Part shown: positions 1 to 64,000 of the stretch, one piece after another
How the letters are laid out: each line of letters starts with the position of its first letter
Numbering within the stretch: the stretch's first letter is position 1
Assembly: GCA_937872925.1 (NCBI GenBank)
Contig: CALMUT010000068.1
Coordinates: 1-64,000 of the forward strand
Length of the DNA: 64,000 nucleotides
Direction of reading: 5' to 3'
DNA from: an uncultured Myxococcales bacterium
Lineage (GTDB): Bacteria > Myxococcota_A > Polyangia > Polyangiales > Polyangiaceae
The notes under the pieces: model-generated
The model's database searches: none
What the model saw: only the letters and a program-made list of their open reading frames with translations
Told to the model about the DNA's origin: nothing
Made by a program: the position numbers and the translations under genes

Positions 1-128
1 TTGCGCAGTTGTGGCCCGCGTTGGGTGGGCTTTGCGCAGTTGTGGCCCGCGTTGGGTGGGCTTTGCGCAGTTGTGGCCCGCGTTGGCTTTGCGCAGTTGT
101 GGCCCGCGTTGGGTGGGCTTTGCGCGCG
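1..128. repeat. 31-bp tandem repeat, about four copies
   Basis: Head-to-tail copies of a unit with core ttgcgcagttgtggcccgcg. They lie at 1-30 (cut by the window edge), 31-61, 62-87 (26 bp, missing about 5 bp) and 88-118, with a short remnant of the unit start at 119-128. The copies are otherwise identical, which points to recent expansion or contraction. The array may continue beyond the left edge. The unit can be read through in several frames, but I see no reason to call it coding. It lies downstream of the leftward HDOD gene. Positions 129-205 hold nothing I recognise. Confidence 0.85.
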
Positions 129-205
129 CCACCCGGATCTCGCACGTTCGCCAGCCATTGCTCGCACCTTCACCCGCGGCTCGCGGCGCCGAGTTGGTCG
201 TGCGC

Positions 206-1042
206 TCACGCCACCAGGCGGGCTACTTCTTCGGATTCGCGTTCGGCTTGTTCGAGCATGTCTACGACGTGGTCGCTCTTGACGCCGTAGCGCGCGCCGG
301 CGACGTCTACGATGCGGTCGACGCGGTTTGGGTCTTCGTGGTCCATGATTGGGCTGGCCAGGGTGACCGCGGGCAGATCACCGTCTTCGCAGTGGTGGTG
401 GGCGATGGCTCGGGCCAGCACCTCGGGGAACTTCCAGGTGGCGCAGGCCCAGCTGGCTACGGTGCCGTGGCAGAAGCCGAGCTCGCGGGTTTCGATCACC
501 GAGAGGCTCTCGTCGCCGTGGCGCCAGGCATGGCGCAACCGGCCGTATTGTTCGCGTCGCGCATGGCTCAAGAGCGGGATGGCCAGATCCGAAAGCAGCG
601 CCGCCGTGAAACTCTCCGAAGCCGTGGCGGGGTGCAGCGCCTGGGCAAAGACCCGCGCTGCGGTGGCTCGGCGGGCGGCGGCTCGCCAGAATTGATGCGC
701 GTCGAAGCCGGGGACTGGGCTCGAGGGCAGGGCGCTTTTCACCGCAGTGGCCAGCACGATTTGTTCGATCTTCGAGCGACCCAAGAGCGTGACCGCTTGT
801 GCAACGTTCTTGACTGGATGGCGCACGGAATACGCTGCGGACGCCGTCACCGAAAGCACCTGCACGCTCAGGCGCGGGTCGGTGGCGATGGCGCGGGCCA
901 CATCGCTGAGCGCCACGTCCGGGTCACGCAGTTTGTCTAGCGCGGTGAGGGCGGCAGTCTTGAAGCTCGGCAATTCGTAGTCGCCAAGCGCTTCGCGCAG
1001 TGCCTGCTGTGGATCCTCTTTGCGTTTCAGCCAGCTGAACAT
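206..1042 (-). CDS. HDOD domain protein
   Basis: 278 residues if read from the ATG at 1042; a GTG three bases upstream (1045) is also possible. The HDOD domain (a degenerate HD-phosphohydrolase fold used in signalling and chemotaxis proteins) covers roughly residues 15-210, with the typical early segment LPSFKTAALTALDKLRDPD, a central VTLLGRSKIEQIVLATAV, and a late FCHGTVASWACATWKFPEVL followed by AIAHHHC. No receiver, GGDEF or HD-GYP domain is attached, so the role is inferred to be regulatory and no partner is known. The gene overlaps the stop of the upstream potassium channel gene (TGATG), so the two are probably translationally coupled. A purine-rich GGAGAGGTGAG precedes the start. Confidence 0.88.
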   Translation of the reverse strand: MFSWLKRKEDPQQALREALGDYELPSFKTAALTALDKLRDPDVALSDVARAIATDPRLSVQVLSVTASAAYSVRHPVKNVAQAVTLLGRSKIEQIVLATAVKSALPSSPVPGFDAHQFWRAAARRATAARVFAQALHPATASESFTAALLSDLAIPLLSHARREQYGRLRHAWRHGDESLSVIETRELGFCHGTVASWACATWKFPEVLARAIAHHHCEDGDLPAVTLASPIMDHEDPNRVDRIVDVAGARYGVKSDHVVDMLEQAERESEEVARLVA

Positions 1043-2028
1043 CACTCACCTCTCCGCGCCATCTTGTTGGCGAAGATGCTGAGCAAGCCGCCCAGCATCA
1101 CGTAACCCAGCACCACTTGAAGCATGACGACCGCCTGACTCAGCGCAGTCGTCGGCAGCACGTCGCCAAAGCCGAGGGTCGTGAACGTGACCACGCTGAA
1201 ATAGAAGGGAGAGAGCCAGGTGGGACTCGATCCGAAGTCGATGGGCAGCACGGTGTAGAACACCCCAAAAACAAAAGCCAAGCCCAGCGTCCACACCGTC
1301 CAACGCAGCAGACTGCGCCCGCAGTCACTGGTGAACCACCACACCCGGTAGATCGCCGGAAAACGCGCCGCGAACTCATCCAGGTAGTTCTGATCGATGA
1401 TGTGGCGGCGCAGCATGTACGCGCCGGAAAAGTCTACATGGTGGATTTCCGTACGCAGGAAGCTGGCGTGCTCGAAGCCTTTCAAGCGACGCAGACGGGC
1501 GCGTGAGAAGTTTGCGTCATCGAAGTGCGCATGGGCGACGTGGGCGTGATCCAGATCCGCGCCGGTAAGGTCTGCGCCGTTCAGCGAAGCAGCCTGCAAC
1601 TTTGCGTCACACAGCCGTGCGTCACTCAATTTGGCACTGCGCACGTCCGCGCCCTGCAGATCCGCGTCGCAGAGGCTCGCTTCGGACAGGTCCGCCTCGA
1701 ACACCGTCGCGCCGACCAGCAGCGCGTGGCCCAGTCCCGCGCGTGGTGCGCGTGCTCGGGAGAGATCCGCTTTGCTCAAGTCCGCCCCGAGCAGCTCCGC
1801 ACCGGAAAGATCGGCTTCGACCAGCAACGTGCCGACCAGCCGCGCGCCGCGCAGATCGGCGCCGGAGAGGTTCGACAGGCTCAAGTCCGCGCCGGAGAGA
1901 TCTTTCCCGGACAGATCCCGCCCCGACAGGTCCGCGCCCACAAGATGCGCCCCCGGGGCGAGCTCGGAGTCTTGCAGCCTCCGTTTTCCCCCGTGTATGT
2001 CGATTGCGACCGCCACGGCATGCCTCAT
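1042..2028 (-). CDS. Pentapeptide-repeat potassium channel
   Basis: 328 residues. Residues about 25-200 are A(D/N)L-type pentapeptide repeats (GADLSGRDLSGKDLSGADLS and on), which fold as a right-handed quadrilateral beta-helix. The C-terminal third is a two-helix pore (Ion_trans_2 type): TM1 is WTVWTLGLAFVFGVFYTVLP, then comes a selectivity filter TTLGFGD of the K+ channel TxGxG class, then TM2 AVVMLQVVLGYVMLGGLLSIF. The ATG at 2028 was chosen because the open frame further upstream is Pro/Gly/Arg-rich and runs through a direct repeat. The pentapeptide block probably forms a cytoplasmic gating or assembly domain (inference). The gene is coupled to the downstream HDOD gene. Confidence 0.9.
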   Translation of the reverse strand: MRHAVAVAIDIHGGKRRLQDSELAPGAHLVGADLSGRDLSGKDLSGADLSLSNLSGADLRGARLVGTLLVEADLSGAELLGADLSKADLSRARAPRAGLGHALLVGATVFEADLSEASLCDADLQGADVRSAKLSDARLCDAKLQAASLNGADLTGADLDHAHVAHAHFDDANFSRARLRRLKGFEHASFLRTEIHHVDFSGAYMLRRHIIDQNYLDEFAARFPAIYRVWWFTSDCGRSLLRWTVWTLGLAFVFGVFYTVLPIDFGSSPTWLSPFYFSVVTFTTLGFGDVLPTTALSQAVVMLQVVLGYVMLGGLLSIFANKMARRGE

Positions 2029-2343
2029 CGGGCTGAACGGCCGGCGCTCGCAAGTCTTGAGCGGCCCCGCGGAAGCCTGGGAAAAGCGAGGACTTACCGT
2101 GGACGAAGCGTTTTGGTTTTGGCCGCGGACCCAGGGGCGCCCAGGGCCGCGCGTCTCGCCCGGGGCCAGTGCGCTGCACCCGCCCGGTGGGGCGCGCGTT
2201 CCGACGTGGGTCCCGCTTTGGGCCAGCGAGCTGCACCCGCCCGGTGGGGCGCGCGTTCCGACGCGGGCCGTGGCCGCGTGATCGTTCCCCGGGGCGACAC
2301 GGTGCACGGATGGGCGCACGGGGCGCCCCGGGGCGGGAGCGGG
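2029..2343. other. Intergenic region upstream of the channel gene
   Basis: 315 bp between the leftward hsp20 gene and the leftward channel gene. It should hold the channel promoter and contains a two-copy direct repeat (listed separately). No RNA gene or convincing promoter hexamers were found. Confidence 0.5.
2163..2267. repeat. Two-copy direct repeat, 57-bp period
   Basis: Two near-identical blocks of about 48 bp begin at 2163 and 2220. Each contains gggccag, then ctgcacccgcccggtgggg, then cgcgcgttccgac. They differ at a few positions (gtgcgctg against gcgagctg; gtggg against gcggg). They lie in the leader of the channel gene. Confidence 0.8.
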
Positions 2344-2697
2344 TCAGCTACCGTTGATGGCGATCTTGCGGGGGCGTGCGCTCGGGCGCTTCGTCAGGGA
2401 GACGGTGAGCACGCCGTTTTCGAGCTCGGCGGAGATGGCCTCCGCGTCTACGTCTGCAGGCAGCTCGAAGCGCCGCTGGCGGATCTTGGGCTCCGGGTGC
2501 GCCGCGTCGGGCTCCGTCGAGACCGACAGCTTGCCGTCCAAAATCTGGACGACGAGTTCGTCTTTGGAAACGCCCGGCAGGTCCAACACGAACAGATATT
2601 GCTCGGCGCTTTCCAGGACGTCGGCGGCAGGGGAAAACGGCATGAAGGACCGCTTTCCGTTGCTCTTCGAGGACACATCCGTTTGCACAGTGCTCAT
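2344..2697 (-). CDS. Small heat-shock protein (Hsp20), downstream paralogue
   Basis: 117 residues. The alpha-crystallin domain starts near residue 22 (SPAADVLESAEQYLFVLDLP) and includes the beta-strand segment IRQRRFELPADVDAEAISAE. The family signature follows as ELENGVLTVSLTKRP, close to the usual A-x-x-x-n-GVL-x-v pattern. It should act as an ATP-independent holdase for unfolding cytoplasmic proteins. The ATG at 2697 is fixed by a strong AGGAGGTGG 3-4 bases upstream and by the ATGA overlap with the preceding hsp20 gene. The C-terminal I-x-I anchor is seen as IAI. Confidence 0.95.
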   Translation of the reverse strand: MSTVQTDVSSKSNGKRSFMPFSPAADVLESAEQYLFVLDLPGVSKDELVVQILDGKLSVSTEPDAAHPEPKIRQRRFELPADVDAEAISAELENGVLTVSLTKRPSARPRKIAINGS

Positions 2698-3170
2698 GAT
2701 GCCACCTCCTGCGTGACGCCACGCACTTCGATCCTTCGGGGTTTCGCCTCCGGGGCTTTTGGCAAGCGCACGGACAGCACGCCCTGCGCGTAGGTGGCCT
2801 GCACATCGTCCGCCGAGACCTTGCAGGGAAGATCGATGTGGCGAGACAGTGCCCACGCGCGGCGCTCTCGGGAACGGAGCGCAAAGCCGTCGGGCAGCGT
2901 CAAGTCACGGCGTGCTGCAATGGAGAGGCTGTCTTCGGTGGCGGTGATTTCCATTTGTTCCAGGGCACAGCCGGGGAGTGCGACGGAATATTCGAGCGCA
3001 TCCCCAGTGTCCGTGAAGGCGAGACGCGGCTGGACACTGGGCTCTTCCGCCCGCGCGCGGGCCGGTAGGGGCCAGAATCGGTCGATGTCGTCACGCAGCT
3101 GGGCGAGGGAGCGCAGGGTGTGGGGCGCGCTCAGCCCATACAGCGCAAGTTCGGGTGCATGGCTCAGCAT
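2694..3170 (-). CDS. Small heat-shock protein (Hsp20), upstream paralogue
   Basis: 158 residues. An N-terminal arm of about 45 residues (LYGLSAPHTLRSLAQLRDDI) precedes an alpha-crystallin domain starting at PRLAFTDTGDALEYSVALPG. The domain ends with DDVQATYAQGVLSVRLPKAP, which carries the A-x-x-x-x-GVL signature. A short C-terminal extension contains IEV, matching the I-x-I/V anchor. The start at 3170 is supported by AAAGGAGAACGAACC just upstream. It is probably the first gene of a two-gene heat-shock operon and may co-assemble with the downstream paralogue (inference). Confidence 0.95.
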   Translation of the reverse strand: MLSHAPELALYGLSAPHTLRSLAQLRDDIDRFWPLPARARAEEPSVQPRLAFTDTGDALEYSVALPGCALEQMEITATEDSLSIAARRDLTLPDGFALRSRERRAWALSRHIDLPCKVSADDVQATYAQGVLSVRLPKAPEAKPRRIEVRGVTQEVAS

Positions 3171-3632
3171 GGTTCGTTCTCCTTTGGCAGAAGGCCCGGG
3201 GCGCGCTAGGTCGCAGCGCGCCCCGGGCGCTCGATGGACGTGTTTGTCGGACCGGCGGACTGGGTCCTGTTCGGTCCTGGACCTTTGGGATCTGCGCATT
3301 CGGTTTTTTGTCGTCAAGGTGGGCGACGCACTTTTTTTTGCTCGAACCACCGCCCTGGGCCGGAGGCGGATCCGGCGCACATGCAGCCGCCCGTCACGGT
3401 CTTTCGCCACGCGGAAGCGTCGCAGGAAAAAATGCCGGGCCGAGAGTTGACAGACGTTTCCTGGTGTTTACCCAGTAAATATCGTCAGTGTTTGCTGCCT
3501 TCGGGTGGTGGACTGTGGAGGTCATCGCGCGGGCGCCATGCCAGACGTGCCCTTTGCCTGCTGACCGGCAGCCGCATGCTCTCTGCTTTCGTCGACCGCC
3601 CTCGGGGCCTCGTTCGAAGAAAGGAGAGCAAG
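3171..3632. promoter_or_regulatory. Divergent intergenic region between hsp20 pair and zinc-ribbon gene
   Basis: 462 bp without a gene. It should carry the leftward hsp20 promoter and a rightward promoter for the zinc-ribbon peptide. A TTGACA lies at 3447-3452 on the plus strand, but no good -10 follows at the right spacing. No CIRCE element, RpoH-type site or sigma-54 site was recognised. Two T-runs (near 3303 and 3341) stand out against the high GC. Confidence 0.4.
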
Positions 3633-3836
3633 ATGTATTGGGAGTGCGGAGAATGTGGCGGCGTCGTGGAGCGCCCCTGTACGGTCTGCCCGGAGTGCGG
3701 GCTTGCGGTCACGCCGTTGGTGCCGGCGGATCCTGCCCCCGTGGAGCTCGAATCGATGCGCGCACTATGGCTTCGTGCGGGCTTCAACGGTCACACGCAC
3801 ATGGCGACGCCGCCGCCCGTCGCGGACGGCGTGTAG
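3633..3836 (+). CDS. Small zinc-ribbon peptide
   Basis: 67 residues beginning MYWECGECGGVVERPCTVCP. It has two C-x2-C knuckles (CGEC and CTVC) and a further Cys in PECG, enough for one structural zinc site of rubredoxin/zinc-ribbon type. The rest is a short acidic helix-like stretch and a Pro-rich tail. The ATG at 3633 is preceded by a good Shine-Dalgarno, gaaaggagagcaag. The gene diverges from the hsp20 pair and converges on the protease gene, so it is a single-gene unit. Its function is unknown; stress-related regulation is only suggested by the neighbours. Confidence 0.75.
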   Translation: MYWECGECGGVVERPCTVCPECGLAVTPLVPADPAPVELESMRALWLRAGFNGHTHMATPPPVADGV

Positions 3837-3862
3837 GCGCTGGGTCCAGTTCAGCTGAAACG

Positions 3863-3879
3863 CGCCGGTTTCGCCGGCG
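3863..3879. terminator. Possible bidirectional terminator hairpin
   Basis: The inverted repeat cgccgg-tttcg-ccggcg lies exactly between two converging genes (stops at 3836 and 3880). There is no T-tract, so it is only a candidate. Confidence 0.3.
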
Positions 3880-5073
3880 TCACTGCACAGCGATCAGGGC
3901 AAGCTCGAAGCGCATTTCCTTGCCGTTGCGTAGCACGCGCACGCTGACGCTATCCCCTGGATTGCGCCCATCGAGGGCATTGTAGAGGTCATCGTAGTTC
4001 TTGATCGCGTGATCGGCGATGCCGACGATCACGTCGCCAAGCACCACGCCGCCGGCGTGCGTTTGCAGTCCGAGCAGGCCCGCGCGCGCTGCTGGACCGT
4101 CGGCTTCGGTTGCCAGAATCACGACGCCTTGCAGTCCGAGTCGGTGTTCCAGTCGACCCGAGGGGTCGATCTGCACACCAATTCCCACCTGCCGCACCCT
4201 GCCGTGCTGGATCAGCTGTGGCACCACGCGCGCGATGGTGCTGGCTGGCACCGCGAATCCGATCCCCGCGTAGGCGCCGCTCTTGCTGAAGATCATGGTG
4301 TTCATGCCGATCAACCGCCCGCGCGAGTCCAGCAACGGTCCCCCGGAATTCCCGGGGTTGATGGCGGCGTCCGTCTGCACCATGTCCCGAATACTCACTC
4401 CGCCAATGCCCTGAACTTCGCGCCCAACGGCACTGACGACCCCCGTTGTCAGTGTGTGGTCGAGTCCAAACGGATTGCCAATCGCAATGGCTTTCTGGCC
4501 CACCGCGAGTTGCTCGCCAGAAGGCGCCAGCTGGACCGCCGTCAGCTGTCCGCTCGGCGCGGCGAGCTTTAGGACGGCGATATCCTTCTTTGCTTCGACG
4601 CCGACGACTTCGGCCGGATACGTTTTTTGGTCGAAGAGCGTGACCGCAAGCGCACGCGCGCCCTGGATGACATGGAAGTTGGTGACCACGTGCCCACGCT
4701 TGTCCCAAAGGAATCCAGAGCCGGACCCCGTCGGTACTTCGGCTGCCCGGCCCGCCATCCAATCGACGACCAAGCGCTTCTGGGTGACAAACACCACGGA
4801 AGGCGCCACGCGGCGAAACACCTCGATGGTGTTGGTCTCGTCTTGAGTCCGCGCGTCCGGCGGCAGGGGGGGCAGCGGCGCCGGCGGCGGCAGCGGCGCC
4901 GGCGGGGGGAGCGGGGGTGCCGCCCCGGAGCGCGCCGGCGATGTGCCACCCGCTGCGGGGGCTGTCGCGATCGCGTCGATCGTATCTGCGGCCGTGGGAG
5001 AAGTCTGGCGGCATCCCAGCACCACGCTTGCCGCGACCAAAACGTTGAGCATGCCATTCAGCGTCTTGTGCAT
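3880..5073 (-). CDS. HtrA/DegP-like lipoprotein serine protease
   Basis: 397 residues. A lipobox VLGC places the lipidated Cys at residue 21, followed by a Pro-rich tether (repeats of APLPPP, residues 52-72). The trypsin-like domain has the full triad: His134 (TNFHV), Asp164 (KKDIAVL) and Ser243 in GNSGGP. One PDZ domain follows (residues about 295-395, with VVILATEADGPAARAGL and VLGDVIVGI). It is therefore probably an envelope-anchored quality-control or signalling protease (DegS/DegQ type with one PDZ). It is transcribed alone, with about 120 bp to the next upstream gene. Confidence 0.93.
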   Translation of the reverse strand: MHKTLNGMLNVLVAASVVLGCRQTSPTAADTIDAIATAPAAGGTSPARSGAAPPLPPPAPLPPPAPLPPLPPDARTQDETNTIEVFRRVAPSVVFVTQKRLVVDWMAGRAAEVPTGSGSGFLWDKRGHVVTNFHVIQGARALAVTLFDQKTYPAEVVGVEAKKDIAVLKLAAPSGQLTAVQLAPSGEQLAVGQKAIAIGNPFGLDHTLTTGVVSAVGREVQGIGGVSIRDMVQTDAAINPGNSGGPLLDSRGRLIGMNTMIFSKSGAYAGIGFAVPASTIARVVPQLIQHGRVRQVGIGVQIDPSGRLEHRLGLQGVVILATEADGPAARAGLLGLQTHAGGVVLGDVIVGIADHAIKNYDDLYNALDGRNPGDSVSVRVLRNGKEMRFELALIAVQ

Positions 5074-5194
5074 GGCGTCGCCTCTAGCATGCTCGCGGCC
5101 GACAGTGGAACGCTCCGTGTTGGCTCGCGTTGGCTTCGTGTAGGCTCCGCGTGCGTCGAGCGCGTCGAGCGCGCGCTGCGTTTCAGGCGCCCGG

Positions 5195-5863
5195 TCAGGC
5201 GCCCGGGAAGCGGAACTGCACGGCGGAGAAGTACGTGAATGCGACGTGGGCGATGATCACCGGTGGCAGGCGCCGCTGGAACATCGCCATGAAGCTCCAG
5301 ACGAGTCCGCAGCCCAGGGCTGCCAACACGAGCAGGGGATTGAGTCCGGCGCGCTCGTCGGCCAGGAAGTATGCGGTCGGTGCGAGGGAGAGCGCATACA
5401 GCAGCGCCGCGAGGGGCCAGCCCAAGCGTTTGCCAAAGCGCTCGAGCAGTTCATCTAGCACCCAGGAGCGCCACACCAGTTCTTCGAGCACCGGAATGCA
5501 CAAGAGCAGCGACGTGAGCAGGATGGAGCGCTGCAGCGCTTCGCTTGAGCCGACTTGCAGATACACGCGATACAGCCAGGCCCCGCGATCGGTGCCCGAC
5601 GGCGAAAAGACACTTCGGCCGATCCAGGACGCGATCAGCAGGATCGCCGCGACGAAGGCGCCGACGGACAGATCACCCCACTTGGGACGCAGCACGTCCC
5701 GGAGCGTGCCTGCGTCCCAAAGCGCGTACACGGCCAGCGCCGCCAGGGCGGCATAGGGCACGCTCAGTGCAAGCCAGAAGCTGGGGGATGCGGCGGCTTC
5801 GGGACGGAACGCGAGGGCGTTTGCCGCCGTGATCACCACGACGGCCAGCGCGGTTCGCTTCAT
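5195..5863 (-). CDS. CPBP-family intramembrane metalloprotease
   Basis: 222 residues with about 6-7 hydrophobic segments. The family motif EExxxR is present as EELVWR (Glu127, Glu128, Arg132), with a later His206 in IIAHVAFTYF as the second metal-site motif. CPBP (Abi/Rce1-like) proteases cleave within membranes, and several are linked to protein maturation or bacteriocin immunity; the substrate here is unknown. It is the last gene of a leftward run: its ATG (5863) overlaps the stop of coaBC by four bases. Confidence 0.85.
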   Translation of the reverse strand: MKRTALAVVVITAANALAFRPEAAASPSFWLALSVPYAALAALAVYALWDAGTLRDVLRPKWGDLSVGAFVAAILLIASWIGRSVFSPSGTDRGAWLYRVYLQVGSSEALQRSILLTSLLLCIPVLEELVWRSWVLDELLERFGKRLGWPLAALLYALSLAPTAYFLADERAGLNPLLVLAALGCGLVWSFMAMFQRRLPPVIIAHVAFTYFSAVQFRFPGA

Positions 5864-7170
5864 GCGGGCGCCCCGACGCGTTTGGCGATCCAGTCCAAGA
5901 TGTGATCCGCGAGCTGATACTTCGACAGCCGCGGCAGCGGCTCGAGATCACCGTTGGTTACCAGCGTGATGCGGTTGTCGTCCTTGCCGAAGGCGTCTTC
6001 GGCGTGGTTGGCCACGACGATGTCGCAGCGCTTTTGCTTCAGCTTGCGTCGGGCATACTCCGCTACTTTTTCGTCGCTGTCGGTCTCGACCGCGAAGCCG
6101 ACCAAGATCGGGCGCTTTGCACTGCGCGCTGCGCCGACCTCCGCCAAGATGTCCGGGTTCTTTTTCAGTTCGAGGCTGACCGCGTCCGCTTCGCGTTTGA
6201 TCTTGGTGGAGCGGGTTTCCGTTGGGCGGTAGTCGCCCACGGCCGCGGCCATGATCAACGCGTCCGCGAGCGCCAAATCTGGGCCAAGGGCCTGCCACAC
6301 GGCGCTGCGCATGGCCACGGCACTGCGCACGTCTACTCGCGTGACTCCGTGGGGCGCCGCGAGGCTCGTGGGACCCGAGATCAAGGTGGTGCGGGCACCA
6401 CGGGCCGCGGCGCGTTCGGCTAGGGCGTAGCCCATCTTGCCGCTGGAGCGATTGCCGATGAAACGGATCGGGTCGAGGTCTTCGAGGGTCGGACCGGCTG
6501 TGACGACGAAGTGCCGCCCGGCGAGGTCCCGGGGCGAGAGACGGATCACGGCACGGGTCGCGATCTCGTCCGGTTCGACCATGCGGCCTACGCCGCTTTC
6601 GCCCGAGGCAACTTCGCCGTGGGTCGGGCCAACGCGTTCGATGCGACCGTCCGCATCGATGGTGGCGACGTTGCGCTGGGTCGCCGGGTGGTTCCACATA
6701 TTGGGGTGCATCGCAGGCGCCAGCAGCACCGGACAGGTTGCGGACAGCAGCGTTGCGGACGCCAGGTCGTCGGCGCGCCCACTGGCGATGCGCGCGATGA
6801 AATCCGCGGTTGTAGGAGCGACGATGATCAAATCGGCGCCTTGGGCGAGGGACACGTGCAGCTCGCCCTCGGCGTGCTCGGTCCACATATCCGTGTGGCA
6901 CGCATGATCGCTCAGCCCGGAGAACGTGGCTGCGCCCACGAACTTCGCCGCGGACCGCGTGAGCACGACTTGCACGTCGGCGCCGGCTTTGCGCAGCAAC
7001 CGCAGCAGGATCGGCGATTTGTACGCGGCAATGCTGCCCGTCACGACGAGCAGCACTTTCTTACCGAGGAGCGGTCCCTTGTGCGCTTCCTTGGGCCCGG
7101 GCGGCCGCGAGGGCGGATAGCTGCGCAGCACACGCAAGGGGGGTGGGTCCGAAGGGAAGCGCTCACTCAT
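5860..7170 (-). CDS. coaBC: Bifunctional phosphopantothenoylcysteine decarboxylase/phosphopantothenate-cysteine ligase
   Basis: 436 residues, the usual CoaBC length plus a 35-residue Pro-rich N-terminal extension. The CoaC flavoprotein domain covers about 37-210: VTGSIAAYKSP, the catalytic-His segment GELHVSLAQGAD, and PAMHPNMW matching PxMNxxMW. The CoaB ligase domain covers about 220-430: VTAGPTLEDLDPIRFIGNRS, SGKMGYALAE, AAAVGDYRP, KIKR and LKKNPDIL. It makes 4'-phosphopantetheine for CoA in two steps. The loop normally reading ACGxxGxGRM is ASGESGVGRM here, with Ser where E. coli has Cys158. Start and stop overlap both neighbours by four bases. Confidence 0.96.
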   Translation of the reverse strand: MSERFPSDPPPLRVLRSYPPSRPPGPKEAHKGPLLGKKVLLVVTGSIAAYKSPILLRLLRKAGADVQVVLTRSAAKFVGAATFSGLSDHACHTDMWTEHAEGELHVSLAQGADLIIVAPTTADFIARIASGRADDLASATLLSATCPVLLAPAMHPNMWNHPATQRNVATIDADGRIERVGPTHGEVASGESGVGRMVEPDEIATRAVIRLSPRDLAGRHFVVTAGPTLEDLDPIRFIGNRSSGKMGYALAERAAARGARTTLISGPTSLAAPHGVTRVDVRSAVAMRSAVWQALGPDLALADALIMAAAVGDYRPTETRSTKIKREADAVSLELKKNPDILAEVGAARSAKRPILVGFAVETDSDEKVAEYARRKLKQKRCDIVVANHAEDAFGKDDNRITLVTNGDLEPLPRLSKYQLADHILDWIAKRVGAPA

Positions 7171-7853
7171 GGTGGTTTGAGCCTACCTCGCGCGCGCGGC
7201 GCTCGGGACACGTAGCGACTGTTTGGGTCAGAAAATCGCCACAGACGGTCTTTCCACGCCTCCGCGTAGTCGATACCGATGCGCGGACTGCTCGCCGTGC
7301 GCACCGACGTGCCGCGCAGCAACAGCAGGTTGCCCTGGCGCAAGTCCACGCCGTAGTGCGTGCGGTCGAGGGCGAGCGCTTGGCAGAGCTTGCCGGGACC
7401 GTTGGTGAGGCGGACGTCTCCCGCTTCCAGTCCGCGGCGCTTTGCCATCTGCTGCACGCCCCAAATTGGCTCAAGGGCGCGGACCAAGACGGCATGCGGC
7501 GCGCCGGTCTTTCCGGCGACGACGTTGAAGTTCCAGTGCATGCCGTACAAAAAGAACATGTAGGCGTGGCCCGCGGGACCGAACATGACTTCCGTGCGGG
7601 GTGTGCGCCGACCTGCGTAACTGTGGGCCGCGCGGTCCTCGGGGCCGCGATACGCTTCGGTCTCCACGATGCGTCCGCCCACCCATCCCGCGCGGGTTTT
7701 GTGGGCCAAGTAATAGCCGACCAGCCGGCGGGCCAGCGCCGCTACGGGTTGCTGAAGAAAGCGCTCGTCCGGGCGGGGCAAATGCTGCGGCGCGTCAATC
7801 TCTTCGGCGCTGCTGGACCGTCGCCGTCGCTGATTACCCGCCATCACGCCCAT
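7167..7853 (-). CDS. 3-methyladenine DNA glycosylase (AAG/MPG family)
   Basis: 228 residues. The AAG fold begins near residue 27 (DERFLQQPVAALARRLVGYY). Conserved stretches are GRIVETEAYRGPEDRAAHSY, where the ETEAY Glu is catalytic, VMFGPAGHAYMFFLYGMHW, and LTNGPGKLCQALALD. It should excise alkylated or deaminated purines as the first step of base-excision repair. An ATG at 7844 is an alternative start, and the first 25 residues are not conserved. The stop overlaps the coaBC start. Only 20 bp separate it from the divergent kinase gene. Confidence 0.93.
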   Translation of the reverse strand: MGVMAGNQRRRRSSSAEEIDAPQHLPRPDERFLQQPVAALARRLVGYYLAHKTRAGWVGGRIVETEAYRGPEDRAAHSYAGRRTPRTEVMFGPAGHAYMFFLYGMHWNFNVVAGKTGAPHAVLVRALEPIWGVQQMAKRRGLEAGDVRLTNGPGKLCQALALDRTHYGVDLRQGNLLLLRGTSVRTASSPRIGIDYAEAWKDRLWRFSDPNSRYVSRAPRARGRLKPP

Positions 7854-7873
7854 CTGTTACTCTTCCATGCCGT

Positions 7874-9496
7874 ATGCAAGCCGCCCCGGCTTCCCTCCAA
7901 CACCAGCCCAGGATCGTGGGCCGGTACGCCATCTATGGGGAAGTTGCGTCCGGCGGCATGGCCACCGTGCACTTCGGACGCCTGGTTGGCCAAGTTGGTT
8001 TTTCGCGCACCGTCGCAATCAAGCGCCTGCACCCGCAGTTTGCGAAAGATCCGGATTTCGTTTCCATGTTCGTGGACGAAGCGCGGCTGGCCGCGCGGAT
8101 CCAGCACCCGAATGTGGTGCCGACCCTGGACATCGTCGCGGTCGACGATGAGCTGTTCCTGGTCATGGACTACGTCCAGGGCGAGGCGTTCTCGAAGCTG
8201 ATCCGCGCTGCGCGGCGACAGAATGCTCCCGTGCCGATCCGCATCGCCATGAGCGTGATGGCTGGGGCGCTGCACGGCCTGCACGCCGCGCACGAGGCCA
8301 AGAGCGAGCGCGGGCAGCCCCTGGGCATCGTGCATCGCGACGTCAGTCCGCAGAACATCTTGGTGGGGACCGACGGCGTGGCCCGGGTGCTCGATTTCGG
8401 CGTCGCCAAGGCGGCCATGCGCGCCACCTCGACCCGCGATGGCCAGATGAAGGGCAAGATCAGCTACATGGCGCCCGAGCAAATGCGCGGCAAGGGCGTG
8501 GATCGGCGCACGGACGTGTTTGCCGCGGGCATCGTGCTCTGGGAAGCACTGACCGGGCGCCGTCTCTTCGACGGCAATGATCCCGGCGAAGTGCTGACCA
8601 AACTGCTCGAGGTGCAGGTGCCGCTGCCGACGACCGTGGAACCGAGCCTGCCCCCGGAAGCCGATACCCTGGTGATGCGCGCGCTGCAGCGCGACATGGA
8701 CAATCGCTATGCTTCCGCCCGGGAGTTTGCCATCGCGCTGGAGAATTCCGGTCACGTGGCGCTGCCGCGGGAAGTGGGCGAGTGGGTGGAAGCCATCGGC
8801 GGAGACTCCCTGAACAAACGCGCCGAGCAGGTCGCAGAGATCGAGAGCGTGTCGTCCCACGTCGGTCCGCAAGTGCCGCCCATGTCGAGCCCGGCGGTGT
8901 CCCATCCTCTGGGCTCGCACCCCTTGGGCTCGAATCCGCTTCACGAGGTGCCGTCCCAGGTCACCAGCCCGTCGCAGGTCCGGCATTCGCATCTGAGTTC
9001 GCCCTCCGGCGTGTCCCAAGCGCACGTCACCAATCCGTCCAACGTCACGATGGCTAGCTACGACGCTGGCGGGTCCAACAGGCGTGGCATCGTGGCAGCT
9101 CTCGTCGGCGTGGCCGCGGCCTTGGGCATCGCCTTCGTTGTGGTTCTGCTCGTTTTCATCAATCGTGATCCCGAGGAGCCGGAACTCTTGCCTGCGGGCA
9201 CGGCGGCGCTGCCCACGGGCACGACGCCCAAGGCAGAGAAGCCTGCGGCGCCGGCTCCAGTGCCCACCGCGAAGAAGGTCGACGAGTTGCCGGTGGAGCC
9301 TCCGAAAGCGGACCCGCCGCCGGAGGAAAAGCCCGCGGCGACCACGAAGAAGTACTGGCCGACCAAGCCGACATCTAGGCCGACTCCCAAAACGCCCCCG
9401 GCCCCGGCGCCCGTCGCGGCCCCCCCGAAGAACTGCAATCCTCCCACATACTTCGACAAAACAGGGGTCAAGCGGATCAAGCCCGAGTGCCTGTGA
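7874..9496 (+). CDS. Transmembrane Ser/Thr protein kinase
   Basis: 540 residues. The Hanks-type kinase domain covers about 16-290: glycine loop GEVASGGMATV, Lys50 (VAIK), catalytic loop HRDVSPQN (Asp156), DFG at 174-176 and an APEQ segment. The catalytic-loop Lys of HRDxKxxN is Ser here, a form common in myxobacteria. A Pro/Ser/His-rich linker with SHPLGSHPLGSNPL leads to one TM helix (residues about 404-427). An outer Pro/Lys-rich stretch with two Cys near the end follows. The ATG at 7874 is chosen because kinase homology begins 15 residues in. The exported protein 46 bp downstream is its likely partner. Confidence 0.93.
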   Translation: MQAAPASLQHQPRIVGRYAIYGEVASGGMATVHFGRLVGQVGFSRTVAIKRLHPQFAKDPDFVSMFVDEARLAARIQHPNVVPTLDIVAVDDELFLVMDYVQGEAFSKLIRAARRQNAPVPIRIAMSVMAGALHGLHAAHEAKSERGQPLGIVHRDVSPQNILVGTDGVARVLDFGVAKAAMRATSTRDGQMKGKISYMAPEQMRGKGVDRRTDVFAAGIVLWEALTGRRLFDGNDPGEVLTKLLEVQVPLPTTVEPSLPPEADTLVMRALQRDMDNRYASAREFAIALENSGHVALPREVGEWVEAIGGDSLNKRAEQVAEIESVSSHVGPQVPPMSSPAVSHPLGSHPLGSNPLHEVPSQVTSPSQVRHSHLSSPSGVSQAHVTNPSNVTMASYDAGGSNRRGIVAALVGVAAALGIAFVVVLLVFINRDPEEPELLPAGTAALPTGTTPKAEKPAAPAPVPTAKKVDELPVEPPKADPPPEEKPAATTKKYWPTKPTSRPTPKTPPAPAPVAAPPKNCNPPTYFDKTGVKRIKPECL

Positions 9497-9542
9497 AGCG
9501 AAGCTTTGTGTAGCTCCGCCGCCAGTTGCACTACACTTAGGC

Positions 9543-10415
9543 ATGGCTTTTCGTTTTTCGCGCACCCTCGCCATCCTTGGGGCAACGCTCCTTCCCCTAG
9601 CCGTTGCTGCTCCTGCCCAGGCGGACTCAAAAGAGTGCGCGGGGGCGTACGAGAAGAGCCAAGAGCTCAAATCCCAGAGCAAGCTCCGCGACGCGCGTGA
9701 GCAGCTCTTGATCTGCGCTCAGGCCGCGTGCCCCGACTTCATCAAACGCGACTGCGGCAAGTGGTTGGGCGAGGTCGACGGCATGCTGCCCACGGTTGTC
9801 TTCAGTGCCAAAGCCAAAGGGCAAGAACTCACGGACGTGCAAGTCAAGGTGGGCGATGCAGTTGTCGTCGAATCCCTGGACGGACGCTCGTTGCCGATGG
9901 ATCCCGGCGCTCAGGTGTTCATCTTCGAGAGCGCCGTGCACGGAACGAAGGAAGTGCGTTACACCGTCAAGGAAGGCCAGAAGGCGCAGAACATCGTGGC
10001 AGATTTCGGCGGCGAGGCACCGGGGTCCGGCTCGGGTGCTGGGAGCGGCGGCTCCGTTTCCACGGACGGCGCCAGTGACAAGACCCTCGCGTATGTCTTC
10101 ACGGGAGTGGGCGCCGTCGGACTCGGCGCATTTGCCTTCTTTGCGCTCACGGGCAAGAGCGATGAAAACGCTCTGGAATGCGCCGATAGCAAGACTTGCT
10201 CAGACGACGACATTGACCCGATCAAGCAGAAGTATCTCTTTGCGGACATTGGTCTCGGCGTGGGCGTTGTTTCCCTCGGCCTAGCCACGTACTTCTTCTT
10301 GAAGCCCTCCAGCGGCGCCGAAGAAGACGCGACCGCCGAAGACAGCGCCCGGGTCAAAGTCGACGTGCTGCCGACCCAAGGTGGCGGCTTCGCCAGTATC
10401 AGCGGGCACTTCTAG
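9543..10415 (+). CDS. Exported TPR/PEGA-like protein with two C-terminal TM segments
   Basis: 290 residues. A Sec signal peptide (to about residue 28, ...APAQADS) is followed by a short TPR-like helical region with several Cys (CAGAYEKSQELKSQ to CGKWLGEVDG). A beta-rich PEGA-like domain follows (VVFSAKAKGQELTDVQVKVG to KEVRYTVKEGQ), then a Gly/Ser linker and two hydrophobic helices (LAYVFTGVGAVGLGAFAFFA and FADIGLGVGVVSLGLATYFF) separated by an acidic Cys-containing loop. The layout matches the product at 54973-55869, which also lies directly downstream of a membrane kinase. Its function is unknown; I infer an extracytoplasmic sensor or scaffold for the kinase. Confidence 0.8.
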   Translation: MAFRFSRTLAILGATLLPLAVAAPAQADSKECAGAYEKSQELKSQSKLRDAREQLLICAQAACPDFIKRDCGKWLGEVDGMLPTVVFSAKAKGQELTDVQVKVGDAVVVESLDGRSLPMDPGAQVFIFESAVHGTKEVRYTVKEGQKAQNIVADFGGEAPGSGSGAGSGGSVSTDGASDKTLAYVFTGVGAVGLGAFAFFALTGKSDENALECADSKTCSDDDIDPIKQKYLFADIGLGVGVVSLGLATYFFLKPSSGAEEDATAEDSARVKVDVLPTQGGGFASISGHF

Positions 10416-10472
10416 AGCCCCCGCTCGCCAGTTTGGACGCGGGCCGTGAACGCAGCGTCGGGCGTGGCGCAG

Positions 10473-12698
10473 CTACCCGAAACCGAGCAGCTTGCCGCCT
10501 TGGAAGACCAACAGGCTGCAGAGATACGCCAGCCCGGTCATATAAACGAATAGAAATGCGGGCCAGCGCCAGCTGCGCGTCTCGCGTTTCAGGACCGCCA
10601 GGGTGCTCATGCACTGGCACGCCAGCGCGAAGAACACCATCAACGAGAGGCCCACCAAAGGCGTGTAGACCGGTGAGCCGTCGGCATGGCGCTCGGCGCG
10701 GATCTTGGTGCGTAGCGATTCGGAATCTTCGTCGGCGTCACCGATGCCGTAGACCAATCCCAAGGTCGATACGAATACCTCACGGGCAGCGAATGCTCCG
10801 ATGATGCCCACGCCGATCTTCCAATCGAAGCCGAGCGGCGCAAGGGCAGGCTCGAGGGCTTTGCCCAAGCGGCCGCCGTAGCTGTTCGCGAGCGCTTGGG
10901 ACTGCTGCTTTACGGCTTCGCTGACCGCGGGCTCTGTGGCCGGGGGCTGCCTGGCCGGAGGCTGGGCTGCTGCTGTTGCGACGGGCGTCGCGGTGGAGGC
11001 CGCGACGTCTACCGGCGGTTTGGGAAAGGAAAGCAGCGCCCACAGTGCGATGGTTGCCACCAAGATCACGCTGCCCGCTTCTTTCAAGAATAGAAGCGCG
11101 CGATCCCACATCTGTCGCAGCACAGCCCGGGCACCGGGCATGCGATAGGGCGGCAGCTCCAAGAGCAGCGGGACGCTCTTGCCTTTGACCACGGTGCGGC
11201 CCAGTACGGCGGCTGCGCCCAGGGCAATCAGCGTGGAAAACAAGTACATGGCCACCATGAGCAGGCCCTGCACCGGAAGCCAGCCCATCACCGACGAAGG
11301 CGGAAAAAGCGCTGCAATGATCAACGTGTAGACGGGCAGCCGCGCAGAGCACGTCATCAGCGGGATCACCAGCATGGTGAGCAGACGATCCCGAAAGCGC
11401 TCCATGGTGCGTGTGGCCATGATGGCGGGCACGGCGCAGGCAAAGCCCGAAAGCATCGGTACGAACGCGCGGCCATGCAGGCCCAGTAGCTTCATTACGC
11501 GATCCATCAAGTAGGCGACCCGCGCCATGTAGCCGCTGTCTTCCAGGATCCCGATGAACAAGAAGAGCAACAAGATCTGCGGCAAAAACACCACAACGTT
11601 GCCCACGCCGCCGATGATGCCTTCGACGATCAGGTCGTTGACGACGCCAGCGGGCAGCGTCCTTTGCACCAGCTCGCCCAGCGCACCAAACGCCGTTTCG
11701 ACGACGACGATGGCGGGATCGGCCCAGGAGAACAGGGCTTGGAACACCACTAGCATCACACCGATGAAGATCACGAAGCCGAAGATGGGGTGGAGCAGCA
11801 CCCGGTCGACACGCTCCGAGGACGGGCGCTTCTTGTTCTGCGGGGCGGCTGAGGAATACAGACCGCGGGCGTGTTCGTCTAAGAACGCATAGCGCGTGGC
11901 GATCACCTGGCGGTCGAGGTCTTCGGCCTGCTCTTCTTGGATCCGCAGGCACATCTCGCGCGCGGCGGCTGGGAAGTCCGAGAGTTCGTCGTCCGCGTCA
12001 ACGCTGAGCAGCGCCCACAGCGCCAGCGCGCGGTCCCGCTCCACACTGCCGCGCCAGGTGCTCGGCAAGGTCTCGGCGACGCGATCCGCCTGGCGCAGCA
12101 AGGGCTTTTCGTATCCCACATGCACGCGGGGTTTGGGCTTTTCCTCAAGTCCAGCCAGGATCGCGGCCTTAAGCTCGCTCAAGCCGCGCTTGTGGCGCGC
12201 GTCTGTGGCCACGCAGGGCACTCCGAAGAGCGCGCCGACGGCTTCGGCGCTCGGGGGAGCGTCGTCGACCTCGTCCATCATATTCAGGGCGATGACGAAG
12301 GGTGCGCCGAGTTCGGCGAGCTGCAGCGCGAGATACAGGTTGCGCACCAGCTGCCCGGCGTCCACGACGAGCACGACCAGCGCCGGTTCGGGATAGTCCG
12401 CGAGGCCCAGCACGGAGTTGATGGCGATTTGTTCTTCGCCAGAGCGCGCCGACAGCGAATACGCCCCGGGCACGTCGATCGCCTCGATGGAAAGCTCGTC
12501 GCTCAGCGCAATGCGTCCGGCGCGGCGTTCGACGGTGATACCGGGATAATTGCCGACGCGCGCGCGTTGTCCCGTCAATGCGTTGAAGAGCGTCGTCTTG
12601 CCGACATTGGGATTGCCGACGATGACGACCGTGCCTGCTGCGGCGGATGGCGCCGCCGCGTCGACGTCTCCAGTGTCTATGACAGCGGCTTGGCTCAC
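10473..12698 (-). CDS. feoB: Ferrous iron transporter FeoB
   Basis: 741 residues. The N-terminal G domain has G1 GNPNVGKTT (residues about 28-36), G3 DVPGAYS and G4 NMMD. The GDP-dissociation-inhibitor region and two Gate domains with about eight TM helices follow (LSGFACAVPAIMATRTMERF is the typical first Gate signature). An Ala/Pro/Thr-rich insertion (residues about 565-600) sits in a loop between TM segments. FeoB moves Fe2+ across the inner membrane. The gene overlaps feoA by four bases; no feoC follows. It converges on the TPR/PEGA-like gene. Confidence 0.97.
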   Translation of the reverse strand: MSQAAVIDTGDVDAAAPSAAAGTVVIVGNPNVGKTTLFNALTGQRARVGNYPGITVERRAGRIALSDELSIEAIDVPGAYSLSARSGEEQIAINSVLGLADYPEPALVVLVVDAGQLVRNLYLALQLAELGAPFVIALNMMDEVDDAPPSAEAVGALFGVPCVATDARHKRGLSELKAAILAGLEEKPKPRVHVGYEKPLLRQADRVAETLPSTWRGSVERDRALALWALLSVDADDELSDFPAAAREMCLRIQEEQAEDLDRQVIATRYAFLDEHARGLYSSAAPQNKKRPSSERVDRVLLHPIFGFVIFIGVMLVVFQALFSWADPAIVVVETAFGALGELVQRTLPAGVVNDLIVEGIIGGVGNVVVFLPQILLLFLFIGILEDSGYMARVAYLMDRVMKLLGLHGRAFVPMLSGFACAVPAIMATRTMERFRDRLLTMLVIPLMTCSARLPVYTLIIAALFPPSSVMGWLPVQGLLMVAMYLFSTLIALGAAAVLGRTVVKGKSVPLLLELPPYRMPGARAVLRQMWDRALLFLKEAGSVILVATIALWALLSFPKPPVDVAASTATPVATAAAQPPARQPPATEPAVSEAVKQQSQALANSYGGRLGKALEPALAPLGFDWKIGVGIIGAFAAREVFVSTLGLVYGIGDADEDSESLRTKIRAERHADGSPVYTPLVGLSLMVFFALACQCMSTLAVLKRETRSWRWPAFLFVYMTGLAYLCSLLVFQGGKLLGFG

Positions 12699-13000
12699 GA
12701 TGATCTTGCGCTGCCGGGCGCAACGGGCGAATCGGCGCAGCCGTCGAGGAGTCCGGCTTCAACGAGGTCTTCCTGTTCGACCAGGATGACCCGCACTTCG
12801 CTCGCCTCTGCCCGGCGGATGGACAGACTCGCGCCGCGCACCAGAAGCTCCAAGGGATCCCCCAAAGGCGCCACGCCCACGACGACGACCGCGGTCCCCG
12901 GCACGAGCCCCAGCTCCATCAGGCGCCGGCGAAAGGAGCGCTCGCCGCCGACGGTTTCGACGGTGACGTGAGATCCGATGGGGACTTCGGCGAGTTGCAC
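12695..13000 (-). CDS. feoA: Ferrous iron transport accessory protein FeoA
   Basis: 101 residues with the SH3-like FeoA fold: LAEVPIGSHVTVETVGGE, then RRRLMELGLVPGTAVVVVGV and a final SLSIRRAEASEVRVI. An unusual acidic and then Ala/Ser-rich C-terminal extension of about 25 residues follows. The start is GTG at 13000; no clear Shine-Dalgarno is seen, and a Fur-like palindrome ends only 17 bases upstream. FeoA binds and modulates FeoB, and the gene is the first of the operon. Confidence 0.93.
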   Translation of the reverse strand: MQLAEVPIGSHVTVETVGGERSFRRRLMELGLVPGTAVVVVGVAPLGDPLELLVRGASLSIRRAEASEVRVILVEQEDLVEAGLLDGCADSPVAPGSARSS

Positions 13001-13017
13001 GGCTTTGCGAGGGTGTA

Positions 13018-13046
13018 GCGCAATTGAAAATGGTTTTCAATTGCGC
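13018..13046 (-). promoter_or_regulatory. Fur-box-like perfect palindrome upstream of feoAB
   Basis: The arms gcgcaattgaaaa and ttttcaattgcgc are exact inverted repeats of 13 bp around a 3-bp centre (tgg). The core TTGAAAATGGTTTTCAA closely resembles Fur operators of the TGAAAATnATTTTCA type. It sits just upstream of the feoA start, where a bound Fur-Fe2+ repressor would block the promoter. On the feo strand a TTGAAA within it is followed 17 bases later by TACACC, a possible -35/-10 pair. AT content is sharply higher than in the surroundings. Confidence 0.8.
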
Positions 13047-13201
13047 AAAATCCGCGTCCAAATCCGCGCAGATGCGGAAATCCTGCATCTTTGTTGGAAC
13101 GCGCGCCCGGTGCGCGTGCCCGGACGCTGTTGTGGCACGCCGCACGCTGGCATTGCCGTTCTGCGGCCGACCGGCTAGAAACAGCTGCCGCCCCGGGGCG
13201 C

Positions 13202-14182
13202 TCAGGGCGTGAGCCGCGCGCGCGCGTCGCGGATCGCCGAAGCCAAGTTGTGCCCGCCCGTTGACCGGGGATGCACCCGCAGCACCTGGCGCAGCGTATC
13301 GAGCATCTCGGCCGCCGAGCCGTAGCGCCGCGCGGGATTGGGCTCCAGAGCGCGCTGGATGGCGGTGGACAAGTTGAGCGGCAGATCCATGACCCTGCTG
13401 GCCAACAGGGGCACCCGCGGGCTTTGCACCATGCGCAAGACCTCTACATCCGTGGCCGCCTGAAACAGTCGCGCGCCCGCGTAGGCTTCCCACAATACGA
13501 TGCCCAAGCTGTACAGATCTGATTGCGGCGTTGGATCCTGTCCCACGGCCATCTCCGGCGCGAGGTAGCTGAGTTTGCCTTTGAGCATGTCGGGCTGCGT
13601 GATGCGTCCGCGGTCCATCGCGCGCGCCATCCCGAAATCCGCAAGCTTCGTCACGCCAACCACGTCGAGCAGAATGTTCGGCGGGGAGACATCACGATGC
13701 AGTACGGCAATCGTCTCGCCGGCTTCGTTCGTGCCGGTGTGTGCGTTGTCCAGCGCGCGCAGTACCTCAACGCCGATGGCGGTCACCATGGGCCACGGCG
13801 GGCGTTTGCCTTGGTCTGTGAAGCTGGAGACGTAGTGCCCGAAGTGAATGCCCTCCACCCACTCCGTCACCAGGTAGTGCACCCCCGCCGCGTCCACGCC
13901 GAAGTCGTGGATTTGCACGATGTTCGGATGGCGCAGGCGCGCGCCCACCCGCGCTTCTTCGATGAACATCGCGATGGCGTCGGGGTACTGGTTGAACTGC
14001 TCGTGAATGCGCTTGATGGCCACGGTGCGTCGGATCCCGTGGGCGCCGTAGGTCAGCGCTTTCCAGACCTGCGCCATGCCGCCTTCGCCCACGCACTCCA
14101 CTAGAGCGTATTTGCCGTCGACGATCGCGCCGGGCTGATCGGCGGCTGCTGCTGAAGAAGGATCACTCACGCGGTCGGGCAT
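13202..14182 (-). CDS. Soluble Ser/Thr protein kinase
   Basis: 326 residues, essentially only a Hanks-type kinase domain. It has glycine loop VGEGGMAQVW, Lys57 (VAIKRIH), catalytic loop HRDVSPPN (Ser replaces the usual Lys), DFG in LADFGMARAMDRG, APEMA, and a DLYSLGIVLWEAYAG helix. No TM helix or C-terminal sensor domain is present, so it is probably cytoplasmic and its signal input is unknown. It reads leftward, away from feoA, and the 155-bp gap between them contains the Fur-like palindrome. Confidence 0.93.
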   Translation of the reverse strand: MPDRVSDPSSAAAADQPGAIVDGKYALVECVGEGGMAQVWKALTYGAHGIRRTVAIKRIHEQFNQYPDAIAMFIEEARVGARLRHPNIVQIHDFGVDAAGVHYLVTEWVEGIHFGHYVSSFTDQGKRPPWPMVTAIGVEVLRALDNAHTGTNEAGETIAVLHRDVSPPNILLDVVGVTKLADFGMARAMDRGRITQPDMLKGKLSYLAPEMAVGQDPTPQSDLYSLGIVLWEAYAGARLFQAATDVEVLRMVQSPRVPLLASRVMDLPLNLSTAIQRALEPNPARRYGSAAEMLDTLRQVLRVHPRSTGGHNLASAIRDARARLTP

Positions 14183-14305
14183 CCTAGTATCGAGCGCTGG
14201 CGTCGCGGTGGTTTTCTTGGGGCTGGGTCGGCGCGCGCTGCCACCGCAGCGAGCTGGTCCCGGGCGATGGCTGCCTCGCCAAGTGGGCCTCCCTTTGACG
14301 TCCCA

Positions 14306-14695
14306 TCAACCCGCGTCGGCGCCTGCATCGACGCTGCCATCCGGGGCGTCTTGCGCGTCGGAGCTTGCGTCCGCGTCGGCGTCGCCGGTTGCGTCCGGGT
14401 CAGCGTCGGGGCTTGCGTCCGCGGTGGCGTCGGGGTCAGCGTCGAGGCCCACGTCGGGCGCGTCGGCGTAGCCTGCGTCCGTGACGACACACGCGCACGA
14501 AGAATACCGTAGTCCTGACGACGCACACTGCTGCACGCCGCGGCAGGCGTCGGTGTCGCAGCTGCGAAACGCCAGGGGGGCGCACACTTGTGGAGGCGGC
14601 TCTGGTGCGGATTCTTGAGCGCAGGCAGCGAGCAGTGCGCTCGCGAAGAGCGCGACGCGGCCGGCGGACAATAGAGACTGGACAGCTCGGTTCAC
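14306..14695 (-). CDS. Small lipoprotein with Asp/Ala-rich repeat tail
   Basis: 129 residues from a GTG at 14695. The signal peptide (AVQSLLSAGRVALFASALLA) ends at a lipobox with Cys25 (LLAAC). A Cys-rich segment follows (CAPLAFRSCDTDACRGVQQC, CACV). The C-terminal half is a run of DA(D/S/T)PDA-type repeats, highly acidic. Such tails are common linkers in myxobacterial surface proteins. The start is uncertain (GTG at 14704 is in frame and no Shine-Dalgarno is visible). Function unknown. Confidence 0.65.
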   Translation of the reverse strand: MNRAVQSLLSAGRVALFASALLAACAQESAPEPPPQVCAPLAFRSCDTDACRGVQQCASSGLRYSSCACVVTDAGYADAPDVGLDADPDATADASPDADPDATGDADADASSDAQDAPDGSVDAGADAG

Positions 14696-15003
14696 TGGTC
14701 GCACTTTTCCATGAATGGGGCAGCGCCACCACGCAGCATCGGACCCTGGCGCCATTCGTGTGGTGCTGTACGACGCCACGGACAGGTTCTCCGGGCTTTT
14801 GGCAGAGCGGTCTGCACAGCTTGGCGCCCGGGACGGACGCGCACTGGCCGGCCGAAGAAGGACTGTTGCGGAGGCGCCAAAGCGCGCGCCTGTCGCTGCC
14901 GCTGTCGCCCAACACGATCCCTGCTTGAACGGCCCGATCCCGCCGGGTTGGTAGTTGCGCTCTCGACACGCGGGCCACCGGGCGGCCGCTCGCGTTCGGT
15001 CAC
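14696..15003. other. Intergenic region, 308 bp
   Basis: Between two leftward genes. I see no RNA gene, repeat or convincing promoter. The open frames in it are Arg/Pro-rich and look like chance. Confidence 0.4.
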
Positions 15004-15639
15004 TCAACTCCAGCGTGCCCGGAAGCGCCACGTGGCCACCGCCACCCCAGACAGTGCGCCCGACGGCTCGCGGGACAGCCAATCCACGCTGGCGCCGCTT
15101 GCGCCCGCAAGCTCGAGGCAGGCAGATACGAACCCGTTGGTGCTTTCGCAGTACAGACCGCTCATGCATTCCGGCACGTGCTTCAGCGTACCGGTGAAGG
15201 ACTTGCTTTCGTGATCCTCGACGCTGGCGGCGCAGGGTTCGAAGTAGCGATTGAATGCCAGCGGCAGACGCTCCGCCATGGCATGGGGCGTGGAGTTCTT
15301 GAGCAGGGGCTTCCACATGCCCGTGGAGTCCCGCACCGCTGACGCTCGGGAGCGCGCCGCGATGAAGCTGCCGATCTCGCGTCCGGCGCGCCTGGAAAGC
15401 TCTTGGAACATGCGCATCAGTGGGGAAGCGTCGTAGTCCCCGGCAGCGATGAACAGCTGCTGATAGTAGTGGGCGAAGGGGTCGTCCCCCAGAGCGCGCA
15501 CGGCGGCGGAAAAGCCGCCATCTACCTTGTGTTCGGCGTACTGGCGCAGGGCCATGTATGCCAGACCGCGCACGCGGAAGGGACTCTCCCCAATCTTGAA
15601 TAGCTCAGGTCCCAACGGTTCGAAGCGGAAGGCGGCCAA
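15004..15639 (-). CDS. Uncharacterised protein, possibly DUF2378-like
   Basis: 211 residues with no signal peptide or TM helix. It begins MAAFRFEPLGPELFKIGES. It has a helical middle (HYYQQLFIAAGDYDASPLMR, FQELSRRAGREIGSFIAARS) and a beta-rich end with Cys residues (CAASVEDHES, GLYCESTNGFVSACLELAGA). The helical first half and the late CLELAGA..V.WLS...GA segment loosely recall the Myxococcales-specific DUF2378/TIGR02265 proteins, but I cannot confirm this. It lies 39 bp downstream of the polysaccharide deacetylase stop on the same strand. Confidence 0.75.
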   Translation of the reverse strand: MAAFRFEPLGPELFKIGESPFRVRGLAYMALRQYAEHKVDGGFSAAVRALGDDPFAHYYQQLFIAAGDYDASPLMRMFQELSRRAGREIGSFIAARSRASAVRDSTGMWKPLLKNSTPHAMAERLPLAFNRYFEPCAASVEDHESKSFTGTLKHVPECMSGLYCESTNGFVSACLELAGASGASVDWLSREPSGALSGVAVATWRFRARWS

Positions 15640-15678
15640 CTCGATCCCTGCTCCCCGCTCGCCTCCGCCTGCTGGACG

Positions 15679-16881
15679 CTACTCGGGCAGACACACCTTC
15701 GAAGTAACCGGCGGCGCGCCGCTGCTCCCGACGAAGCGTTGCGCATCCTTGGCAGTCGTGCCGGTCAGGGTGCCGCAGTTGTCATTGAGGGTGTGGCTCT
15801 TGGGGACGCAGCTGCCGCTCTGCCCGCCGTCGAGGCTGGCGCAGAACGTGGGCGCCTTGCCCGGGCGATCGGGGCAGTAGCCCTCGCAGCTGACGGTGCA
15901 GAAGCCCTGCTCCGTGCCGCCCGGGGGCGTGAAGCGGTGGCAGGAACCCGTTGCAGAGCCGTTGCTGAATCCGCAGTCGTCGTTGGTGTCGCAGCTGTCG
16001 CCGACGAAGGGCACGGGCACCGCCTGTCCGCCGTTGAGCACGGGGAAGGTCGCCGTGTCGTCGACGTTAACGAAGGTGAACCCCTCGTTTTGTAGGGTGG
16101 AGAGCACCGCTTCCAGACTGTCCGCCGTGTTCTGGTGGATGTCGTGGAACAGCACGACGCCGCCGCCGCGCTTGCGCACCTGGGACAGGGTGTAACCGAC
16201 CATATCCGAGCGGAAAGAGTCTGGCACGTAACGGAAGGTGTCCGGATGACAGTAGCCCACGCCGCCCTTGGCGGAGGCGTAGCACCAATCACCGGAATCG
16301 ATGTGCCAGCCCGTGGTGATCAAGCCGTAACCTTTGACGATCTCGATCGCCGAGCAGTTTGCGGAACCAAAGGGGAAGCGGAAGTACTTCGGCGTGGTGC
16401 CGGTGGAGGCGATGATCTCGTGGGTCTGTTTGACTTGCTGGTCCACTTGACTGGACGAAAGCGTCTTCAAGTTGAGGTGCTTTTGAGAGTGGTTGGCCAG
16501 GATGTGGCCCTCGGCAAGAATGCGGGTGAGCACCGCGCGGGCGGCGTCTCCGTTGACGCGGCTGCCGTTGATGAAGAAGGTCGCAGGGACCGAGTACTTC
16601 TTGAGTAGGTCCAGCACCTGCGGCGTGGTTTCGGGGTTCGGGCCGTCGTCGAAGGTCATGGCGACGCGCTTGTTGAAGCCGCTGGAGTCGGGCACCACGA
16701 CCCCGGAGCAACCCGAAGAATCCGCCTTGCCGAACTCGGTCTGCTCGAAGGCGTCCTCGAAGGCCGCGCTCTGATCCGGCGTGACCTCGGAGTGGTCGTC
16801 GTCGCTGCCACTGCAGCCGGCGACGGCGCAAGCCGCGAAAACTAAAGAAGAAAGCGTGAGTGTTCTGCGCATGGGGTGCAC
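15679..16881 (-). CDS. Polysaccharide deacetylase lipoprotein (NodB domain)
   Basis: 400 residues. Lipobox AVAGC gives lipidated Cys23. The NodB domain (about 70-275) has motif 1 TFDDGP (Asp78, Asp79), motif 2 HSQKH (His131, His135), motif 3 RFPFGSA and a late LFHDIH. This is a complete metal-dependent carbohydrate esterase 4 active site that would remove acetyl groups from a GlcNAc-type polymer or peptidoglycan. The C-terminal 125 residues are Cys-rich (CDTNDDCG, CTVSCEGYCPDRPG) and probably form a disulfide-bonded surface module. The start at 16881 fits the signal peptide; a downstream ATG at 16872 is equally possible. Confidence 0.93.
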   Translation of the reverse strand: MHPMRRTLTLSSLVFAACAVAGCSGSDDDHSEVTPDQSAAFEDAFEQTEFGKADSSGCSGVVVPDSSGFNKRVAMTFDDGPNPETTPQVLDLLKKYSVPATFFINGSRVNGDAARAVLTRILAEGHILANHSQKHLNLKTLSSSQVDQQVKQTHEIIASTGTTPKYFRFPFGSANCSAIEIVKGYGLITTGWHIDSGDWCYASAKGGVGYCHPDTFRYVPDSFRSDMVGYTLSQVRKRGGGVVLFHDIHQNTADSLEAVLSTLQNEGFTFVNVDDTATFPVLNGGQAVPVPFVGDSCDTNDDCGFSNGSATGSCHRFTPPGGTEQGFCTVSCEGYCPDRPGKAPTFCASLDGGQSGSCVPKSHTLNDNCGTLTGTTAKDAQRFVGSSGAPPVTSKVCLPE

Positions 16882-16978
16882 CCGTCCCTTGGGGGAAAGC
16901 TAGTCAGGTCGGAGTTTTCGCCAAGCCGGGCCGGGCGTCAACCCGCCCGTACCCAGCGCTTGCGCAGGCATCCACCGG

Positions 16979-17974
16979 CTAGCGCGCGTTCTTGCAGCAG
17001 CGCACGCCGGTTTGCGGGCCGAAATAGAACTCGTCGTGGCCGGTGGTGGCCGCCCGGCAGTTGTTCCGGCCCGCCAGCCACCAACCGCCTCGCAGCGAGG
17101 AGCGCCAGGGGCGCACGAAGCCGTCGCGCTGTGCCCACTCGTCCACGTTGCCCACCATGTTGCGCACGCCGAAGGGGCTGATGCACTCGGGGCGGCTCGC
17201 TGGAGGGACGCGCAGGTCGCGCAGCTTGCCGCGCTTGCTCAAGTTGGTCTGATCGTGGTTGCAGATCTTGGCGTTGCGCGAAAAGCCGTAAGGGTAGGGG
17301 CGCAGCTCCTCGCCCTCGCAGGCGAACTCCCACTCGGACTCGAAACACAAGCGCTTGCCCAGGCTGCCGCACAGCTCGCGAGTCATGGTCCAGGATTGAT
17401 CGATCAACGGCAGCTCTGCGCCGTCCGGCACGTATTCGTCGCGGTCGATGCAAAAGCGTCGGTGTTCGCGTTCCGACAGACACTCCGGTTCTTTGGAAAA
17501 CTCTGCGCAGCGGTGGTGGCTCAAGAAACCGCCCGGGCCCTGATCGTCCAAGTAGCGCAGGCAGCGATGTCGCAGCTTCGGGCAGTACATGCCGTCTACC
17601 AAGATCATCTCTGGGGGACACACCGCGGGTGCTTGGGCGTCCGCAGCCGCGTCGAGCGCCGTGGTTCGCGCGCCGTCCGGGCCCGGGGGCCCCGCATCGA
17701 CCGCCGCGGCGTCGGGGCGCAATTTCAACCACCAGGGCTCCTCCTCCTCGGCGCTGAAACACATCTCGTTGCCCCGGCTGCCGGGCCCTTCCGCGAAGCT
17801 CCGGGGATCGAATCGGCACTCCATGACTGGCGGCTTTGGGGCCAGGACTACCACCGGGGTCGTGGCTTTGCGCGCCACGGGCTGCTCGTCTTCGCAACCG
17901 AGCAGCGCGGCCACGCAGAGCCAGACCAGAATGCCGGAGCGAGTCACGCCGGATCGGCTTCGGCGGGCGCCCAA
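16979..17974 (-). CDS. SUMF1/FGE-sulfatase-domain lipoprotein
   Basis: 331 residues. Lipobox ALLGC (Cys27) follows a basic N-terminus, then an Ala/Asp-rich linker. The formylglycine-generating-enzyme-like domain starts near residue 117 (VCPPEMILVDGMYCP). It continues with FCIDRDEYV, GKRLCFESEWEFACEGEELR, YPYGF, GVRNMVGNVDEWAQRDGF, SSLRGGWWLAGRNNCRAA and ends GVRCCKN. The many Cys may form disulfides. In this family the fold serves real FGE enzymes, but also binding domains fused to kinases in myxobacteria; an enzymatic role is not established here. Confidence 0.88.
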   Translation of the reverse strand: MGARRSRSGVTRSGILVWLCVAALLGCEDEQPVARKATTPVVVLAPKPPVMECRFDPRSFAEGPGSRGNEMCFSAEEEEPWWLKLRPDAAAVDAGPPGPDGARTTALDAAADAQAPAVCPPEMILVDGMYCPKLRHRCLRYLDDQGPGGFLSHHRCAEFSKEPECLSEREHRRFCIDRDEYVPDGAELPLIDQSWTMTRELCGSLGKRLCFESEWEFACEGEELRPYPYGFSRNAKICNHDQTNLSKRGKLRDLRVPPASRPECISPFGVRNMVGNVDEWAQRDGFVRPWRSSLRGGWWLAGRNNCRAATTGHDEFYFGPQTGVRCCKNAR

Positions 17975-18178
17975 GTGCCAGGCAGCGCCATGCGCATGAG
18001 GCGAGATTCGGGCGAAGGAAGACCAGGACGCATGGACGCTTCATCGTACACGACGCGGGCAGCGGACTCCAAAGGAGCGGCAGAACCTTGCCGCGCCGCC
18101 GCGGGCCGGCCGGGCCCGGCGCGGGCTGCACACGAATAGGGGCATTCCTCCGTCGGCGAAGTCGGTTACTCTGTTCCC

Positions 18179-18601
18179 GTGGGGAACTACCGAGATGATC
18201 GCGGTGCGCTCCGCGAGGCCAATGCGGACCTCGAGGACGAGCTTGCTGCTCGAGAGCAACAGCTGGCCGAGCGGGAGGCGGAGCTGGCCCGCAAGCGCGA
18301 CGAGTTGGCAGTCAAAGACGCTGAGCTCGAAGAACTGCGTCTGCGCGTCGCGCCCGAGCCCGCGCCGAGTGCCGCACCCGGGACCTGTGCCGCCTGCGGC
18401 AAGTCGAACCAACCGCACTACAAATTCTGCTTAGGTTGCGGCGCGAACCTCCCCGAAGCCGCGACCCACGCCGCAAAGCCAGCCTCGCAGATCACGGTGG
18501 AGCCCCTGACCAAGACGCCGGACAAGCGCGTGGTTACCGCGCTCTTGACGGTCATATGCATCGCGGTGCTGATCGCCGTCGCCTTCGCGAGCATGCGCTA
18601 A
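18179..18601 (+). CDS. Coiled-coil, zinc-ribbon, C-terminal-anchor protein
   Basis: 140 residues from a GTG. Residues 8-58 form a charged coiled coil (ALREANADLEDELAAREQQL and on). A zinc ribbon with CAACGKSNQPHYKFCLGCG (two C-x2-C pairs) lies at about 70-88. One TM helix, VVTALLTVICIAVLIAVAFA, ends the protein. The topology suggests a cytoplasmic coiled coil and ribbon anchored at the membrane by the tail. Zinc-ribbon tail-anchored proteins of this layout are frequent in myxobacteria, but I know of no function for this one. Confidence 0.82.
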   Translation: MGNYRDDRGALREANADLEDELAAREQQLAEREAELARKRDELAVKDAELEELRLRVAPEPAPSAAPGTCAACGKSNQPHYKFCLGCGANLPEAATHAAKPASQITVEPLTKTPDKRVVTALLTVICIAVLIAVAFASMR

Positions 18602-18701
18602 GCGCGTGATCGCCGGGGCGACAATGCGCGCGTGGGTCCGCGCCAGAGGCTTTGGCCGGGGTGGTCGTGGATGCGCCTCGCGTTCTTGCCGACTCATGGA
18701 G

Positions 18702-19196
18702 TCACCCGGCGTCGATAGGGCGTGCCAAATCCGGAACGATCTCAAACCCCACCAAGCCTTCCAGCTGTCGCGGATCCATCTTGATCTTTGCAGAGCGGGA
18801 GCCCGCACCGATGATCACCCACTCGGGCTCGAGCACTCGCGAATCCACCCAGACCGCCAGCTCCTGGGGCAGACCGAAGACCGTCACACCGCCGATCTGT
18901 TGCCCGGTCAGCTCCAGGGTCAACTCGGCGGGCGCAAAACTGACCTTGCGAGCACCGAGCTTCTTGCGAACCAATCCGTTTACGTCGAGCCGAGTGTGAG
19001 CGAGCACCAAACACACGACGTGTAGTCCCGGGGGCTTTTTGGAGGCGACCAAGATGGCGTTGGCGGATTGCTCGACGGGGACGTCGTAGGCGTCACAGAA
19101 CGCGGCAGTGTCGGCGAGGTTCGGATCGCACGCGACTACCTCATACACGATGCCTGCCGCGTCGAGTGCCGTGAGGACTTTGGGGTCTGCTGACAT
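18702..19196 (-). CDS. YbaK/EbsC-family aminoacyl-tRNA deacylase
   Basis: 164 residues, full length for the YbaK/ProX-like family. Conserved parts are VEQSANAILVASK near residue 42, DVNGLVRKKLGARKVSFAPA, and the signature LTGQQIGGVTVFGLP. A C-terminal VIIGAGSRSAKIKMDPRQL completes the fold. Members hydrolyse mischarged tRNAs such as Cys-tRNA(Pro) or Ala-tRNA(Pro); which one cannot be told from sequence. The ATG at 19196 is preceded by a GGGAGCAAGA Shine-Dalgarno-like stretch. Confidence 0.9.
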   Translation of the reverse strand: MSADPKVLTALDAAGIVYEVVACDPNLADTAAFCDAYDVPVEQSANAILVASKKPPGLHVVCLVLAHTRLDVNGLVRKKLGARKVSFAPAELTLELTGQQIGGVTVFGLPQELAVWVDSRVLEPEWVIIGAGSRSAKIKMDPRQLEGLVGFEIVPDLARPIDAG

Positions 19197-19367
19197 TTCT
19201 TGCTCCCTGCTGCGGAGTCACTGCCGGAGACTGGGCGGTGCGGCAAGGCGGCACGGCAGGCGGCTCCAGCGCTCCGTGCGGTTCCGGATGGCGGCACTGG
19301 TCCCCCGCACTCCACCGCGGTGAGGAAACGGCCGCGTTCCTAGGATCGCGTCAGCAGACTCACTGAA

Positions 19368-19488
19368 TGAGACAAGCCCCCCTCGGATGGCTCAGGTCCG
19401 GCTTCCGCACGCTGTCGAAGCAGCCTGAAGGGTGTCGGACGAGTTGTCCTTGCTCCGTGACCGGGACTGAGACAAAGCCTCGGATAGG
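19368..19488. repeat. Short direct repeat upstream of the tRNA gene
   Basis: tgagacaagcccccctcgga at 19368-19387 and tgagacaaagcctcggatagg at 19468-19488 share a tgagacaa...gc...ctcggat core exactly 100 bp apart. The second copy runs into the first base pairs of the tRNA. Possibly a partial duplication of the tRNA leader. Confidence 0.45.
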
Positions 19489-19569
19489 CCCCTTGGCGGA
19501 ACGGCAGACGCAGGGGATTTAAAATCCCTCGCCAGCAATGGCATCCCGGTTCGAGTCCGGGAGGGGCCA
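19487..19569 (+). tRNA. tRNA-Leu (anticodon UAA)
   Basis: An 83-nt class II tRNA. Acceptor strands GGCCCCT and AGGGGCC pair perfectly, with discriminator A at 19569. The D-arm contains TGGCGGAACGGCAGACGC. The anticodon loop TTTAAAA sits on an AGGGA/TCCCT-like stem and gives anticodon TAA. A long variable arm (CGCCAGCAATGGC) marks a Leu-type tRNA, and the T-arm is TCCCGG-TTCGAGT-CCGGGA. The 3' CCA is not encoded (the sequence continues ctttgg). Confidence 0.96.
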
Positions 19570-19703
19570 CTTTGGATCACGGTTGCTGTCGCGCGAACTG
19601 AGGAGCGGCCTGGTGCGCCGGACTCGTCCTTGGGTGCCGGCTGGAGGCTGAACGAGGGGGCGTGTGCGCGCGAAAAAAACGCTTTGTATACATATCAATT
19701 TTG

Positions 19704-19817
19704 GGCGTCCTGAACCCCCGTCGCCCGTGGAAAGGACGGTTGCTTGGCGTCCCGATCCCCCGTCGCCCGGTCCCCCGCGGTCTCGCTCTCCCGTCGCCTG
19801 TGGAAACGACGGTTTGC
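19704..19817. repeat. Interleaved intergenic repeats after the tRNA
   Basis: The motif cccgtcgccYgtggaaaSgacggtt occurs at about 19717-19741 and 19790-19814. ggcgtccYgaWcccccgtcg occurs at 19704-19723 and 19746-19765. They lie between the tRNA and the acyl-CoA dehydrogenase stop, after an AT-rich stretch (tttgtatacatatcaatttt) that contrasts with the high-GC background. No gene is supported in 19570-19848. Confidence 0.6.
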
Positions 19818-19848
19818 TCATGATCGAGGAACCACTCGCGCGGCGGCG

Positions 19849-21057
19849 CTAGCTGTACTTCTTTAGTTCTAGGCGCGCGACTAGGCCGCGGTGGACTTCG
19901 TCGGGGCCGTCGGCGAGGCGGAGGGCGCGGGCCATCAAAAATAGGCGGTTGAGCTCTGGGTCGGACATGCCCTCGCCGCCGTGGATTTGCATGGCGGCGT
20001 CCACGACGGACTGCAGCACATTCGGCGCGATGACCTTGATCGCGGAGATGTCCACCAAGGCTGCCATCGTGCCCATGGTGTCGAGGGCCCACGCGGCTTT
20101 CAGCGTCAGCAGGCGCGCTTGGTCGATGGCCATGCGGGAGTTGGCGATGATGTCGCGATTGCCGCCCAGTTCCGAGAGGCGCTTGCCGAACGCCACGCGA
20201 TGGGTAGCGCGTTCGCATAGGCGCTGCAGCGCGCGCTCCGCGGCGCCAATGGCGCGCATGCAGTGGTGGATCCTTCCGGGCCCCAACCGACCCTGGGCGA
20301 TTTCAAAGCCACGCCCGGGGCCGGCAATGATGCTGCTGACGGGCAGGCGCACATCCTTGAACAGCAGTTCCCCGTGGCCGTGGGGTTCGTCCAGGTGACC
20401 GAACACCGGCACCATGCGCAAGATCTCCAGACCCGCAGCATCCGCGGGCACGAGCACCATGGAATGCCGCTCGTGGCGACCTGCGTTGGGATCCGTCACG
20501 CCCATGAAGATGAAGAAACCGCAGCGGGGATCGCCTGCGCCGCTCGACCACCACTTCTGACCGTTGAGCACAACCTCGTCGCCGATGACTTCGCAGGTGG
20601 CCTGCATGTTCGTGGCGTCGCTGGACGCGACCGCGGGCTCCGTCATCGCAAAGCAGGAACGGATCTCGCCCGCCAGCAGCGGCGCGAGCCAGCGCTGCTT
20701 CTGCTCCTCGGAGCCGTACTTCACCAGTACTTCCGCGTTGCCGGTATCCGGCGCGCTGCAGTTGAACACCTCAGGCGCCAAGAAAGAGCGGCCCGTGATC
20801 TCGGCGATGGGCGCGTAGTCGCGATTGTCGAGGCCCGCGCCATATTCTTCGTCGGGCAAGAACAGATTCCACAGCCCGAGGCCCTTGGCTTCGGCCTTCA
20901 GCTCTTCGAGGATCGGCGGGACCTTCCACTCGCGCCAATCTTCACTGCCGACGAGCTGCGCGTAGTACGTCTTCTCATTGGGCACTACGCGCTCGTTCAC
21001 GAAGCGCTCCACCTGGACCATGACTTGGCGCGCGCGTTCTGAGTGTTCGAAGTCCAC
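19849..21057 (-). CDS. Acyl-CoA dehydrogenase
   Basis: 402 residues, normal for the family. It has [16 protein letters not shown] (FAD/substrate strand), [34 protein letters not shown], a [20 protein letters not shown] helix and the C-terminal [20 protein letters not shown]. The wording is closest to the ACAD10/ACAD11 group acting on longer or unusual acyl-CoAs; exact substrate unknown. It is a soluble FAD enzyme of beta-oxidation type. The GTG at 21057 was chosen because GAAGGAG lies just upstream and the family N-terminus ([20 protein letters not shown]) begins there, although the frame stays open further upstream. Confidence 0.93.
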
Positions 21058-21337
21058 TATTGCTGCTCCTTCGCTGCCGGCCGCGCTGAGCGCACCGCGT
21101 GGGAAGAGTGCCCCAGCGTCACACTGCGCCTCGACCCAAAAATACACGCCGGCCCCACATCGCGCCGCCTCGCGTCATGCCCGCCAGGGCCCCACAGTGT
21201 GACTCCAATGCCACGCCTGGCGCCGCGTCGATCACGAAAATTCTTTGAATACTGCGCTGGCGCGCAAGTTGCTTAAGGAGTTTGCTCTTAGCTTTGTCAG
21301 TTGCCGCGGGGGCCCGGGGCGACATCTGGAGGAACTC
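21058..21337. promoter_or_regulatory. Divergent promoter region
   Basis: 280 bp between the leftward acyl-CoA dehydrogenase and the rightward DUF2330 gene. It must contain both promoters. An AT-richer patch (gaaaattctttgaata, near 21237) is the only compositional signal; no clear hexamers. Confidence 0.35.
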
Positions 21338-23089
21338 ATGAAGCCAAACTCTTGGTGGGGGCGGAGCTGCGTGCTGGCGTTGAGCACGGCGCTTCTTTTC
21401 GTTTCAGAACCAGCGCAGGCGTGCGGTGGGACCTTTTGCGACGCGCCGGGGCAGGGGCAGGCGCCGATGCCCGTCGATCAAACCGGCGAGAACGTGCTCT
21501 TCGTCATGGCGGACGGCTGGGTCGAGGCGCACATCCAGATCCAATACACTGGGGATCCCGAGCGCTTCGCCTGGGTCATTCCGGTGCCAAAAACCCCGGA
21601 GCTCAGCGTCGGCTCCCAGCCGATGTTTCTCAATCTGCTGAATGCGACGGTGCCGTCCTTCACGCTCAATACGCGTTTCGACTTCTGCGGCGGCGGAGAC
21701 GACTCGTCGTCGAGCGCGGGCTGCGGCATGTCCTCGGATGACTCGGGCAGCGCGAGCTTCGCGCCGAATCGGGGCGGAGGTGGCGCAAAGAACGACGCGC
21801 CGACGGTGAAGCTGCGCCAGTCCGTGGGCGCCTTCGAGGCCGTGGTGCTGAAGCCAACAACCGCCCAAGGCATGGTGGACTGGCTCGAAGTCAACGGCTT
21901 TGATGCGGACGCCGCGGACGCGGTCCCGATCATCGCGGACTACGTGAACCGGGACTACGAGTTCGTAGCCATCAAGCTGCGGCCAGCGGCGGGCGCGGAC
22001 GAAATCCACCCGCTGGTGTTGCGCTACCAGGGGGACGAACCCTGCGTGCCGCTGAAGCTGACGGGGATCGCTGCCGCTGACGACATGGCGGTGCGTGTGT
22101 TCTTCCTCGGAGAGCGCCGGGTGGTGCCCACGAATTTCAAGCACGTGGTCATGAATCCTGCTCAGTTAGACTTTCGAGGTTTGGGGTCGAACTACAACCT
22201 GGCGGTGTCGCGCGCCGTGGACAGTGCGGTGGCGAACGGCCACGCCTTCGTGACTGAATACGCCGGCCCCAGTCAGGTGACCCCCCGCGCCGGCCTCTAC
22301 AATCCCGCGTGGTCGAGCGCAGACTTCTCCACGACAACCGCAAGCGGCGTGACCACCAAGTTGACCACGCTCGGCCTGCTCGCCTGCAACAGCGCGACGG
22401 ACTGCACCGCGCCCCACCCGCTGGTGTTTGCCCTACTCGATCGCCATCTGCCACCACCGGCAGGCGTGGAAGCTGCGGAGTTCTACGCCTGCGTCAGCTG
22501 CTTCGAATCGAGCACGGAGCCCTTGGCCTGGGACCCGGACGGCTTTCAGACGGATTTTCGTTTGATGATCGCCGAGCCGGGGAAGCGCGCCAACGCCGTC
22601 TTGGCCGCGTACCCGTACCTGACGCGCATGCTGACACGCATCTCGCCCTCGGAAATGAGCGTGGACCCAATGTTCAAGGAGTGGGCGGAGCCGCTGCCTG
22701 ACGAGCCGAACAGTCGCACGGCCACGCAGGTACAAGACTGCGATGGCAATTGGTACACGCAACTTGCCGACGGCCGGGCCGTCTACGGTGGCAGCATGGG
22801 CACCTCGCCCGTCCTGCCCACGGACATGCCCTGGGCGGAGCGCATCGAAGAGTACACGGACGCGGGCGCAATCATCGTGTTGGTCGACAACGCACCGCTG
22901 ATCGATCAGGTCCTGGGGCGCATGCGGCCGCCTGCCTCAGTTGACGTGGATACCGAGAGTTCGAGTGCGGCTGGCTGTGGTTGCAGCTTGCCGGGACGCG
23001 GTTCGGGACACGGCATCGCCGCAAGCTTGATGCTGGGCGCCCTGCTGTTGCGTCGCAGCAAGCGTCGCCAGCGCCGGGCAGTGCGCTGA
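21338..23089 (+). CDS. DUF2330 protein with MYXO-CTERM-like tail
   Basis: 583 residues. A signal peptide ends near AQACGGTFCD; the CGGxFC segment followed by VDQTGENVLFVMADGWVEAH is the start of the DUF2330 domain. A Ser/Gly insertion (residues about 110-150) interrupts it. The C-terminus has GCGCSLPG, a hydrophobic stretch (GIAASLMLGALLLRR) and a basic end. This is the Cys-motif, TM, Arg/Lys layout of MYXO-CTERM sorting signals, so the protein is probably surface-anchored after processing. The ATG at 21338 has a tggaggaactc Shine-Dalgarno. Its biochemical role is unknown. Confidence 0.88.
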   Translation: MKPNSWWGRSCVLALSTALLFVSEPAQACGGTFCDAPGQGQAPMPVDQTGENVLFVMADGWVEAHIQIQYTGDPERFAWVIPVPKTPELSVGSQPMFLNLLNATVPSFTLNTRFDFCGGGDDSSSSAGCGMSSDDSGSASFAPNRGGGGAKNDAPTVKLRQSVGAFEAVVLKPTTAQGMVDWLEVNGFDADAADAVPIIADYVNRDYEFVAIKLRPAAGADEIHPLVLRYQGDEPCVPLKLTGIAAADDMAVRVFFLGERRVVPTNFKHVVMNPAQLDFRGLGSNYNLAVSRAVDSAVANGHAFVTEYAGPSQVTPRAGLYNPAWSSADFSTTTASGVTTKLTTLGLLACNSATDCTAPHPLVFALLDRHLPPPAGVEAAEFYACVSCFESSTEPLAWDPDGFQTDFRLMIAEPGKRANAVLAAYPYLTRMLTRISPSEMSVDPMFKEWAEPLPDEPNSRTATQVQDCDGNWYTQLADGRAVYGGSMGTSPVLPTDMPWAERIEEYTDAGAIIVLVDNAPLIDQVLGRMRPPASVDVDTESSSAAGCGCSLPGRGSGHGIAASLMLGALLLRRSKRRQRRAVR

Positions 23090-23187
23090 GAGCCGAAGGT
23101 CAAGCGCTCGCGTTCCACGCGGAACGGGTCGCTTGCAGGGACGGCACGGATCTGGCGTGGCGGCCGCAAGCGATGTAGTTTCGGACC

Positions 23188-23856
23188 ATGGATCCGGGGA
23201 GCATTCCCGAGTTGTTGCTGCGGCACTGCCGCGCGTGCCTGGGCGACGGCGGATCGCCAGCGACCGACACGCGCCTCGAGCAAGTCGGCGAGATGCGTCT
23301 GGCTGAGAACAAGGCCTGGATGCCCTTCACCGCAGAGCAGTGGATGTCCGCTTCGGAGGTGGCGTTCTGTTGGCACGCCCGGTTCAAGATGGCGCCGCTG
23401 CTCACTGGCGTGGTCGAGGACGCCTACGAAAATGGCCACGGCCGACTCGATGCGAAGATGTGGGGGGTGATCCCCGTGGCGCACGCCCGGGGTCTGGAGA
23501 TCGATCGCGGCGAGGTCCAGCGCTACCTCGCGGAGTTGCCTTGGAATCCGACGGCGATCTTGCACAACCCACACTTGCATTTCGCGGAAGGCGCTGACGG
23601 TCCGGTGCGCGTGTGGTGCGGGGATCCGGAGACCCACGTGGATTTCCAGTTCGACCCGCAGGGCCGCATCACTCGAAGCTTCAGCCGAACCCGCGTGCGC
23701 GCGGGACATGGCGTCGCGCCGTGGGAAGGCACTTTCCACGACTACGCGGAGTTCGATGGCATGTGGGCGCCCACCCGCGCCGAGGTTGCCTGGCATTCCG
23801 CTGCGGGTCGATTCGAGTATTGGCGCGGGCGGGTGACCTGGTTTGGAGCGCGGTGA
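23188..23856 (+). CDS. DUF6544-like protein
   Basis: 222 residues, no signal peptide. It matches my memory of the DUF6544 (DUF6920) family pattern: W-x-P-F-x-A-x-Q segment (WMPFTAEQWMSASEVAFCWH), ARFKMAPLLTGVVEDAYENG, HGRLDAKMWGVIPVAHARG, and LDRGE-like IDRGEVQRYLAELPWNPTAI. The second half is beta-rich (VRVWCGDPETHVDFQFDPQG). The family is uncharacterised. It lies 98 bp after the DUF2330 gene on the same strand. Confidence 0.8.
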   Translation: MDPGSIPELLLRHCRACLGDGGSPATDTRLEQVGEMRLAENKAWMPFTAEQWMSASEVAFCWHARFKMAPLLTGVVEDAYENGHGRLDAKMWGVIPVAHARGLEIDRGEVQRYLAELPWNPTAILHNPHLHFAEGADGPVRVWCGDPETHVDFQFDPQGRITRSFSRTRVRAGHGVAPWEGTFHDYAEFDGMWAPTRAEVAWHSAAGRFEYWRGRVTWFGAR

Positions 23857-23945
23857 TGGCGGCTTGGCTGGGAAGGTAGTCCGAAGGGCGGGCGTACCAA
23901 GTCCGTCAGAGCGATTTTTCGCCACTTTGCGGGAGCACGCAGAAC

Positions 23946-24410
23946 ATGAAAGTTGACCGGGAAAGCTTCCTTGCTGCCACTCTCGCTCTGAGCGCCGCGC
24001 TCGCCACGGGCTGCGATCTTCCCGCTGAAATCGCGACCCGCCTCTCGCCAGAGAAGCAGGGGGCTGCCGAACCTGGGGCCGCGCCCGAAGCCCCCGCTGC
24101 CGGCACCACTGAAGCGGACAATGCGGTGGACCGCGGCGGCGACGGATTCGAACGCGGACCCGCGAGCGGTCCCGGGGCGCAGCAGCTGCCGTCGCCGACG
24201 ATCGAAGCGGGCGGCAAGCAGTTCGCAGCGCCGACGAAGGAAGCGGGCGGAAAATTCACGGCCCCCACCAACGAAGGGGCGAAGACGCTTCCAGCCCCGA
24301 CCAAAGAAGCCGGCATGCCCGCCCCGACGAAAGAAGCGGGCGGCTTTCCGGCTCCCACGAAAGAAGCTGGCGGCTACAAGAATCCGCCCGCGCCGAGCAA
24401 AGAGCGCTGA
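23946..24410 (+). CDS. Lipoprotein with APTKEAGG repeats
   Basis: 154 residues. The signal peptide (FLAATLALSAALATGC) gives lipidated Cys23. The last 75 residues are about six imperfect repeats of the octamer APTKEAGG with short insertions (PTIEAGGKQF, APTKEAGGKFT, APTNEGAKTLP, APTKEAGMP, APTKEAGGFP, APTKEAGGYKN). The tail is Pro/Lys/Glu-rich and has no predicted fold; a periplasmic tether or peptidoglycan-spanning linker is one guess. The ATG at 23946 is preceded by gcgggagcacgcagaac. Confidence 0.75.
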   Translation: MKVDRESFLAATLALSAALATGCDLPAEIATRLSPEKQGAAEPGAAPEAPAAGTTEADNAVDRGGDGFERGPASGPGAQQLPSPTIEAGGKQFAAPTKEAGGKFTAPTNEGAKTLPAPTKEAGMPAPTKEAGGFPAPTKEAGGYKNPPAPSKER

Positions 24411-24570
24411 TCTGCCCGCACGGCGGACGCTGAGATCGTCGGGCGCTCCTGCCGCGCAAGCTGTGCGCGTGCGCGCCGTCTCCCGCAACCGCTGCGCGTG
24501 TGCGGTGACAAGTTAGGCTCAGAACGCTGCGGTCTGAGTCGTGCATGCCCGCTGCGCCGGAGGGAACAGC

Positions 24571-26451
24571 ATGCGCGTCGTCTTGATTGGCTCGGAGCTC
24601 GAAGAGAACCTGGCGATTCGGTATTTGGCGGCGGCGCTGGAGGCCGCCGGGCACGAAACGCGGTTGCTGGCGTTTTCCAGCAGCAGCGACACGACCCCGG
24701 TGCTGCAGCAGCTGCGGGAGGGGCAGCCCGCGGAGCTGATCGGCCTGTCCATGACCTTCCAGCGCCGCGCCCAGGAGTTCGGTGACCTCGCCAGCGCCAT
24801 CCGTGCCGCGGGCTTTGCCGGACACCTCACGGTGGGCGGACACTTCCCGACCTTCGCTTACAAGGAGGTGCTCGAACGGTTTTCCGCCATCGACAGCGTC
24901 GTGCGCCACGAGGGCGAGCTCACGCTAGTGGAGCTCTGCGACGCTCTCGACGCAGGCGCGGATCTTGATGGCATCGCGGGTTTAGTGCATCGCGCAAGAG
25001 GTGGCGCGCTGCACGTGGCTCCGACGCGGCCGCTGATCGCGGACGTGGACTCGATCCGCTTTCCCACTCGGGTCGGAGCGCCGCAGCTACACATGGGGAT
25101 CCCTGCGGCGTTCGTGGTCGGCAGCCGTGGTTGCTACGGGCACTGCACCTTTTGCTGCATTCACGCCTACATCAAGGACGCCGGCGGCAATCTGTACCGC
25201 GAGCGCAGCGCTGACAACATCGCCGACGAAGTGGCCCAGCTGCGCCTCGAGCGCGGGGCGCGCATGTTGGTCTTTCACGACGACGACTTCTTTACGCGGG
25301 ACGCCGAGCGCGACTTGCGTCGGGTCACCGCCCTACGCGACGCCTTCCGAGCTCGCGGCGTGACGGACGTCGCGCTGGTGCTCAAAGCGCGTCCGGATGA
25401 TCTCGACGACGCTGTCTTTCGGGTGCTGGACGAGATCGGGCTGTTGCGCGTGTACATCGGGATCGAAGCCGGGAGTGTGCAGGGGCTCAAGACCCTGGGG
25501 CGCGGTGTGGACATCCAGGCCAACCAATCCGCTTTGGACTTTCTGCGTGAGCGCGACGTGTACGCCTGCTTCAACATGCTGATTTTCGACCCCGAAACGC
25601 GCCTTCGGTCGCTGCGGCAGAGCTTGGACTTCCTCGATAGGAACGCAGACGTACCCATGAACTTCTGCCGCACGGAAATCTATCCGGGTACGCCGCTGTT
25701 CACGAAGCTCGACCGCGAAGGGCGCCTGGTCGGAGATATCTTCGGCTGGGACTACGCCATCAGTGATCCCGCGGCGGAGCGTGCGTTTCGGGTATTTGCC
25801 AGCGCGTTCTTGGATCGGAACTTTCGCTGCGACGGGCTGATGAATGCCAATCTGTCCTTGGGGTACTACCTGCACTTGCTTAAGCAGTTCTACCCGCGCT
25901 CGCTCACCAGTGGACTGCGGGAGCTAGCTACGGGCGTGTGTCAGCGTGTGAACCGGGACTCCGTGGCGCATATGCGCGCGATCGTCGACTTCGCCGAAAC
26001 GGAGCGTTCCAAGGACCCCGCAGCGATGCGGGAGTTCACCTCCGAGATGTGCGAAGCGGTCGAGCACACCGGTCGCCGCCTCGAGGTTCAAGTCGCCGAA
26101 GCCAGTCGCGCCATGTTGGACGCTGCTCGGGGAACTCTGCGCGCGCGCCCCATTCCCCGTTGGACGGCGGCGGCAGCGGCTGCCATTGCGCTGTCGCCTT
26201 TGGCGTGTGATCCGCTGATGCCGCCCCCGCCGGACCCACTCCCGCCGCCGAACTTGAATCACCGGGATGGAGGTGAGCCCCTCGAGCCCGAGGGAACAGG
26301 AGGCTCGGACTTCGCGCAGCCGCCGCCGGATCAGGCCGAAGACGCGGGAGTCATCGCCCTCCCCCCACCGGATCCCCCGCCCCCACCGCCGACCCACCCG
26401 CCACCACCGCCGCCGCCGGATCCACTGCCCCCGCCAACCATCAAGAAGTGA
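24571..26451 (+). CDS. B12-binding radical SAM protein with lipoprotein-like Pro-rich tail
   Basis: 626 residues. An N-terminal cobalamin-binding-type Rossmann domain (residues 1-140; VVLIGSELEENLAIRYLAAA) precedes the radical SAM barrel. The 4Fe-4S motif CYGHCTFC places Cys at 188, 192 and 195, and later segments include YIGIEAGSVQGLKTLGRG and NFCRTEIYPGTPLF. A helical C-terminal domain runs to about residue 520. Residues about 530-626 are unusual: a hydrophobic stretch ending SPLAC (Cys546), DPLMPPPPDPLPPP, an acidic linker and a Pro-rich end. The ATG at 24571 has a cggaggga Shine-Dalgarno. The substrate is unknown. The last 11 bases overlap the converging membrane-protein gene. Confidence 0.88.
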   Translation: MRVVLIGSELEENLAIRYLAAALEAAGHETRLLAFSSSSDTTPVLQQLREGQPAELIGLSMTFQRRAQEFGDLASAIRAAGFAGHLTVGGHFPTFAYKEVLERFSAIDSVVRHEGELTLVELCDALDAGADLDGIAGLVHRARGGALHVAPTRPLIADVDSIRFPTRVGAPQLHMGIPAAFVVGSRGCYGHCTFCCIHAYIKDAGGNLYRERSADNIADEVAQLRLERGARMLVFHDDDFFTRDAERDLRRVTALRDAFRARGVTDVALVLKARPDDLDDAVFRVLDEIGLLRVYIGIEAGSVQGLKTLGRGVDIQANQSALDFLRERDVYACFNMLIFDPETRLRSLRQSLDFLDRNADVPMNFCRTEIYPGTPLFTKLDREGRLVGDIFGWDYAISDPAAERAFRVFASAFLDRNFRCDGLMNANLSLGYYLHLLKQFYPRSLTSGLRELATGVCQRVNRDSVAHMRAIVDFAETERSKDPAAMREFTSEMCEAVEHTGRRLEVQVAEASRAMLDAARGTLRARPIPRWTAAAAAAIALSPLACDPLMPPPPDPLPPPNLNHRDGGEPLEPEGTGGSDFAQPPPDQAEDAGVIALPPPDPPPPPPTHPPPPPPPDPLPPPTIKK

Positions 26452-27151
26452 CGTCCGCGTCGTTGTCTTTGGCTGCAGTTGCGGGCTTTGCCCTGGAGCG
26501 TGCCACCGCAAGGAGCTGCCCAGCGAACACGCCACAGAATACGATGACCGCGAAGGTGGCAACGCGCTGGGACGCCGGGACCCATAGCGTGAGCGGCGCG
26601 CTGAAGAACTGAGTGCGCGCGTAGAGAGCGAAGCTTGCGACGCCAAATGCCAACGCGACGCTGCCGGACAGGCCGCTGGGACGCGTCTGCGGGCTGCGGA
26701 GCAGCGCGTGCAGCGCAACGAGCGCCGCGCCAAAGGCTGGTAGGCTGGCGAGCAACACCGCCAGCCCGTGCAGCGCGCCAAAGCGATCCGACGGCAGGAG
26801 TATCACTGCGACCGTGCCGAGCGCCGAGGTCAGGCCCAGACTCCGCACCGCAAGGCCGCTGGCCTTGCGATTCGGGAACAACATGGGTGCCGCCATCCAC
26901 ACGCCGAAAAGCGCGGCGGTCTCGCACAGCATGCCGATGCGTGCGAAGGCCGCGCCAGTGGCGTTGTCCGCACCGCTCAACGCGCGGGCGTGCAGCAGAT
27001 CGCACAGAAAGTTTTCCCAAAATGCGTGGCCGACGTGTTCCGGCCGCAGCCAGGTCCCGCCGGGGTAGAGCGCCATGGCCGTGAGCATGCAGGCGACGAA
27101 CGCCAGATTCAGACCCAGGATGGCCAGCCCCGCCGTGCGCATGGGGTTCAT
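26441..27151 (-). CDS. Six-TM membrane protein of unknown function
   Basis: 236 residues with about six hydrophobic helices (AGLAILGLNLAFVACMLTAM, IGMLCETAALFGVWMAAPML, GLTSALGTVAVILLP, GLAVLLASLPAFGAALVALH, GSVALAFGVASFALYA, VATFAVIVFCGVFAGQLLAV) and a charged cytoplasmic tail. It resembles DUF998-type membrane proteins in size and layout, but I do not recognise a signature. It is the last gene of a leftward three-gene operon: its ATG overlaps the flippase-like gene stop by four bases. Confidence 0.8.
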   Translation of the reverse strand: MNPMRTAGLAILGLNLAFVACMLTAMALYPGGTWLRPEHVGHAFWENFLCDLLHARALSGADNATGAAFARIGMLCETAALFGVWMAAPMLFPNRKASGLAVRSLGLTSALGTVAVILLPSDRFGALHGLAVLLASLPAFGAALVALHALLRSPQTRPSGLSGSVALAFGVASFALYARTQFFSAPLTLWVPASQRVATFAVIVFCGVFAGQLLAVARSRAKPATAAKDNDADVTS

Positions 27152-28113
27152 GGCTCAGACGCGCGACGGCGTTCGACGACGATGGCGACTGCGCCGGGCA
27201 AGCTCACAAGCAATTGCAGCACCCCCAGCAGCATGGAAACCGCCACGGCGCCGGAAGCTGGCATGCCCGCCATGGAAAACAGCGCGATGCTGCCGCCCTC
27301 CCGCACGCCCCAGCCCGCCAAGGAAATGGGCAGCGCGGAGAGCAGCACGATGGGAGGCACCAGCAGCACTGCGTGCGCAACACTCAACTCCAACTGCAGT
27401 GCACGCGCGAGTAGCGCAACGACGGCCACGGTGATCAAATGAGCCGCTAGGGAAGCCGACAGCGCCAGGGGCGCAACCCGCGCGTCGACGAGGGCGTCGC
27501 GTAGCGTCGGTCCGAAGCTGGCCAGCGCAGTGAGCAAGCGATGGTCGGATTTTGGCAGCACGCGATCACTCACAACGACGGCGCACAGGGCGATCAACAC
27601 CAGCCCGAGCCCAGCTCGGACCGCCGCGAGCCCGGGCGAGGCGTCCAGCGAGTCGTGCAACCACGGCTGCCCAGCAAGCACGATACTCGCGAGGGCCAAG
27701 AGGGCGAAATATCGATCGGTGATCGCGACGCCGATGGCTCGGGTCAGGGCAAGCCCGGAGCGTTGCAGCGCCACGGTGCGCCATGCGTCGCCTCCCACAG
27801 TCGGCACCGCTTGACTCATGAGCAAGCTGGCCAGCTGGATCCGCAGCGCCTGGCTGGTGGAAAGCGCTGCGCCGGCCTTTCGGCTCAGGAGCGCGAAGCG
27901 CAGCGTGGTTATCGGCCACTGCAGCCCAAGGACCACACAGGCGGCGCAGAGCAGCACCCAGTCGGTTCGTGCAAGTAGCGCGAAGGTCCCCGCGAGATCC
28001 ACGCGCGTGGCAATGATCCCCAGGGCGGCGACGCTGACCGCAAGCTTCAGCGTGGTCGAGAGTGCGGAGTGGCGCGCGGCTGCGGCGCCCTCGTGCAGGC
28101 GCTCCGAACTCAC
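27148..28113 (-). CDS. Flippase-like membrane protein (UPF0104/LPG synthase TM family)
   Basis: 321 residues, eight or so TM helices. Family marks are LKLAVSVAALGIIATRVDLA at the start, PTVGGDAWRTVALQRSGLAL in the first loop, VAITDRYFALLALASIVLAG, and the late PISLAGWGVREGGSIALF, the best-conserved motif of the group. Relatives translocate or modify lipid-linked molecules (MprF flippase domain, AglD-type proteins). Translation most likely starts at the GTG at 28113, which overlaps the upstream stop (GTGA), rather than at an ATG 42 bases upstream inside the previous gene. The setting suggests a surface-glycan lipid carrier step. Confidence 0.88.
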   Translation of the reverse strand: MSSERLHEGAAAARHSALSTTLKLAVSVAALGIIATRVDLAGTFALLARTDWVLLCAACVVLGLQWPITTLRFALLSRKAGAALSTSQALRIQLASLLMSQAVPTVGGDAWRTVALQRSGLALTRAIGVAITDRYFALLALASIVLAGQPWLHDSLDASPGLAAVRAGLGLVLIALCAVVVSDRVLPKSDHRLLTALASFGPTLRDALVDARVAPLALSASLAAHLITVAVVALLARALQLELSVAHAVLLVPPIVLLSALPISLAGWGVREGGSIALFSMAGMPASGAVAVSMLLGVLQLLVSLPGAVAIVVERRRASEP

Positions 28114-29078
28114 GGCGGATCGCAGAACAGCTGCGCCTCCGCCCAATTCGCCCAATCATTTTCCGGGCCGTCGTCCGCGTTGTCGACGATGTCCGCGAAG
28201 ACGTAGAATCGGACCGACCCCGCGTCGCCAACGGCGTCGTCCACGCCCACCTCCGCGGTGAAGCCACGACAGCGACGGTACAGGTCGATCACGATGCGTC
28301 CCGGTGGGTGCATGCCGACGCCTTTGCCGAAAACGCGCCCGTTGATGCTGAGAGTGGTGCCATCGCCGGAATGCTCTGCGCCGTTGGATTGGTCGACCTC
28401 GATGGGGCCCCAGCTAGACGAGCTTGCGTTCCAGCCCCAATCCGAGAGCCAGTAGCCGCCGCTTGGTGTTGGCTTCAGGTCCGGCTTTGCGCGGCGCATG
28501 CCGGGGCGAACCAGGTGGTCCGGCAGGCTGTCGTCGCGGGGTTTGAGGGGTTTGCGCGCCGCCGCCTCCGAGGGGGAACGCGGGTGCCAAATGCTCTCGA
28601 GCTTGAGCCCCAGCCAGCCGGTCTTGACGTTGGGGGACTCACCGACGGACTGCAGCACCAGCGGCGCGTCGTCTTCGGCCCAGAACGTGACCAAGAAGGG
28701 GTAGCTGTCGCGATGTGGAAGCTCCGGCACGGCTGCAGGCTGGCCGAATAAGAGCCGCGTCGGAGTCGTCAGTAGTTCGGCGCGGAACTCCACGGGCGCA
28801 GCGCCCACGAGGTCACAGATCGCAAACCGCCCTGACAAAGTATGGAAGCCGCGCTTGATTGGGATTTCGACCGAGCTGCGTGGCGGCACCACCAGCGCGG
28901 GCTCGCCGTAGCATCGCTCCATCCGAGGCGCGCGTGCTTCGCTTGTCACACGCGCGATGTGCATTCCGAATTCCTCGCTGGCCTGCTTCTCAATGGGCTC
29001 TGCACTTTGCTTTTGCGTGCTGCACGCAAGAAGGCAGCAGAGCGTTGCGGGCATCGCCGCACCCAAGAGCCGGAACAC
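28110..29078 (-). CDS. Lipoprotein with NPCBM carbohydrate-binding domain
   Basis: 322 residues. Lipobox CLLAC (Cys19). The first half is beta-rich and unassigned (RSSVEIPIKRGFHTLSGRFA). Residues about 215-322 match an NPCBM domain: GYWLSDWGWN, IEVDQSNGAEHSGDGTTLSI, GRVFGKGVGMHPPGRIVIDL, FTAEVGVDDAVGDAGSVRFY and VFADI. NPCBM domains bind sugars at the N-terminus of glycosidases; here no catalytic domain is attached. It is the first gene of the leftward operon and diverges from the glycan gene run (76 bp between starts). Confidence 0.85.
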   Translation of the reverse strand: MFRLLGAAMPATLCCLLACSTQKQSAEPIEKQASEEFGMHIARVTSEARAPRMERCYGEPALVVPPRSSVEIPIKRGFHTLSGRFAICDLVGAAPVEFRAELLTTPTRLLFGQPAAVPELPHRDSYPFLVTFWAEDDAPLVLQSVGESPNVKTGWLGLKLESIWHPRSPSEAAARKPLKPRDDSLPDHLVRPGMRRAKPDLKPTPSGGYWLSDWGWNASSSSWGPIEVDQSNGAEHSGDGTTLSINGRVFGKGVGMHPPGRIVIDLYRRCRGFTAEVGVDDAVGDAGSVRFYVFADIVDNADDGPENDWANWAEAQLFCDPP

Positions 29079-29154
29079 CGCGCTAACTTATCACGGAACT
29101 CCGGGGGTTCCGCGACGGGTCAATTCGCAAGAGTTGCGTGCTAGCGTGGCGAAC

Positions 29155-29622
29155 GTGTCCGAGGTCAGTCGCTGGTCCCGCCCGCGCGCATTCCTCCGCA
29201 TCGTCGCGGTCATGGGCCTTTTGCTGCTTGCCACGTGGACCACGCGGCGCAGCCTCGGCTTTGCAGAGCCCGAGCCTCACGAGTCTTGTCCAGAACGACT
29301 CTCCCGTCGCTATCTGCCCTTGAAGCCGCACCTGCCCAGTAGCGGTGTGATTGGCTACATCGGGCCGGAGTTGACTGAAGACGGCTGCAACTCGAAGTTC
29401 ATGGCGCAATACGTGCTCGCGCCGCTGCTTGTCACGCATGTTTGGGAAGAGAACATCCGGGCCGTCGCTCGCCGCACGGACTTCGTCGTTCCCGTCACCC
29501 TGCCGCTGGTCATCGTGGATCAGGCCGAACCGGAAGCGGCGAACTGGATCCGCGATAGTCCCCAGTTCTCGCTATTGATGGACTTTGGCGACGGCGTCCT
29601 GCTCTACGGGCGCGCGCGATGA
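29155..29622 (+). CDS. Small membrane-anchored protein, first gene of glycan run
   Basis: 155 residues from the GTG at 29155 (GTG 29146 and ATG 29212 are alternatives). One N-terminal TM helix (FLRIVAVMGLLLLATW) is followed by an exported domain of about 125 residues with two conserved-looking Cys (HESCPERLSR, TEDGCNSKFMAQYVLAPLLV). The segment GVIGYIGPELTEDG and the end QFSLLMDFGDGVLLYGRAR recall small proteins found beside GT-C glycosyltransferases. The stop overlaps the next gene by four bases, so the two probably work together. Confidence 0.72.
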   Translation: MSEVSRWSRPRAFLRIVAVMGLLLLATWTTRRSLGFAEPEPHESCPERLSRRYLPLKPHLPSSGVIGYIGPELTEDGCNSKFMAQYVLAPLLVTHVWEENIRAVARRTDFVVPVTLPLVIVDQAEPEAANWIRDSPQFSLLMDFGDGVLLYGRAR

Positions 29623-31055
29623 CCACGGCGCTTCAGGTCATCTTGCTCCTATTTGTGCCCTTGGTCACCGGCGTGCTGATCGTGCAGAAGGCGCTGGGCC
29701 GGGTCAGCCCAACGGGCACGCTGCCGCTCGGCCTTGGACTCGGCCTCGGGCTCTGCGGGCTTTTGGCGTTTGTCTCTCTCGTTGTCGTCGACACAGTGGT
29801 GTTGGCTTGGGAGTTGGCGCTCTTTGCGCTGGTCGTATTCTGGAGCGCCAAAGGCAGCCCATCGAAAACGTATCCACGAATCGCGGAACGGCCGACGCCC
29901 GCCGGGCGTTCGTTGCTACTGGCCGCGAGCCTTCTTGTCGCCATCTGCGTGGGGATTTTCATCGTGCAGGCGAGACAGTCGCCCCACGGCGGCTGGGACG
30001 CCTGGGACTTCTGGAATATGCGCGCGCGCTTCTTCCATCGCGGAGGCGAAGCTTGGGCCAACACGTTCTCGCAGATCCCGTGGTGGTCGCATCCGGAGTA
30101 CCCAGTGCTGCAACCCGCCATGGTGGCTCGAGGGTTTCGGGTGCTGAGCAGTGAGACGGTGCTCGTCCCGATGCTGCTCGGCTTCGTCTTCACCTTTGCG
30201 GCGGTGAGCGTTCTCTATTTCGGGGTCAGCACGCTGCGAGGGCGCAGCCAGGGGTTGCTTGCGGCCATCGTGCTGTGTTGCTCGCCCTACTTCCTGTATC
30301 ACGGCACTGAGCAGTACGCAGATAACCCCCTTGCGTTCTTTTTCCTGGCTTCGGTCGTCTGCGCCGCGCTGTATGACCATCGCGAGGGCCGCTGTTCCAG
30401 CGCGCTCTTGCTCAGCGGCCTCTTCGCGGGACTCGCGACGTTCTTGAAGAACGAGGGGTTGATGTTCTTTGTCTGCTTTGCGTGTGCACGCAGCGTGTGG
30501 GTGTGGCGCAAACGCGGGCGGGCGGAGTGGAAACACCAGGCGTGGACCTTCATGGCTGGCGCCCTGCTGCCACTGACCGCCACGGCCTTCTTCAAATTCA
30601 ACTACGCCGTGATGCCCGACAACGCGGAATTCTACACGCGACAGTGGAAGGAATGGGACCGCGGATTCGTCGAGCATGTCCTGGCCAACGCGTCGGACGC
30701 GAAGCGCTATCGGGGATTCTTCCGCGCTTGGGGCCATCACCTCGTAAGTTTCGACGCATGGGTCGTGCCGCTGGCGTACCTACTTCCGGCCTACGGCGTG
30801 ATCATGGGGCGGGACCCCAATCGCCCACGTGGCATGATTGCTACGATGTTGGGCACCTTCGCGCTTCAAGCCTTGGGGGTGTCGTTGCTATTTTTGCTGT
30901 GGTCCACCTACGACATTTTCGAACATATGGACGCGCTCGGTCGCCTACTGTTGCAGATGCTGCCCACGGTGCTGTTCGTGCTGTTCGCTGCGGTGAAGAC
31001 GCCGTTCGAGGTTGAACTATTGCCGGATGAAGACGCGGCGGCACCTTTAGGATGA
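29619..31055 (+). CDS. GT-C fold membrane glycosyltransferase
   Basis: 478 residues with about 11-12 TM helices. The first large outer loop carries GGWDAWDFWNMRARFFHRGG (near residue 124), the Asp-containing loop expected of GT39/ArnT-like enzymes that use polyprenyl-phosphate sugars, and HPEYPVLQP. Later come HGTEQYADNPLAFFFLASVV and FLKNEGLMFFVCFA. It would transfer a lipid-linked sugar on the outer face of the inner membrane; acceptor unknown. It overlaps both neighbours by four bases. Confidence 0.85.
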   Translation: MTTALQVILLLFVPLVTGVLIVQKALGRVSPTGTLPLGLGLGLGLCGLLAFVSLVVVDTVVLAWELALFALVVFWSAKGSPSKTYPRIAERPTPAGRSLLLAASLLVAICVGIFIVQARQSPHGGWDAWDFWNMRARFFHRGGEAWANTFSQIPWWSHPEYPVLQPAMVARGFRVLSSETVLVPMLLGFVFTFAAVSVLYFGVSTLRGRSQGLLAAIVLCCSPYFLYHGTEQYADNPLAFFFLASVVCAALYDHREGRCSSALLLSGLFAGLATFLKNEGLMFFVCFACARSVWVWRKRGRAEWKHQAWTFMAGALLPLTATAFFKFNYAVMPDNAEFYTRQWKEWDRGFVEHVLANASDAKRYRGFFRAWGHHLVSFDAWVVPLAYLLPAYGVIMGRDPNRPRGMIATMLGTFALQALGVSLLFLLWSTYDIFEHMDALGRLLLQMLPTVLFVLFAAVKTPFEVELLPDEDAAAPLG

Positions 31056-32218
31056 GTATGGCGGGGCCGCGCACTCTGTCCTACGAAGACCTGGTCGAGG
31101 CCTACAACCAACGTCTTGGATCCGTCCTGCGTGGATTCGATTCAGGTGTGGTGGGACTTGAGAGTTGGGTGCCCACCTCCGAGCCCCTTTCGAGCGTAGC
31201 CGGCTTGCTGGACGCAACGCGAGCCGCGGGTGAAGCGGGACTGACCGTGCTGATGACCCCAGAGAACTACGCGATTCACAGCTCCGATCAGTGGGCACAG
31301 CTTGGCGCGCGTCATGGCGCGTTCTCGGTTTCCAGCGATGGAAGCTGCGCGCGCTTGGTGTTTTCGTTCCAGGCGACCGAGCCGAGATCTTCCGTCGCTC
31401 CGCAAGGCGGGGGTTCCGCGGGAGCCGCTGTGTCCAAACGCCGCACAGCGGACGGCGCTGCGGGCTTGCCTCCCGAACCCGAACGCTTGCCCGCCGCGTA
31501 CCGAGCCAATGTAATCGAGGCGGCCAGAACCTGCGCATGGGAGGGCTATCTGGAAGACACAGCGGGTGCTGCTGTGATGACCCACGTTCAGGCCACCGAC
31601 GCAAACTGGCGGCTGGAGGCCCTGGTGGGTGCAGACCACGTCGTTCTGCATGCAAGGCACCACGGAGCCGCTGCTGAAGATGAGCGCGGAGTGTTGGAAC
31701 TTCTATGTCGCGCTGCGCGTCACAAGCCTATCCTGGAGTGGGCCGATCATGGCGCCCTCGTCGTCATGGAGCGTTCCCGAGACGCGAGGGGCGCGGCCGG
31801 CGTTCCGGGGGTGCCCACCCCAGAGAACACGTCGCAGTTATTCGCCCGCGCCAACGCCCTGTGCCGCGCGCTTTTCGCGAGGTACTGCGAGCTGACCGGC
31901 TATGTGCAGACCGACAATCGCTTCGATCCGCGCGCCAGCGCTGACTGGCTGCGGCTAACGGCCGAGCAACGCCTCGAACGTGTGCAGGCCGAGTTTGCCG
32001 CGGCGTGCGCCGCGGCCGGCATCGCAGAAGGCCACGCGGAGGTCGCGGAACTGAAAGACGCCAGCCGCGTGGTGATCCGCCTCAGCGAAGCAGTCGCCCC
32101 AAGTCGGCGGGGCAGTCTCTTGTTTCGCCTGGAACGCGAGCTTTCCGAACGCGTAGAGCCGTCTCTGAGCGTGGAACGGGACGCACGCAAGGACATCAAC
32201 CAGATCCGTCGCCTTTGA
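31052..32218 (+). CDS. Unrecognised soluble protein of the glycan cluster
   Basis: 388 residues, no signal or TM helix. Residues 30-110 contain ESWVPTSEPLSSVAGLLDAT and AGLTVLMTPENYAIHSSDQW, then HGAFSVSSDGSCARLVFSFQ, an alpha/beta pattern. A Ser/Ala/Gly linker separates this from an alpha/beta middle (AVMTHVQATDANWRLEALVG) and a helical acidic end closing in ERDARKDINQIRRL. I do not recognise the family. Translation is coupled to the glycosyltransferase (ATGA overlap), and the radical SAM gene follows after 44 bp. A scaffold or regulatory role is possible, but nothing proves one. Confidence 0.78.
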   Translation: MSMAGPRTLSYEDLVEAYNQRLGSVLRGFDSGVVGLESWVPTSEPLSSVAGLLDATRAAGEAGLTVLMTPENYAIHSSDQWAQLGARHGAFSVSSDGSCARLVFSFQATEPRSSVAPQGGGSAGAAVSKRRTADGAAGLPPEPERLPAAYRANVIEAARTCAWEGYLEDTAGAAVMTHVQATDANWRLEALVGADHVVLHARHHGAAAEDERGVLELLCRAARHKPILEWADHGALVVMERSRDARGAAGVPGVPTPENTSQLFARANALCRALFARYCELTGYVQTDNRFDPRASADWLRLTAEQRLERVQAEFAAACAAAGIAEGHAEVAELKDASRVVIRLSEAVAPSRRGSLLFRLERELSERVEPSLSVERDARKDINQIRRL

Positions 32219-32262
32219 GGCCGCGGCGCGGTAAGATCTGATGTTCCCCCTCGGAAGGCTTC

Positions 32263-33378
32263 GTGTCGGATAGCCCTGCAGATCTCATCCTCGACGGTAC
32301 TAAGCTCGCTTGGCACCTCGACCGGGTTGCCGCCTGGCAGCGCGGTGAACGTATCGCTCCGATCACCATCGACATGGCGTTGACGCGGGCTTGCAACTAC
32401 GCCTGCCATTTTTGCTACGCGATGCTGCAGGAGAACGAGCGCAGTCAGATCACCAAACAGGTGATCACGGACTTCTTGGACGACGCGGCAGAGATCGGCG
32501 TGCGAGGCGTCAGCCTCGTCTCCGATGGGGAGAGCACGATCAGCCCCGTCTTCGTCGATGCGGTTCGCCACGGCAGTGAGTGCGGTCTGTCCATGGCCTG
32601 CGGAACGAACGGCTTCGTGCTGACCGAGGCCAAGGCGGAGCAGGTGCTGCCCCATCTGACATATTTGCGCATCAACATCTCTGCTGGAGAGCCCGCGCGC
32701 TACGCCGAGATCATGGGCGCCAAGGAGGAGTGGTTCCATCGGGTGTGCGAAAACATCCGCGCCATGGTCGCCATCAAAAAGCGGCACAATCTGCCGGTCA
32801 CCATCGGCATGCAGATGGTCCTCATGCCGCAGTATCGCGACCAGATCCTGCCCCTCGCGCGCTTGGGTAAGGAGCTCCGGCCCGACTACCTGGTGATCAA
32901 GCATTGCAGTGACGACGAAGATGGCAGCCTGGGCGTCGACTACGGCGCGTATGAGGCATTGCACGACGAACTTCTAGCGGCCGAAGCGTTAAGCGACGCC
33001 GAATACCGAGTGCAAGTGAAGTGGTCGAAGATCCGAACCGGGGACAAGCGCAGCTATCAGCGCTGCTACGGTCCTCCCTTCATGTTGCAGATCTCCGGCT
33101 CCGGACTGGTGGCTCCTTGCGGCATGCTTTTCAATCAACGCTACGAAAAGCTGCATATCGGCAACATCTGTCAGCAACGATTCAAAGATATCTTCCACAG
33201 CGATCGCTACTGGGAGGTGATGCGCTACTTGGCGTCGCCTCGCTTTAATGCCCAGAAGATGTGCGGCAGCCTTTGCCTGCAGCACAAAGTCAACGAAGTG
33301 CTGGACGGCGTGCAGAAGGGTCGCCTGCCTCTGGTAGCGCAAGCCGGCCCACCCCCCGCTCATGAAAACTTCGTATGA
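32263..33378 (+). CDS. Radical SAM protein with SPASM-like C-terminus
   Basis: 371 residues from a GTG. The cluster-binding motif is CNYACHFC at about residues 44-51 (C-x3-C-x2-C). The barrel continues with GVSLVSDGESTISPVFVDAV and ACGTNGFVLTEAKAEQVLPH. The C-terminal part has CYGPPFMLQISGSGLVAPCG, then LHIGNI and MCGSLCLQHKVNEVLDG, which gives Cys ligands for an auxiliary Fe-S cluster as in SPASM/twitch enzymes. In a sugar cluster such an enzyme could modify a sugar or a small peptide; the substrate is unknown. The stop overlaps the GT2 start. Confidence 0.9.
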   Translation: MSDSPADLILDGTKLAWHLDRVAAWQRGERIAPITIDMALTRACNYACHFCYAMLQENERSQITKQVITDFLDDAAEIGVRGVSLVSDGESTISPVFVDAVRHGSECGLSMACGTNGFVLTEAKAEQVLPHLTYLRINISAGEPARYAEIMGAKEEWFHRVCENIRAMVAIKKRHNLPVTIGMQMVLMPQYRDQILPLARLGKELRPDYLVIKHCSDDEDGSLGVDYGAYEALHDELLAAEALSDAEYRVQVKWSKIRTGDKRSYQRCYGPPFMLQISGSGLVAPCGMLFNQRYEKLHIGNICQQRFKDIFHSDRYWEVMRYLASPRFNAQKMCGSLCLQHKVNEVLDGVQKGRLPLVAQAGPPPAHENFV

Positions 33379-34130
33379 GGCGCGCAGTGACCGCCAAGAC
33401 AGCGACTATCACCGTGATCGTGCCGGCCTTGGACGAAGAGTTGCACATCGAAGCCGCCGCCGCAGAAGTCACCGAAGCGGTGTCCGCGCGCTTTTTAGAT
33501 TGGGAAATCCTTCTGTTCAACGATGGCAGCCGTGACCGAACCGGCCCATTGATGGATCAGATCGCCGCGCGCGACCCTCACGTGCGCGTGGTGCACAATG
33601 AACGTTCGCGAAACCTTGGGGGCGTTTACAAGCAGGGCCTGCAAATGGCGCGTTTTGAATACGTGCTGATGGTCCCGGGGGACAACGAAAACCCAGCGAC
33701 GGCGCTGCATGCCCCGCTTGCCGCCGTGGGGCTGGCCGACATCGTGTTGCCCTTTCCCGAGGACAACGCCGTGCGTTCCGCCTTCCGCAACACGCTTTCG
33801 GGCGCGTATACGAAGACCGTCAACCTGCTCTTCGGTTTGGAACTGCCGTACTATAACGGCACAGTGATCCACCGTACGAATCTGGTACGTAGTGTCGACA
33901 TCGGTACAGACAGTTTTGCCTATCAAGCGGAGGCGCTGGTGAAGCTTTTGTCGGCGGGCTGCAGCTTCGTTCCTGTCGGCATCACGGTTGTGCCGCGCGC
34001 GGGTCGGAAGTCTAAGGCCCTGCGATTGAAAAACCTGCTGGGCGTTGCGGCGACCTTTGCCCGGGTATTTCTAGAAGTGCGCGTGTTGCGGCGATTGCCC
34101 GATCCGATTCCCGGCCTGGAGCGCCCATGA
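33375..34130 (+). CDS. Glycosyltransferase family 2
   Basis: 251 residues, GT-A fold of the dolichol-phosphate-mannose-synthase-like subgroup. It has VIVPALDEELHIEAA at the start, LLFNDGSRDRTGPLMDQIAA, NLGGVYKQGLQMARFEYVLM and PGDNENP in place of the usual DxD. The C-terminal part includes QAEALVKLLSAGCSFVPVGI and a basic stretch. No TM helix is fused, so it acts at the cytoplasmic membrane face, perhaps loading a sugar on a polyprenyl phosphate used by the GT-C enzyme upstream (inference). It overlaps the genes on both sides. Confidence 0.93.
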   Translation: MRRAVTAKTATITVIVPALDEELHIEAAAAEVTEAVSARFLDWEILLFNDGSRDRTGPLMDQIAARDPHVRVVHNERSRNLGGVYKQGLQMARFEYVLMVPGDNENPATALHAPLAAVGLADIVLPFPEDNAVRSAFRNTLSGAYTKTVNLLFGLELPYYNGTVIHRTNLVRSVDIGTDSFAYQAEALVKLLSAGCSFVPVGITVVPRAGRKSKALRLKNLLGVAATFARVFLEVRVLRRLPDPIPGLERP

Positions 34131-35707
34131 CCTACCTGGAGAAGATCCTTTCCAGAGACGCGCTTTCCCAGGCCCTGCAGCTCGTTCGCGAGCGCGGGCA
34201 GAGCGTGGTGCAGTGCCATGGTTGCTTCGACATTCTGCACCCCGGGCACCTGCGCCACTTGACCTGGGCGCGAAGGCAAGCGGACGTCTTGGTGGTCACC
34301 GTCAGTGCCGACAGCGTGGTTCAGAAGGGGCGCAATCGCCCGTATGTGCCTGAGCGGCTGCGGGCGGAGAGCTTGGCGGCGCTCGAATTCGTCAGCTTCG
34401 TGTGTATCGACGACGGGGATTGGGCAGGGCCGGCGCTTACTTTCGTGCGGCCTGACGTCTATGTGAAGGGCAAGGAGTTCGAACAGGTCTTCGATGGACG
34501 ATTCGGTCGCGAGCGCCGCTTAGTTGAAGAGTACGGCGGGCGGGTGCTCTTCAGTTCTGGAGACGTTGTCTACTCGTCCACGCACATCATCGATAGCCAC
34601 AAACACGAACTCGAACCGGTGGAAGAACAAGTCGCCGCGTTTTGCGGACGCCATGCGATCACGGAGCAGCGCGTTCGGGAGCTTTTGGACGCTCTGGCGG
34701 AAAAGACGGTTGCCGTGGTGGGGGAAACGATCGTCGATACCTATGTGTATGCTGAGGCATTGGGCATGAGCGCCGAGGCGCCCGTTTTGGTGGTGCGCCC
34801 GCGCGACAGCGAGACCTTCATCGGGGGCGCGGCCATTGTCGCACAGCATCTGAGCGGACTCGGGGCGACGCCACACTTGCTTTCGCTGGTGGGGCGGGAC
34901 GAGGCCGCTGATCGCGTCCGCAACGACTTGGTGCAGCGGGGCATCGTTGCGGAGCTACTCGAAGACCCCGGACGCCCAACGATCGTGAAGACCCGCTACA
35001 TTTCTGAGGGCAAGAAGCTGCTCAACGTGAATGTGTTCAGCGACCACGATCTGGATCAGGTGACAGAACAGGCGCTTCTGTCGCGTCTTCAGGCCCTTGG
35101 GGACCGCATGGATGCCGTAGTCGTGACGGACTTTGGCTACGGTGTGGTCACGGACCGCGTGATTGAATGGGCGCGCGAGCTGAAACGCCGCCGCGGGGTT
35201 GCCGTGGTTGGCGATGTGCAGTGTAGCACTCAACTAGGCAACGTCCGACGCATGCGAGGTTTGAGCGTGATCGCTCCGTCCGAGCGCGAAGCTCGGCTCT
35301 CCCTCTGCGACCGCGCGAGCGGCATCGCCGACTTAGGCGCGGAACTTCTGCTGCAGGCGGAGACAGACTGCGTCTTAGTGACTTTGGGTGCTCGGGGAAT
35401 GATGCTGCTCGAGCTTGGCGAAGGCGTGGAGCGGGAGACTCTCAAAGACAAGCATCTGGCCGAGGTCAAGTCGGCCCTATCCATCGAATACTTGCCCAGC
35501 ATGGTGGCCACTCCCGTGGACCCCATGGGTGCGGGGGACGCCATGCTGGCGACCCTGGCGGCGAGCCTTGCGGCCGACGCTTCCCCCGCGTTGGCGGCAT
35601 TCGTGGCCATGGGCGCAGCCGCGGTTGCCGCCTCCCACCTTGGCAATGTCGCAGTCACCCGCGCTGAGCTCCTAGCGGTGCTCTTTCCCGCGTCGAGAGT
35701 TGCCTGA
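34127..35707 (+). CDS. HldE-like heptose-1-phosphate nucleotidyltransferase/kinase, domains in swapped order
   Basis: 526 residues. The N-terminal nucleotidyltransferase (residues about 20-160) has CHGCFDILHPGH with the HxGH motif at 38-41, then YVPERLRAESLAALEFV and VKGKEFEQV. The C-terminal PfkB-type kinase (about 190-520) has VGETIVDTYVYAEALGMS, GGAAIVAQHLSGLGATPHLL, and the ATP/catalytic-base motif DPMGAGDAM near 464-472. E. coli HldE has the kinase first, so the fusion is reversed. It would phosphorylate a heptose 7-phosphate at C1 and later nucleotidylate the heptose 1-phosphate. TGATG overlap with the next gene. Confidence 0.9.
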   Translation: MTYLEKILSRDALSQALQLVRERGQSVVQCHGCFDILHPGHLRHLTWARRQADVLVVTVSADSVVQKGRNRPYVPERLRAESLAALEFVSFVCIDDGDWAGPALTFVRPDVYVKGKEFEQVFDGRFGRERRLVEEYGGRVLFSSGDVVYSSTHIIDSHKHELEPVEEQVAAFCGRHAITEQRVRELLDALAEKTVAVVGETIVDTYVYAEALGMSAEAPVLVVRPRDSETFIGGAAIVAQHLSGLGATPHLLSLVGRDEAADRVRNDLVQRGIVAELLEDPGRPTIVKTRYISEGKKLLNVNVFSDHDLDQVTEQALLSRLQALGDRMDAVVVTDFGYGVVTDRVIEWARELKRRRGVAVVGDVQCSTQLGNVRRMRGLSVIAPSEREARLSLCDRASGIADLGAELLLQAETDCVLVTLGARGMMLLELGEGVERETLKDKHLAEVKSALSIEYLPSMVATPVDPMGAGDAMLATLAASLAADASPALAAFVAMGAAAVAASHLGNVAVTRAELLAVLFPASRVA

Positions 35708-36669
35708 TGCCGCACCCGATTTTCGATCGCAGTCGCCTTCTGCTTCGGCCGCTCGCAGAGCGCCGACATGATTTCTCTGTCGAGCAGGTGCTTTCGTTAT
35801 CCGAGTCCACGGACTTCGACGCGCCGCCTCTCGCGCGGATCGCCGAGCGTATCGTCACCGCTCGGCGTCGCAAGCGGCCGGTGATCTTGCTGCTTGGCGC
35901 ACACGTGCTGCGCTCAGGCGTTCAGCGATTCTTGATCGACTGGATGCACCGCGGCCTGTTGACCCATGTCGGAATGAATGGCGGCGCCGCGATCCACGAC
36001 TATGAGCTGGCCTTGACGGGCGGCACGACGGAGAGCGTTGCCGTCTACATCAGAGACGGGCAGTTCGGCTTCTGGACGGAAACGGGGCGCGTGAACGCCG
36101 CCGCGCGTGACGCCGTCGAGCGTGGCGTTGGATTCGGCGAGGCCTTGGGCGCGGAGATCGGCGCCGGGCGTTGCCCTCAGTCGGACCTTTCCGTGCTGTG
36201 GCAAGCCCATCGCCTTGGGATCCCCGCAACCGTGCACGTCGGAATTGGCTACGACATCGTGCACCAACACCCCAGCGCGAACGGCGCCGCCATTGGCGAG
36301 GCTAGCTATCATGACTTCTTGATCTTGGCGCACAGCGTTTCGTGTCTCGAGGGCGGGGTCGTGCTTTCCTTCGGGAGTGCCGTGATGGCGCCGGAGGTGT
36401 TTCTCAAGGCCCTGTCCATGGCGCGCAACGTGGCCCGCCAGGACGGCAGCCGCATCGCCGACTTCACCTGCGCGGTATTCGACCTGCTGGACTTGGGCTC
36501 GGACTTCTCGAAGGAGCCCGAAAAGTCTGATACGCGCTACTATTTCCGTCCCTTCAAGACCCTTCTGGTGCGCACGGTCGCGGACGGAGGAGAGAGTCAC
36601 TACGTGCGGGGCCCGCATCACGACACCGTTCGCGCACTGCATCGACATCTCGCGAGCGTGGCACCATGA
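35707..36669 (+). CDS. Uncharacterised glycan-cluster enzyme, deoxyhypusine-synthase-like pattern
   Basis: 320 residues, soluble. RPVILLLGAHVLRSGVQRFL, the motif MNGGAAIHDYELALTGGTTE, TVHVGIGYDIVHQHPSANGA and SYHDFLILAHSVSCLEGGVV look like a Rossmann-type NAD or nucleotide-binding enzyme. The order of Gly-rich loops and the HD-E-AL-x-G-x-T segment loosely recall the deoxyhypusine synthase fold, but the catalytic Lys region is not evident, so this is a weak comparison. It sits between the kinase/nucleotidyltransferase and the isomerase, which suggests a sugar-modifying role. Start ATG at 35707. Confidence 0.75.
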   Translation: MPHPIFDRSRLLLRPLAERRHDFSVEQVLSLSESTDFDAPPLARIAERIVTARRRKRPVILLLGAHVLRSGVQRFLIDWMHRGLLTHVGMNGGAAIHDYELALTGGTTESVAVYIRDGQFGFWTETGRVNAAARDAVERGVGFGEALGAEIGAGRCPQSDLSVLWQAHRLGIPATVHVGIGYDIVHQHPSANGAAIGEASYHDFLILAHSVSCLEGGVVLSFGSAVMAPEVFLKALSMARNVARQDGSRIADFTCAVFDLLDLGSDFSKEPEKSDTRYYFRPFKTLLVRTVADGGESHYVRGPHHDTVRALHRHLASVAP

Positions 36670-37247
36670 CCGCCGCGTCCAAGTACGTGGCCCGCGTGCA
36701 TGAACTGCTGGCCTCGGCGGCGGTTACAGACGGCGATGGCGGGGTTCTGAGCCTCGACGTTGGCTGCGAGCGCGTGGTCGAGCAGTTGCTTCGGGTCCGC
36801 CAGGGGCAAAGTACCGTTTTCGTGATTGGTAACGGTGGCAGCAGCGCTATCGCCGCGCACATGCAGAGCGACCTGGTCAAGAACGTTTGCGTGCGAGCAC
36901 AGGCGTTCCACGACGTTCCGCTTTTGACCGCGATCACGAATGACGACGGCTACGCTCGCGCATTCTCGGATCCGCTGGCGCTATGGGTCGCAGCGGGAGA
37001 CCTCTTGGTCGCGGTGAGTTCATCGGGTCGATCTGAAAGCATCCTGCGCGCCGTTGACGTTGCCCTCGGCGCCGGGGCCGGCGTGTGTACCCTAAGCGGA
37101 TTCGACTCAGACAATCCGCTGCGACGCCTAGGCGCCATCAACTTCCACGTGGACTCTCATGCGTACGGGCTGGTCGAAAGCGCGCATACGGTGCTGACCC
37201 ATCTCCTGACCGACGCGGCGGCTGCACGCGTTTCGCGCGACGGATGA
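36666..37247 (+). CDS. SIS-domain sedoheptulose-7-phosphate isomerase (GmhA-like)
   Basis: 193 residues. SIS fold with VFVIGNGGSSAIAAHMQSDL at about 51-70 (GNGGSxAxAxH is the GmhA signature), LLTAITNDDGYARAFSDPLA and the phosphate-binding VAVSSSGRSESILRAVDVAL. GmhA converts sedoheptulose 7-phosphate into D-glycero-D-manno-heptose 7-phosphate, the first step of heptose activation. The gene overlaps both neighbours by four bases. The late HVDSHAYGLVESAHTVLTHL matches the C-terminal helix of the family. Confidence 0.92.
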   Translation: MTAASKYVARVHELLASAAVTDGDGGVLSLDVGCERVVEQLLRVRQGQSTVFVIGNGGSSAIAAHMQSDLVKNVCVRAQAFHDVPLLTAITNDDGYARAFSDPLALWVAAGDLLVAVSSSGRSESILRAVDVALGAGAGVCTLSGFDSDNPLRRLGAINFHVDSHAYGLVESAHTVLTHLLTDAAAARVSRDG

Positions 37248-37795
37248 TGAAGCCGGGTCCCTTGGTGCACAGACCCGGGAGTGCGCGCAGCTTTGCGAGC
37301 GGCACGCCGAGGTGCGCGGCCTTCTTGGACCGTGACGGCACGTTGGTCCGCGACGTCCACTACCTTACGGATGTGGCCGAGCTTGAATTGCTTCCCGGCG
37401 CCGCTGACGCCGTGCGCCTGCTCTCTGAGACTCGCCTGGTGATCGTCGTGACAAACCAGTCCGCCCTGGCGCGGGGCATGCTTTCCGAGGCGGGCCTGGA
37501 GCTGCTGCATAGGACTCTCTTCCAGCGCCTGGCGGCGTTTGGAGCGCCTCTGGACGCCATTTATACCTGTCCGCATCTCGGGGACGGGCCGGCGGGGGCA
37601 TGCGAATGCCGCAAGCCGAAACCAGGTCTGCTACTACGGGCAGCCGTGGACTTTGACTTGCGTCTGGAAGATTGCGTGCTGTTCGGAGATTCCGAGCGTG
37701 ATCTCGTAGCGGCCGCTGCCGCTAGAGTACGTGGGTTTGCTGTAGAAAAGAATCGGTCCGGAGGACTGTTGGAAGGAATTCGATGCCTGAGCTAA
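37244..37795 (+). CDS. Heptose-1,7-bisphosphate 7-phosphatase (GmhB-like, HAD family)
   Basis: 183 residues. HAD motif I is FLDRDGTLVRD (Asp29, Asp31), motif II VVTNQSALARG, motif III region CECRKPKPGLL and motif IV FGDSERDLVAA. The Cys/His cluster CPHLGDGPAGACEC is the structural zinc site typical of GmhB and histidinol-phosphate phosphatases. It would remove the 7-phosphate so that the nucleotidyltransferase domain of the HldE-like protein can act. ATG at 37244 overlaps the isomerase stop; its own stop lies 13 bp inside the epimerase gene. Confidence 0.92.
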   Translation: MMKPGPLVHRPGSARSFASGTPRCAAFLDRDGTLVRDVHYLTDVAELELLPGAADAVRLLSETRLVIVVTNQSALARGMLSEAGLELLHRTLFQRLAAFGAPLDAIYTCPHLGDGPAGACECRKPKPGLLLRAAVDFDLRLEDCVLFGDSERDLVAAAAARVRGFAVEKNRSGGLLEGIRCLS

Positions 37796-38805
37796 ACCGT
37801 ATTCTGGTCACCGGGGGCGGCGGCTATGTGGGAGCGCGGCTGGTGCCTCGCCTTTTGGAGCGCGGCTACCTGGTGCGGGTGCTGGATACGTTCTGGTTCG
37901 GTCGTGACGCGCTTGCAGAAGTGGAGGGTCACGCCAGCCTCGACATCATTGAAGGCGACATTCGAGACGGCAGGAGCGTGGACCGCGCTTTGGCAGATGT
38001 CGACGGAGTGATTCATCTTGCGTGCATTTCCAACGACCCATCCTTCGACTTGGACCCCGAGCTAGGTCGCAGCATCAACTTCGACGCATTCAAGCCCTTG
38101 GTGGATGCCGCTGTGACGGCTGGCGTCCAGCGCTTCATCTATGCTTCTTCTTCCAGCGTATACGGGGTGAGCGAGGAGCCGGATGTGAAGGAAGATCATC
38201 CACTGAATCCGTTGACGGACTACAGCAAGTACAAAGCAGCTTGCGAGCCTGTGTTGCTCGGCCGGGCGTCCGAGGAGTTCTGTCCCATCGTGATCCGACC
38301 TGCGACGCTGTGTGGGTACTCCCCGCGCCAGCGTATGGACCTGACCGTGAATATCTTGACGAATCACGCGGTGAATCGCGGCAAGATCACCGTGCTGGGG
38401 GGCGAGCAGAAGCGCCCGAATCTGCACATCGAAGACATGGTGGACTTGTATTTGTTGCTACTGACTTTGAAGACCGAACGCGTGCGCGGTCGCGTCTACA
38501 ACGCAGGCTACGAGAATCACACCGTGGCCGAGCTTGCACAGCAGGTACAAGGGGTCGTCGACAGCTTGGCGCCCACCCCGGTGACCGTCGAGACGACCAA
38601 ATCCGACGACGAACGCTCGTATCATATTTCTTCGGAGCGGATCCGTCGTGAGCTGAAATTCGAGCCGAAGCGCAGCATCGAGCGCGCCGTGCACGACGTG
38701 ATCGCCGCGTTTGCTGCGGGTCGCCTTCAGGACTCCATGGACGACGACCGCTACTATAATGTGCGGCGGATGAAGCGCGTCTTCTTGGAAGCAAAAGAGG
38801 CATGA
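37783..38805 (+). CDS. NAD-dependent sugar epimerase/dehydratase
   Basis: 340 residues, extended short-chain dehydrogenase. NAD motif VTGGGGYVGARLVPRLLERG (GxxGxxG at 13-19), EGDIRDG, YASSSSVYG with the catalytic Ser/Thr position, and YSKYK giving Tyr147 and Lys151. It is not a clear HldD (the family-specific C-terminus is absent) and is nearer to general UDP-glucose-4-epimerase or dehydratase types. In this cluster it may epimerise or oxidise the nucleotide-heptose (inference). Confidence 0.9.
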   Translation: MPELNRILVTGGGGYVGARLVPRLLERGYLVRVLDTFWFGRDALAEVEGHASLDIIEGDIRDGRSVDRALADVDGVIHLACISNDPSFDLDPELGRSINFDAFKPLVDAAVTAGVQRFIYASSSSVYGVSEEPDVKEDHPLNPLTDYSKYKAACEPVLLGRASEEFCPIVIRPATLCGYSPRQRMDLTVNILTNHAVNRGKITVLGGEQKRPNLHIEDMVDLYLLLLTLKTERVRGRVYNAGYENHTVAELAQQVQGVVDSLAPTPVTVETTKSDDERSYHISSERIRRELKFEPKRSIERAVHDVIAAFAAGRLQDSMDDDRYYNVRRMKRVFLEAKEA

Positions 38806-39800
38806 ACACACCCGACGATGCGCGACTACTGCGGGACCTCCTGCTCATACGCATCGTCGAAGAGGAAATCGCGAAGCGCTATCCCGAACAGGAAATGCGC
38901 TGCCCGACCCATTTGTGCATCGGGCAAGAAGCCACCGCGGTGGGCGTGTGTCGCGCGCTACAGGAAACCGACGTCGTATTCTCCGGCCACCGATCCCACG
39001 GCCACTACCTGGCCAAGGGCGGCGATTTGACGCGGATGATCGCCGAGATCTACGGTCGCGTATCGGGCTGTTCCCGCGGAAAAGGCGGCAGCATGCATCT
39101 GATCGACCCGTCCGTCGGTTTTCTCGGCGCCGTGCCCATCGTGTCGAGCACGATCCCAATGGCGGTGGGCGCCGCCTTTGGGTTTGCGTTGCGCGGCGAG
39201 TCTCGCGTGGCGGCCGTGTTCTTTGGGGACGCGGCTGTAGAGGAGGGCGTGTTCCACGAGAGCCTCGCATTTGCGATGTTGGAACGCCTTGCAGTGATCT
39301 TTGTCTGCGAGAATAACCTGTATTCGGTGCAAACGCCCCTGAGCGCGCGACAACCGTCGAGCCGCAGCCTTTGCGACTTAGCGCGAGGGCACGGCATGAC
39401 GGCTGAACACGCCGACGGCAACGACGTCTTTGCGGTGCGCTCGGTTGCGCGGGCCGCGGTGGAGCGGGCGAGGCAAGGGGGCGGGCCGACGTTTCTGGAG
39501 TTGCCGACTTACCGTTGGCTCGAACACGTTGGCCCCGACGAAGACGGAGCGCTTGGTTATCGAAGCGCCGAAGAAATCAACGCATGGAAGGAGCGTTGCC
39601 CAGTCGCCCACGCCCAAAAAGTGCTGCTTGAGCGCGAAGTGGTCGACGCTGCGGGCATTGGCGCTCTGCGTCAGAACATAGAAGACCAAGTGCAGCAGGC
39701 GTTTGCCGCTGCCAAATCAGCGCCGGTGCCGGACGCTGCGGAGCTTTTGACGCACGTATTCACCGGGGGTCGGACGCCCATCGATCGGGAGAGCCTGTGA
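38802..39800 (+). CDS. Thiamine-diphosphate E1 dehydrogenase, alpha subunit-like
   Basis: 332 residues, full length for PDH/BCKDH E1-alpha. It contains CPTHLCIGQEATAVG, FSGHRSHGHYLAKGGD, GCSRGKGGSMHLID, and the ThDP motif starting at FFGDAAVEEG (about residue 142) and ending at CENNLYS (about 171). The usual GDG triplet reads GDA here. The phosphorylation-loop region YRWLEHVGPDED follows the family. No E2 or E3 gene is present in this window. Coupled to the beta subunit by a GTGA overlap. See the finding on a two-carbon branch. Confidence 0.92.
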   Translation: MNTPDDARLLRDLLLIRIVEEEIAKRYPEQEMRCPTHLCIGQEATAVGVCRALQETDVVFSGHRSHGHYLAKGGDLTRMIAEIYGRVSGCSRGKGGSMHLIDPSVGFLGAVPIVSSTIPMAVGAAFGFALRGESRVAAVFFGDAAVEEGVFHESLAFAMLERLAVIFVCENNLYSVQTPLSARQPSSRSLCDLARGHGMTAEHADGNDVFAVRSVARAAVERARQGGGPTFLELPTYRWLEHVGPDEDGALGYRSAEEINAWKERCPVAHAQKVLLEREVVDAAGIGALRQNIEDQVQQAFAAAKSAPVPDAAELLTHVFTGGRTPIDRESL

Positions 39801-40846
39801 CCCGCGAGCTCAGCTTCGCCCAGGCCCTATGCGAAGCGACGGACTTGTGTCTGAGCCGCGATCCCAGCGTGTACGTGATGGGACTCGGTGTGCCCGACGT
39901 CAAAGGTCTGTTCGGGAGCACCGCGGGGCTAGTGAAGAAACACGGGCCGCGCCGGGTGCGAGACATGCCCACCGCGGAAAACGGAATGACCGGCGTTGCT
40001 CTCGGGTCGGCACTCGTGGGCATGCGGCCGATCTTGACGCACCAGCGGGTGGATTTTGCGCTGCTCGCCATGGAACAGATCGTGAACCAAGCAGCCAAAT
40101 GGCACTACATGTTTGGTGGCAACGCGCGGGCGCCCATGGTGATGCGTCTGATTGTGGGCCGGGGCTGGGGGCAGGGACCCCAGCACGCGCAGAGCCTGCA
40201 GGCTTGGTTCGCGCACGTTCCCGGATTGCGTGTGGCGATGCCCACCACCGCCTACGACGCAAAGGGCATGCTGATCTCCGCCGTCGAGGACGATGGCCCG
40301 GTGGTCTTGATTGAGCATCGCTGGCTCTACAATCTGCGCAGCGAGGTGCCCGAAGAAATCTATCGGGTGCCGCTGGATCGCGCGCGTGTCGCGCGCGTGG
40401 GCGGCGACGTGACGGTTGCGGCGACGAGCTACATGACGGTCGAGGCCCTGCGCGCGGCGCAGCAGCTTTCCAGGCGTGGGATCGAGATCGAAGTCGTTGA
40501 CCTGCGCAGCATCAATCCTTTGGACATCGACGCGCTGCTGGCTTCGGTGACGAAGACGGGACGGTTGGTCGTCGCAGACACCGGAACGACGAGCTTCGGG
40601 GTGGGGGCCGAGGTGGTCGCGCGTGTCAGCGAGGAAGCATTTTCAGAACTGAACGCTCCGCCACGGCGCGTCGCGTCGCCGGATGCACCGTCACCGAGCG
40701 CCCCCAGCTTGTCGATCGAATATTTCCCGCGCGCCCTCGAGATTGAATGCGCCGTGCACGCATGCCTCGGACTGCCACCGCCCCTCGCGGAGCCGTGCGC
40801 ACACCCCCTGGATATTCCGGATCCCGATTTCGTAGGACCGTTTTAG
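39797..40846 (+). CDS. Thiamine-diphosphate E1 dehydrogenase, beta subunit-like (transketolase fold)
   Basis: 349 residues from a GTG that overlaps the alpha-subunit stop. It has the pyrimidine-binding domain MPTAENGMTGVALGSALVGM with its conserved Glu, RPILTHQRVDFALLAMEQIV, NQAAKWHYMFGG and GRGWGQGPQHAQSLQAWFAH. The transketolase C-terminal domain contains VTVAATSYMTVEALRAAQQL and VDLRSINPLDIDALLASVTK. It forms the alpha2beta2 E1 with its neighbour and decarboxylates a 2-oxo acid. It is the last gene of the run; its C-terminus is Pro-rich. Confidence 0.93.
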   Translation: MTRELSFAQALCEATDLCLSRDPSVYVMGLGVPDVKGLFGSTAGLVKKHGPRRVRDMPTAENGMTGVALGSALVGMRPILTHQRVDFALLAMEQIVNQAAKWHYMFGGNARAPMVMRLIVGRGWGQGPQHAQSLQAWFAHVPGLRVAMPTTAYDAKGMLISAVEDDGPVVLIEHRWLYNLRSEVPEEIYRVPLDRARVARVGGDVTVAATSYMTVEALRAAQQLSRRGIEIEVVDLRSINPLDIDALLASVTKTGRLVVADTGTTSFGVGAEVVARVSEEAFSELNAPPRRVASPDAPSPSAPSLSIEYFPRALEIECAVHACLGLPPPLAEPCAHPLDIPDPDFVGPF

Positions 40847-40889
40847 TAGCGTGCGGTGACTGCGCTCTGGCTGGCCGGTGAAAGCGAGT

Positions 40890-40895
40890 TATAGT
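40890..40895 (+). promoter_or_regulatory. Possible -10 element
   Basis: TATAGT lies 10 bases upstream of the CAP-lipoprotein ATG. The -35 region (ctggct) is weak, and the implied leader is only a few bases long. Low confidence. Confidence 0.2.
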
Positions 40896-40905
40896 CAGCG
40901 CAATC

Positions 40906-41838
40906 ATGCGCATGGCTTGTTTGTTCGTTGGGCTCTCCGCTGCGGCGCTTGGCTGTTCGTCATCCGGGGGCGGTGGCGGAGGCGGCCCGCTTGGCCCTGA
41001 GCCTTTCCCCAAGCCTGCCGCCGCCCATGTGCATGGCGATCCGACGCCATTGGAGCAAGAGTCGCTGGAATTGCTGCAACGCGCTCGGGCCAACCCCGGC
41101 GCGGAGGGCACGTGGCTGGCGCAGCTGCCCGCGGCGCAAGGCGCGATCAAACAGTACGCCGTAGACACCGCCCAAATGGTTCAGGAGTTCACGACGTACC
41201 CCCCGGTCCCGCCCCTTGCCTTCAACGAGAAGCTCATCGCCGCGGCGCGTGGGCATTCTCTCGACATGGCGACGGTCGGCTTCCAAGGGCACGATGGTTC
41301 GAACGGTAGTTCGGCCAAAGACCGCGTGCAGGCCGCGGGCTATGCCGACAGCTATGCCGGAGAAAACGTGTACGCGAGCGCGAAGTCGCCGGAACACTGC
41401 CATGCGGCGTTCCTGATCGATTGGGGCGTGAGTACCCTTGGGCATCGCATCAACGCGCTGGATCTCAAATACGCCAAACGTGAGATCGGGATCGGAACCA
41501 TCGCAGAGAACATCCATGCGGATTACGGTCCGTTGGTCATGACCAACGACTTTGGCTACGGAGACAAGAAGCGCAGCTTCGTGACGGGCGTCGTGTATCA
41601 GGACGCGGACGGCGACCAGGAGTACGACGCCGGCGAAGGGCTTGCCGGATACGATGTGGTGGCGGAGAGCGCTGAATTCTTCGCAACCACGGGCCAAAGC
41701 GGCGGGTACGCGGTGCCCTTCGCCATCAACACCGGGCCCATGGTGGTGCAGCTGCAGCTGCAAGGCCGCGTGGTGCAGGAAGTGACCACCGCAATCGGCC
41801 CGGACAACGTAAAACTCGATTTTGCCCTGGCGCCCTGA
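40906..41838 (+). CDS. CAP/SCP-domain lipoprotein
   Basis: 310 residues. Lipobox AALGC (Cys17), then a Gly-rich linker. The CAP domain (about 50-215) starts at LEQESLELLQRARANPGAEG. It has PPLAFNEKLIAAARGHSLDM, GYADSYAGENVYASAKSPEH and HRINALDLKYAKREIGIGTI, the usual bacterial YkwD-like order. The C-terminal 90 residues are beta-rich, with VVYQDADGDQEYDAGEGLAG, a Ca-binding-like Asp stretch of the carboxypeptidase-regulatory/SdrD-B type. It is exported; function unknown. Confidence 0.88.
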   Translation: MRMACLFVGLSAAALGCSSSGGGGGGGPLGPEPFPKPAAAHVHGDPTPLEQESLELLQRARANPGAEGTWLAQLPAAQGAIKQYAVDTAQMVQEFTTYPPVPPLAFNEKLIAAARGHSLDMATVGFQGHDGSNGSSAKDRVQAAGYADSYAGENVYASAKSPEHCHAAFLIDWGVSTLGHRINALDLKYAKREIGIGTIAENIHADYGPLVMTNDFGYGDKKRSFVTGVVYQDADGDQEYDAGEGLAGYDVVAESAEFFATTGQSGGYAVPFAINTGPMVVQLQLQGRVVQEVTTAIGPDNVKLDFALAP

Positions 41839-41842
41839 CGCC

Positions 41843-44050
41843 TCATCGACCGGTTGGTGACAGACTCACCCGGAAGGTTCCAATGCTTGGGGAGCGGCGA
41901 AACTCAAGCACTGGGTGGTTGTCGGTGTGCAGGGACGCTACCGGTTGTGACCGCCAGCGCCTGAGTTGTGCCTCACCCTGAAGCAGCCGCTGCTCGAACA
42001 GCGCGTGCGTGCGCAGGGCGGTTTGCGCGAGCTGAAGGGAGACTGGCCCGCGCTGCTGTGGGTTGGCACGCACTGGCCTGGCGCTGAAGACGACGATGGC
42101 CTCGCCCTTTGCCAACGCAAGGGCGCGCATTTCTTCAAAGGATTGGGCCGCACTCGCTAGCACCACGGCGGCGTCTTCGCCCCACACGTATTGCACCAGC
42201 ACGCCGTCGTCACGCAGCGCCCGCCTCGCTTGGGCGAAGAATTCAGCGGTGGCGAGGCTTGCGCCTTGGGTCCGGTATTGGTGCACGCTGACGATGACGG
42301 CATCCTGTTGCCGCACCTGTCCATGCAAGTAGCGCCGGCCGTCCATCACCAGCGCATGGAGATTCGGCGCAAGGTGCACCGCATCGTTGTAGCCCTGGTA
42401 GCGCCACAGTGAATCGAATACCGCCGGCAGCACGTCCACGCCGTCCACGCGCGTCGCGCCGAAGCCGCGCGCTATGGCGCCGGCGCTGATTCCGTACCCC
42501 ATGCCGAGGACTGCCACTTGCTCCAAGCGCGGTGCAAAGTGGGCGCTCGTGATGGCGAGGTAGCGCTGGGTATCTGCGGTGCTGGTTCGGCCGAGTTCCC
42601 CGGCCAGGCGGGAGCCGGTGTTGAAGATCGCAAGGCGACCACCCGGCAGCGCAGCCGCCTCGAAAATGCCGCTGGCGTCTTCCTGCACGACCGCACGAAG
42701 CTGCGGATGGACCACGCCTAGGGCCGGACCGCGCTTCCAAAGTGCAAGGGCGGCGAACCCGCCGACGACGCCGACGATGAGGGCGCGACCACCACGCGCC
42801 GCGCCGCGCCTTGAGGCGATGACCGCGAAAAATGCGCACAAGACTACGTGCAACACCAGGATCCCTCGGGTCCCGATACGTCCGCTCAGAAAGTACGCCG
42901 TAGAGAGCGCGCCTAGTGCGCCCGTGACCGTGTTGCACGCGACTGCAGTTCCCACCGACCGGAGCTGCGCTGTGCGTTCGATTAAGGACAAGGCCAGCGG
43001 GAATAGCGTGCCCATGCAAATGGCGGGCAAGATCACAGCAGTCAGGACGAACGCAGCACGAACAAGGGGCGCGCTGCGCACGTAGTCGGGACTGTCCGGG
43101 TGGAGCGAGAGCAGCGCTGGGTCCGCGAGCACCAATGCCGTGGCCAGGCTCACGACCGCGCAGGCAAAACTGAGCGTGAGGGTCTGCTCTGCGGACCGCC
43201 GTTGGGTCGCTCTATTCGCGATCATGCCTCCCGCGCCGAGGCCGAAAAGGATGCAGCTCAAGGCGATGGCCGTCACGAAAACGCGGTCTCCGACCAGAAG
43301 TCCGAAAAGCCGCACCCAGGCGACCTGCGCCGACAGGACCAGAAAGCCGGAAGTGGCGGCGATGGCGAGGCCCAGTCGCAGTTGGGCCGCGGCAGCGCTC
43401 CTCGCGTCTGGCGTTGCCGCGGGTTTGGGCGCTTCGCGCTCGGGCAGAGTAGCCGTCATGCTCAGGGCCCAGGCCGCGGCGGCGACTCCAGCCAGGGCGG
43501 CCACGGCAGCTGTGGCAGTAGCGCCTAGCCGCGCGACGCCCCAAGTAGCGAGCAGCGGCCCAAGGGCAGCCCCAAATAGGTTGACCGCGTACAACAGCGA
43601 AATCCGGATCCTGCCAGATGCGGCGCGCGCCACCAGTGGAAGCGTGGCACCGAAGGCTGCGCTTGCCGGGCCAAACACGACGCAAGCGAGTAGGAAATCC
43701 CCGGCTACGCTCGGTCCGGGCAACCACAATCGCAAGGCGACCAGGGAATCGCCCCCGTGGAAGCACCAAGCGACGGCCGACATTCCGAGCAGCGCCGCGC
43801 CCAGCTCCGCGTAGCCATAGGCCCGTAGCGATGACTTTGGCGAGGGCGGTAGGCGCCGCGCCGCCAGCCAGGCGCCCGCTGCATGGCCAAGCAGGAACGC
43901 CGTCACAACGCAGGACAGAGACCGACTGGTGCTGCCAAGGATCAGGGTCAGCCCGCGCACCCACAGCGCCTCGAAGGCCAGGGCGGCCGCGCCTGACAAG
44001 AAGAAGGGAATGAACAGGAGACCAGCGAGCGGATAGGTGCGGGCCGGCAT
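41843..44050 (-). CDS. Fused membrane transporter-like/spermidine-synthase-like protein
   Basis: 735 residues. The N-terminal half has about 12-14 TM helices in the pattern of SpeE-fused membrane proteins (FLSGAAALAFEALWVRGLTL, GLGAGGMIANRATQRRS). The C-terminal half is a spermidine-synthase-like methyltransferase fold (residues about 470-700): VVQEDASGIFEAAALPGGRL, VAVLGMGYGISAGAIARGFG, VDGVDVLPAVFDSL and DGRRYLHGQVRQQDAVIVSV. The aminopropyltransferase active-site Asp pair is not clear, so polyamine synthesis is doubtful. The stop lies 4 bp from the converging CAP gene. Confidence 0.85.
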   Translation of the reverse strand: MPARTYPLAGLLFIPFFLSGAAALAFEALWVRGLTLILGSTSRSLSCVVTAFLLGHAAGAWLAARRLPPSPKSSLRAYGYAELGAALLGMSAVAWCFHGGDSLVALRLWLPGPSVAGDFLLACVVFGPASAAFGATLPLVARAASGRIRISLLYAVNLFGAALGPLLATWGVARLGATATAAVAALAGVAAAAWALSMTATLPEREAPKPAATPDARSAAAAQLRLGLAIAATSGFLVLSAQVAWVRLFGLLVGDRVFVTAIALSCILFGLGAGGMIANRATQRRSAEQTLTLSFACAVVSLATALVLADPALLSLHPDSPDYVRSAPLVRAAFVLTAVILPAICMGTLFPLALSLIERTAQLRSVGTAVACNTVTGALGALSTAYFLSGRIGTRGILVLHVVLCAFFAVIASRRGAARGGRALIVGVVGGFAALALWKRGPALGVVHPQLRAVVQEDASGIFEAAALPGGRLAIFNTGSRLAGELGRTSTADTQRYLAITSAHFAPRLEQVAVLGMGYGISAGAIARGFGATRVDGVDVLPAVFDSLWRYQGYNDAVHLAPNLHALVMDGRRYLHGQVRQQDAVIVSVHQYRTQGASLATAEFFAQARRALRDDGVLVQYVWGEDAAVVLASAAQSFEEMRALALAKGEAIVVFSARPVRANPQQRGPVSLQLAQTALRTHALFEQRLLQGEAQLRRWRSQPVASLHTDNHPVLEFRRSPSIGTFRVSLSPTGR

Positions 44051-44107
44051 GCAGTGACGCCAGCATACCAGCGCTCCTGCGTGCAGCAGCGCGAAGGCTC
44101 CAGACGC

Positions 44108-44887
44108 CTAGCTTGCCGCGGCGCGCACCATGTCCAAACCCGAGACCACGCCCACGCATTTGCGGTTGTCGACGGCCAGAATGCGTTGCACGTCCATGGC
44201 GCTGGCCTGGGCTGCCGCACGGAATAGGGGGGTCTGGACGTCCAAACAGAGCATGGCGGGATCGAGCACTTCCTCGACTCGGGTCTCCCGGGGCAGATCC
44301 CGACTCGCCAGTGCCTCTATCTGAGAGAAGATCCCGATGGGCCAATCGTTTTCGACCACCACCAGTCCTGAAACATGGGCCTTCTCCAAGCGCTCGGTGG
44401 CCAGCGAGACCGGGTCATCATACTGCACGCTATAGACGCTGCGCGAAGCGTGCTCCGTGATCGGGTCGGCGATGCGCTTGTCGGCGATGGCGCTCATCAC
44501 GTCTCTGGTGGAAAGCACGCCCACCAGGCGCCCCTTTTCACACACAAAGACCCGATGCACGCGGGCTTCCAACATGAGCTTTGCTGCGTGGGAGATGGGA
44601 TCCTCCAGACCGACCGCGCTGGGATTTGCGGTCATGGCCTCAGAGACCGTCTTGTTGGGGAGTACCAACAGGTCCGCGCCGCGTCGCCTGCCTGCCTGGC
44701 GCCGCCCGACCCTCAGCAGATCGGTCCGAGTGATCACGCCAAGCAGCTTTTCGTCTTCCGCGACTGCCAGAGCGGAGATTTGGTGCAATTCGAGCAATTC
44801 TTTCGCGTGTTCCAAAGTGTCGCCGGGCAAGACTTTGCGGACAGGATGACTGTAATAGAGGCTAACAGGCATGGAGAAATGGGGCAT
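44108..44887 (-). CDS. Four-CBS-domain protein
   Basis: 259 residues with four CBS motifs, i.e. two Bateman modules: HPVRKVLPGDTLEHAKELLE...LGVITRTDLL, VSEAMTANPSAVG...LVGVLSTRDVM, VQYDDPVSLATERLEKAHVS...IGIFSQIEAL, and RVEEVLDPAMLCLDV...VGVVSGLDMV. CBS pairs bind adenine nucleotides and regulate a partner. No catalytic domain is fused. Start ATG 44887 was chosen over the longer Arg-rich frame; ATG 44872 is also possible. Confidence 0.88.
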   Translation of the reverse strand: MPHFSMPVSLYYSHPVRKVLPGDTLEHAKELLELHQISALAVAEDEKLLGVITRTDLLRVGRRQAGRRRGADLLVLPNKTVSEAMTANPSAVGLEDPISHAAKLMLEARVHRVFVCEKGRLVGVLSTRDVMSAIADKRIADPITEHASRSVYSVQYDDPVSLATERLEKAHVSGLVVVENDWPIGIFSQIEALASRDLPRETRVEEVLDPAMLCLDVQTPLFRAAAQASAMDVQRILAVDNRKCVGVVSGLDMVRAAAS

Positions 44888-45092
44888 GGCGCGGATGGAA
44901 AGCGAACCGCGTGCCACATGTGACTCTTGGGGATAATGCCGGGCGGGATCTGAATTTCGCGCAAGCCTTGCGAGGCGTGCCAGGGCTGCGCACAAACGAC
45001 GCCGGTTTCGCAGCGTGGCGCCGGCAAAGGCCCGCTGGGATTGCGACGCGGCGTTCTTCACCGCTATCTTCAGGTTCGGAGGGAATCAGCAA

Positions 45093-45713
45093 ATGAAATT
45101 GGAGAGTCGATCACTGAGTGAGGGCGCGCGCATTCCGGCCAGCTACGCGATGGGGGTGCCCGGCGACGCAGGCCCAGTTCCGGGGCCGAATAAGAGTCCG
45201 CACCTGGCATGGTCCGGCGCGCCTGACGGCACGAAGAGCTTCGTCATTATCTGTCACGATTGCGACGTTCCAAGCCGACCGGACGATGTGAACAAACCTG
45301 ATCGCAGTGTGCCCTACGACCTGCCGCGGGTTGACTTCTTTCATTGGGTGCTGGCGGACATTCCCGTTTCTGTTGCCGAGCTTGCTGAGGCGCAGGACGC
45401 TGACGGGGTGACGCCCAAGGGCAAGCCGCCGGGGCCGACAGCCTACGGCAAGCGGGGCATCAATAGTTACACGGACTGGTTCAGTGGCGATGCGGACATG
45501 GGCGGCGACTACGGCGGGTACGATGGTCCGTGGCCACCTTTCAACGACGAGCGGATCCACCACTACACATTCACCGTCTTCGCCCTGGACGTTGCCTCAT
45601 TGGATCTTCCTGCACGTTTTTCGGGACCGGACGTCCGCGCAAAGATGAAAGGGCACATACTGGCGCAGGCCTCCATCAGTGGAACCTACGCACTGAATGA
45701 AAACGCGCGCTGA
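45093..45713 (+). CDS. YbhB/YbcL-family PEBP-like protein
   Basis: 206 residues, no signal peptide. Phosphatidylethanolamine-binding-protein fold: GPNKSPHLAWSGAPDGTKSF, VIICHDCDVPSRPDDVN (position of the DPDAP motif), DFFHWVLADIP, GPWPPFNDERIHHYTFTVFA. Bacterial members have unknown function. The start at 45093 is supported by a ggaggga Shine-Dalgarno. The stop overlaps the next gene by 17 bp. Confidence 0.9.
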   Translation: MKLESRSLSEGARIPASYAMGVPGDAGPVPGPNKSPHLAWSGAPDGTKSFVIICHDCDVPSRPDDVNKPDRSVPYDLPRVDFFHWVLADIPVSVAELAEAQDADGVTPKGKPPGPTAYGKRGINSYTDWFSGDADMGGDYGGYDGPWPPFNDERIHHYTFTVFALDVASLDLPARFSGPDVRAKMKGHILAQASISGTYALNENAR

Positions 45714-46536
45714 GGCGCAGGCGCGTCGCAGGACGCCGCGCCTGCGGCCGCCTCTCAGCGGCGGGAGCCTGTCGTGGGTGAGCACGCTGGCAGTCATATG
45801 CGCCCTGGCGCCGAGCTGCGATACGGACGGCGGCGTCGCAGACAACTCCGTCGCGGTTGGCGGCTCTGGGGCAACTGACGCTTCTGGTAGCGGCGCAGCG
45901 GCTGGCGCGGCAGCGGCGGCCGCGGGTGGCTCGAGCAGCGCCGGAAGTGGCGGCTCAGCGCCGGACTCGGGGCAAGACACAGCTCCCGCTGTGGATCTCT
46001 GTAGCGCGCCTAGTGGGAATTTCTTTGGCAGCGGCGACTTTGAAAGCGGCATGGACGGCAACGTGCCGGCGGGTTGGGAGTTGCGCGACAAGGGCGCTCC
46101 AGGCAATTGCGCCGGTTCTGGCACTGCCGCCGAGCATGTATTTCTGACGTCACCGCCGCCGGGCTGTGGTGGCAGCGCCCTCGGGATGGACTCCCGGGGC
46201 CAGTGGGATTGCTACGCGATACAGCGCGTCAGCGACTACAACACCATCGTCGGCGGCAAGAGCTATCGCATCAGCGCCAGCGTGCGGTCCACGGGCAATG
46301 CCGTGAACCCAGCCGCATGGTTCATCGTGGGCGTGCAGTGGCTCGACGCGAACGACGGATTCTTCGGTGACGAAAAAAATCCAAAGACCGCTTCCGCAGC
46401 GGCCAACGATTTCGATTGGAAGCAGCTGTCCTTCGATCTGGTGGCACCCGGGAATGCACGACGTATCTTGGTCTGGCTCTCCGCGCACTACCCGGGACGG
46501 GTTGATATCGACAACGTGAGCGTTCAAGAGTTATAG
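45697..46536 (+). CDS. Lipoprotein with carbohydrate-binding-like beta domain
   Basis: 279 residues. A long basic N-terminus precedes a signal (STLAVICALAPSC) with lipobox Cys41. A Gly/Ala/Ser linker (residues 50-90) leads to a jelly-roll-like domain: FFGSGDFESGMDGNVPAGWE, GGKSYRISASVRSTGNA, WKQLSFDLVAPGNARRILVW and GRVDIDNVSVQEL. This order (FE-G...GW, Y-x-S, W-x-x-L, DNV) is typical of CBM4/9-type carbohydrate-binding modules. It is probably displayed on the outer surface and binds a polysaccharide (inference). Confidence 0.82.
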   Translation: MKTRAEAQARRRTPRLRPPLSGGSLSWVSTLAVICALAPSCDTDGGVADNSVAVGGSGATDASGSGAAAGAAAAAAGGSSSAGSGGSAPDSGQDTAPAVDLCSAPSGNFFGSGDFESGMDGNVPAGWELRDKGAPGNCAGSGTAAEHVFLTSPPPGCGGSALGMDSRGQWDCYAIQRVSDYNTIVGGKSYRISASVRSTGNAVNPAAWFIVGVQWLDANDGFFGDEKNPKTASAAANDFDWKQLSFDLVAPGNARRILVWLSAHYPGRVDIDNVSVQEL

Positions 46537-46571
46537 GCGCGGCCTAGGTCTTTGGGTAAGATGCGCGGATC

Positions 46572-48008
46572 TTGGCAACCCCTTCCGAAGCTGACGGGTG
46601 GCAGCGTGGTGACGTCATCGCCGACAAATACGTCGTCGAAGAAGTCATCGGCGACGGGGGCATGGGCACCATCGTCAAGGCATTGCACCGGGAGCTCGAC
46701 GAATTCGTTGCGATCAAGTTGGTCAAGGCAGCCTGGCTGGCGGAACCCGCAGTGCTTTCCAGATTCAGCCGTGAAGCGCGCGCGGTCGCCAAGCTGAAGG
46801 GAGAGCACGTTGCCCGGGTGCTGGACGTCGGGAAGACGGCGCAAGGCGTGCCGTTCATGGTCATGGAGTATCTGGAGGGCGATGACCTAGGAGCCATTCT
46901 CCGGCACGGCCCCGCGAGTATTCAGGACGCGGTGGACTGGATCATCGAAGCCTGCGACGCCCTCGGTGAGGCGCATACGCACCAGATCACCCACAGAGAC
47001 ATCAAGCCGGAGAACTTGTTTCTCGTGCAGCGGCACGGGCGCGCGAGTGTGAAGCTGCTTGATTTCGGGATCTCGAAAACCGCGCTGGGCAAGGATGACA
47101 ACCTCCACGAGACCTCTCGCATGCTCGGGACGCCGCTGTACATGTCCCCGGAGCAAGTGCGAGCGAGCGCGAGCACGGATCACCGCTCGGACATCTGGGC
47201 GCTGGGTGCCGTGTTGTACGAGTTGCTTGCGGGAGTCCCTCCCTTCGTGGCCGAGACGCTTCCAGAAGTATGCGCCATGATTCTGGAAGACATTCCTCCC
47301 GGGCTTTCGCAGTTCAGAACCGATGTCCCGCCAGAGCTGGAGCAAGCCGTCTTCCGCTGCCTGGCCAAGCGCCCCGAAGAGCGCTTCCAGAGCGTGGCAG
47401 AAATGGCCATCGAGCTCCTGCCCTTGGCCCACCCCCGACAGCACGCCACGGTGGAACACCTTGCGCGAGTGATGCGCCTGGCGGGTGTGGCTGCGCCCGT
47501 ACTTTCCAGCGTGCCCCCTGCGGCCGCGGCAGATCGCCTGAGTCTGACAGGCGAGCCTGCGCGTGCTTACGGAATCACACCGGGCGCGTTCCAGCGCAAC
47601 GCCGAAACGGTGGCCATGCCGCTCACTCGACGCAAGCGCAGATGGGCGCTGCCGCTCGCGTTGCTTGCGCTATTGGTGGCGGCAACTGGAATCACCCTTG
47701 CGTTGTGGCGCAGCCCGGCCACCAAGGCTGCGGCGCCTCCAACCCCAACGCTCGCTGCCAGTCTGAAACCGAGGGTGGCTGCCCCCTTGCAGCTGAGCAG
47801 CGCTTCCCCGTTGCCCTCCGCACCCGATCCGGGCAGCTCGCCTTCCCCAGGAGCCTCGGCGCCTACGGCTCCGACCGGGACGCCGAGCGCCCGGCGCGCG
47901 GGGCCGCGCGTGGCGCCGCGCCCGGCTCCCCGACCGAAGCAAGAGTCCGCACCTTCCAGCACGCCGCCACCGGCGAAACCCAAGCTCGAAATTCGGATGG
48001 AACGCTAA
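46572..48008 (+). CDS. Transmembrane Ser/Thr protein kinase, upstream of TonB receptor
   Basis: 478 residues, start TTG at 46572. The kinase domain covers about 20-285: glycine loop IGDGGMGTIV, Lys49 (VAIKLVK), canonical catalytic loop HRDIKPEN (Asp143), DFG near 164, GTPLYMSPEQ and SDIWALGAVLYELLAG. A linker leads to a TM helix (RRWALPLALLALLVAATGIT, about 358-380), and a Pro/Ala/Ser-rich exported tail of about 95 residues follows. It is the only one of the four kinases here with the canonical Lys in HRDxKxxN. The gene for the TonB receptor begins 4 bp after its stop. Confidence 0.92.
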   Translation: MATPSEADGWQRGDVIADKYVVEEVIGDGGMGTIVKALHRELDEFVAIKLVKAAWLAEPAVLSRFSREARAVAKLKGEHVARVLDVGKTAQGVPFMVMEYLEGDDLGAILRHGPASIQDAVDWIIEACDALGEAHTHQITHRDIKPENLFLVQRHGRASVKLLDFGISKTALGKDDNLHETSRMLGTPLYMSPEQVRASASTDHRSDIWALGAVLYELLAGVPPFVAETLPEVCAMILEDIPPGLSQFRTDVPPELEQAVFRCLAKRPEERFQSVAEMAIELLPLAHPRQHATVEHLARVMRLAGVAAPVLSSVPPAAAADRLSLTGEPARAYGITPGAFQRNAETVAMPLTRRKRRWALPLALLALLVAATGITLALWRSPATKAAAPPTPTLAASLKPRVAAPLQLSSASPLPSAPDPGSSPSPGASAPTAPTGTPSARRAGPRVAPRPAPRPKQESAPSSTPPPAKPKLEIRMER

Positions 48009-48012
48009 CGAT

Positions 48013-50907
48013 ATGAACCGCACCTGGCTCCTCTTGCTGGCCTGTCTGGCCTCGCTGTTGCTTTCGCGGGCTTCCTATGCCGATGACGTTGCCGACGAGG
48101 CAGATCTGCACTTTCAGATCGGAGCGCGGCACTACCAGCAGGGAGAGTTTCAGGACGCCCTTGAACACTTCTTGCGTTCAAACCGCTTGGTCCCAAATCG
48201 AAATGTGCTGTTCAACGTCGGTCGCTGTTACGAGCAGCTGGGACAGTTCCCGACGGCGTGGCGCAGCTACGTGGCGGCGCTGGACGGCGAGACGCGAGCG
48301 GACGCCCGCGCTCGCGTTCGCGAGAGCTTGAGCCGCATCCGGCCGCAGGTCGCAGTGATCGAGGTAGAGACCAATCCACCCGGCGCGACTATCTACGTAG
48401 ACCGCAAAGATCTCGGGCCGCGGGGCGAGACGCCGAAGAGCCTGGGGCTTGCGCCCGGCAAGTACAAGCTGATCTTGGTGCTGGAGGGACACGAAACCAG
48501 TGTGAGCCAGCTCGTCGAGGTCAAGGCCGGCGCCTCGGCCAAGGTGTCCCTTTCCATGGCGCCCAAGCTTGGCACCGTCCGCGTGGAGGGTGCGGCAGGC
48601 GCACAGATCCGCCTCGAAAGTGAAGTTGGAAAACCCATTGCCATTGCCCCAGCGGAATTCAAGTTGCCCGTGGGCACACGGCGTCTCGTCTTGACCAAGC
48701 CGGGCTTCCGAACCACCGACGTCGAGATCAACGTGCAATCCAACCGCCGTGAGGTCGTGCGACCAACGCTCTCGCAGTTGACGGGCACTATCGTGGTGTC
48801 GTCAGACTTGCGCGACGCGCTGATCGAAGTCGACGGGGAACCCAAGGGTTTCACGCCTGCTGTACTCACGCTTCCTGTTGGCGAACACGATGTTCGGGTG
48901 AGCTTGAGTGGGTTTCAGGCATTGGAGCGCCGGGTTTCCATCGCAAGGGACAAACGCTCCAGCGCGAAGTTCGAATTGGCCCGAGGCGCGCAGGTCACCG
49001 CCGTGTCCCGTGCCACACAGCGCATCGAAGAAGCGCCCTCCTCTGTCAGCATCATCACGGGGCAGGAGCTGCGGGCCATGGGTTACGCAACCATCGCCGA
49101 CGCAGTCCGAGGCGTTCGGGGGATCTACCTGTCCGATGACCGGAGCTATACGACGGTCGGCGTGCGCGGCTTCTCGCGCCCCGGTGACTACGGCAACAAG
49201 GTGTTGATCCTGTACGATGGTCACCCGTTCAACGACAACATTCTCGGTCAGTCCTTCCCGGGATTCGAGGGCCGCACGGATTTGGAGGATGTGCAGCGCA
49301 TCGAGGTAGTGCGCGGGCCTGGATCTGCCCTATACGGCACGGGCGCATTCTTTGGAGTCATCAACGTCGTGACCCATGAACGCGATGCGCCGAGTCGGCT
49401 CGAAATAGGCGCGTCCGCCGTCGAGTACAGCATGCAGCGCGGTCGCGTGATGGGCTATCAGCGGCTAGGGAAGGACGCTGGCCTGTGGATGAGTGCCTCC
49501 GCCGCCCGCGGTTCCGGTCGCGACTTCTACTTTTCGGAATATGCGAGCGACCCGTCGGGGCTCAATGGAGAGGCACGCAGCGTGGACGACTCGTCATTGG
49601 CGACCCTGCAGGGGCGCATATGGTGGAAGGATTTGACGCTGCAGTGGTTCTGGCATCACCGCAACAAGACGCTGCCAACCGCTGAGTATGAGACTCTCTT
49701 CGGTGACGACCGCAACAAGTTCATCGACGACCGCGCCTGGCTAGAGGCGCGGTTCGAACCCAAGCTCAGCGACAACTTCCAGTCGCTGACGCGCGCGCAT
49801 GCCAACCTCTACCTCTTCGACAGTGGGGCGCCCTACGATGCAGTGGACGGCGGCAATGCGGTCGAGCAGTACGTAGGACAATGGGTCGGCCTCGAGCAAC
49901 GCTTCGTGGCAAAACCGGTAAAAGCCCTCACGCTCACCTTCGGCGCGGAAGGACAGCGCCACTTTCGCGCCAGCATGTTTGGCGAAGACAACGGTGGCGT
50001 GTTCTTGCCGGAAGACAAAAACGCCTATCTCGTTGGCGGCGTATACGGCGTGGTAGACGCCGAGATCTCTCCCGCTGTGCGGGCCAACGTTGGCGCTCGG
50101 TTCGACGCGTTCCAGTGGGACTTCAGCTTCGGGGAGGTCAACCGGAGCTCCTTCAATCCCCGGGGTGCGCTGATCTTGAAGCCCTATGCGGCCGGCGTGA
50201 CCAAGCTTTTGGGCGGAACCGCGTTTCGCGCCCCAAGCGTGTACGAGATCTTCTACCAAAGCGCCGTGCAGCGGCCGAGCCCAGAACTCACGCCGGAGCG
50301 CGTCGCTTCCGGCGAAATCGAGCACACTCATTTGATTTCGCCCACCGTAAGCGCGACGGCCTCGGCGTACGGTAACTACGTGACGGACCTGGTCGTGGGG
50401 CGCGGGGAAGGTACGGAATCTGATCCGTTGTTTCTGGTCAATTCCGCCGCGGACGTCCTCACGCTCGGTGCGGAAGCTGAAGTGCGTCGCGAGTTCCGCG
50501 ACGGCTGGATGGTCGCCGCCCAGTATTCATTCCAGCGATCGCGCTACGTGGGCGACGACGCCGGCTTGCGCGAGGTGCCCAATTCACCCACGCACTTGGC
50601 ATCGGTGAAAGGCGGCGTGCCCATCATTGGCAAGACCCTGCGCGGCATGTCGCGGGTTACCTTGGAAGGTAGCCGCTACGACCGAAACGAAACCGACGGA
50701 GACGCGCCCCAAGGACGAACCGACGCCGGCCTGATTTGGGATCTCGTGCTGAGCGGCGAAGCCATGAGTGGGCAGGTACGGTACAATCTGGGCGTCTACA
50801 ACATCGCGGACTGGCACTATTCGGCGCCCGTCAGCGGAGAGTTTCGCATGCTGACCCTCCCTCAAGCCGGCCGCACGCTCTTGGCCAATGTGAACGTAAC
50901 GCTATGA
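48013..50907 (+). CDS. TonB-dependent receptor with N-terminal TPR and PEGA domains
   Basis: 964 residues. Signal peptide 1-23 (...SRASYADD). Residues about 28-105 are TPR-like (LHFQIGARHYQQGEFQDALE). Three PEGA-type beta repeats follow to about 325 (IEVETNPPGATIYVDRKDLG; VRVEGAAGAQIRLESEVGKP; VVSSDLRDALIEVDGEPKGF). The TonB plug starts near 335 (SRATQRIEEAPSSVSIITGQ) with VGVRGFSRPGDYGNKVLILY and VEVVRGPGSALYG-like IEVVRGPGSALYGTGAFFGV. The rest is beta-barrel ending in NVNVTL, without the usual terminal aromatic. TPR and PEGA before a plug is an unusual architecture; the ligand is unknown. Confidence 0.9.
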   Translation: MNRTWLLLLACLASLLLSRASYADDVADEADLHFQIGARHYQQGEFQDALEHFLRSNRLVPNRNVLFNVGRCYEQLGQFPTAWRSYVAALDGETRADARARVRESLSRIRPQVAVIEVETNPPGATIYVDRKDLGPRGETPKSLGLAPGKYKLILVLEGHETSVSQLVEVKAGASAKVSLSMAPKLGTVRVEGAAGAQIRLESEVGKPIAIAPAEFKLPVGTRRLVLTKPGFRTTDVEINVQSNRREVVRPTLSQLTGTIVVSSDLRDALIEVDGEPKGFTPAVLTLPVGEHDVRVSLSGFQALERRVSIARDKRSSAKFELARGAQVTAVSRATQRIEEAPSSVSIITGQELRAMGYATIADAVRGVRGIYLSDDRSYTTVGVRGFSRPGDYGNKVLILYDGHPFNDNILGQSFPGFEGRTDLEDVQRIEVVRGPGSALYGTGAFFGVINVVTHERDAPSRLEIGASAVEYSMQRGRVMGYQRLGKDAGLWMSASAARGSGRDFYFSEYASDPSGLNGEARSVDDSSLATLQGRIWWKDLTLQWFWHHRNKTLPTAEYETLFGDDRNKFIDDRAWLEARFEPKLSDNFQSLTRAHANLYLFDSGAPYDAVDGGNAVEQYVGQWVGLEQRFVAKPVKALTLTFGAEGQRHFRASMFGEDNGGVFLPEDKNAYLVGGVYGVVDAEISPAVRANVGARFDAFQWDFSFGEVNRSSFNPRGALILKPYAAGVTKLLGGTAFRAPSVYEIFYQSAVQRPSPELTPERVASGEIEHTHLISPTVSATASAYGNYVTDLVVGRGEGTESDPLFLVNSAADVLTLGAEAEVRREFRDGWMVAAQYSFQRSRYVGDDAGLREVPNSPTHLASVKGGVPIIGKTLRGMSRVTLEGSRYDRNETDGDAPQGRTDAGLIWDLVLSGEAMSGQVRYNLGVYNIADWHYSAPVSGEFRMLTLPQAGRTLLANVNVTL

Positions 50908-51200
50908 CACGCTGTCGCATCGGAGTTGGGTTAGCGTTACTGGGAGCACTGCTGGGCCGCCCCGGAAGCAGTCGCGCAGAAACCGGAGTGGACGGAGCTG
51001 GGGTATCGGAGGCAGGCCCCGGGTCTGGCGGCGGAGGCGCGTCCGGGTCGGCGGGAGCTGACGCGTCGATCGGCGGCGCAGCTGGTGCCGCAGGCAGTTC
51101 CGGCGCCGCAGGCGCCGCGGGTGCTGAAGAAGCGCCGCCCCCACCCTACGATTACGACAACGGATTCAAGTGCAGCGTGGGCATCGTAGGCGCGCGCTAG
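50904..51200 (+). CDS. Small exported Gly/Ala-rich protein
   Basis: 98 residues; the ATG at 50904 overlaps the TonB receptor stop (ATGA), which argues it is real and co-translated. A signal peptide (IGVGLALLGALLGRPGSSRA) precedes a Gly/Ala/Ser run (GSGGGGASGSAGADASIGGA). The end, PPPPYDYDNGFKCSVGIVGA, has one Cys. No fold is predicted. It could be a partner or spacer for the receptor. Confidence 0.6.
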   Translation: MTRCRIGVGLALLGALLGRPGSSRAETGVDGAGVSEAGPGSGGGGASGSAGADASIGGAAGAAGSSGAAGAAGAEEAPPPPYDYDNGFKCSVGIVGAR

Positions 51201-51317
51201 TGGGCCGTCACTTCTACTCGCTGCACTAGGTCGAGCCGCACGCGCCCGCGCATGCGGGCGGCTGTGTCATCAGGTCGGTTGTCGGGTAGGTGGCCGGGCC
51301 GTGCTATCGTTGGCACA

Positions 51318-52712
51318 ATGTCGGTGCAGCCTGGCGACAGCTACGACGACCAATCCAAGACCGTCCAGCAACTGGCCGAAACGACTCAAGTTGCGACGAT
51401 AGGCTACTTGGTGCGCGTGACTCAGGGGCCCGACGTGGGCAAGGAGCTTCTGGTCGATGCCTCAGCGCCCGCGCGGCTTCTTGTGGGCACCAGCCCCGCC
51501 GCTGCGCTGCGGCTGACGGACCCCTCCGTTTCACGGAGGCACGTCGCACTAGAGCTGCGCGCGGGTCGCCTCATCGTGGTGGACCTCGACAGTACCAACG
51601 GCACCTACCTGGGGGGCGTTGGTATTGGCGAAGTGAGTTTTACGGAGCGTGCGGAACTGCGCCTCGGAGCCAGCACCATTTCCGTAGAACCCGTCACGCC
51701 CTCGGTATCCTCTCCGCCGCTTCCCAACAAGATCGCGTTCGGCGCGATGCTTGGCGTGAGTCCTGCCATGCGCCGGCTGTATCCGTTGTGTGAACGACTC
51801 GCTCGGACGGATCTGCCCGTGATCATCGAGGGAGAGACCGGAACTGGAAAGGAAGTGCTGGCGAATGCACTGCATCAGCTCGGTCCCCGCGCCCGCCAAC
51901 CCTTCGTTGTATTCGACTGCACGGCCGTGCCCGCCAACCTGGTGGAAGCTCTCCTCTTTGGTCACGAGCGCGGGGCATTTACGGGTGCCGCGGAGACGCG
52001 CCAAGGCGTCTTCGAGCGTGCCCAGGGTGGAACTCTCTTGATCGACGAGATCGGCGATTTGGATCTGTCTCTGCAGCCCAAGTTACTGGGGGTGCTCGAA
52101 CGCTCCGCGGTCCAGCGCGTAGGCAGCGCGAAGATGTACGCCGTGGACGTGCGCGTCATCGCCGCAACCCGGCGGGATCTCGATCGGGAGGTGCAGGCCG
52201 GTCGCTTCCGTGACGACTTGTACCACCGCCTGGCTGTTGCGCGCGTCGAGTTGCCGCCGCTTCGGCGACGCCGCGAGGACATTGCTGTGCTCGCGCGCCA
52301 CTTCCTCCGCACCCATGAGGCCGCGGACTCCGTGCTGAGTCAAAGCCAGATGAACCGCTGGATGGATCACGACTGGCCCGGCAATGTCCGCGAACTGCGC
52401 AATGCCGTTGCGCGGGAAGTTGCTTTGGGGGATTTGGGCGCCGAGGGTCTTTTGCCCTTCAATGCTGGGTTGTCCGAAGGCAGCGGATTGACAGTCGATT
52501 CGGACGGCGGCGTGGACTGGGTGGAGGGAATCATTCAGTCGGACCTGCCCCTGGCGCAGGCAAGGCGCAGGTTGACCGAGGAGTTTGAGCGTCGCTACGT
52601 CGAGCGGCTGCTGGAGCAGCACGGCGGAAACGTGAAGGATGCCGCCGCCGCCGCGGGCGTCGCAAAACGCTATTTCCAGCTGGTCAAGTCTCGCGCGGGC
52701 CTGACGAAATGA
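51318..52712 (+). CDS. FHA-domain sigma-54 (bEBP) transcriptional activator
   Basis: 464 residues. The FHA domain (about 35-135) has [37 protein letters not shown] and DSTNGTYL, the phosphothreonine-binding pattern. The AAA+ domain (about 150-385) has Walker [10 protein letters not shown], the sigma-54 loop GAFTGA, Walker [13 protein letters not shown] and an RDDLYHRL segment. The Fis-type helix-turn-helix ends the protein ([20 protein letters not shown]). FHA takes the place of a receiver, so activity should depend on a Thr-phosphorylated partner; kinases flank it. The ATG at 51318 follows the longer open frame's Arg-rich part. Confidence 0.93.
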
Positions 52713-53326
52713 GGGGAGTCCGTTCGCTCTGCGTTGCCGCTTCGGTCTGCGCAACTGGATGCTTCTTTGAGCTCGACCCCCCCAACCGTGACCCGCTGCC
52801 TGGCGGGGGACCGGTAACCGAGACCGTGATCTCCCCGGGCGCGGTGTGGCGTTATTTGGATACCGGCAGCGCGCCGAGCGACTGGAACCAGACGCAGTTC
52901 GATGATTCCAACTGGAAATCTGGACCTGCCGAGCTTGGCTACGGCGACGGCGACGAAACCACCGTGGTTGGCTTTGGCCCGAATGAGAACGAAAAGTTCA
53001 TCACGACCTATTTCCGACATGGCTTCGAGCTGTCGCTGAAGCAATTGACCGCTGCGCGTCTGAACGTGCTCCGAGACGACGGCGTGGTGGTGTATGTCAA
53101 CGGCACGCAGGCGTTCATCGACAATCTGCCCGAGATCGTTACCGCGTCTACACCGTCGTTGACGGGCGTATCCAAAGACGCGGAGGCAACGTTCCTCAGC
53201 GCCGATGTCGACCCCAAGCTGTTTGTGATCGGCAAGAATGTCGTGGCTGTGGAAATCCACCAAGATGGCGCATCGAGTACGGATATTTCCTTCGATTTGA
53301 AACTGGAGCTCGACGGGCAGCGATGA
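52709..53326 (+). CDS. Lipoprotein with galactose-binding-like domain
   Basis: 205 residues; lipobox ATGC (Cys18). After a Pro-rich linker the domain begins VISPGAVWRYLDTGSAPSDW and continues with QFDDSNWKSGPAELGYGDGD, YFRHGFEL, RLNVLRDDGVVVYVNGTQAF and GKNVVAVEIHQDGASSTDIS. This is the metallophosphoesterase- and CotH-associated jelly-roll often seen in secreted proteins of planctomycetes and myxobacteria. It overlaps the FHA activator stop by four bases, an odd coupling of regulator and surface protein. Confidence 0.82.
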   Translation: MRGVRSLCVAASVCATGCFFELDPPNRDPLPGGGPVTETVISPGAVWRYLDTGSAPSDWNQTQFDDSNWKSGPAELGYGDGDETTVVGFGPNENEKFITTYFRHGFELSLKQLTAARLNVLRDDGVVVYVNGTQAFIDNLPEIVTASTPSLTGVSKDAEATFLSADVDPKLFVIGKNVVAVEIHQDGASSTDISFDLKLELDGQR

Positions 53327-53365
53327 TGCGTGGAGTTTGTCGGGAATGCTAGACTCCCCCGACGA

Positions 53366-54976
53366 ATGACCTCGGATCCGACATTTCCGGAGCGCGTAGG
53401 GCGCTATACTTTGCTTGCACCGATCGGGTCGGGTGGTCTTGCGAACGTTTACCTGGGCCGGGCCGACGGCATTGGGGGCTTCTCGCGTCAGGTTGCCGTC
53501 AAGATCTTGCATCCCCATCTGCGGGAACAGCGGGAGTTGGTGGAGCAGCTGATCCAGGAAGCGCGAGTGGTGGGTCAGATCCACCATCCCAACGTCGTGC
53601 AAGTCATGGACGTCGGTGAAGACGTCCCGGGTGTCTTCATCGTTATGGAGTACGTCGAGGGAGAAGCCTTGGCGTGGCTGCTGAAGACGGCGCGCGAGTC
53701 TTCGCAACCGTTGCCGCGAGCCGTCGCTCTCAAGGTCATGGCTGATGCCCTCGAAGGTCTGCACGCCGCACACGAAGCGGCGGACGAGACAGGAACGCCG
53801 CTGGGTATCGTGCATCGAGACTTCTCGCCGCAGAACCTGATGGTGGGTACGGACGGCGTGACCCGCTTGATCGACTTCGGAGTCGCCAAGCTTGCCCGCT
53901 CTGGAGTGCAGACGCAGACCGGGCTCATCAAAGGCAAAGTCGCCTACATGTCCCCCGAGCAGACCCGTGGGCAAGCCGTAGATGCCCGCTGTGATGTATG
54001 GGCTGCGGGAGTCGTTGTCTGGGAGACCTTCGCCGGGCGGCGTATTTTCAAGCGCGGCGACGACTTGTCCACCATGCTCGAGATCGCCAGCGGGGAAGTA
54101 GCAGACCTCGGCGCGGAACCGACCTCGCCTCCCGAAGGCGCAGTGGCAGCCGCGCGTTTGGCCCTGCGCCGGGATGTGGACGCGCGCTGCGACAGCGCTC
54201 GTGAGTTGCGTCGTCTGCTCCTGTCCGGACCCGACGCTGTCGCGAGCAGCGAGGAGGTTGCAGAGTACGTGCGAGCCATTGCGGCGCCTCGGTTGGCGGA
54301 GCGTCGCGAGCGGATCGATAAGGTCGTCGTGCTTCGCGACGAGAGCCGAGCGTCGGGTGACGCCGCTGGTCTCGCAACGCCCGCCGGGGGGGCCGGGTCG
54401 GCAAAGCCAGCTCCCGAGCACACGGATACGCGGCATTCCTTGAGCCAACCTACGCGGATTGTGGCTGCCCGTCCCGGCCGCAAAGGTTGGCTGGTGCTTG
54501 CGGGGCTTTCAGCGGCAGCGGCGGCGGTGCTGCTACTCGCTCCATGGGCGGACTCCGGCGATGCATCCCCAGCGGCTGCGTCAGTGGCGCGGCCGCTGCA
54601 GGCTGCTCCGTCGCAGCAGCCTGTAGTTGCCGAAACCAAGCGTGTGGAGATAGCCGCATCGGAACCCATGGCGTCATTGACGGTCGCCGGACGTGCTGTG
54701 GCGCTTCAGGTCGCTGCGAATTTGGTCGAAGTACGCGTGCCCGTCGCGACCAAACAACTTGTCATCCAAGCCGCGACGTCCGACGGCCGGACCACGAGCT
54801 ACGTTGGCGAAGGGGTCCCAGACCGCGTGCGCCTGGACTTTGGCGCCGCCAAGCCGGCGAGCGAGGCGGATCCGGTACCGACACGCCCCGCCGTTCGTGT
54901 GAAGCCCGGGCGGACGAGCGACGGTGCGCGCAAACCTGAACCTTTGTCACCCAGTCCCTACCGCAAGGGGCCATGA
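53366..54976 (+). CDS. Transmembrane Ser/Thr protein kinase with exported beta domain
   Basis: 536 residues. The kinase domain covers about 12-275: APIGSGGLANVYLG, Lys46 (VAVKILH), catalytic loop HRDFSPQN (Ser for Lys), DFGVAKL, YMSPEQTRGQ. A TM helix lies at about 374-393 (GWLVLAGLSAAAAAVLLLAP). The exported part contains a beta-rich PEGA-like segment (ASLTVAGRAVALQVAANLVE, VRVPVATKQLVIQAATSDGR, DRVRLDFG) and a basic Pro-rich end. Start ATG 53366 was chosen because homology begins about 10 residues in. It overlaps the downstream partner by four bases. Confidence 0.92.
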   Translation: MTSDPTFPERVGRYTLLAPIGSGGLANVYLGRADGIGGFSRQVAVKILHPHLREQRELVEQLIQEARVVGQIHHPNVVQVMDVGEDVPGVFIVMEYVEGEALAWLLKTARESSQPLPRAVALKVMADALEGLHAAHEAADETGTPLGIVHRDFSPQNLMVGTDGVTRLIDFGVAKLARSGVQTQTGLIKGKVAYMSPEQTRGQAVDARCDVWAAGVVVWETFAGRRIFKRGDDLSTMLEIASGEVADLGAEPTSPPEGAVAAARLALRRDVDARCDSARELRRLLLSGPDAVASSEEVAEYVRAIAAPRLAERRERIDKVVVLRDESRASGDAAGLATPAGGAGSAKPAPEHTDTRHSLSQPTRIVAARPGRKGWLVLAGLSAAAAAVLLLAPWADSGDASPAAASVARPLQAAPSQQPVVAETKRVEIAASEPMASLTVAGRAVALQVAANLVEVRVPVATKQLVIQAATSDGRTTSYVGEGVPDRVRLDFGAAKPASEADPVPTRPAVRVKPGRTSDGARKPEPLSPSPYRKGP

Positions 54977-55869
54977 GGCTTTTCACCCTCGCCTGCCTTG
55001 TTGCTTCGCTCATCTTTGGGGCGATGCCATCGAATGCCGCTGGCAGCGAAGACCTTGCGGAGCAGTTTTTCACTGCGGGCAGTAGCGCTTACCACCGCGG
55101 GGAGTTTCGCGCCGCTGCGGAGGCATTCGAGTCGGCCCACCGCCACGCGCCGCGAGCGGCGACGATTCTGAACGCGGCACGAGCGTGGCGCGCCGCCGAA
55201 GAACCTGGGCGCGCCGCCAATGCGTACGCCGCGGCACTCAATCTCGGGGGGCTGCCCTCGGAAGAACAACAGAACGCACAGCAACAGCTCACGGCGCTGA
55301 GCGCCACGCTGGGACGCGTGCAACTTCTCGGTCCGGCCGGGACGGTGGTGGGCCTTGGGGAGCAGCAGAAGCTTGCGGTTCCGACCGAGGTGTACGTCGC
55401 GCCCGGCACTTATTCACTGACGGCTCTGTTTCCGAGTGGACAACGCATCACGAGGACTGTTCGTGTGCGGATTGGAACCCAGCAGGAGCGGTTGGAAGCA
55501 CCACCTGCCGAGCCGCCGCAGGCAACTCGTGCATCGGCTGCGCCTGAGAGTCCAGCGCTCGAGAGCGGTTCCTCTCAGTCCGCGTGGGGGATCGCGTCGC
55601 TGGGTGCCGCTGGGGCGCTGACGGTCGGCGCCGTCATCCTCGGCACACGTGCCCTCGACGCGCGCGATCGCTATGACGCATCGGACCGGCGTGATATCGA
55701 AGCGTACGACGAAGCCAAGTCGCTACGCTTATGGACCAATGTCCTTTGGGGTGGCGCGGTGGTTGCGGGCGGCGTTGGCGTGACTCTGATTGTTACAGCG
55801 AAAGCGTCCAAACCAAGGGCGGGCTTGCGGGTCGGACCCGATGGCGTTTCCTGGATGGGTCGATTCTGA
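54973..55869 (+). CDS. Exported TPR/PEGA-like kinase partner with two TM segments
   Basis: 298 residues. Signal peptide to about 23 (...PSNAAGS). TPR-like helices (LAEQFFTAGSSAYHRGEFRA, AAEAFESAHRHAPRAATILN, AARAWRAAEEPGRAANAYAA) are followed by a beta-rich PEGA-like part (TLGRVQLLGPAGTVVGLGEQ, VYVAPGTYSLTALFPSGQRI). Two hydrophobic helices then flank a charged loop rich in Asp, Arg and Tyr. The layout copies the product at 9543-10415. ATGA overlap with the kinase argues for one functional unit, which I infer to sense an envelope signal. Confidence 0.82.
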   Translation: MRLFTLACLVASLIFGAMPSNAAGSEDLAEQFFTAGSSAYHRGEFRAAAEAFESAHRHAPRAATILNAARAWRAAEEPGRAANAYAAALNLGGLPSEEQQNAQQQLTALSATLGRVQLLGPAGTVVGLGEQQKLAVPTEVYVAPGTYSLTALFPSGQRITRTVRVRIGTQQERLEAPPAEPPQATRASAAPESPALESGSSQSAWGIASLGAAGALTVGAVILGTRALDARDRYDASDRRDIEAYDEAKSLRLWTNVLWGGAVVAGGVGVTLIVTAKASKPRAGLRVGPDGVSWMGRF

Positions 55870-55930
55870 CGTCGCGCCGGCGCGAATTCCGTTGAACCCG
55901 TGCCCCTCCGTTGGATGGAAAATCCAAGCG
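55870..55930. other. Convergent intergenic region with two palindromes
   Basis: 61 bp between converging stops. It holds a perfect 12-bp palindrome cgcgccggcgcg (55873-55884) and a hairpin ttggat-ggaaa-atccaa (55911-55927). Neither has a T-tract; one may terminate transcription. Confidence 0.35.
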
Positions 55931-57292
55931 CTAGGGTGCCGAGATGGCTTTGGCGATCGTGGCGAGCAGCGCCGCCTCTTCGGGCGTCGGGTAGTGCGTT
56001 CCCACATGCGGCACCACCTTGCTGCCGAGGGAGCTTGCCGGGTGGCGGGTGACCGCCGCCGACGCGGGGATGCTTAGCTTGGCGCCACTCGATACCGCGT
56101 CACTCTCGCCGCTGGGCAAGAGGTTGTCCTCGAAGTACACGCTGCCTTCGGATGCGCCGCGGCCAAAGCTAATGGCTCCGTTGGGCGTCCCTTTCAGCCC
56201 TGCGACGTGGTGGAAGACGTTTCCCATCACGTTCAGGCTCGGGTTGGTCTCGCCCGCGTCGTAATGAATGTCGAGGCCAAGCCCGCCGCCTTCCATCCAG
56301 CCCCAGCCATAGACGACGTTGTTCACATAGTCGATGAGTTGGTTATTGTGCCGAATGCGGATTTGGCGCTCGTTGTTGCGTGCGAACACGTTGTGGTGGA
56401 TTGAAAAGCGCTCCCGGGTGACTTTCGTGTCGCTCGTCGAAAGATGCAGCGCCGTCACGGTGTCTAAGATGAGGTTCCACGATAGAGTGACGTCCTTGAC
56501 GTCCTCCCAAACGTCGAAGACGCCGTCGGTTGCAGCGACGCCGGTGAGGTGATCGATGATCACCCGGGAAACCGCCGCGGATTCACCATCCAGTCCCCAA
56601 ATGTCCCCGGCGTTCTGGTGGGATTGTGCCAGGCCGTCCATGCGCAGGTAGCGAAGGATGATGTCGTGCGCTGGGCCGATGCTGTTGCGCGCCTCGATCG
56701 TGGTGCCGATGGTGCCGGGCTGCTGGATGGTGATCCCGGGTGATGGCGCCGTCGCGCCATCAACGGTGACGTAGGAATACGGCAAGTTCAGGTCGGACTT
56801 CAGCGTAATGGTGCCACCGACGTCGAATACGACGAGGCGACAACCGGCGGAAAGCGCGGCCCTCAGACTGCCGGCGCCGGAGTCCGCGAGAGTCGTCACG
56901 TGCACCGTCGACGGGGACTGAGGGCAGCTTGCATGCCCTTGGGTGATCGCCCCGAAGCCCTCATAGGCGCTCGAAGGATTGCCTGCGCTGCCTCCGGTGC
57001 CGGTTCCTCCACTGCCTGCACTGCCCGCGCTGCCTCCACTGCCTGCGGTTGCGCCACTGCCGCTACTGCCGCCGGTCCCAGCCGCGCCTCCGGAGGACGA
57101 TCCACCGGTTGCCGAGGCAGCTGCTGCTCCACTCGCGCCGCCCGAACTCGCGGCGGCGGCGCCCCCGGCCCCGCCTGATCCCTGTTGCGCTGGGTCGTCT
57201 CCACCGCCGCACGCGGCCAACCCGCCGCAACTGGCCAGCAGTGCTACAGCCGAAGTCGCAAACCCACGTCGGAACAGATTCTTGAATGGCAT
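55931..57292 (-). CDS. Pectate-lyase-like parallel beta-helix lipoprotein
   Basis: 453 residues. Signal with possible lipobox Cys22 or Cys28 (SCGGLAACGG), then a Gly/Ser/Ala linker of about 85 residues. The domain has VHVTTLADSGAGSLRAALSA, CRLVVFDVGGTITLKSDLNL, IILRYLRMDG, RVIIDHLTGVAATDGVFDVW, DVTLSWNLIL, HHNVFARNNERQIRIRHNNQ and a VVYGWGWMEGGGLGLDIHYD stretch. This order matches pectate-lyase family 1 and related proteins; lyase activity on pectin-type polymers is likely but unproven. ATG 57292 is used; ATG 57310 is in frame. Confidence 0.88.
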   Translation of the reverse strand: MPFKNLFRRGFATSAVALLASCGGLAACGGGDDPAQQGSGGAGGAAAASSGGASGAAAASATGGSSSGGAAGTGGSSGSGATAGSGGSAGSAGSGGTGTGGSAGNPSSAYEGFGAITQGHASCPQSPSTVHVTTLADSGAGSLRAALSAGCRLVVFDVGGTITLKSDLNLPYSYVTVDGATAPSPGITIQQPGTIGTTIEARNSIGPAHDIILRYLRMDGLAQSHQNAGDIWGLDGESAAVSRVIIDHLTGVAATDGVFDVWEDVKDVTLSWNLILDTVTALHLSTSDTKVTRERFSIHHNVFARNNERQIRIRHNNQLIDYVNNVVYGWGWMEGGGLGLDIHYDAGETNPSLNVMGNVFHHVAGLKGTPNGAISFGRGASEGSVYFEDNLLPSGESDAVSSGAKLSIPASAAVTRHPASSLGSKVVPHVGTHYPTPEEAALLATIAKAISAP

Positions 57293-57503
57293 GGGGCGCC
57301 CCTGATGCAAGGGGTGCTCCAGAGGCTTGGGATCTGCCTTGGGGGCGGGAGCACGCTAGAATACCGCTGGCTGGGTGATCGGTTCGATCATCCCAGGGGT
57401 GATCCGCATCCCGGGGTGATCGAAAAGATCCCTCTCGGATCCCCGGTAAACGGCTTGCTTGCCGCAGTCCGCTGTGGGCACGCGGGTTGCAAAGCTGCCG
57501 CGC

Positions 57504-58802
57504 ATGCGTGACCAAGCGTGGCTGCTCATCTGTATCTTTGCGACCGGTGCCTGCGGAGGCACCGACGACGCTGCTTCGGGAAGTGGAGGCGGCAGCGCTG
57601 CCACCGGCGGCGGCGCAAGCGGCGCAGGCGGCGGTAGCAGCGGCGCGGCCGGCGGGGGCAGTGGCGGAAGCGCTGCGGCGGGGACGGGTGGAGTCGGCGC
57701 GGGCGGGAGCGCCGCGTCCGGCGGCGCGTGGGTTGCGCCCGTCGGCGTTCCCTATCCCGACTTCGGCGTGAACGAGACCGCAGAGGGCTGTACCGCCTGC
57801 ACGATGAAGCAGCAGAGCAACTTGGACGGCCTAGCGAACCTTGCCCCGGGCAGCGTGATCGAGCTAAGCGGCGGGCCCTTTGTGGGCGGCAAGCTGGAGA
57901 TCAGTGGCGACGGCACCGCAGACAAGCCGATCTTCGTGCGGGGTCCGTCCGCTGGCAACCGAGTGGTCATCCAGCGGGAAACGACGATCCGCGGCAGTTA
58001 CCTGATCGTCGAGAATATCGATTTCGATCTGTCGAAGCTTTCTAGCGGCATGTCGATTGAAAACGCGGACCACGTTGCCCTGCGCCACTCGGAGGTTCAC
58101 GGATACGATCCCGGCAAGTTCTCAACGGCGCTGTACCTGGGGCAAAGCAACGACATCGTTCTGCTGGGCAACAGCGTGCACGACAACGGCGATTTCAACT
58201 TCGTCGGCGAGCAAGACGTACACGGTATCGGCGGCGGCAACATCCACCGCGTCTGGATCGTCGACAATACTCTTTACAAGAACCGCGGAGACTCTGCGCA
58301 GTTCGGCCACCAGGCTGGCAACACCTCAAGCGATATTTTCATTGGCCGTAACGACATCTACGGGGACGGTGAGAACTGCGTTGATATCAAAGAAACCAGC
58401 AACGTGGTGGTTTCGGAGAATGCGCTGCATCAAACTGCTTTTGGCGCACCCCTGGTGGTGTTCCACGACTGCCCCGTAAACGCTGCGCTGATCTACAACG
58501 AACTCTACGACACGGCAGTGGGTGTGAGCATGGCGAGCTTGGAGTCCGCCTGCGACGGCTATCGGCCTGTGCAGCAGTTTGTCATCCGGAACGCCTTCAA
58601 GAACGTCACCGACACCGCTGTGTCGGGCTGGGGCTCCGGAAAGATGCACTTTGTGAGTGGCAACACCTTTAGTGCGGTGGCGACGCCGATCGATCTCAGC
58701 AGCGTCGCTTCGGGCGCCGTGGTTGCGGAAGACGACACCGACCTCGCCAAGGCACTCGCGGCCTTCAAGACCACTTATGGCATCGACATCACTACGCCTT
58801 GA
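57504..58802 (+). CDS. Right-handed parallel beta-helix lipoprotein
   Basis: 432 residues. Lipobox TGAC (Cys17) follows a short signal; a Gly/Ser/Ala linker runs to about residue 75. The beta-helix domain has LANLAPGSVIELSGGPFVGG, IFVRGPSAGNRVVIQRETTI, YLIVENIDFDLSKLSSGMSI, HVALRHSEVHGYDPG, RVWIVDNTLYKN, DIFIGRNDIYGDGENCVDIK and NVVVSENALHQTAFG. The wording is of chondroitinase-B/PL6 or right-handed-helix (Beta_helix) type rather than classical pectate lyase. Catalytic residues cannot be assigned by eye. Separated from the next similar gene by 6 bp. Confidence 0.86.
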   Translation: MRDQAWLLICIFATGACGGTDDAASGSGGGSAATGGGASGAGGGSSGAAGGGSGGSAAAGTGGVGAGGSAASGGAWVAPVGVPYPDFGVNETAEGCTACTMKQQSNLDGLANLAPGSVIELSGGPFVGGKLEISGDGTADKPIFVRGPSAGNRVVIQRETTIRGSYLIVENIDFDLSKLSSGMSIENADHVALRHSEVHGYDPGKFSTALYLGQSNDIVLLGNSVHDNGDFNFVGEQDVHGIGGGNIHRVWIVDNTLYKNRGDSAQFGHQAGNTSSDIFIGRNDIYGDGENCVDIKETSNVVVSENALHQTAFGAPLVVFHDCPVNAALIYNELYDTAVGVSMASLESACDGYRPVQQFVIRNAFKNVTDTAVSGWGSGKMHFVSGNTFSAVATPIDLSSVASGAVVAEDDTDLAKALAAFKTTYGIDITTP

Positions 58803-58808
58803 GGACTC

Positions 58809-60326
58809 ATGAAACCGCACAACTGGTTCGTATTCGCGCTCCTGGCCCTGGCTGCTTGCGGTTCCGACGACGCGGCCCCGGGGGCCGGATCGGGAACAGG
58901 GGGTGGGGCGTCAGGCGGCGGCAGTGGCGCGGCGGGTGCCGCAGGCGCAGGCGCGACGGGGTCCGGTGCAACAGCCGGGTTCGGTGCGGCGGCGGGCACG
59001 TCAGGGGGAGCCGGTGCGCCGGGTGGCGGCGGCTCGACGTCAGGGGGTAGCGGCGGTTCCCATACAGGCGGCGGCGGCGCAACGCCCAACCCCGGCGGTT
59101 ACCTTGGCGTTCCGGAGCCGGATTGGGACTGGAACCCGACCACACCGGGGAGCAGCGTCAGCACGTTGCCCAGTTCCGTGGGTCCGGGAGTTGTCGTCGC
59201 TCTGACGGGAACCCTGACTAAAAGCCTGGTCATCAACTGCGCCGGAACTGCGACCCAGCCCGCGTTCATTACCGGGACGGCGACGATCGCAGCTCAAGCC
59301 GAAATCAAGGGCCAATACTGCATCGTGGAGGGGCTCGCCTTCCAGGGCAAGGGTGGTGCCCTTCGCATCAGTGGCCACCACATCACCCTGCGCAACGCGA
59401 GAGTGTCCGACACGAACACCGGCTGGGGCTCCGCGATGTCCAGCGGAGGGCATCACGTAGTGGTTTACAAGAACAAGATTGGCCCTAGCGGCGACGCCAA
59501 ACTGAAAACGGATGTGGACCACCACTGCATCAAGTGGGGCGGCGATGACTCTTGGATCATCGGCAACGAAATCAGCGCGTGCCAGGGAGATGGCATTCAG
59601 GTGGGGGACCAAAACAACAGTCCGACTGACATCAATCGCACGTACATTGCCGGCAACGACATCCATGGCAATCTTCAGACCGGCGTGTGGGTGAAAAAGG
59701 CTACGGATACCATCATCTCCAGCAACAAGATCTACGATCACAACGACGGGGGTGGCTCCGCGCCCGTGTGCACGGGTGCTCAATACTCCAACGCTTACAC
59801 CTGGTTTCTCGCAAATGATCTGGGAAATTGTGGCGGCGGCATCAAGTACCAATCTTCCGACGGCGGGGACCACCGATACGCCATATTCAACCTCATCCAC
59901 GACACGACGGGAGTCGGATACGATCCGAACAACCCGCATTCGAACTTTGGGATCGGTGATCGCTCCAATTCCAACGAAACCCGTGGGATCCTCTTCAACA
60001 CCTTGCTCGATACGCACGCCGGCCTAGCAACAGCCTATTCCGGTCAGGCGAAGTTGACGGTCTGCGGCAACGCTGTCGTCACCAAGGGCAAGCAGACGAA
60101 CTTTGAAGTGCAGCCGGGCGTCTACAAGGACAACCAGTTCGGCGCGAGCGCGGCCGCCCTTGGCTTGGATTCAAGCGCCGTGCCGCAGTCCGGGTCGCCG
60201 CTGATCGATGCCGCAACCTGCGCCATGACTGCTTTCGACTTGTTCCAGTCTCGCTACGGACTGGACATCAGAGACGGCCGACCCAAGGGCGGCGCCTGGG
60301 ACGTGGGAGCCAAAGAATCGCCCTAG
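58809..60326 (+). CDS. Right-handed parallel beta-helix lipoprotein, second of tandem pair
   Basis: 505 residues. Lipobox LAAC (Cys17), then about 80 residues of Gly/Ser/Ala/Thr linker. The domain resembles the upstream gene: PSSVGPGVVVALTGTLTKSL, FITGTATIAAQAEIKGQYCI, VEGLAFQGKGGALRISGHHI, NEISACQGDGIQVGDQNNSP, DTIISSNKIYDHNDGGG, and an end YGLDIRDGRPKGGAWDVGA that many secreted beta-helix proteins share. The tandem pair probably arose by duplication and acts on, or binds, a surface or environmental polysaccharide (inference). Confidence 0.86.
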   Translation: MKPHNWFVFALLALAACGSDDAAPGAGSGTGGGASGGGSGAAGAAGAGATGSGATAGFGAAAGTSGGAGAPGGGGSTSGGSGGSHTGGGGATPNPGGYLGVPEPDWDWNPTTPGSSVSTLPSSVGPGVVVALTGTLTKSLVINCAGTATQPAFITGTATIAAQAEIKGQYCIVEGLAFQGKGGALRISGHHITLRNARVSDTNTGWGSAMSSGGHHVVVYKNKIGPSGDAKLKTDVDHHCIKWGGDDSWIIGNEISACQGDGIQVGDQNNSPTDINRTYIAGNDIHGNLQTGVWVKKATDTIISSNKIYDHNDGGGSAPVCTGAQYSNAYTWFLANDLGNCGGGIKYQSSDGGDHRYAIFNLIHDTTGVGYDPNNPHSNFGIGDRSNSNETRGILFNTLLDTHAGLATAYSGQAKLTVCGNAVVTKGKQTNFEVQPGVYKDNQFGASAAALGLDSSAVPQSGSPLIDAATCAMTAFDLFQSRYGLDIRDGRPKGGAWDVGAKESP

Positions 60327-60384
60327 GCCGCCGCCGAGCCCCCTGGAGTTGCGTCGAGCCGCGCTTGCAAGGCATCTTGAGGAG

Positions 60385-62553
60385 ATGCCCGTGTCTCTTG
60401 CTTGGAAAGCCGCGCGCGCTGCGCTGCTTACGCTGCTCACTGCGACCCTCATCGCCGGCGGTGGCGCTTGTTCGGCGAGCAAGGAGCCGACGCGCGGTGA
60501 GCTGATCATCGCGTTCCAAACGGACCTCAGTGTGCCGAAGGACATCCGCTCCCTGGTTGTGAGCATCTACTCTGAAGGCCAGCGCATCTACTTCCAGGAG
60601 TTTCCCTTGGCACCCGACGGCCGCTTCTATCTCCCGGCCACTCTTGCGGTTGTGGAGGGGAAGCGGCCGAACGTGCCGGTTACGCTGCGGGTCACCGGTT
60701 TGGATAGTGCGCGCAAGGCACGCGTGATCCGCCAAGCCATCTCGACGGTGCCGAAGGCGCGACTATCGTTATTGCATATGCCGCTGCAATGGCTGTGCTT
60801 GGACAAGGACATCGTCGAGAGCACGGACGTCGACGCGACGCGCATCTTCAACGACGAATGCACTGCGGACGGAAAGACCTGCCTCTCTGGTGAATGTAAA
60901 CCAGCGGAAGTTGACCCGCTGACTTTGCCGGAATACGCAGGCGAGTTGGTGTTTGGCGGCGTGCCGTTCCCTGGGCTTAGCGGCGGAGTGTGTCTCGACG
61001 TGCTGGGCTGTTTTGCTCAAGGAGCCGAAGTCGTCCCCGACGCTAGCTGCCGCGTGCAACTACCAAGCGCCGCTGAAGACAATGTGAACATCGGCTTGGT
61101 GCTACCTCCCGGTGGGCCTGGGATCTGCGGGGGCCAGGCGTGCATTGTCGCACTCGATCGCGACGATCTCGTGGGATGGCGTCTCCAAGACGGACGCGCG
61201 CAGCTGCCGCCGGCGATCTGTGAGCGGCTGGGCAAGGACATCCAAGCCGTGGCGCTCACGACTCACTGCGCCGCGAAGACGACCCAAACCCCGATCTGCG
61301 GGCCCTGGACCAACATTGCGGGCGAATTTGCTTTGGATGCCGCGCCGCCGACCGCCCTGGATGGCGGAACGGAAGCGGGTGAAGACCTGTGCCGCAATGA
61401 GTCGGACGGAGACTACTGCGAGTGGGACATCGGCGCCTCTGGCCAGCGCGTGCTCAGCTGTGTCGGGGGCATGACGCAAAGTGCTACGGATTGCGCGCCG
61501 GGCACGTGCAACCCCGGTAGCGGCAAGGCGTTTTGCGAAAGCAGCGACGCAAGTCCAGACGCAGGGCCCGATGCAGAAGCCGGTCCGCCTGATCCTTGCG
61601 CGGGCCAGTCCGATGGCTTCCATTGCGCGATCTTCTTCGGCGGCAATCTGAAGGATCGCCTGCAGTGTCAGAACGGCAAGACCATCAACCCAGGCCAAAC
61701 CAATTGCACAGATCTGTGCTCCCAAGGCGCCTGCGTGCAGCAAACCCTGGGTGCCGCCTGCAACTCCGACACTGAGTGCGCTCCCCTCAAATGCATGACC
61801 ACGAAGCCCGCCGGTTTTCAACTCAGTAGCGGGGCCGCGCCGGAAGGCGGCGTGTGCACGCTCCCGTGCTCCACCACCGCCGACGAGTGCGCCCAGTTGC
61901 CCGCTGGCGCCACCTGCAAGGACTTTGGTGCAGGTCAGCTGTATTGTTTGCAGGGCTGCAACCCAGCAGATACCCAGAAGTGTGCCGGGCGCGCCGACAT
62001 GGCTTGCGGGCTGACCACCCACGAGTTCAACAAGCTCAGTCAGTTCGCGTGTCTGCCCGTCTGCAGCAAGGACTCACTGTGTGGAGCCGCGCCGGACGGC
62101 GGAAGCTACAGCTGTTCCTTCGCTACTCGACTCTGCGAGCAATCTGCGCCTTCGATGCCGACTTTTGGGGCGGATTGCAGCAGCGCGGCCTGCAGTAATA
62201 GTAGCTGCTCGTCCTTCAAACACTCCGAGGGTGGAACGCTGCAGAGCTGCAGTGCCAGCTGTCATCTTGGGCTGCTGAATGCCTGTGGCGCCATCGTGCC
62301 CACATCCTCCGGGGCGGCGTGTCTCTGGCCCGAAGACCCGGCAAATAACCAAACCGGTAGCGCCGGGCGCTGCATGGAATTGTGCACGTGTTTCGGCAAC
62401 CCGTGCTCGCACCCCGGCTACGAATGCCAGCAATTCGGGTCGTTCATTGACTCGGGTGTGTCCGCGTTCCTGAGTGGGCAGGGTTGGGATGGCTACTGTG
62501 GCCCCGACGTCGACCCCTTTGGAATTCCGACGTCGTCGTGTCCGCCTGGCTGA
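60385..62553 (+). CDS. Large Cys-rich lipoprotein
   Basis: 722 residues. A signal (ALLTLLTATLIAGGGAC) with Cys29 precedes a beta domain (about 40-130: RGELIIAFQTDLSVPKDIRS, VSIYSEGQRIYFQEFPLAPD). The rest has very many Cys in spaced pairs (TADGKTCLSGECKP, CNSDTECAPLKC, CSTTADECAQLPAG, CSSAACSNSSCSSFK), like the MYXO/VWC-type repeat regions of myxobacterial surface proteins. An Asp-rich linker SPDAGPDAEAGPPDP divides the halves. A GTG at 60391 has better spacing from the GAGGAG Shine-Dalgarno than the ATG used. Function unknown. Confidence 0.85.
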   Translation: MPVSLAWKAARAALLTLLTATLIAGGGACSASKEPTRGELIIAFQTDLSVPKDIRSLVVSIYSEGQRIYFQEFPLAPDGRFYLPATLAVVEGKRPNVPVTLRVTGLDSARKARVIRQAISTVPKARLSLLHMPLQWLCLDKDIVESTDVDATRIFNDECTADGKTCLSGECKPAEVDPLTLPEYAGELVFGGVPFPGLSGGVCLDVLGCFAQGAEVVPDASCRVQLPSAAEDNVNIGLVLPPGGPGICGGQACIVALDRDDLVGWRLQDGRAQLPPAICERLGKDIQAVALTTHCAAKTTQTPICGPWTNIAGEFALDAAPPTALDGGTEAGEDLCRNESDGDYCEWDIGASGQRVLSCVGGMTQSATDCAPGTCNPGSGKAFCESSDASPDAGPDAEAGPPDPCAGQSDGFHCAIFFGGNLKDRLQCQNGKTINPGQTNCTDLCSQGACVQQTLGAACNSDTECAPLKCMTTKPAGFQLSSGAAPEGGVCTLPCSTTADECAQLPAGATCKDFGAGQLYCLQGCNPADTQKCAGRADMACGLTTHEFNKLSQFACLPVCSKDSLCGAAPDGGSYSCSFATRLCEQSAPSMPTFGADCSSAACSNSSCSSFKHSEGGTLQSCSASCHLGLLNACGAIVPTSSGAACLWPEDPANNQTGSAGRCMELCTCFGNPCSHPGYECQQFGSFIDSGVSAFLSGQGWDGYCGPDVDPFGIPTSSCPPG

Positions 62554-62558
62554 TCCGG

Positions 62559-63122
62559 CTAGGGCAGGATCTGCGCTTGGATGCGCGCTTCCACGGGAGC
62601 CAAAATCTTCGTCAGGGTAGGAAACTGCAGCAGCAGCAGCGCCCAGCTGATGACAAAGAACGGCAGAGCGTGCAACAGCGGGTGTCCAGTGAATCCAAGG
62701 ACGAAGCCGAACAACGCGACGCTCTCGCCTAGCGCGCACGCGAGAACCAACTTCGTTTGGTAGATGCCAAAGGCTCTGCGCAGCGCCTTCGCCGGCTTCT
62801 TCGCGACGCGGCGCGCCGGCGCGTCCCGGTCCGGGATCACGTCGGAGCCCTGCGCACCCGGGCGTTCGACGACGTCAATTTCGATCCTCTCGAGCGCTTG
62901 TGTGTACAGCCTTTGGGGAAGGACGAAACTCAGGACCGCTATCGTAAGGGCAACCAAGCCGAAGGCTGGCAACATCACCGCGACGGGATCCCGGTGCTGT
63001 TGCGGTCCCAGGAAGAGCAACACCCCGAGAAATATTACGGTCGCCCCAAGCAGCGACGCCCACAGGATGCGCGCCGTCATCAGCGACGCGCGCGCTTGAG
63101 TTTTTGCATCGGGGTTGGGCAT
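62559..63122 (-). CDS. Four-TM membrane protein of unknown function
   Basis: 187 residues. Two N-terminal helices (ILWASLLGATVIFLGVLLFL, VAVMLPAFGLVALTIAVLSF), a basic loop of about 50 residues with RRVAKKPAKALRRAFGIYQT, and two C-terminal helices (KLVLACALGESVALFGFVLG, ALPFFVISWALLLLQFPTLT). No family recognised. It converges on the Cys-rich lipoprotein with 5 bp between stops. Confidence 0.78.
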   Translation of the reverse strand: MPNPDAKTQARASLMTARILWASLLGATVIFLGVLLFLGPQQHRDPVAVMLPAFGLVALTIAVLSFVLPQRLYTQALERIEIDVVERPGAQGSDVIPDRDAPARRVAKKPAKALRRAFGIYQTKLVLACALGESVALFGFVLGFTGHPLLHALPFFVISWALLLLQFPTLTKILAPVEARIQAQILP

Positions 63123-63163
63123 GGGGAACTATTGCCTGATTTTCCCCGATCGCGGCGAAAAAG

Positions 63164-64000
63164 CTACGGGACGACGGCCCAGGTTGGATCGTCGTCGTAG
63201 TCCGAGTCTGCTTTTCGCAGCTCTTGGTCGACGAAATCGTAGGCCGTCTCTGCCTTGTCCAGCTTTGCCCGCGCCGCGGAGCTGAGGGCAACCCGCGCGA
63301 TTGCGGAGTAACAAAGCGCGCAGTTCTTGTCTTCCAAGGTGGTGGGTGCCGGGCCCGCGCGATTCGCGAAGCTCTTCTGCCACAGCTCTGCCCAGGTCGC
63401 GTAGGGAGTGCCCGAGACACTGCTGGTCGCGATGTGGTACGGCGAGCCGTCGTAGGGGTTGTAGTCGGGCCCGTTGGTGTAGCGGCCGATGGTAAACTTC
63501 ACAAACCAGTCGTGAATCGGCTGAGCGTCCGAGAAGCCCATGCGCACGGCGCTGTCCCAGGTCCAGACCAAGAAGTCACTCTGCCAGGGAGACGTATAGT
63601 AGCGCACGTCCGCGTCCATGTTCTCATCGGGCCGTCCGCCGTCCGTATCCCAGTTGCTTTGCTCTTGCCACCAGCCGAAGGCATTGCTGTCCACTGCGTT
63701 CTTCATGTACCAACTGATGTTGTTCTGGACCTTCTCGGTCAGATAACCTTTTTCTTTGTCGTCGTCTGGAGCAAGCCATGCGGCATGCAGTAGCGTGCGG
63801 ATGGACCACGCTTGGGCTCGAACCTGCAGACTCTCGAGCAAGCCGAGGTCCTCTTGCCGATACTGGTAGTTCTGCGAAATGAAGTTGTAGCTGGTCCAGA
63901 AGTAGAGTTCGTCCAAATAGTAGCTGTCGCCGGTGAGCAAATACGGCACGTAGACGAGGGACGGCTGGTGGGCATCGTCCACCGTGTAGGGCGAATCGCA
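63164..64000 (-). CDS. C-terminal part of a probable alpha/alpha-toroid carbohydrate-active protein (truncated by window)
   Basis: The open frame runs off the right edge, so the N-terminus is missing; 278 residues are visible. It starts inside the protein (YTVDDAHQPSLVYVPYLLTG). Aromatic helices follow: DSYYLDELYFWTSYNFISQN, QAWSIRTLLHAAWLAPDDDK, NNISWYMKNAVDSNAFGWWQ, and DVRYYTSPWQSDFLVWTWDS. Repeated W/Y-rich helix pairs suggest a toroid as in polysaccharide lyases, glycosidases or phosphorylases, but I cannot name the family or find catalytic residues. It fits the nearby polysaccharide-related surface genes. An inner GTG at 63982 is not the real start, because no stop precedes it. Confidence 0.75.
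   Translation of the reverse strand, partial: CDSPYTVDDAHQPSLVYVPYLLTGDSYYLDELYFWTSYNFISQNYQYRQEDLGLLESLQVRAQAWSIRTLLHAAWLAPDDDKEKGYLTEKVQNNISWYMKNAVDSNAFGWWQEQSNWDTDGGRPDENMDADVRYYTSPWQSDFLVWTWDSAVRMGFSDAQPIHDWFVKFTIGRYTNGPDYNPYDGSPYHIATSSVSGTPYATWAELWQKSFANRAGPAPTTLEDKNCALCYSAIARVALSSAARAKLDKAETAYDFVDQELRKADSDYDDDPTWAVVP

Follow-up and report, generated by a model that had tools for sequence, protein, structure and literature searches.

A candidate C4-branched heptose pathway built around an E1 pair with no adjoining E2 in an uncultured Myxococcales bacterium

The window, a 64,000-nucleotide stretch of a contig from an uncultured Myxococcales bacterium, encodes heptose-type sugar activation enzymes in one run of genes with an E1 alpha/beta pair of the 2-oxo acid dehydrogenase type. 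What would a ThDP-dependent pair do in a sugar operon? The original prediction was that it adds an acyl branch to an activated heptose. This is partly supported: the pair is tied to heptose-type clusters and the case is strengthened by a Cj1427-like SDR that would supply a 4-keto acceptor, while the identity of the sugar is something that we infer.

Gene content and conservation of the cluster

All nine predicted ORFs between 32263 and 40846 are present on the + strand, with neighbours overlapping by 1-13 bases. The gene types are borne out by Pfam: radical SAM plus SPASM, GT2, CTP_transf_like plus PfkB, SIS, HAD, Epimerase, E1_dh, and Transket_pyr plus Transketolase_C. The nine genes are real, and the unit extends further upstream, to a 388-aa ORF and probably to a membrane glycosyltransferase gene (Table 1). 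The whole set is kept, in the same gene order, in two other Myxococcota genomes (L046, same genus; L047, another family), except that no HAD gene was found in the L046 cluster.

Table 1. Features of the cluster, with positions in the window
Feature	Position	Strand	Evidence
PMT_2-type membrane glycosyltransferase (GT-C like), probable cluster extension	29619..31055	+	PF13231 33.7 bits
388-aa protein, conserved partner of radical SAM gene; C-terminal ...D...(I/L)RRL motif	31052..32218	+	Homologues with radical SAM orthologues
Radical SAM/SPASM enzyme, CNYACHFC at residues 44-51	32263..33378	+	PF04055, PF13186
GT2 glycosyltransferase, soluble, putatively polyprenyl-phosphate-sugar synthase-like	33375..34130	+	PF00535 57.1 bits; conserved in L046, L047
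HldE-like bifunctional protein: adenylyltransferase (HPGH, residue 38) then PfkB kinase (GAGD, residue 468)	34127..35707	+	PF01467, PF00294, motifs
GSU2086-family protein, predicted NAD-dependent enzyme, deoxyhypusine synthase/AgrE C-terminal fold	35707..36669	+	NF052581 359.5 bits, cut-off 250
GmhA-like SIS sugar-phosphate isomerase, divergent	36666..37247	+	PF13580 39.5 bits; Asp for GmhA Glu, C-terminal His kept
GmhB-like HAD phosphatase	37247..37795	+	NF006506 125.5 bits; DRDGT and CPH...CECRKPKPG zinc-type motif
SDR, probable nucleotide-heptose C4-dehydrogenase	37783..38805	+	Closest solved structure 6vo6; shared SPRxRxDLxVN segment
E1 alpha subunit (ThDP and Mg binding)	38802..39800	+	PF00676 227 bits; clade of 15 pairs, support 100/100
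Loop A of E1 alpha, YRWLEHVGPDED replacing YRxxGHSMxD type, catalytic-type His kept	39510..39545 (counted from sequence alignment)	+	Residue table over 28 pairs
E1 beta subunit; PTAENGM Glu, QHAQSL His kept; HQRVDF clade signature	39797..40846	+	PF02779, PF02780; residue table

The HldE-like protein has both predicted domains and their GAGD and HxGH motifs. Its adenylyltransferase precedes its kinase, whereas E. coli HldE has the opposite domain order, and its score is below the NCBIfam curated cut-off (212.6 against 521; domains, 174.3 against 345 and 95.5 against 181.5). It is the only strong HldE-like kinase in the genome (170.6 bits; next, 35.6). Similarly, the GmhA-like and GmhB-like genes have the predicted domain types but both products miss the curated NCBIfam cut-offs (GmhA-like, 52.4 against 209.45 for TIGR00441 and 56.0 against 276 for NF010546; GmhB-like, 125.5 against 178 for NF006506). 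The phosphatase carries a DxDGT motif (DRDGT) and a Cys/His zinc motif (CPH...CEC). In GmhA the Glu and His are catalytic residues; the group of isomerases with Asp for Glu goes with ADP-type clusters and the SIS proteins of GDP-type clusters keep the Glu. Given the low scores and the Asp in the isomerase, the product may differ from a standard heptose.

The protein first described as an unknown enzyme clearly belongs to the GSU2086 family of NCBIfam. Its AlphaFold2 model (pTM 0.85) gave VIA-align Z scores of 20.0 to AgrE and about 18 to deoxyhypusine synthase, over roughly 250 residues. Alignment to deoxyhypusine synthase with hhalign gave a probability of 93% (residues 44-176), and the Pfam scan gave no match to PF01916, the DS family. 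A deoxyhypusine-synthase/AgrE-like NAD fold is predicted from these models. Scanning with the protein found only two loci in the genome contigs and two phage loci in the viral set, the latter being used for fold prediction. Geobacter GSU2085-GSU2087 (hldE, GSU2086 and gmhA) have the same HldE - GSU2086 - GmhA order as the window, and insertions in the three genes share an electrode-growth defect (hldE, -3.1; GSU2086, -3.2; gmhA, -3.7) (PMC5585712).

Orthologues of the radical SAM enzyme (73-78% identical) are present in only 5 of 237 Myxococcota genomes, including that of the window, and all five have heptose-type clusters. All six genomes or plasmids with a radical SAM orthologue also have a homologue of the 388-aa protein, although L046 has the C-terminal part only. 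This protein matches no Pfam or NCBIfam family over cut-off; it is 27% identical over 388 aa to the Azospirillum protein encoded directly upstream of the radical SAM gene. The AlphaFold2 model of the radical SAM enzyme was poor (pLDDT 49, alignment of two sequences). Two PMT_2-type homologues (47% and 42%) are encoded just downstream of the E1 beta gene in the sister cluster L047.

The E1 pair and its linkage to sugar activation genes

The ThDP and His residues of the E1 pair are intact across the residue table. In the IQ-TREE analysis, for which AviB1/AviB2 sequences were absent from the collections searched, the pair falls within the fully supported clade of 15 E1 pairs, separate from the E2-linked E1s. 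The clade signature in E1 alpha is a P that replaces F/A/G ahead of the active-site HL, together with a loop A of the EHxG type; in E1 beta it is HxR. The loop A type of metabolic PDH/BCKDH (YRxxGHSxxD) is absent from the window E1 alpha.

None of the 15 clade loci has an adjacent E2; many other E1 loci have one nearby. The unit was predicted to encode no E2 or E3, and there is no E2 domain and no E3 match anywhere on the contig. The genome's E2 matches are all on other contigs, the two strongest being beside the C103 E1 and on the OGDH contig C114. The original prediction would have been contradicted by co-regulated E2/E3 partners encoded elsewhere, or by a place among the metabolic branched-chain dehydrogenases with no sugar linkage in relatives. 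Neither applies: we find no E2 or E3 adjoining the pair, a position outside the E2-linked E1s and heptose-type linkage in relatives. As read from the sequences, the lipoyl-facing loop is remodelled throughout the clade and the pair is very probably not a metabolic dehydrogenase stripped of its partners.

Heptose-activation genes (HldE for the ADP type; GHMP kinase plus nucleotidyltransferase for the GDP type) lie beside 10 of the 15 clade E1 loci and none of the 18 comparison E1 loci. Clade pairs adjoin HldE and SIS genes in G158, G186, G130 and on an Azospirillum oryzae plasmid. They adjoin GHMP kinase and nucleotidyltransferase genes in G102, G062 and Solidesulfovibrio magneticus pDMC1, the last also with SIS. 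The heptose-type linkage is repeated across several bacterial phyla. Several of the clade clusters encode DegT aminotransferases or an SDR annotated as GDP-L-fucose synthase, and these could compete for the 4-keto sugar.

The SDR and the proposed pathway

The best PDB match of the window SDR is 6vo6, which we take to be the Campylobacter GDP-heptose C4-dehydrogenase Cj1427; the match is a distant one (129.6 bits; next, 112.8). With the family profile the scores are 186.6 for 6vo6 and 143.3 for the next structure. The E1 cluster of S. magneticus encodes a close 6vo6 homologue (465.7 bits; next, 86.3), to which the window SDR is 32% identical, and the segment given in Table 1 is common to the window SDR and the Cj1427-type proteins of S. 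magneticus and G102. Two other assignments were rejected: the SDR has SSSSVYG and lacks the Asp-Glu that is the dehydratase motif of 4,6-dehydratases, and it scores 67 bits against the 274.6 cut-off of TIGR02197 (HldD). The S. magneticus E1 cluster also encodes lhgO (L-2-hydroxyglutarate oxidase). This fits the alpha-ketoglutarate to L-2-hydroxyglutarate cycle that Cj1427 runs (PMC10680097), in which the oxidase would recycle the by-product of the SDR.

The gene content, its conservation, the E1 clade with its signature and the linkage are directly supported by these data, as is the GSU2086 fold as a prediction. We give an even chance to the reading that the operon encodes both the synthesis and the attachment of a C4-branched heptose in nucleotide-activated form. 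In the pathway that we infer, with all its substrates, branch position, donor, step order and final acceptor, the SIS protein would isomerise a ketose phosphate (sedoheptulose 7-phosphate or a closely related compound), the HldE-like protein would phosphorylate C1 and then transfer AMP, and the HAD protein would remove the terminal phosphate to give ADP-heptose. The SDR would carry out NAD-dependent oxidation at C4, as Cj1427 does on GDP-heptose. Using ThDP, the E1 pair would decarboxylate pyruvate or a comparable 2-oxo acid; with no lipoyl-bearing E2 to receive it, the two-carbon carbanion would be added to the C4 ketone, giving a 4-C-acetyl branch and a nine-carbon sugar. The GSU2086-family protein would probably catalyse NAD-dependent epimerisation or oxidation of a sugar-phosphate intermediate, and the radical SAM enzyme and its 388-aa partner may make a further modification. 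Finally, the GT2 would link the sugar to polyprenyl phosphate, from which the PMT_2-type enzyme would transfer it to a surface acceptor.

Alternative readings and known systems

In related clusters (L048-L050, L055 and L088) a split transketolase (TktN/TktC) occupies the place of the E1 pair. This could mean that the ThDP pair acts upstream, adding a two-carbon unit to an aldose phosphate, and that the unusual ketose phosphate is then activated by the SIS, HldE-like and HAD proteins to give a higher-carbon or odd sugar without a branch; the divergence of the SIS and HldE-like proteins is as expected with a non-standard sugar phosphate. However, a pyruvate-using E1 would yield a 1-deoxy ketose, which is not a substrate for an aldose-ketose isomerase. 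Additionally, three of these five clusters retain the window-type SDR (53-54% identity), which points to a common keto-sugar acceptor. We consider upstream action unlikely.

The E1 clade is not specific to sugars, because two of its members are from Streptomyces, one of them clearly inside a polyketide/NRPS-like cluster. The S. griseofuscus member adjoins condensation domain, ACP and ketosynthase genes and has a homologue in S. albogriseolus. As may happen in these members, the pair could use another acceptor within the sugar pathway, forming a short acyl or acetoin-like side group for later attachment to the sugar or its aglycone; that the operon includes a 388-aa protein and a radical SAM enzyme with no assigned substrate would be consistent with this. 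The Pfam scan, however, found no acyl carrier, ligase or acyltransferase gene within the nine-gene unit, and a side group of this kind is unlikely.

A branched sugar other than a heptose, or one with its branch away from C4, is very unlikely. The activation enzymes would then act on another C5-C8 sugar phosphate, in keeping with three scores below cut-off and with the Glu to Asp change in ADP-type isomerases, but where E1 clade members are of the GDP type, their Cj1427-type and GmhA-like proteins are nearer the standard kind. A standard metabolic E1 that lies in a sugar operon incidentally and has its E2 and E3 encoded elsewhere would fit the intact catalytic residues and the other E2 and E3 genes of the genome, but is highly improbable given the separate clade, the changed loop A, the lack of an adjoining E2 in any member and the repeated heptose linkage.

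The C4-branched heptose reading has partial parallels. AviB1/AviB2 (avilamycin), proposed to put an acetyl branch on 4-keto sugars, and Pau11/Pau12 (paulomycin) are pyruvate-dehydrogenase-like pairs, and the window pair is likewise E1 alpha/beta with no E2 or E3 in the cluster. Their sugars are not heptose-derived and they belong to antibiotic clusters, whereas the window pair is encoded among activation genes of the heptose type, together with a radical SAM enzyme, a GSU2086 protein and a Cj1427-like SDR. The GmhA-HldE-GmhB pathway to LPS-core ADP-heptose has the same three enzyme types as the window but not the reversed domain order, the low scores or the isomerase Asp. YerE (yersiniose) resembles the window pair in the ThDP-dependent C4 branching proposed for the latter but differs in acceptor, a dideoxyhexose, and in being a flavoprotein of another ThDP family. 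A passage in PMC4753412 cites it for placing a two-carbon branch on C4 of a nucleotide 4-keto sugar. The C. jejuni GDP-heptose modification pathway (GmhA, kinase, phosphatase, guanylyltransferase and Cj1427) has heptose activation followed by C4 oxidation, as proposed for the window, but then epimerises and reduces the ketone, and PMC10680097 mentions no thiamin enzyme. In the open-licence literature we found nothing relevant on heptose clusters that include an E1 pair, nor on any that include a radical SAM/SPASM enzyme.

We tentatively propose, while holding it somewhat doubtful, a modular pathway in Myxococcota, Alphaproteobacteria and Desulfovibrionales that would make C4-branched nine-carbon sugars from ADP- and GDP-heptose. 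The donor would be swapped by gene exchange (acetyl with an E2-free E1, hydroxyacetyl with a split transketolase), and the highly conserved radical SAM enzyme, with its dedicated 388-aa partner, would add a further modification. The branched-heptose reading can be tested because related clusters have cultured hosts (A. oryzae and S. magneticus). If it is true, heptoses would join antibiotic sugars and O-antigen dideoxyhexoses as targets of ThDP-dependent branching, and there would be a sequence signature by which to recognise E2-free E1 carboligases where the annotation reads pyruvate dehydrogenase. There would also be a testable role for the GSU2086 family, which affects growth of Geobacter on electrodes.

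Organization and conservation of the gene unit

The nine ORFs of the unit lie at the originally predicted coordinates and successive ORFs share 1 to 13 bases, an arrangement like that of an operon with translational coupling. A domain search bore out the assignments that had been made. The unit had been described as lacking E2 and E3, and neither domain was detected anywhere on the contig. The HldE-, GmhA- and GmhB-like proteins each score under the NCBIfam cut-off, and in the HldE-like protein the adenylyltransferase is N-terminal to the kinase. The genome, whose contig C68 is the window, comprises 9.39 Mb in 377 contigs (95% complete) and has no second strong HldE kinase match. There is a stronger GmhA match on contig C357, where the gene adjoins NeuB, PseF-type/cytidylyltransferase-like and, by eye, MotA-like genes; it probably serves another sugar, and these surroundings suggest a flagellar or surface nonulosonate-type cluster.

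Eight of the nine genes are present in a genome of the same genus (57-78% identity) and all nine in G026, a genome of another family of the order. Of the Myxococcota genomes sampled (237), only 5, one of them that of the window, have an orthologue of the radical SAM gene (73-78% identical), and all five carry heptose-type clusters. There is another orthologue on an Azospirillum oryzae plasmid bearing HldE, SIS, SDR and E1 genes, and this gene (76% identity to the window) is conserved far above HldE (33%), SIS (39%), SDR (57%) and E1 (52-54%).

The 388-aa ORF upstream of the unit is outside known families and has a conserved C-terminal RRL motif. A homologue is present in all 6 genomes or plasmids that carry the radical SAM orthologue and adjoins that gene in most of them; it lies near E1 in the sampled genome G013 and downstream of E1 in G026, and in the sister cluster of the same genus (L046) it is recognized by its C-terminal part only. 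The protein could be the substrate or partner of the radical SAM enzyme. The PMT_2-type gene recurs in the sister cluster of the other family (L047) and, together with the soluble GT2, suggests a polyprenyl-phosphate-sugar route that would deliver the sugar to a surface acceptor. Either the tRNA-Ser predicted by ARAGORN or the large ORF enclosing it may be spurious.

Coordinates of features in the window and in comparison loci
Sequence	Coordinates	Strand	Feature
Window	24541-26451		B12-binding radical SAM protein, long proline-rich C-terminal tail
Window	29619-31055		PMT_2-type membrane glycosyltransferase
Window	31052-32218		388-aa ORF
Window	32263-40846	+	Nine-gene unit
Window	41843-44050	-	Large ORF
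Window	42396-42481		tRNA-Ser (gga)
L132, Streptomyces griseofuscus plasmid	13923-15969		Clade E1 pair
L133, Solidesulfovibrio magneticus pDMC1	22302-23504		L-2-hydroxyglutarate oxidase
L142, phage-like contig	10001-10945, 11888-13369		GSU2086-like and HldE-like proteins
L143, viral contig	488-1300		GSU2086-like gene
L187, C357	4177-9600		GmhA-like gene and neighbours

The E1 pair

E1 pairs most similar to that of the window were fetched, together with their surroundings, from the phylum and from plasmids. Concatenated alpha and beta sequences gave a 15-member clade (IQ-TREE support 100/100; FastTree 0.70) with an inner HldE-linked group of seven (95.5/89; 0.94). HldE and SIS accompany clade pairs in three sampled genomes (G158, G186 and G130) and A. 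oryzae, and GHMP kinase and nucleotidyltransferase genes do so in two others (G102 and G062); in S. magneticus the latter two genes accompany the pair together with SIS. The clade pair of G013 is on a separate contig from the radical SAM orthologue. Heptose-type activation genes were detected with a homology panel that came in part from the same clusters. They are found at 10 of the 15 clade loci but at none of the 18 E1 loci outside the clade (a 5-kb locus was excluded; Fisher p = 3e-5, uncorrected for relatedness). An E2 probe gave matches near many other E1 loci and none beside the clade pairs (0/15 loci), but lack of E2 does not by itself set the clade apart, because a few non-clade loci, for example that on C79 of the same genome, likewise have no E2 nearby. 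That the window pair is E2-free and sugar-linked is well supported and, in our judgement, highly probable. The S. griseofuscus clade pair is beside condensation domain, ACP and ketosynthase genes and is likely to be an E2-free carboligase of a natural-product cluster.

Active-site residues were compared with human PDH alpha and Bacillus PDH beta. In all 15 clade members the Asp and Asn motifs of the ThDP type are retained, as are the His of loop A and the Glu and His of beta. They also share a Pro that replaces Phe/Ala/Gly at the second position before the alpha His. Their loop A is two residues longer and mostly of the EHxG type, whereas the usual form in E2-linked members is GHSM or GHxx-D; in beta there is HxR where others have LMT or ILF. 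Since loop A of PDH contacts the lipoyl domain, its change would fit a loss of E2 coupling, with a more polar acceptor pocket.

The SDR and the GSU2086-family protein

The best match to the window SDR among solved structures is 6vo6 (129.6 bits; next 112.8), as it is for a profile from nine SDR orthologues (186.6 versus 143.3). We take 6vo6, whose database title reads only 'putative sugar-nucleotide epimerase/dehydratase', to be Cj1427. A close 6vo6 homologue (465.7 bits; next 86.3) is encoded in the E1 cluster of S. magneticus and has an SPRxRxDLxVN segment in common with the window SDR (32% identity overall). In the same cluster an L-2-hydroxyglutarate oxidase gene adjoins SIS, which fits recycling of a Cj1427-type by-product. 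No other single piece of evidence points as strongly to a 4-keto-heptose acceptor as this cluster does.

The once-unassigned protein of the unit is a GSU2086-family member (359.5 bits; cut-off 250). Profile searches pointed towards ArgZ/AgrE and a LOR/SDH protein, and its weak matches in its own and one related genome are deoxyhypusine synthases. The AlphaFold2 model (pLDDT 79.9, pTM 0.85) matches AgrE (Z 20.0) and deoxyhypusine synthase (near Z 18), both NAD-using. There is a SIS gene within 7 kb in 28 of the 51 family loci that were examined, mostly about 0.8 kb away, and a PfkB/HldE-type gene in 14. In Geobacter, insertions in hldE, GSU2086 and gmhA have an electrode-growth defect in common (PMC5585712). 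Our best guess is that the protein is an NAD-dependent sugar-phosphate epimerase or dehydrogenase.

Viral contigs also carry such genes. On IMGVR_UViG_3300010883_000017 (L142) a GSU2086-like protein (40%) accompanies an HldE-like protein of E. coli domain order, with RmlA-like and dehydratase-like genes among phage-like DNA-metabolism genes; on a second (L143) a distant GSU2086-like gene (30%) directly precedes portal- and head-like phage genes.

Split transketolase clusters and the proposed mechanism

Three related clusters (L048-L050) encode HldE and a GSU2086 protein together with an SDR that resembles that of the window at 53-54%, with split transketolase genes (TktN/TktC) replacing E1. 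A window-type SDR was undetected in the related sets of two further split transketolase clusters, Solidesulfovibrio carbinolicus pDCAR1 and L055. As E1 or a split transketolase is present across the related clusters, the system repeatedly includes a ThDP enzyme; where this is the transketolase, a ketose or hydroxypyruvate has perhaps taken the place of pyruvate as donor. There is precedent for the proposed branching chemistry in AviB1/AviB2, Pau11/Pau12 and YerE. As a single mechanism for the operon, the addition of a branch to a 4-keto-heptose is the best candidate, although we give it only about an even chance, and the novelty lies in the gene combination.
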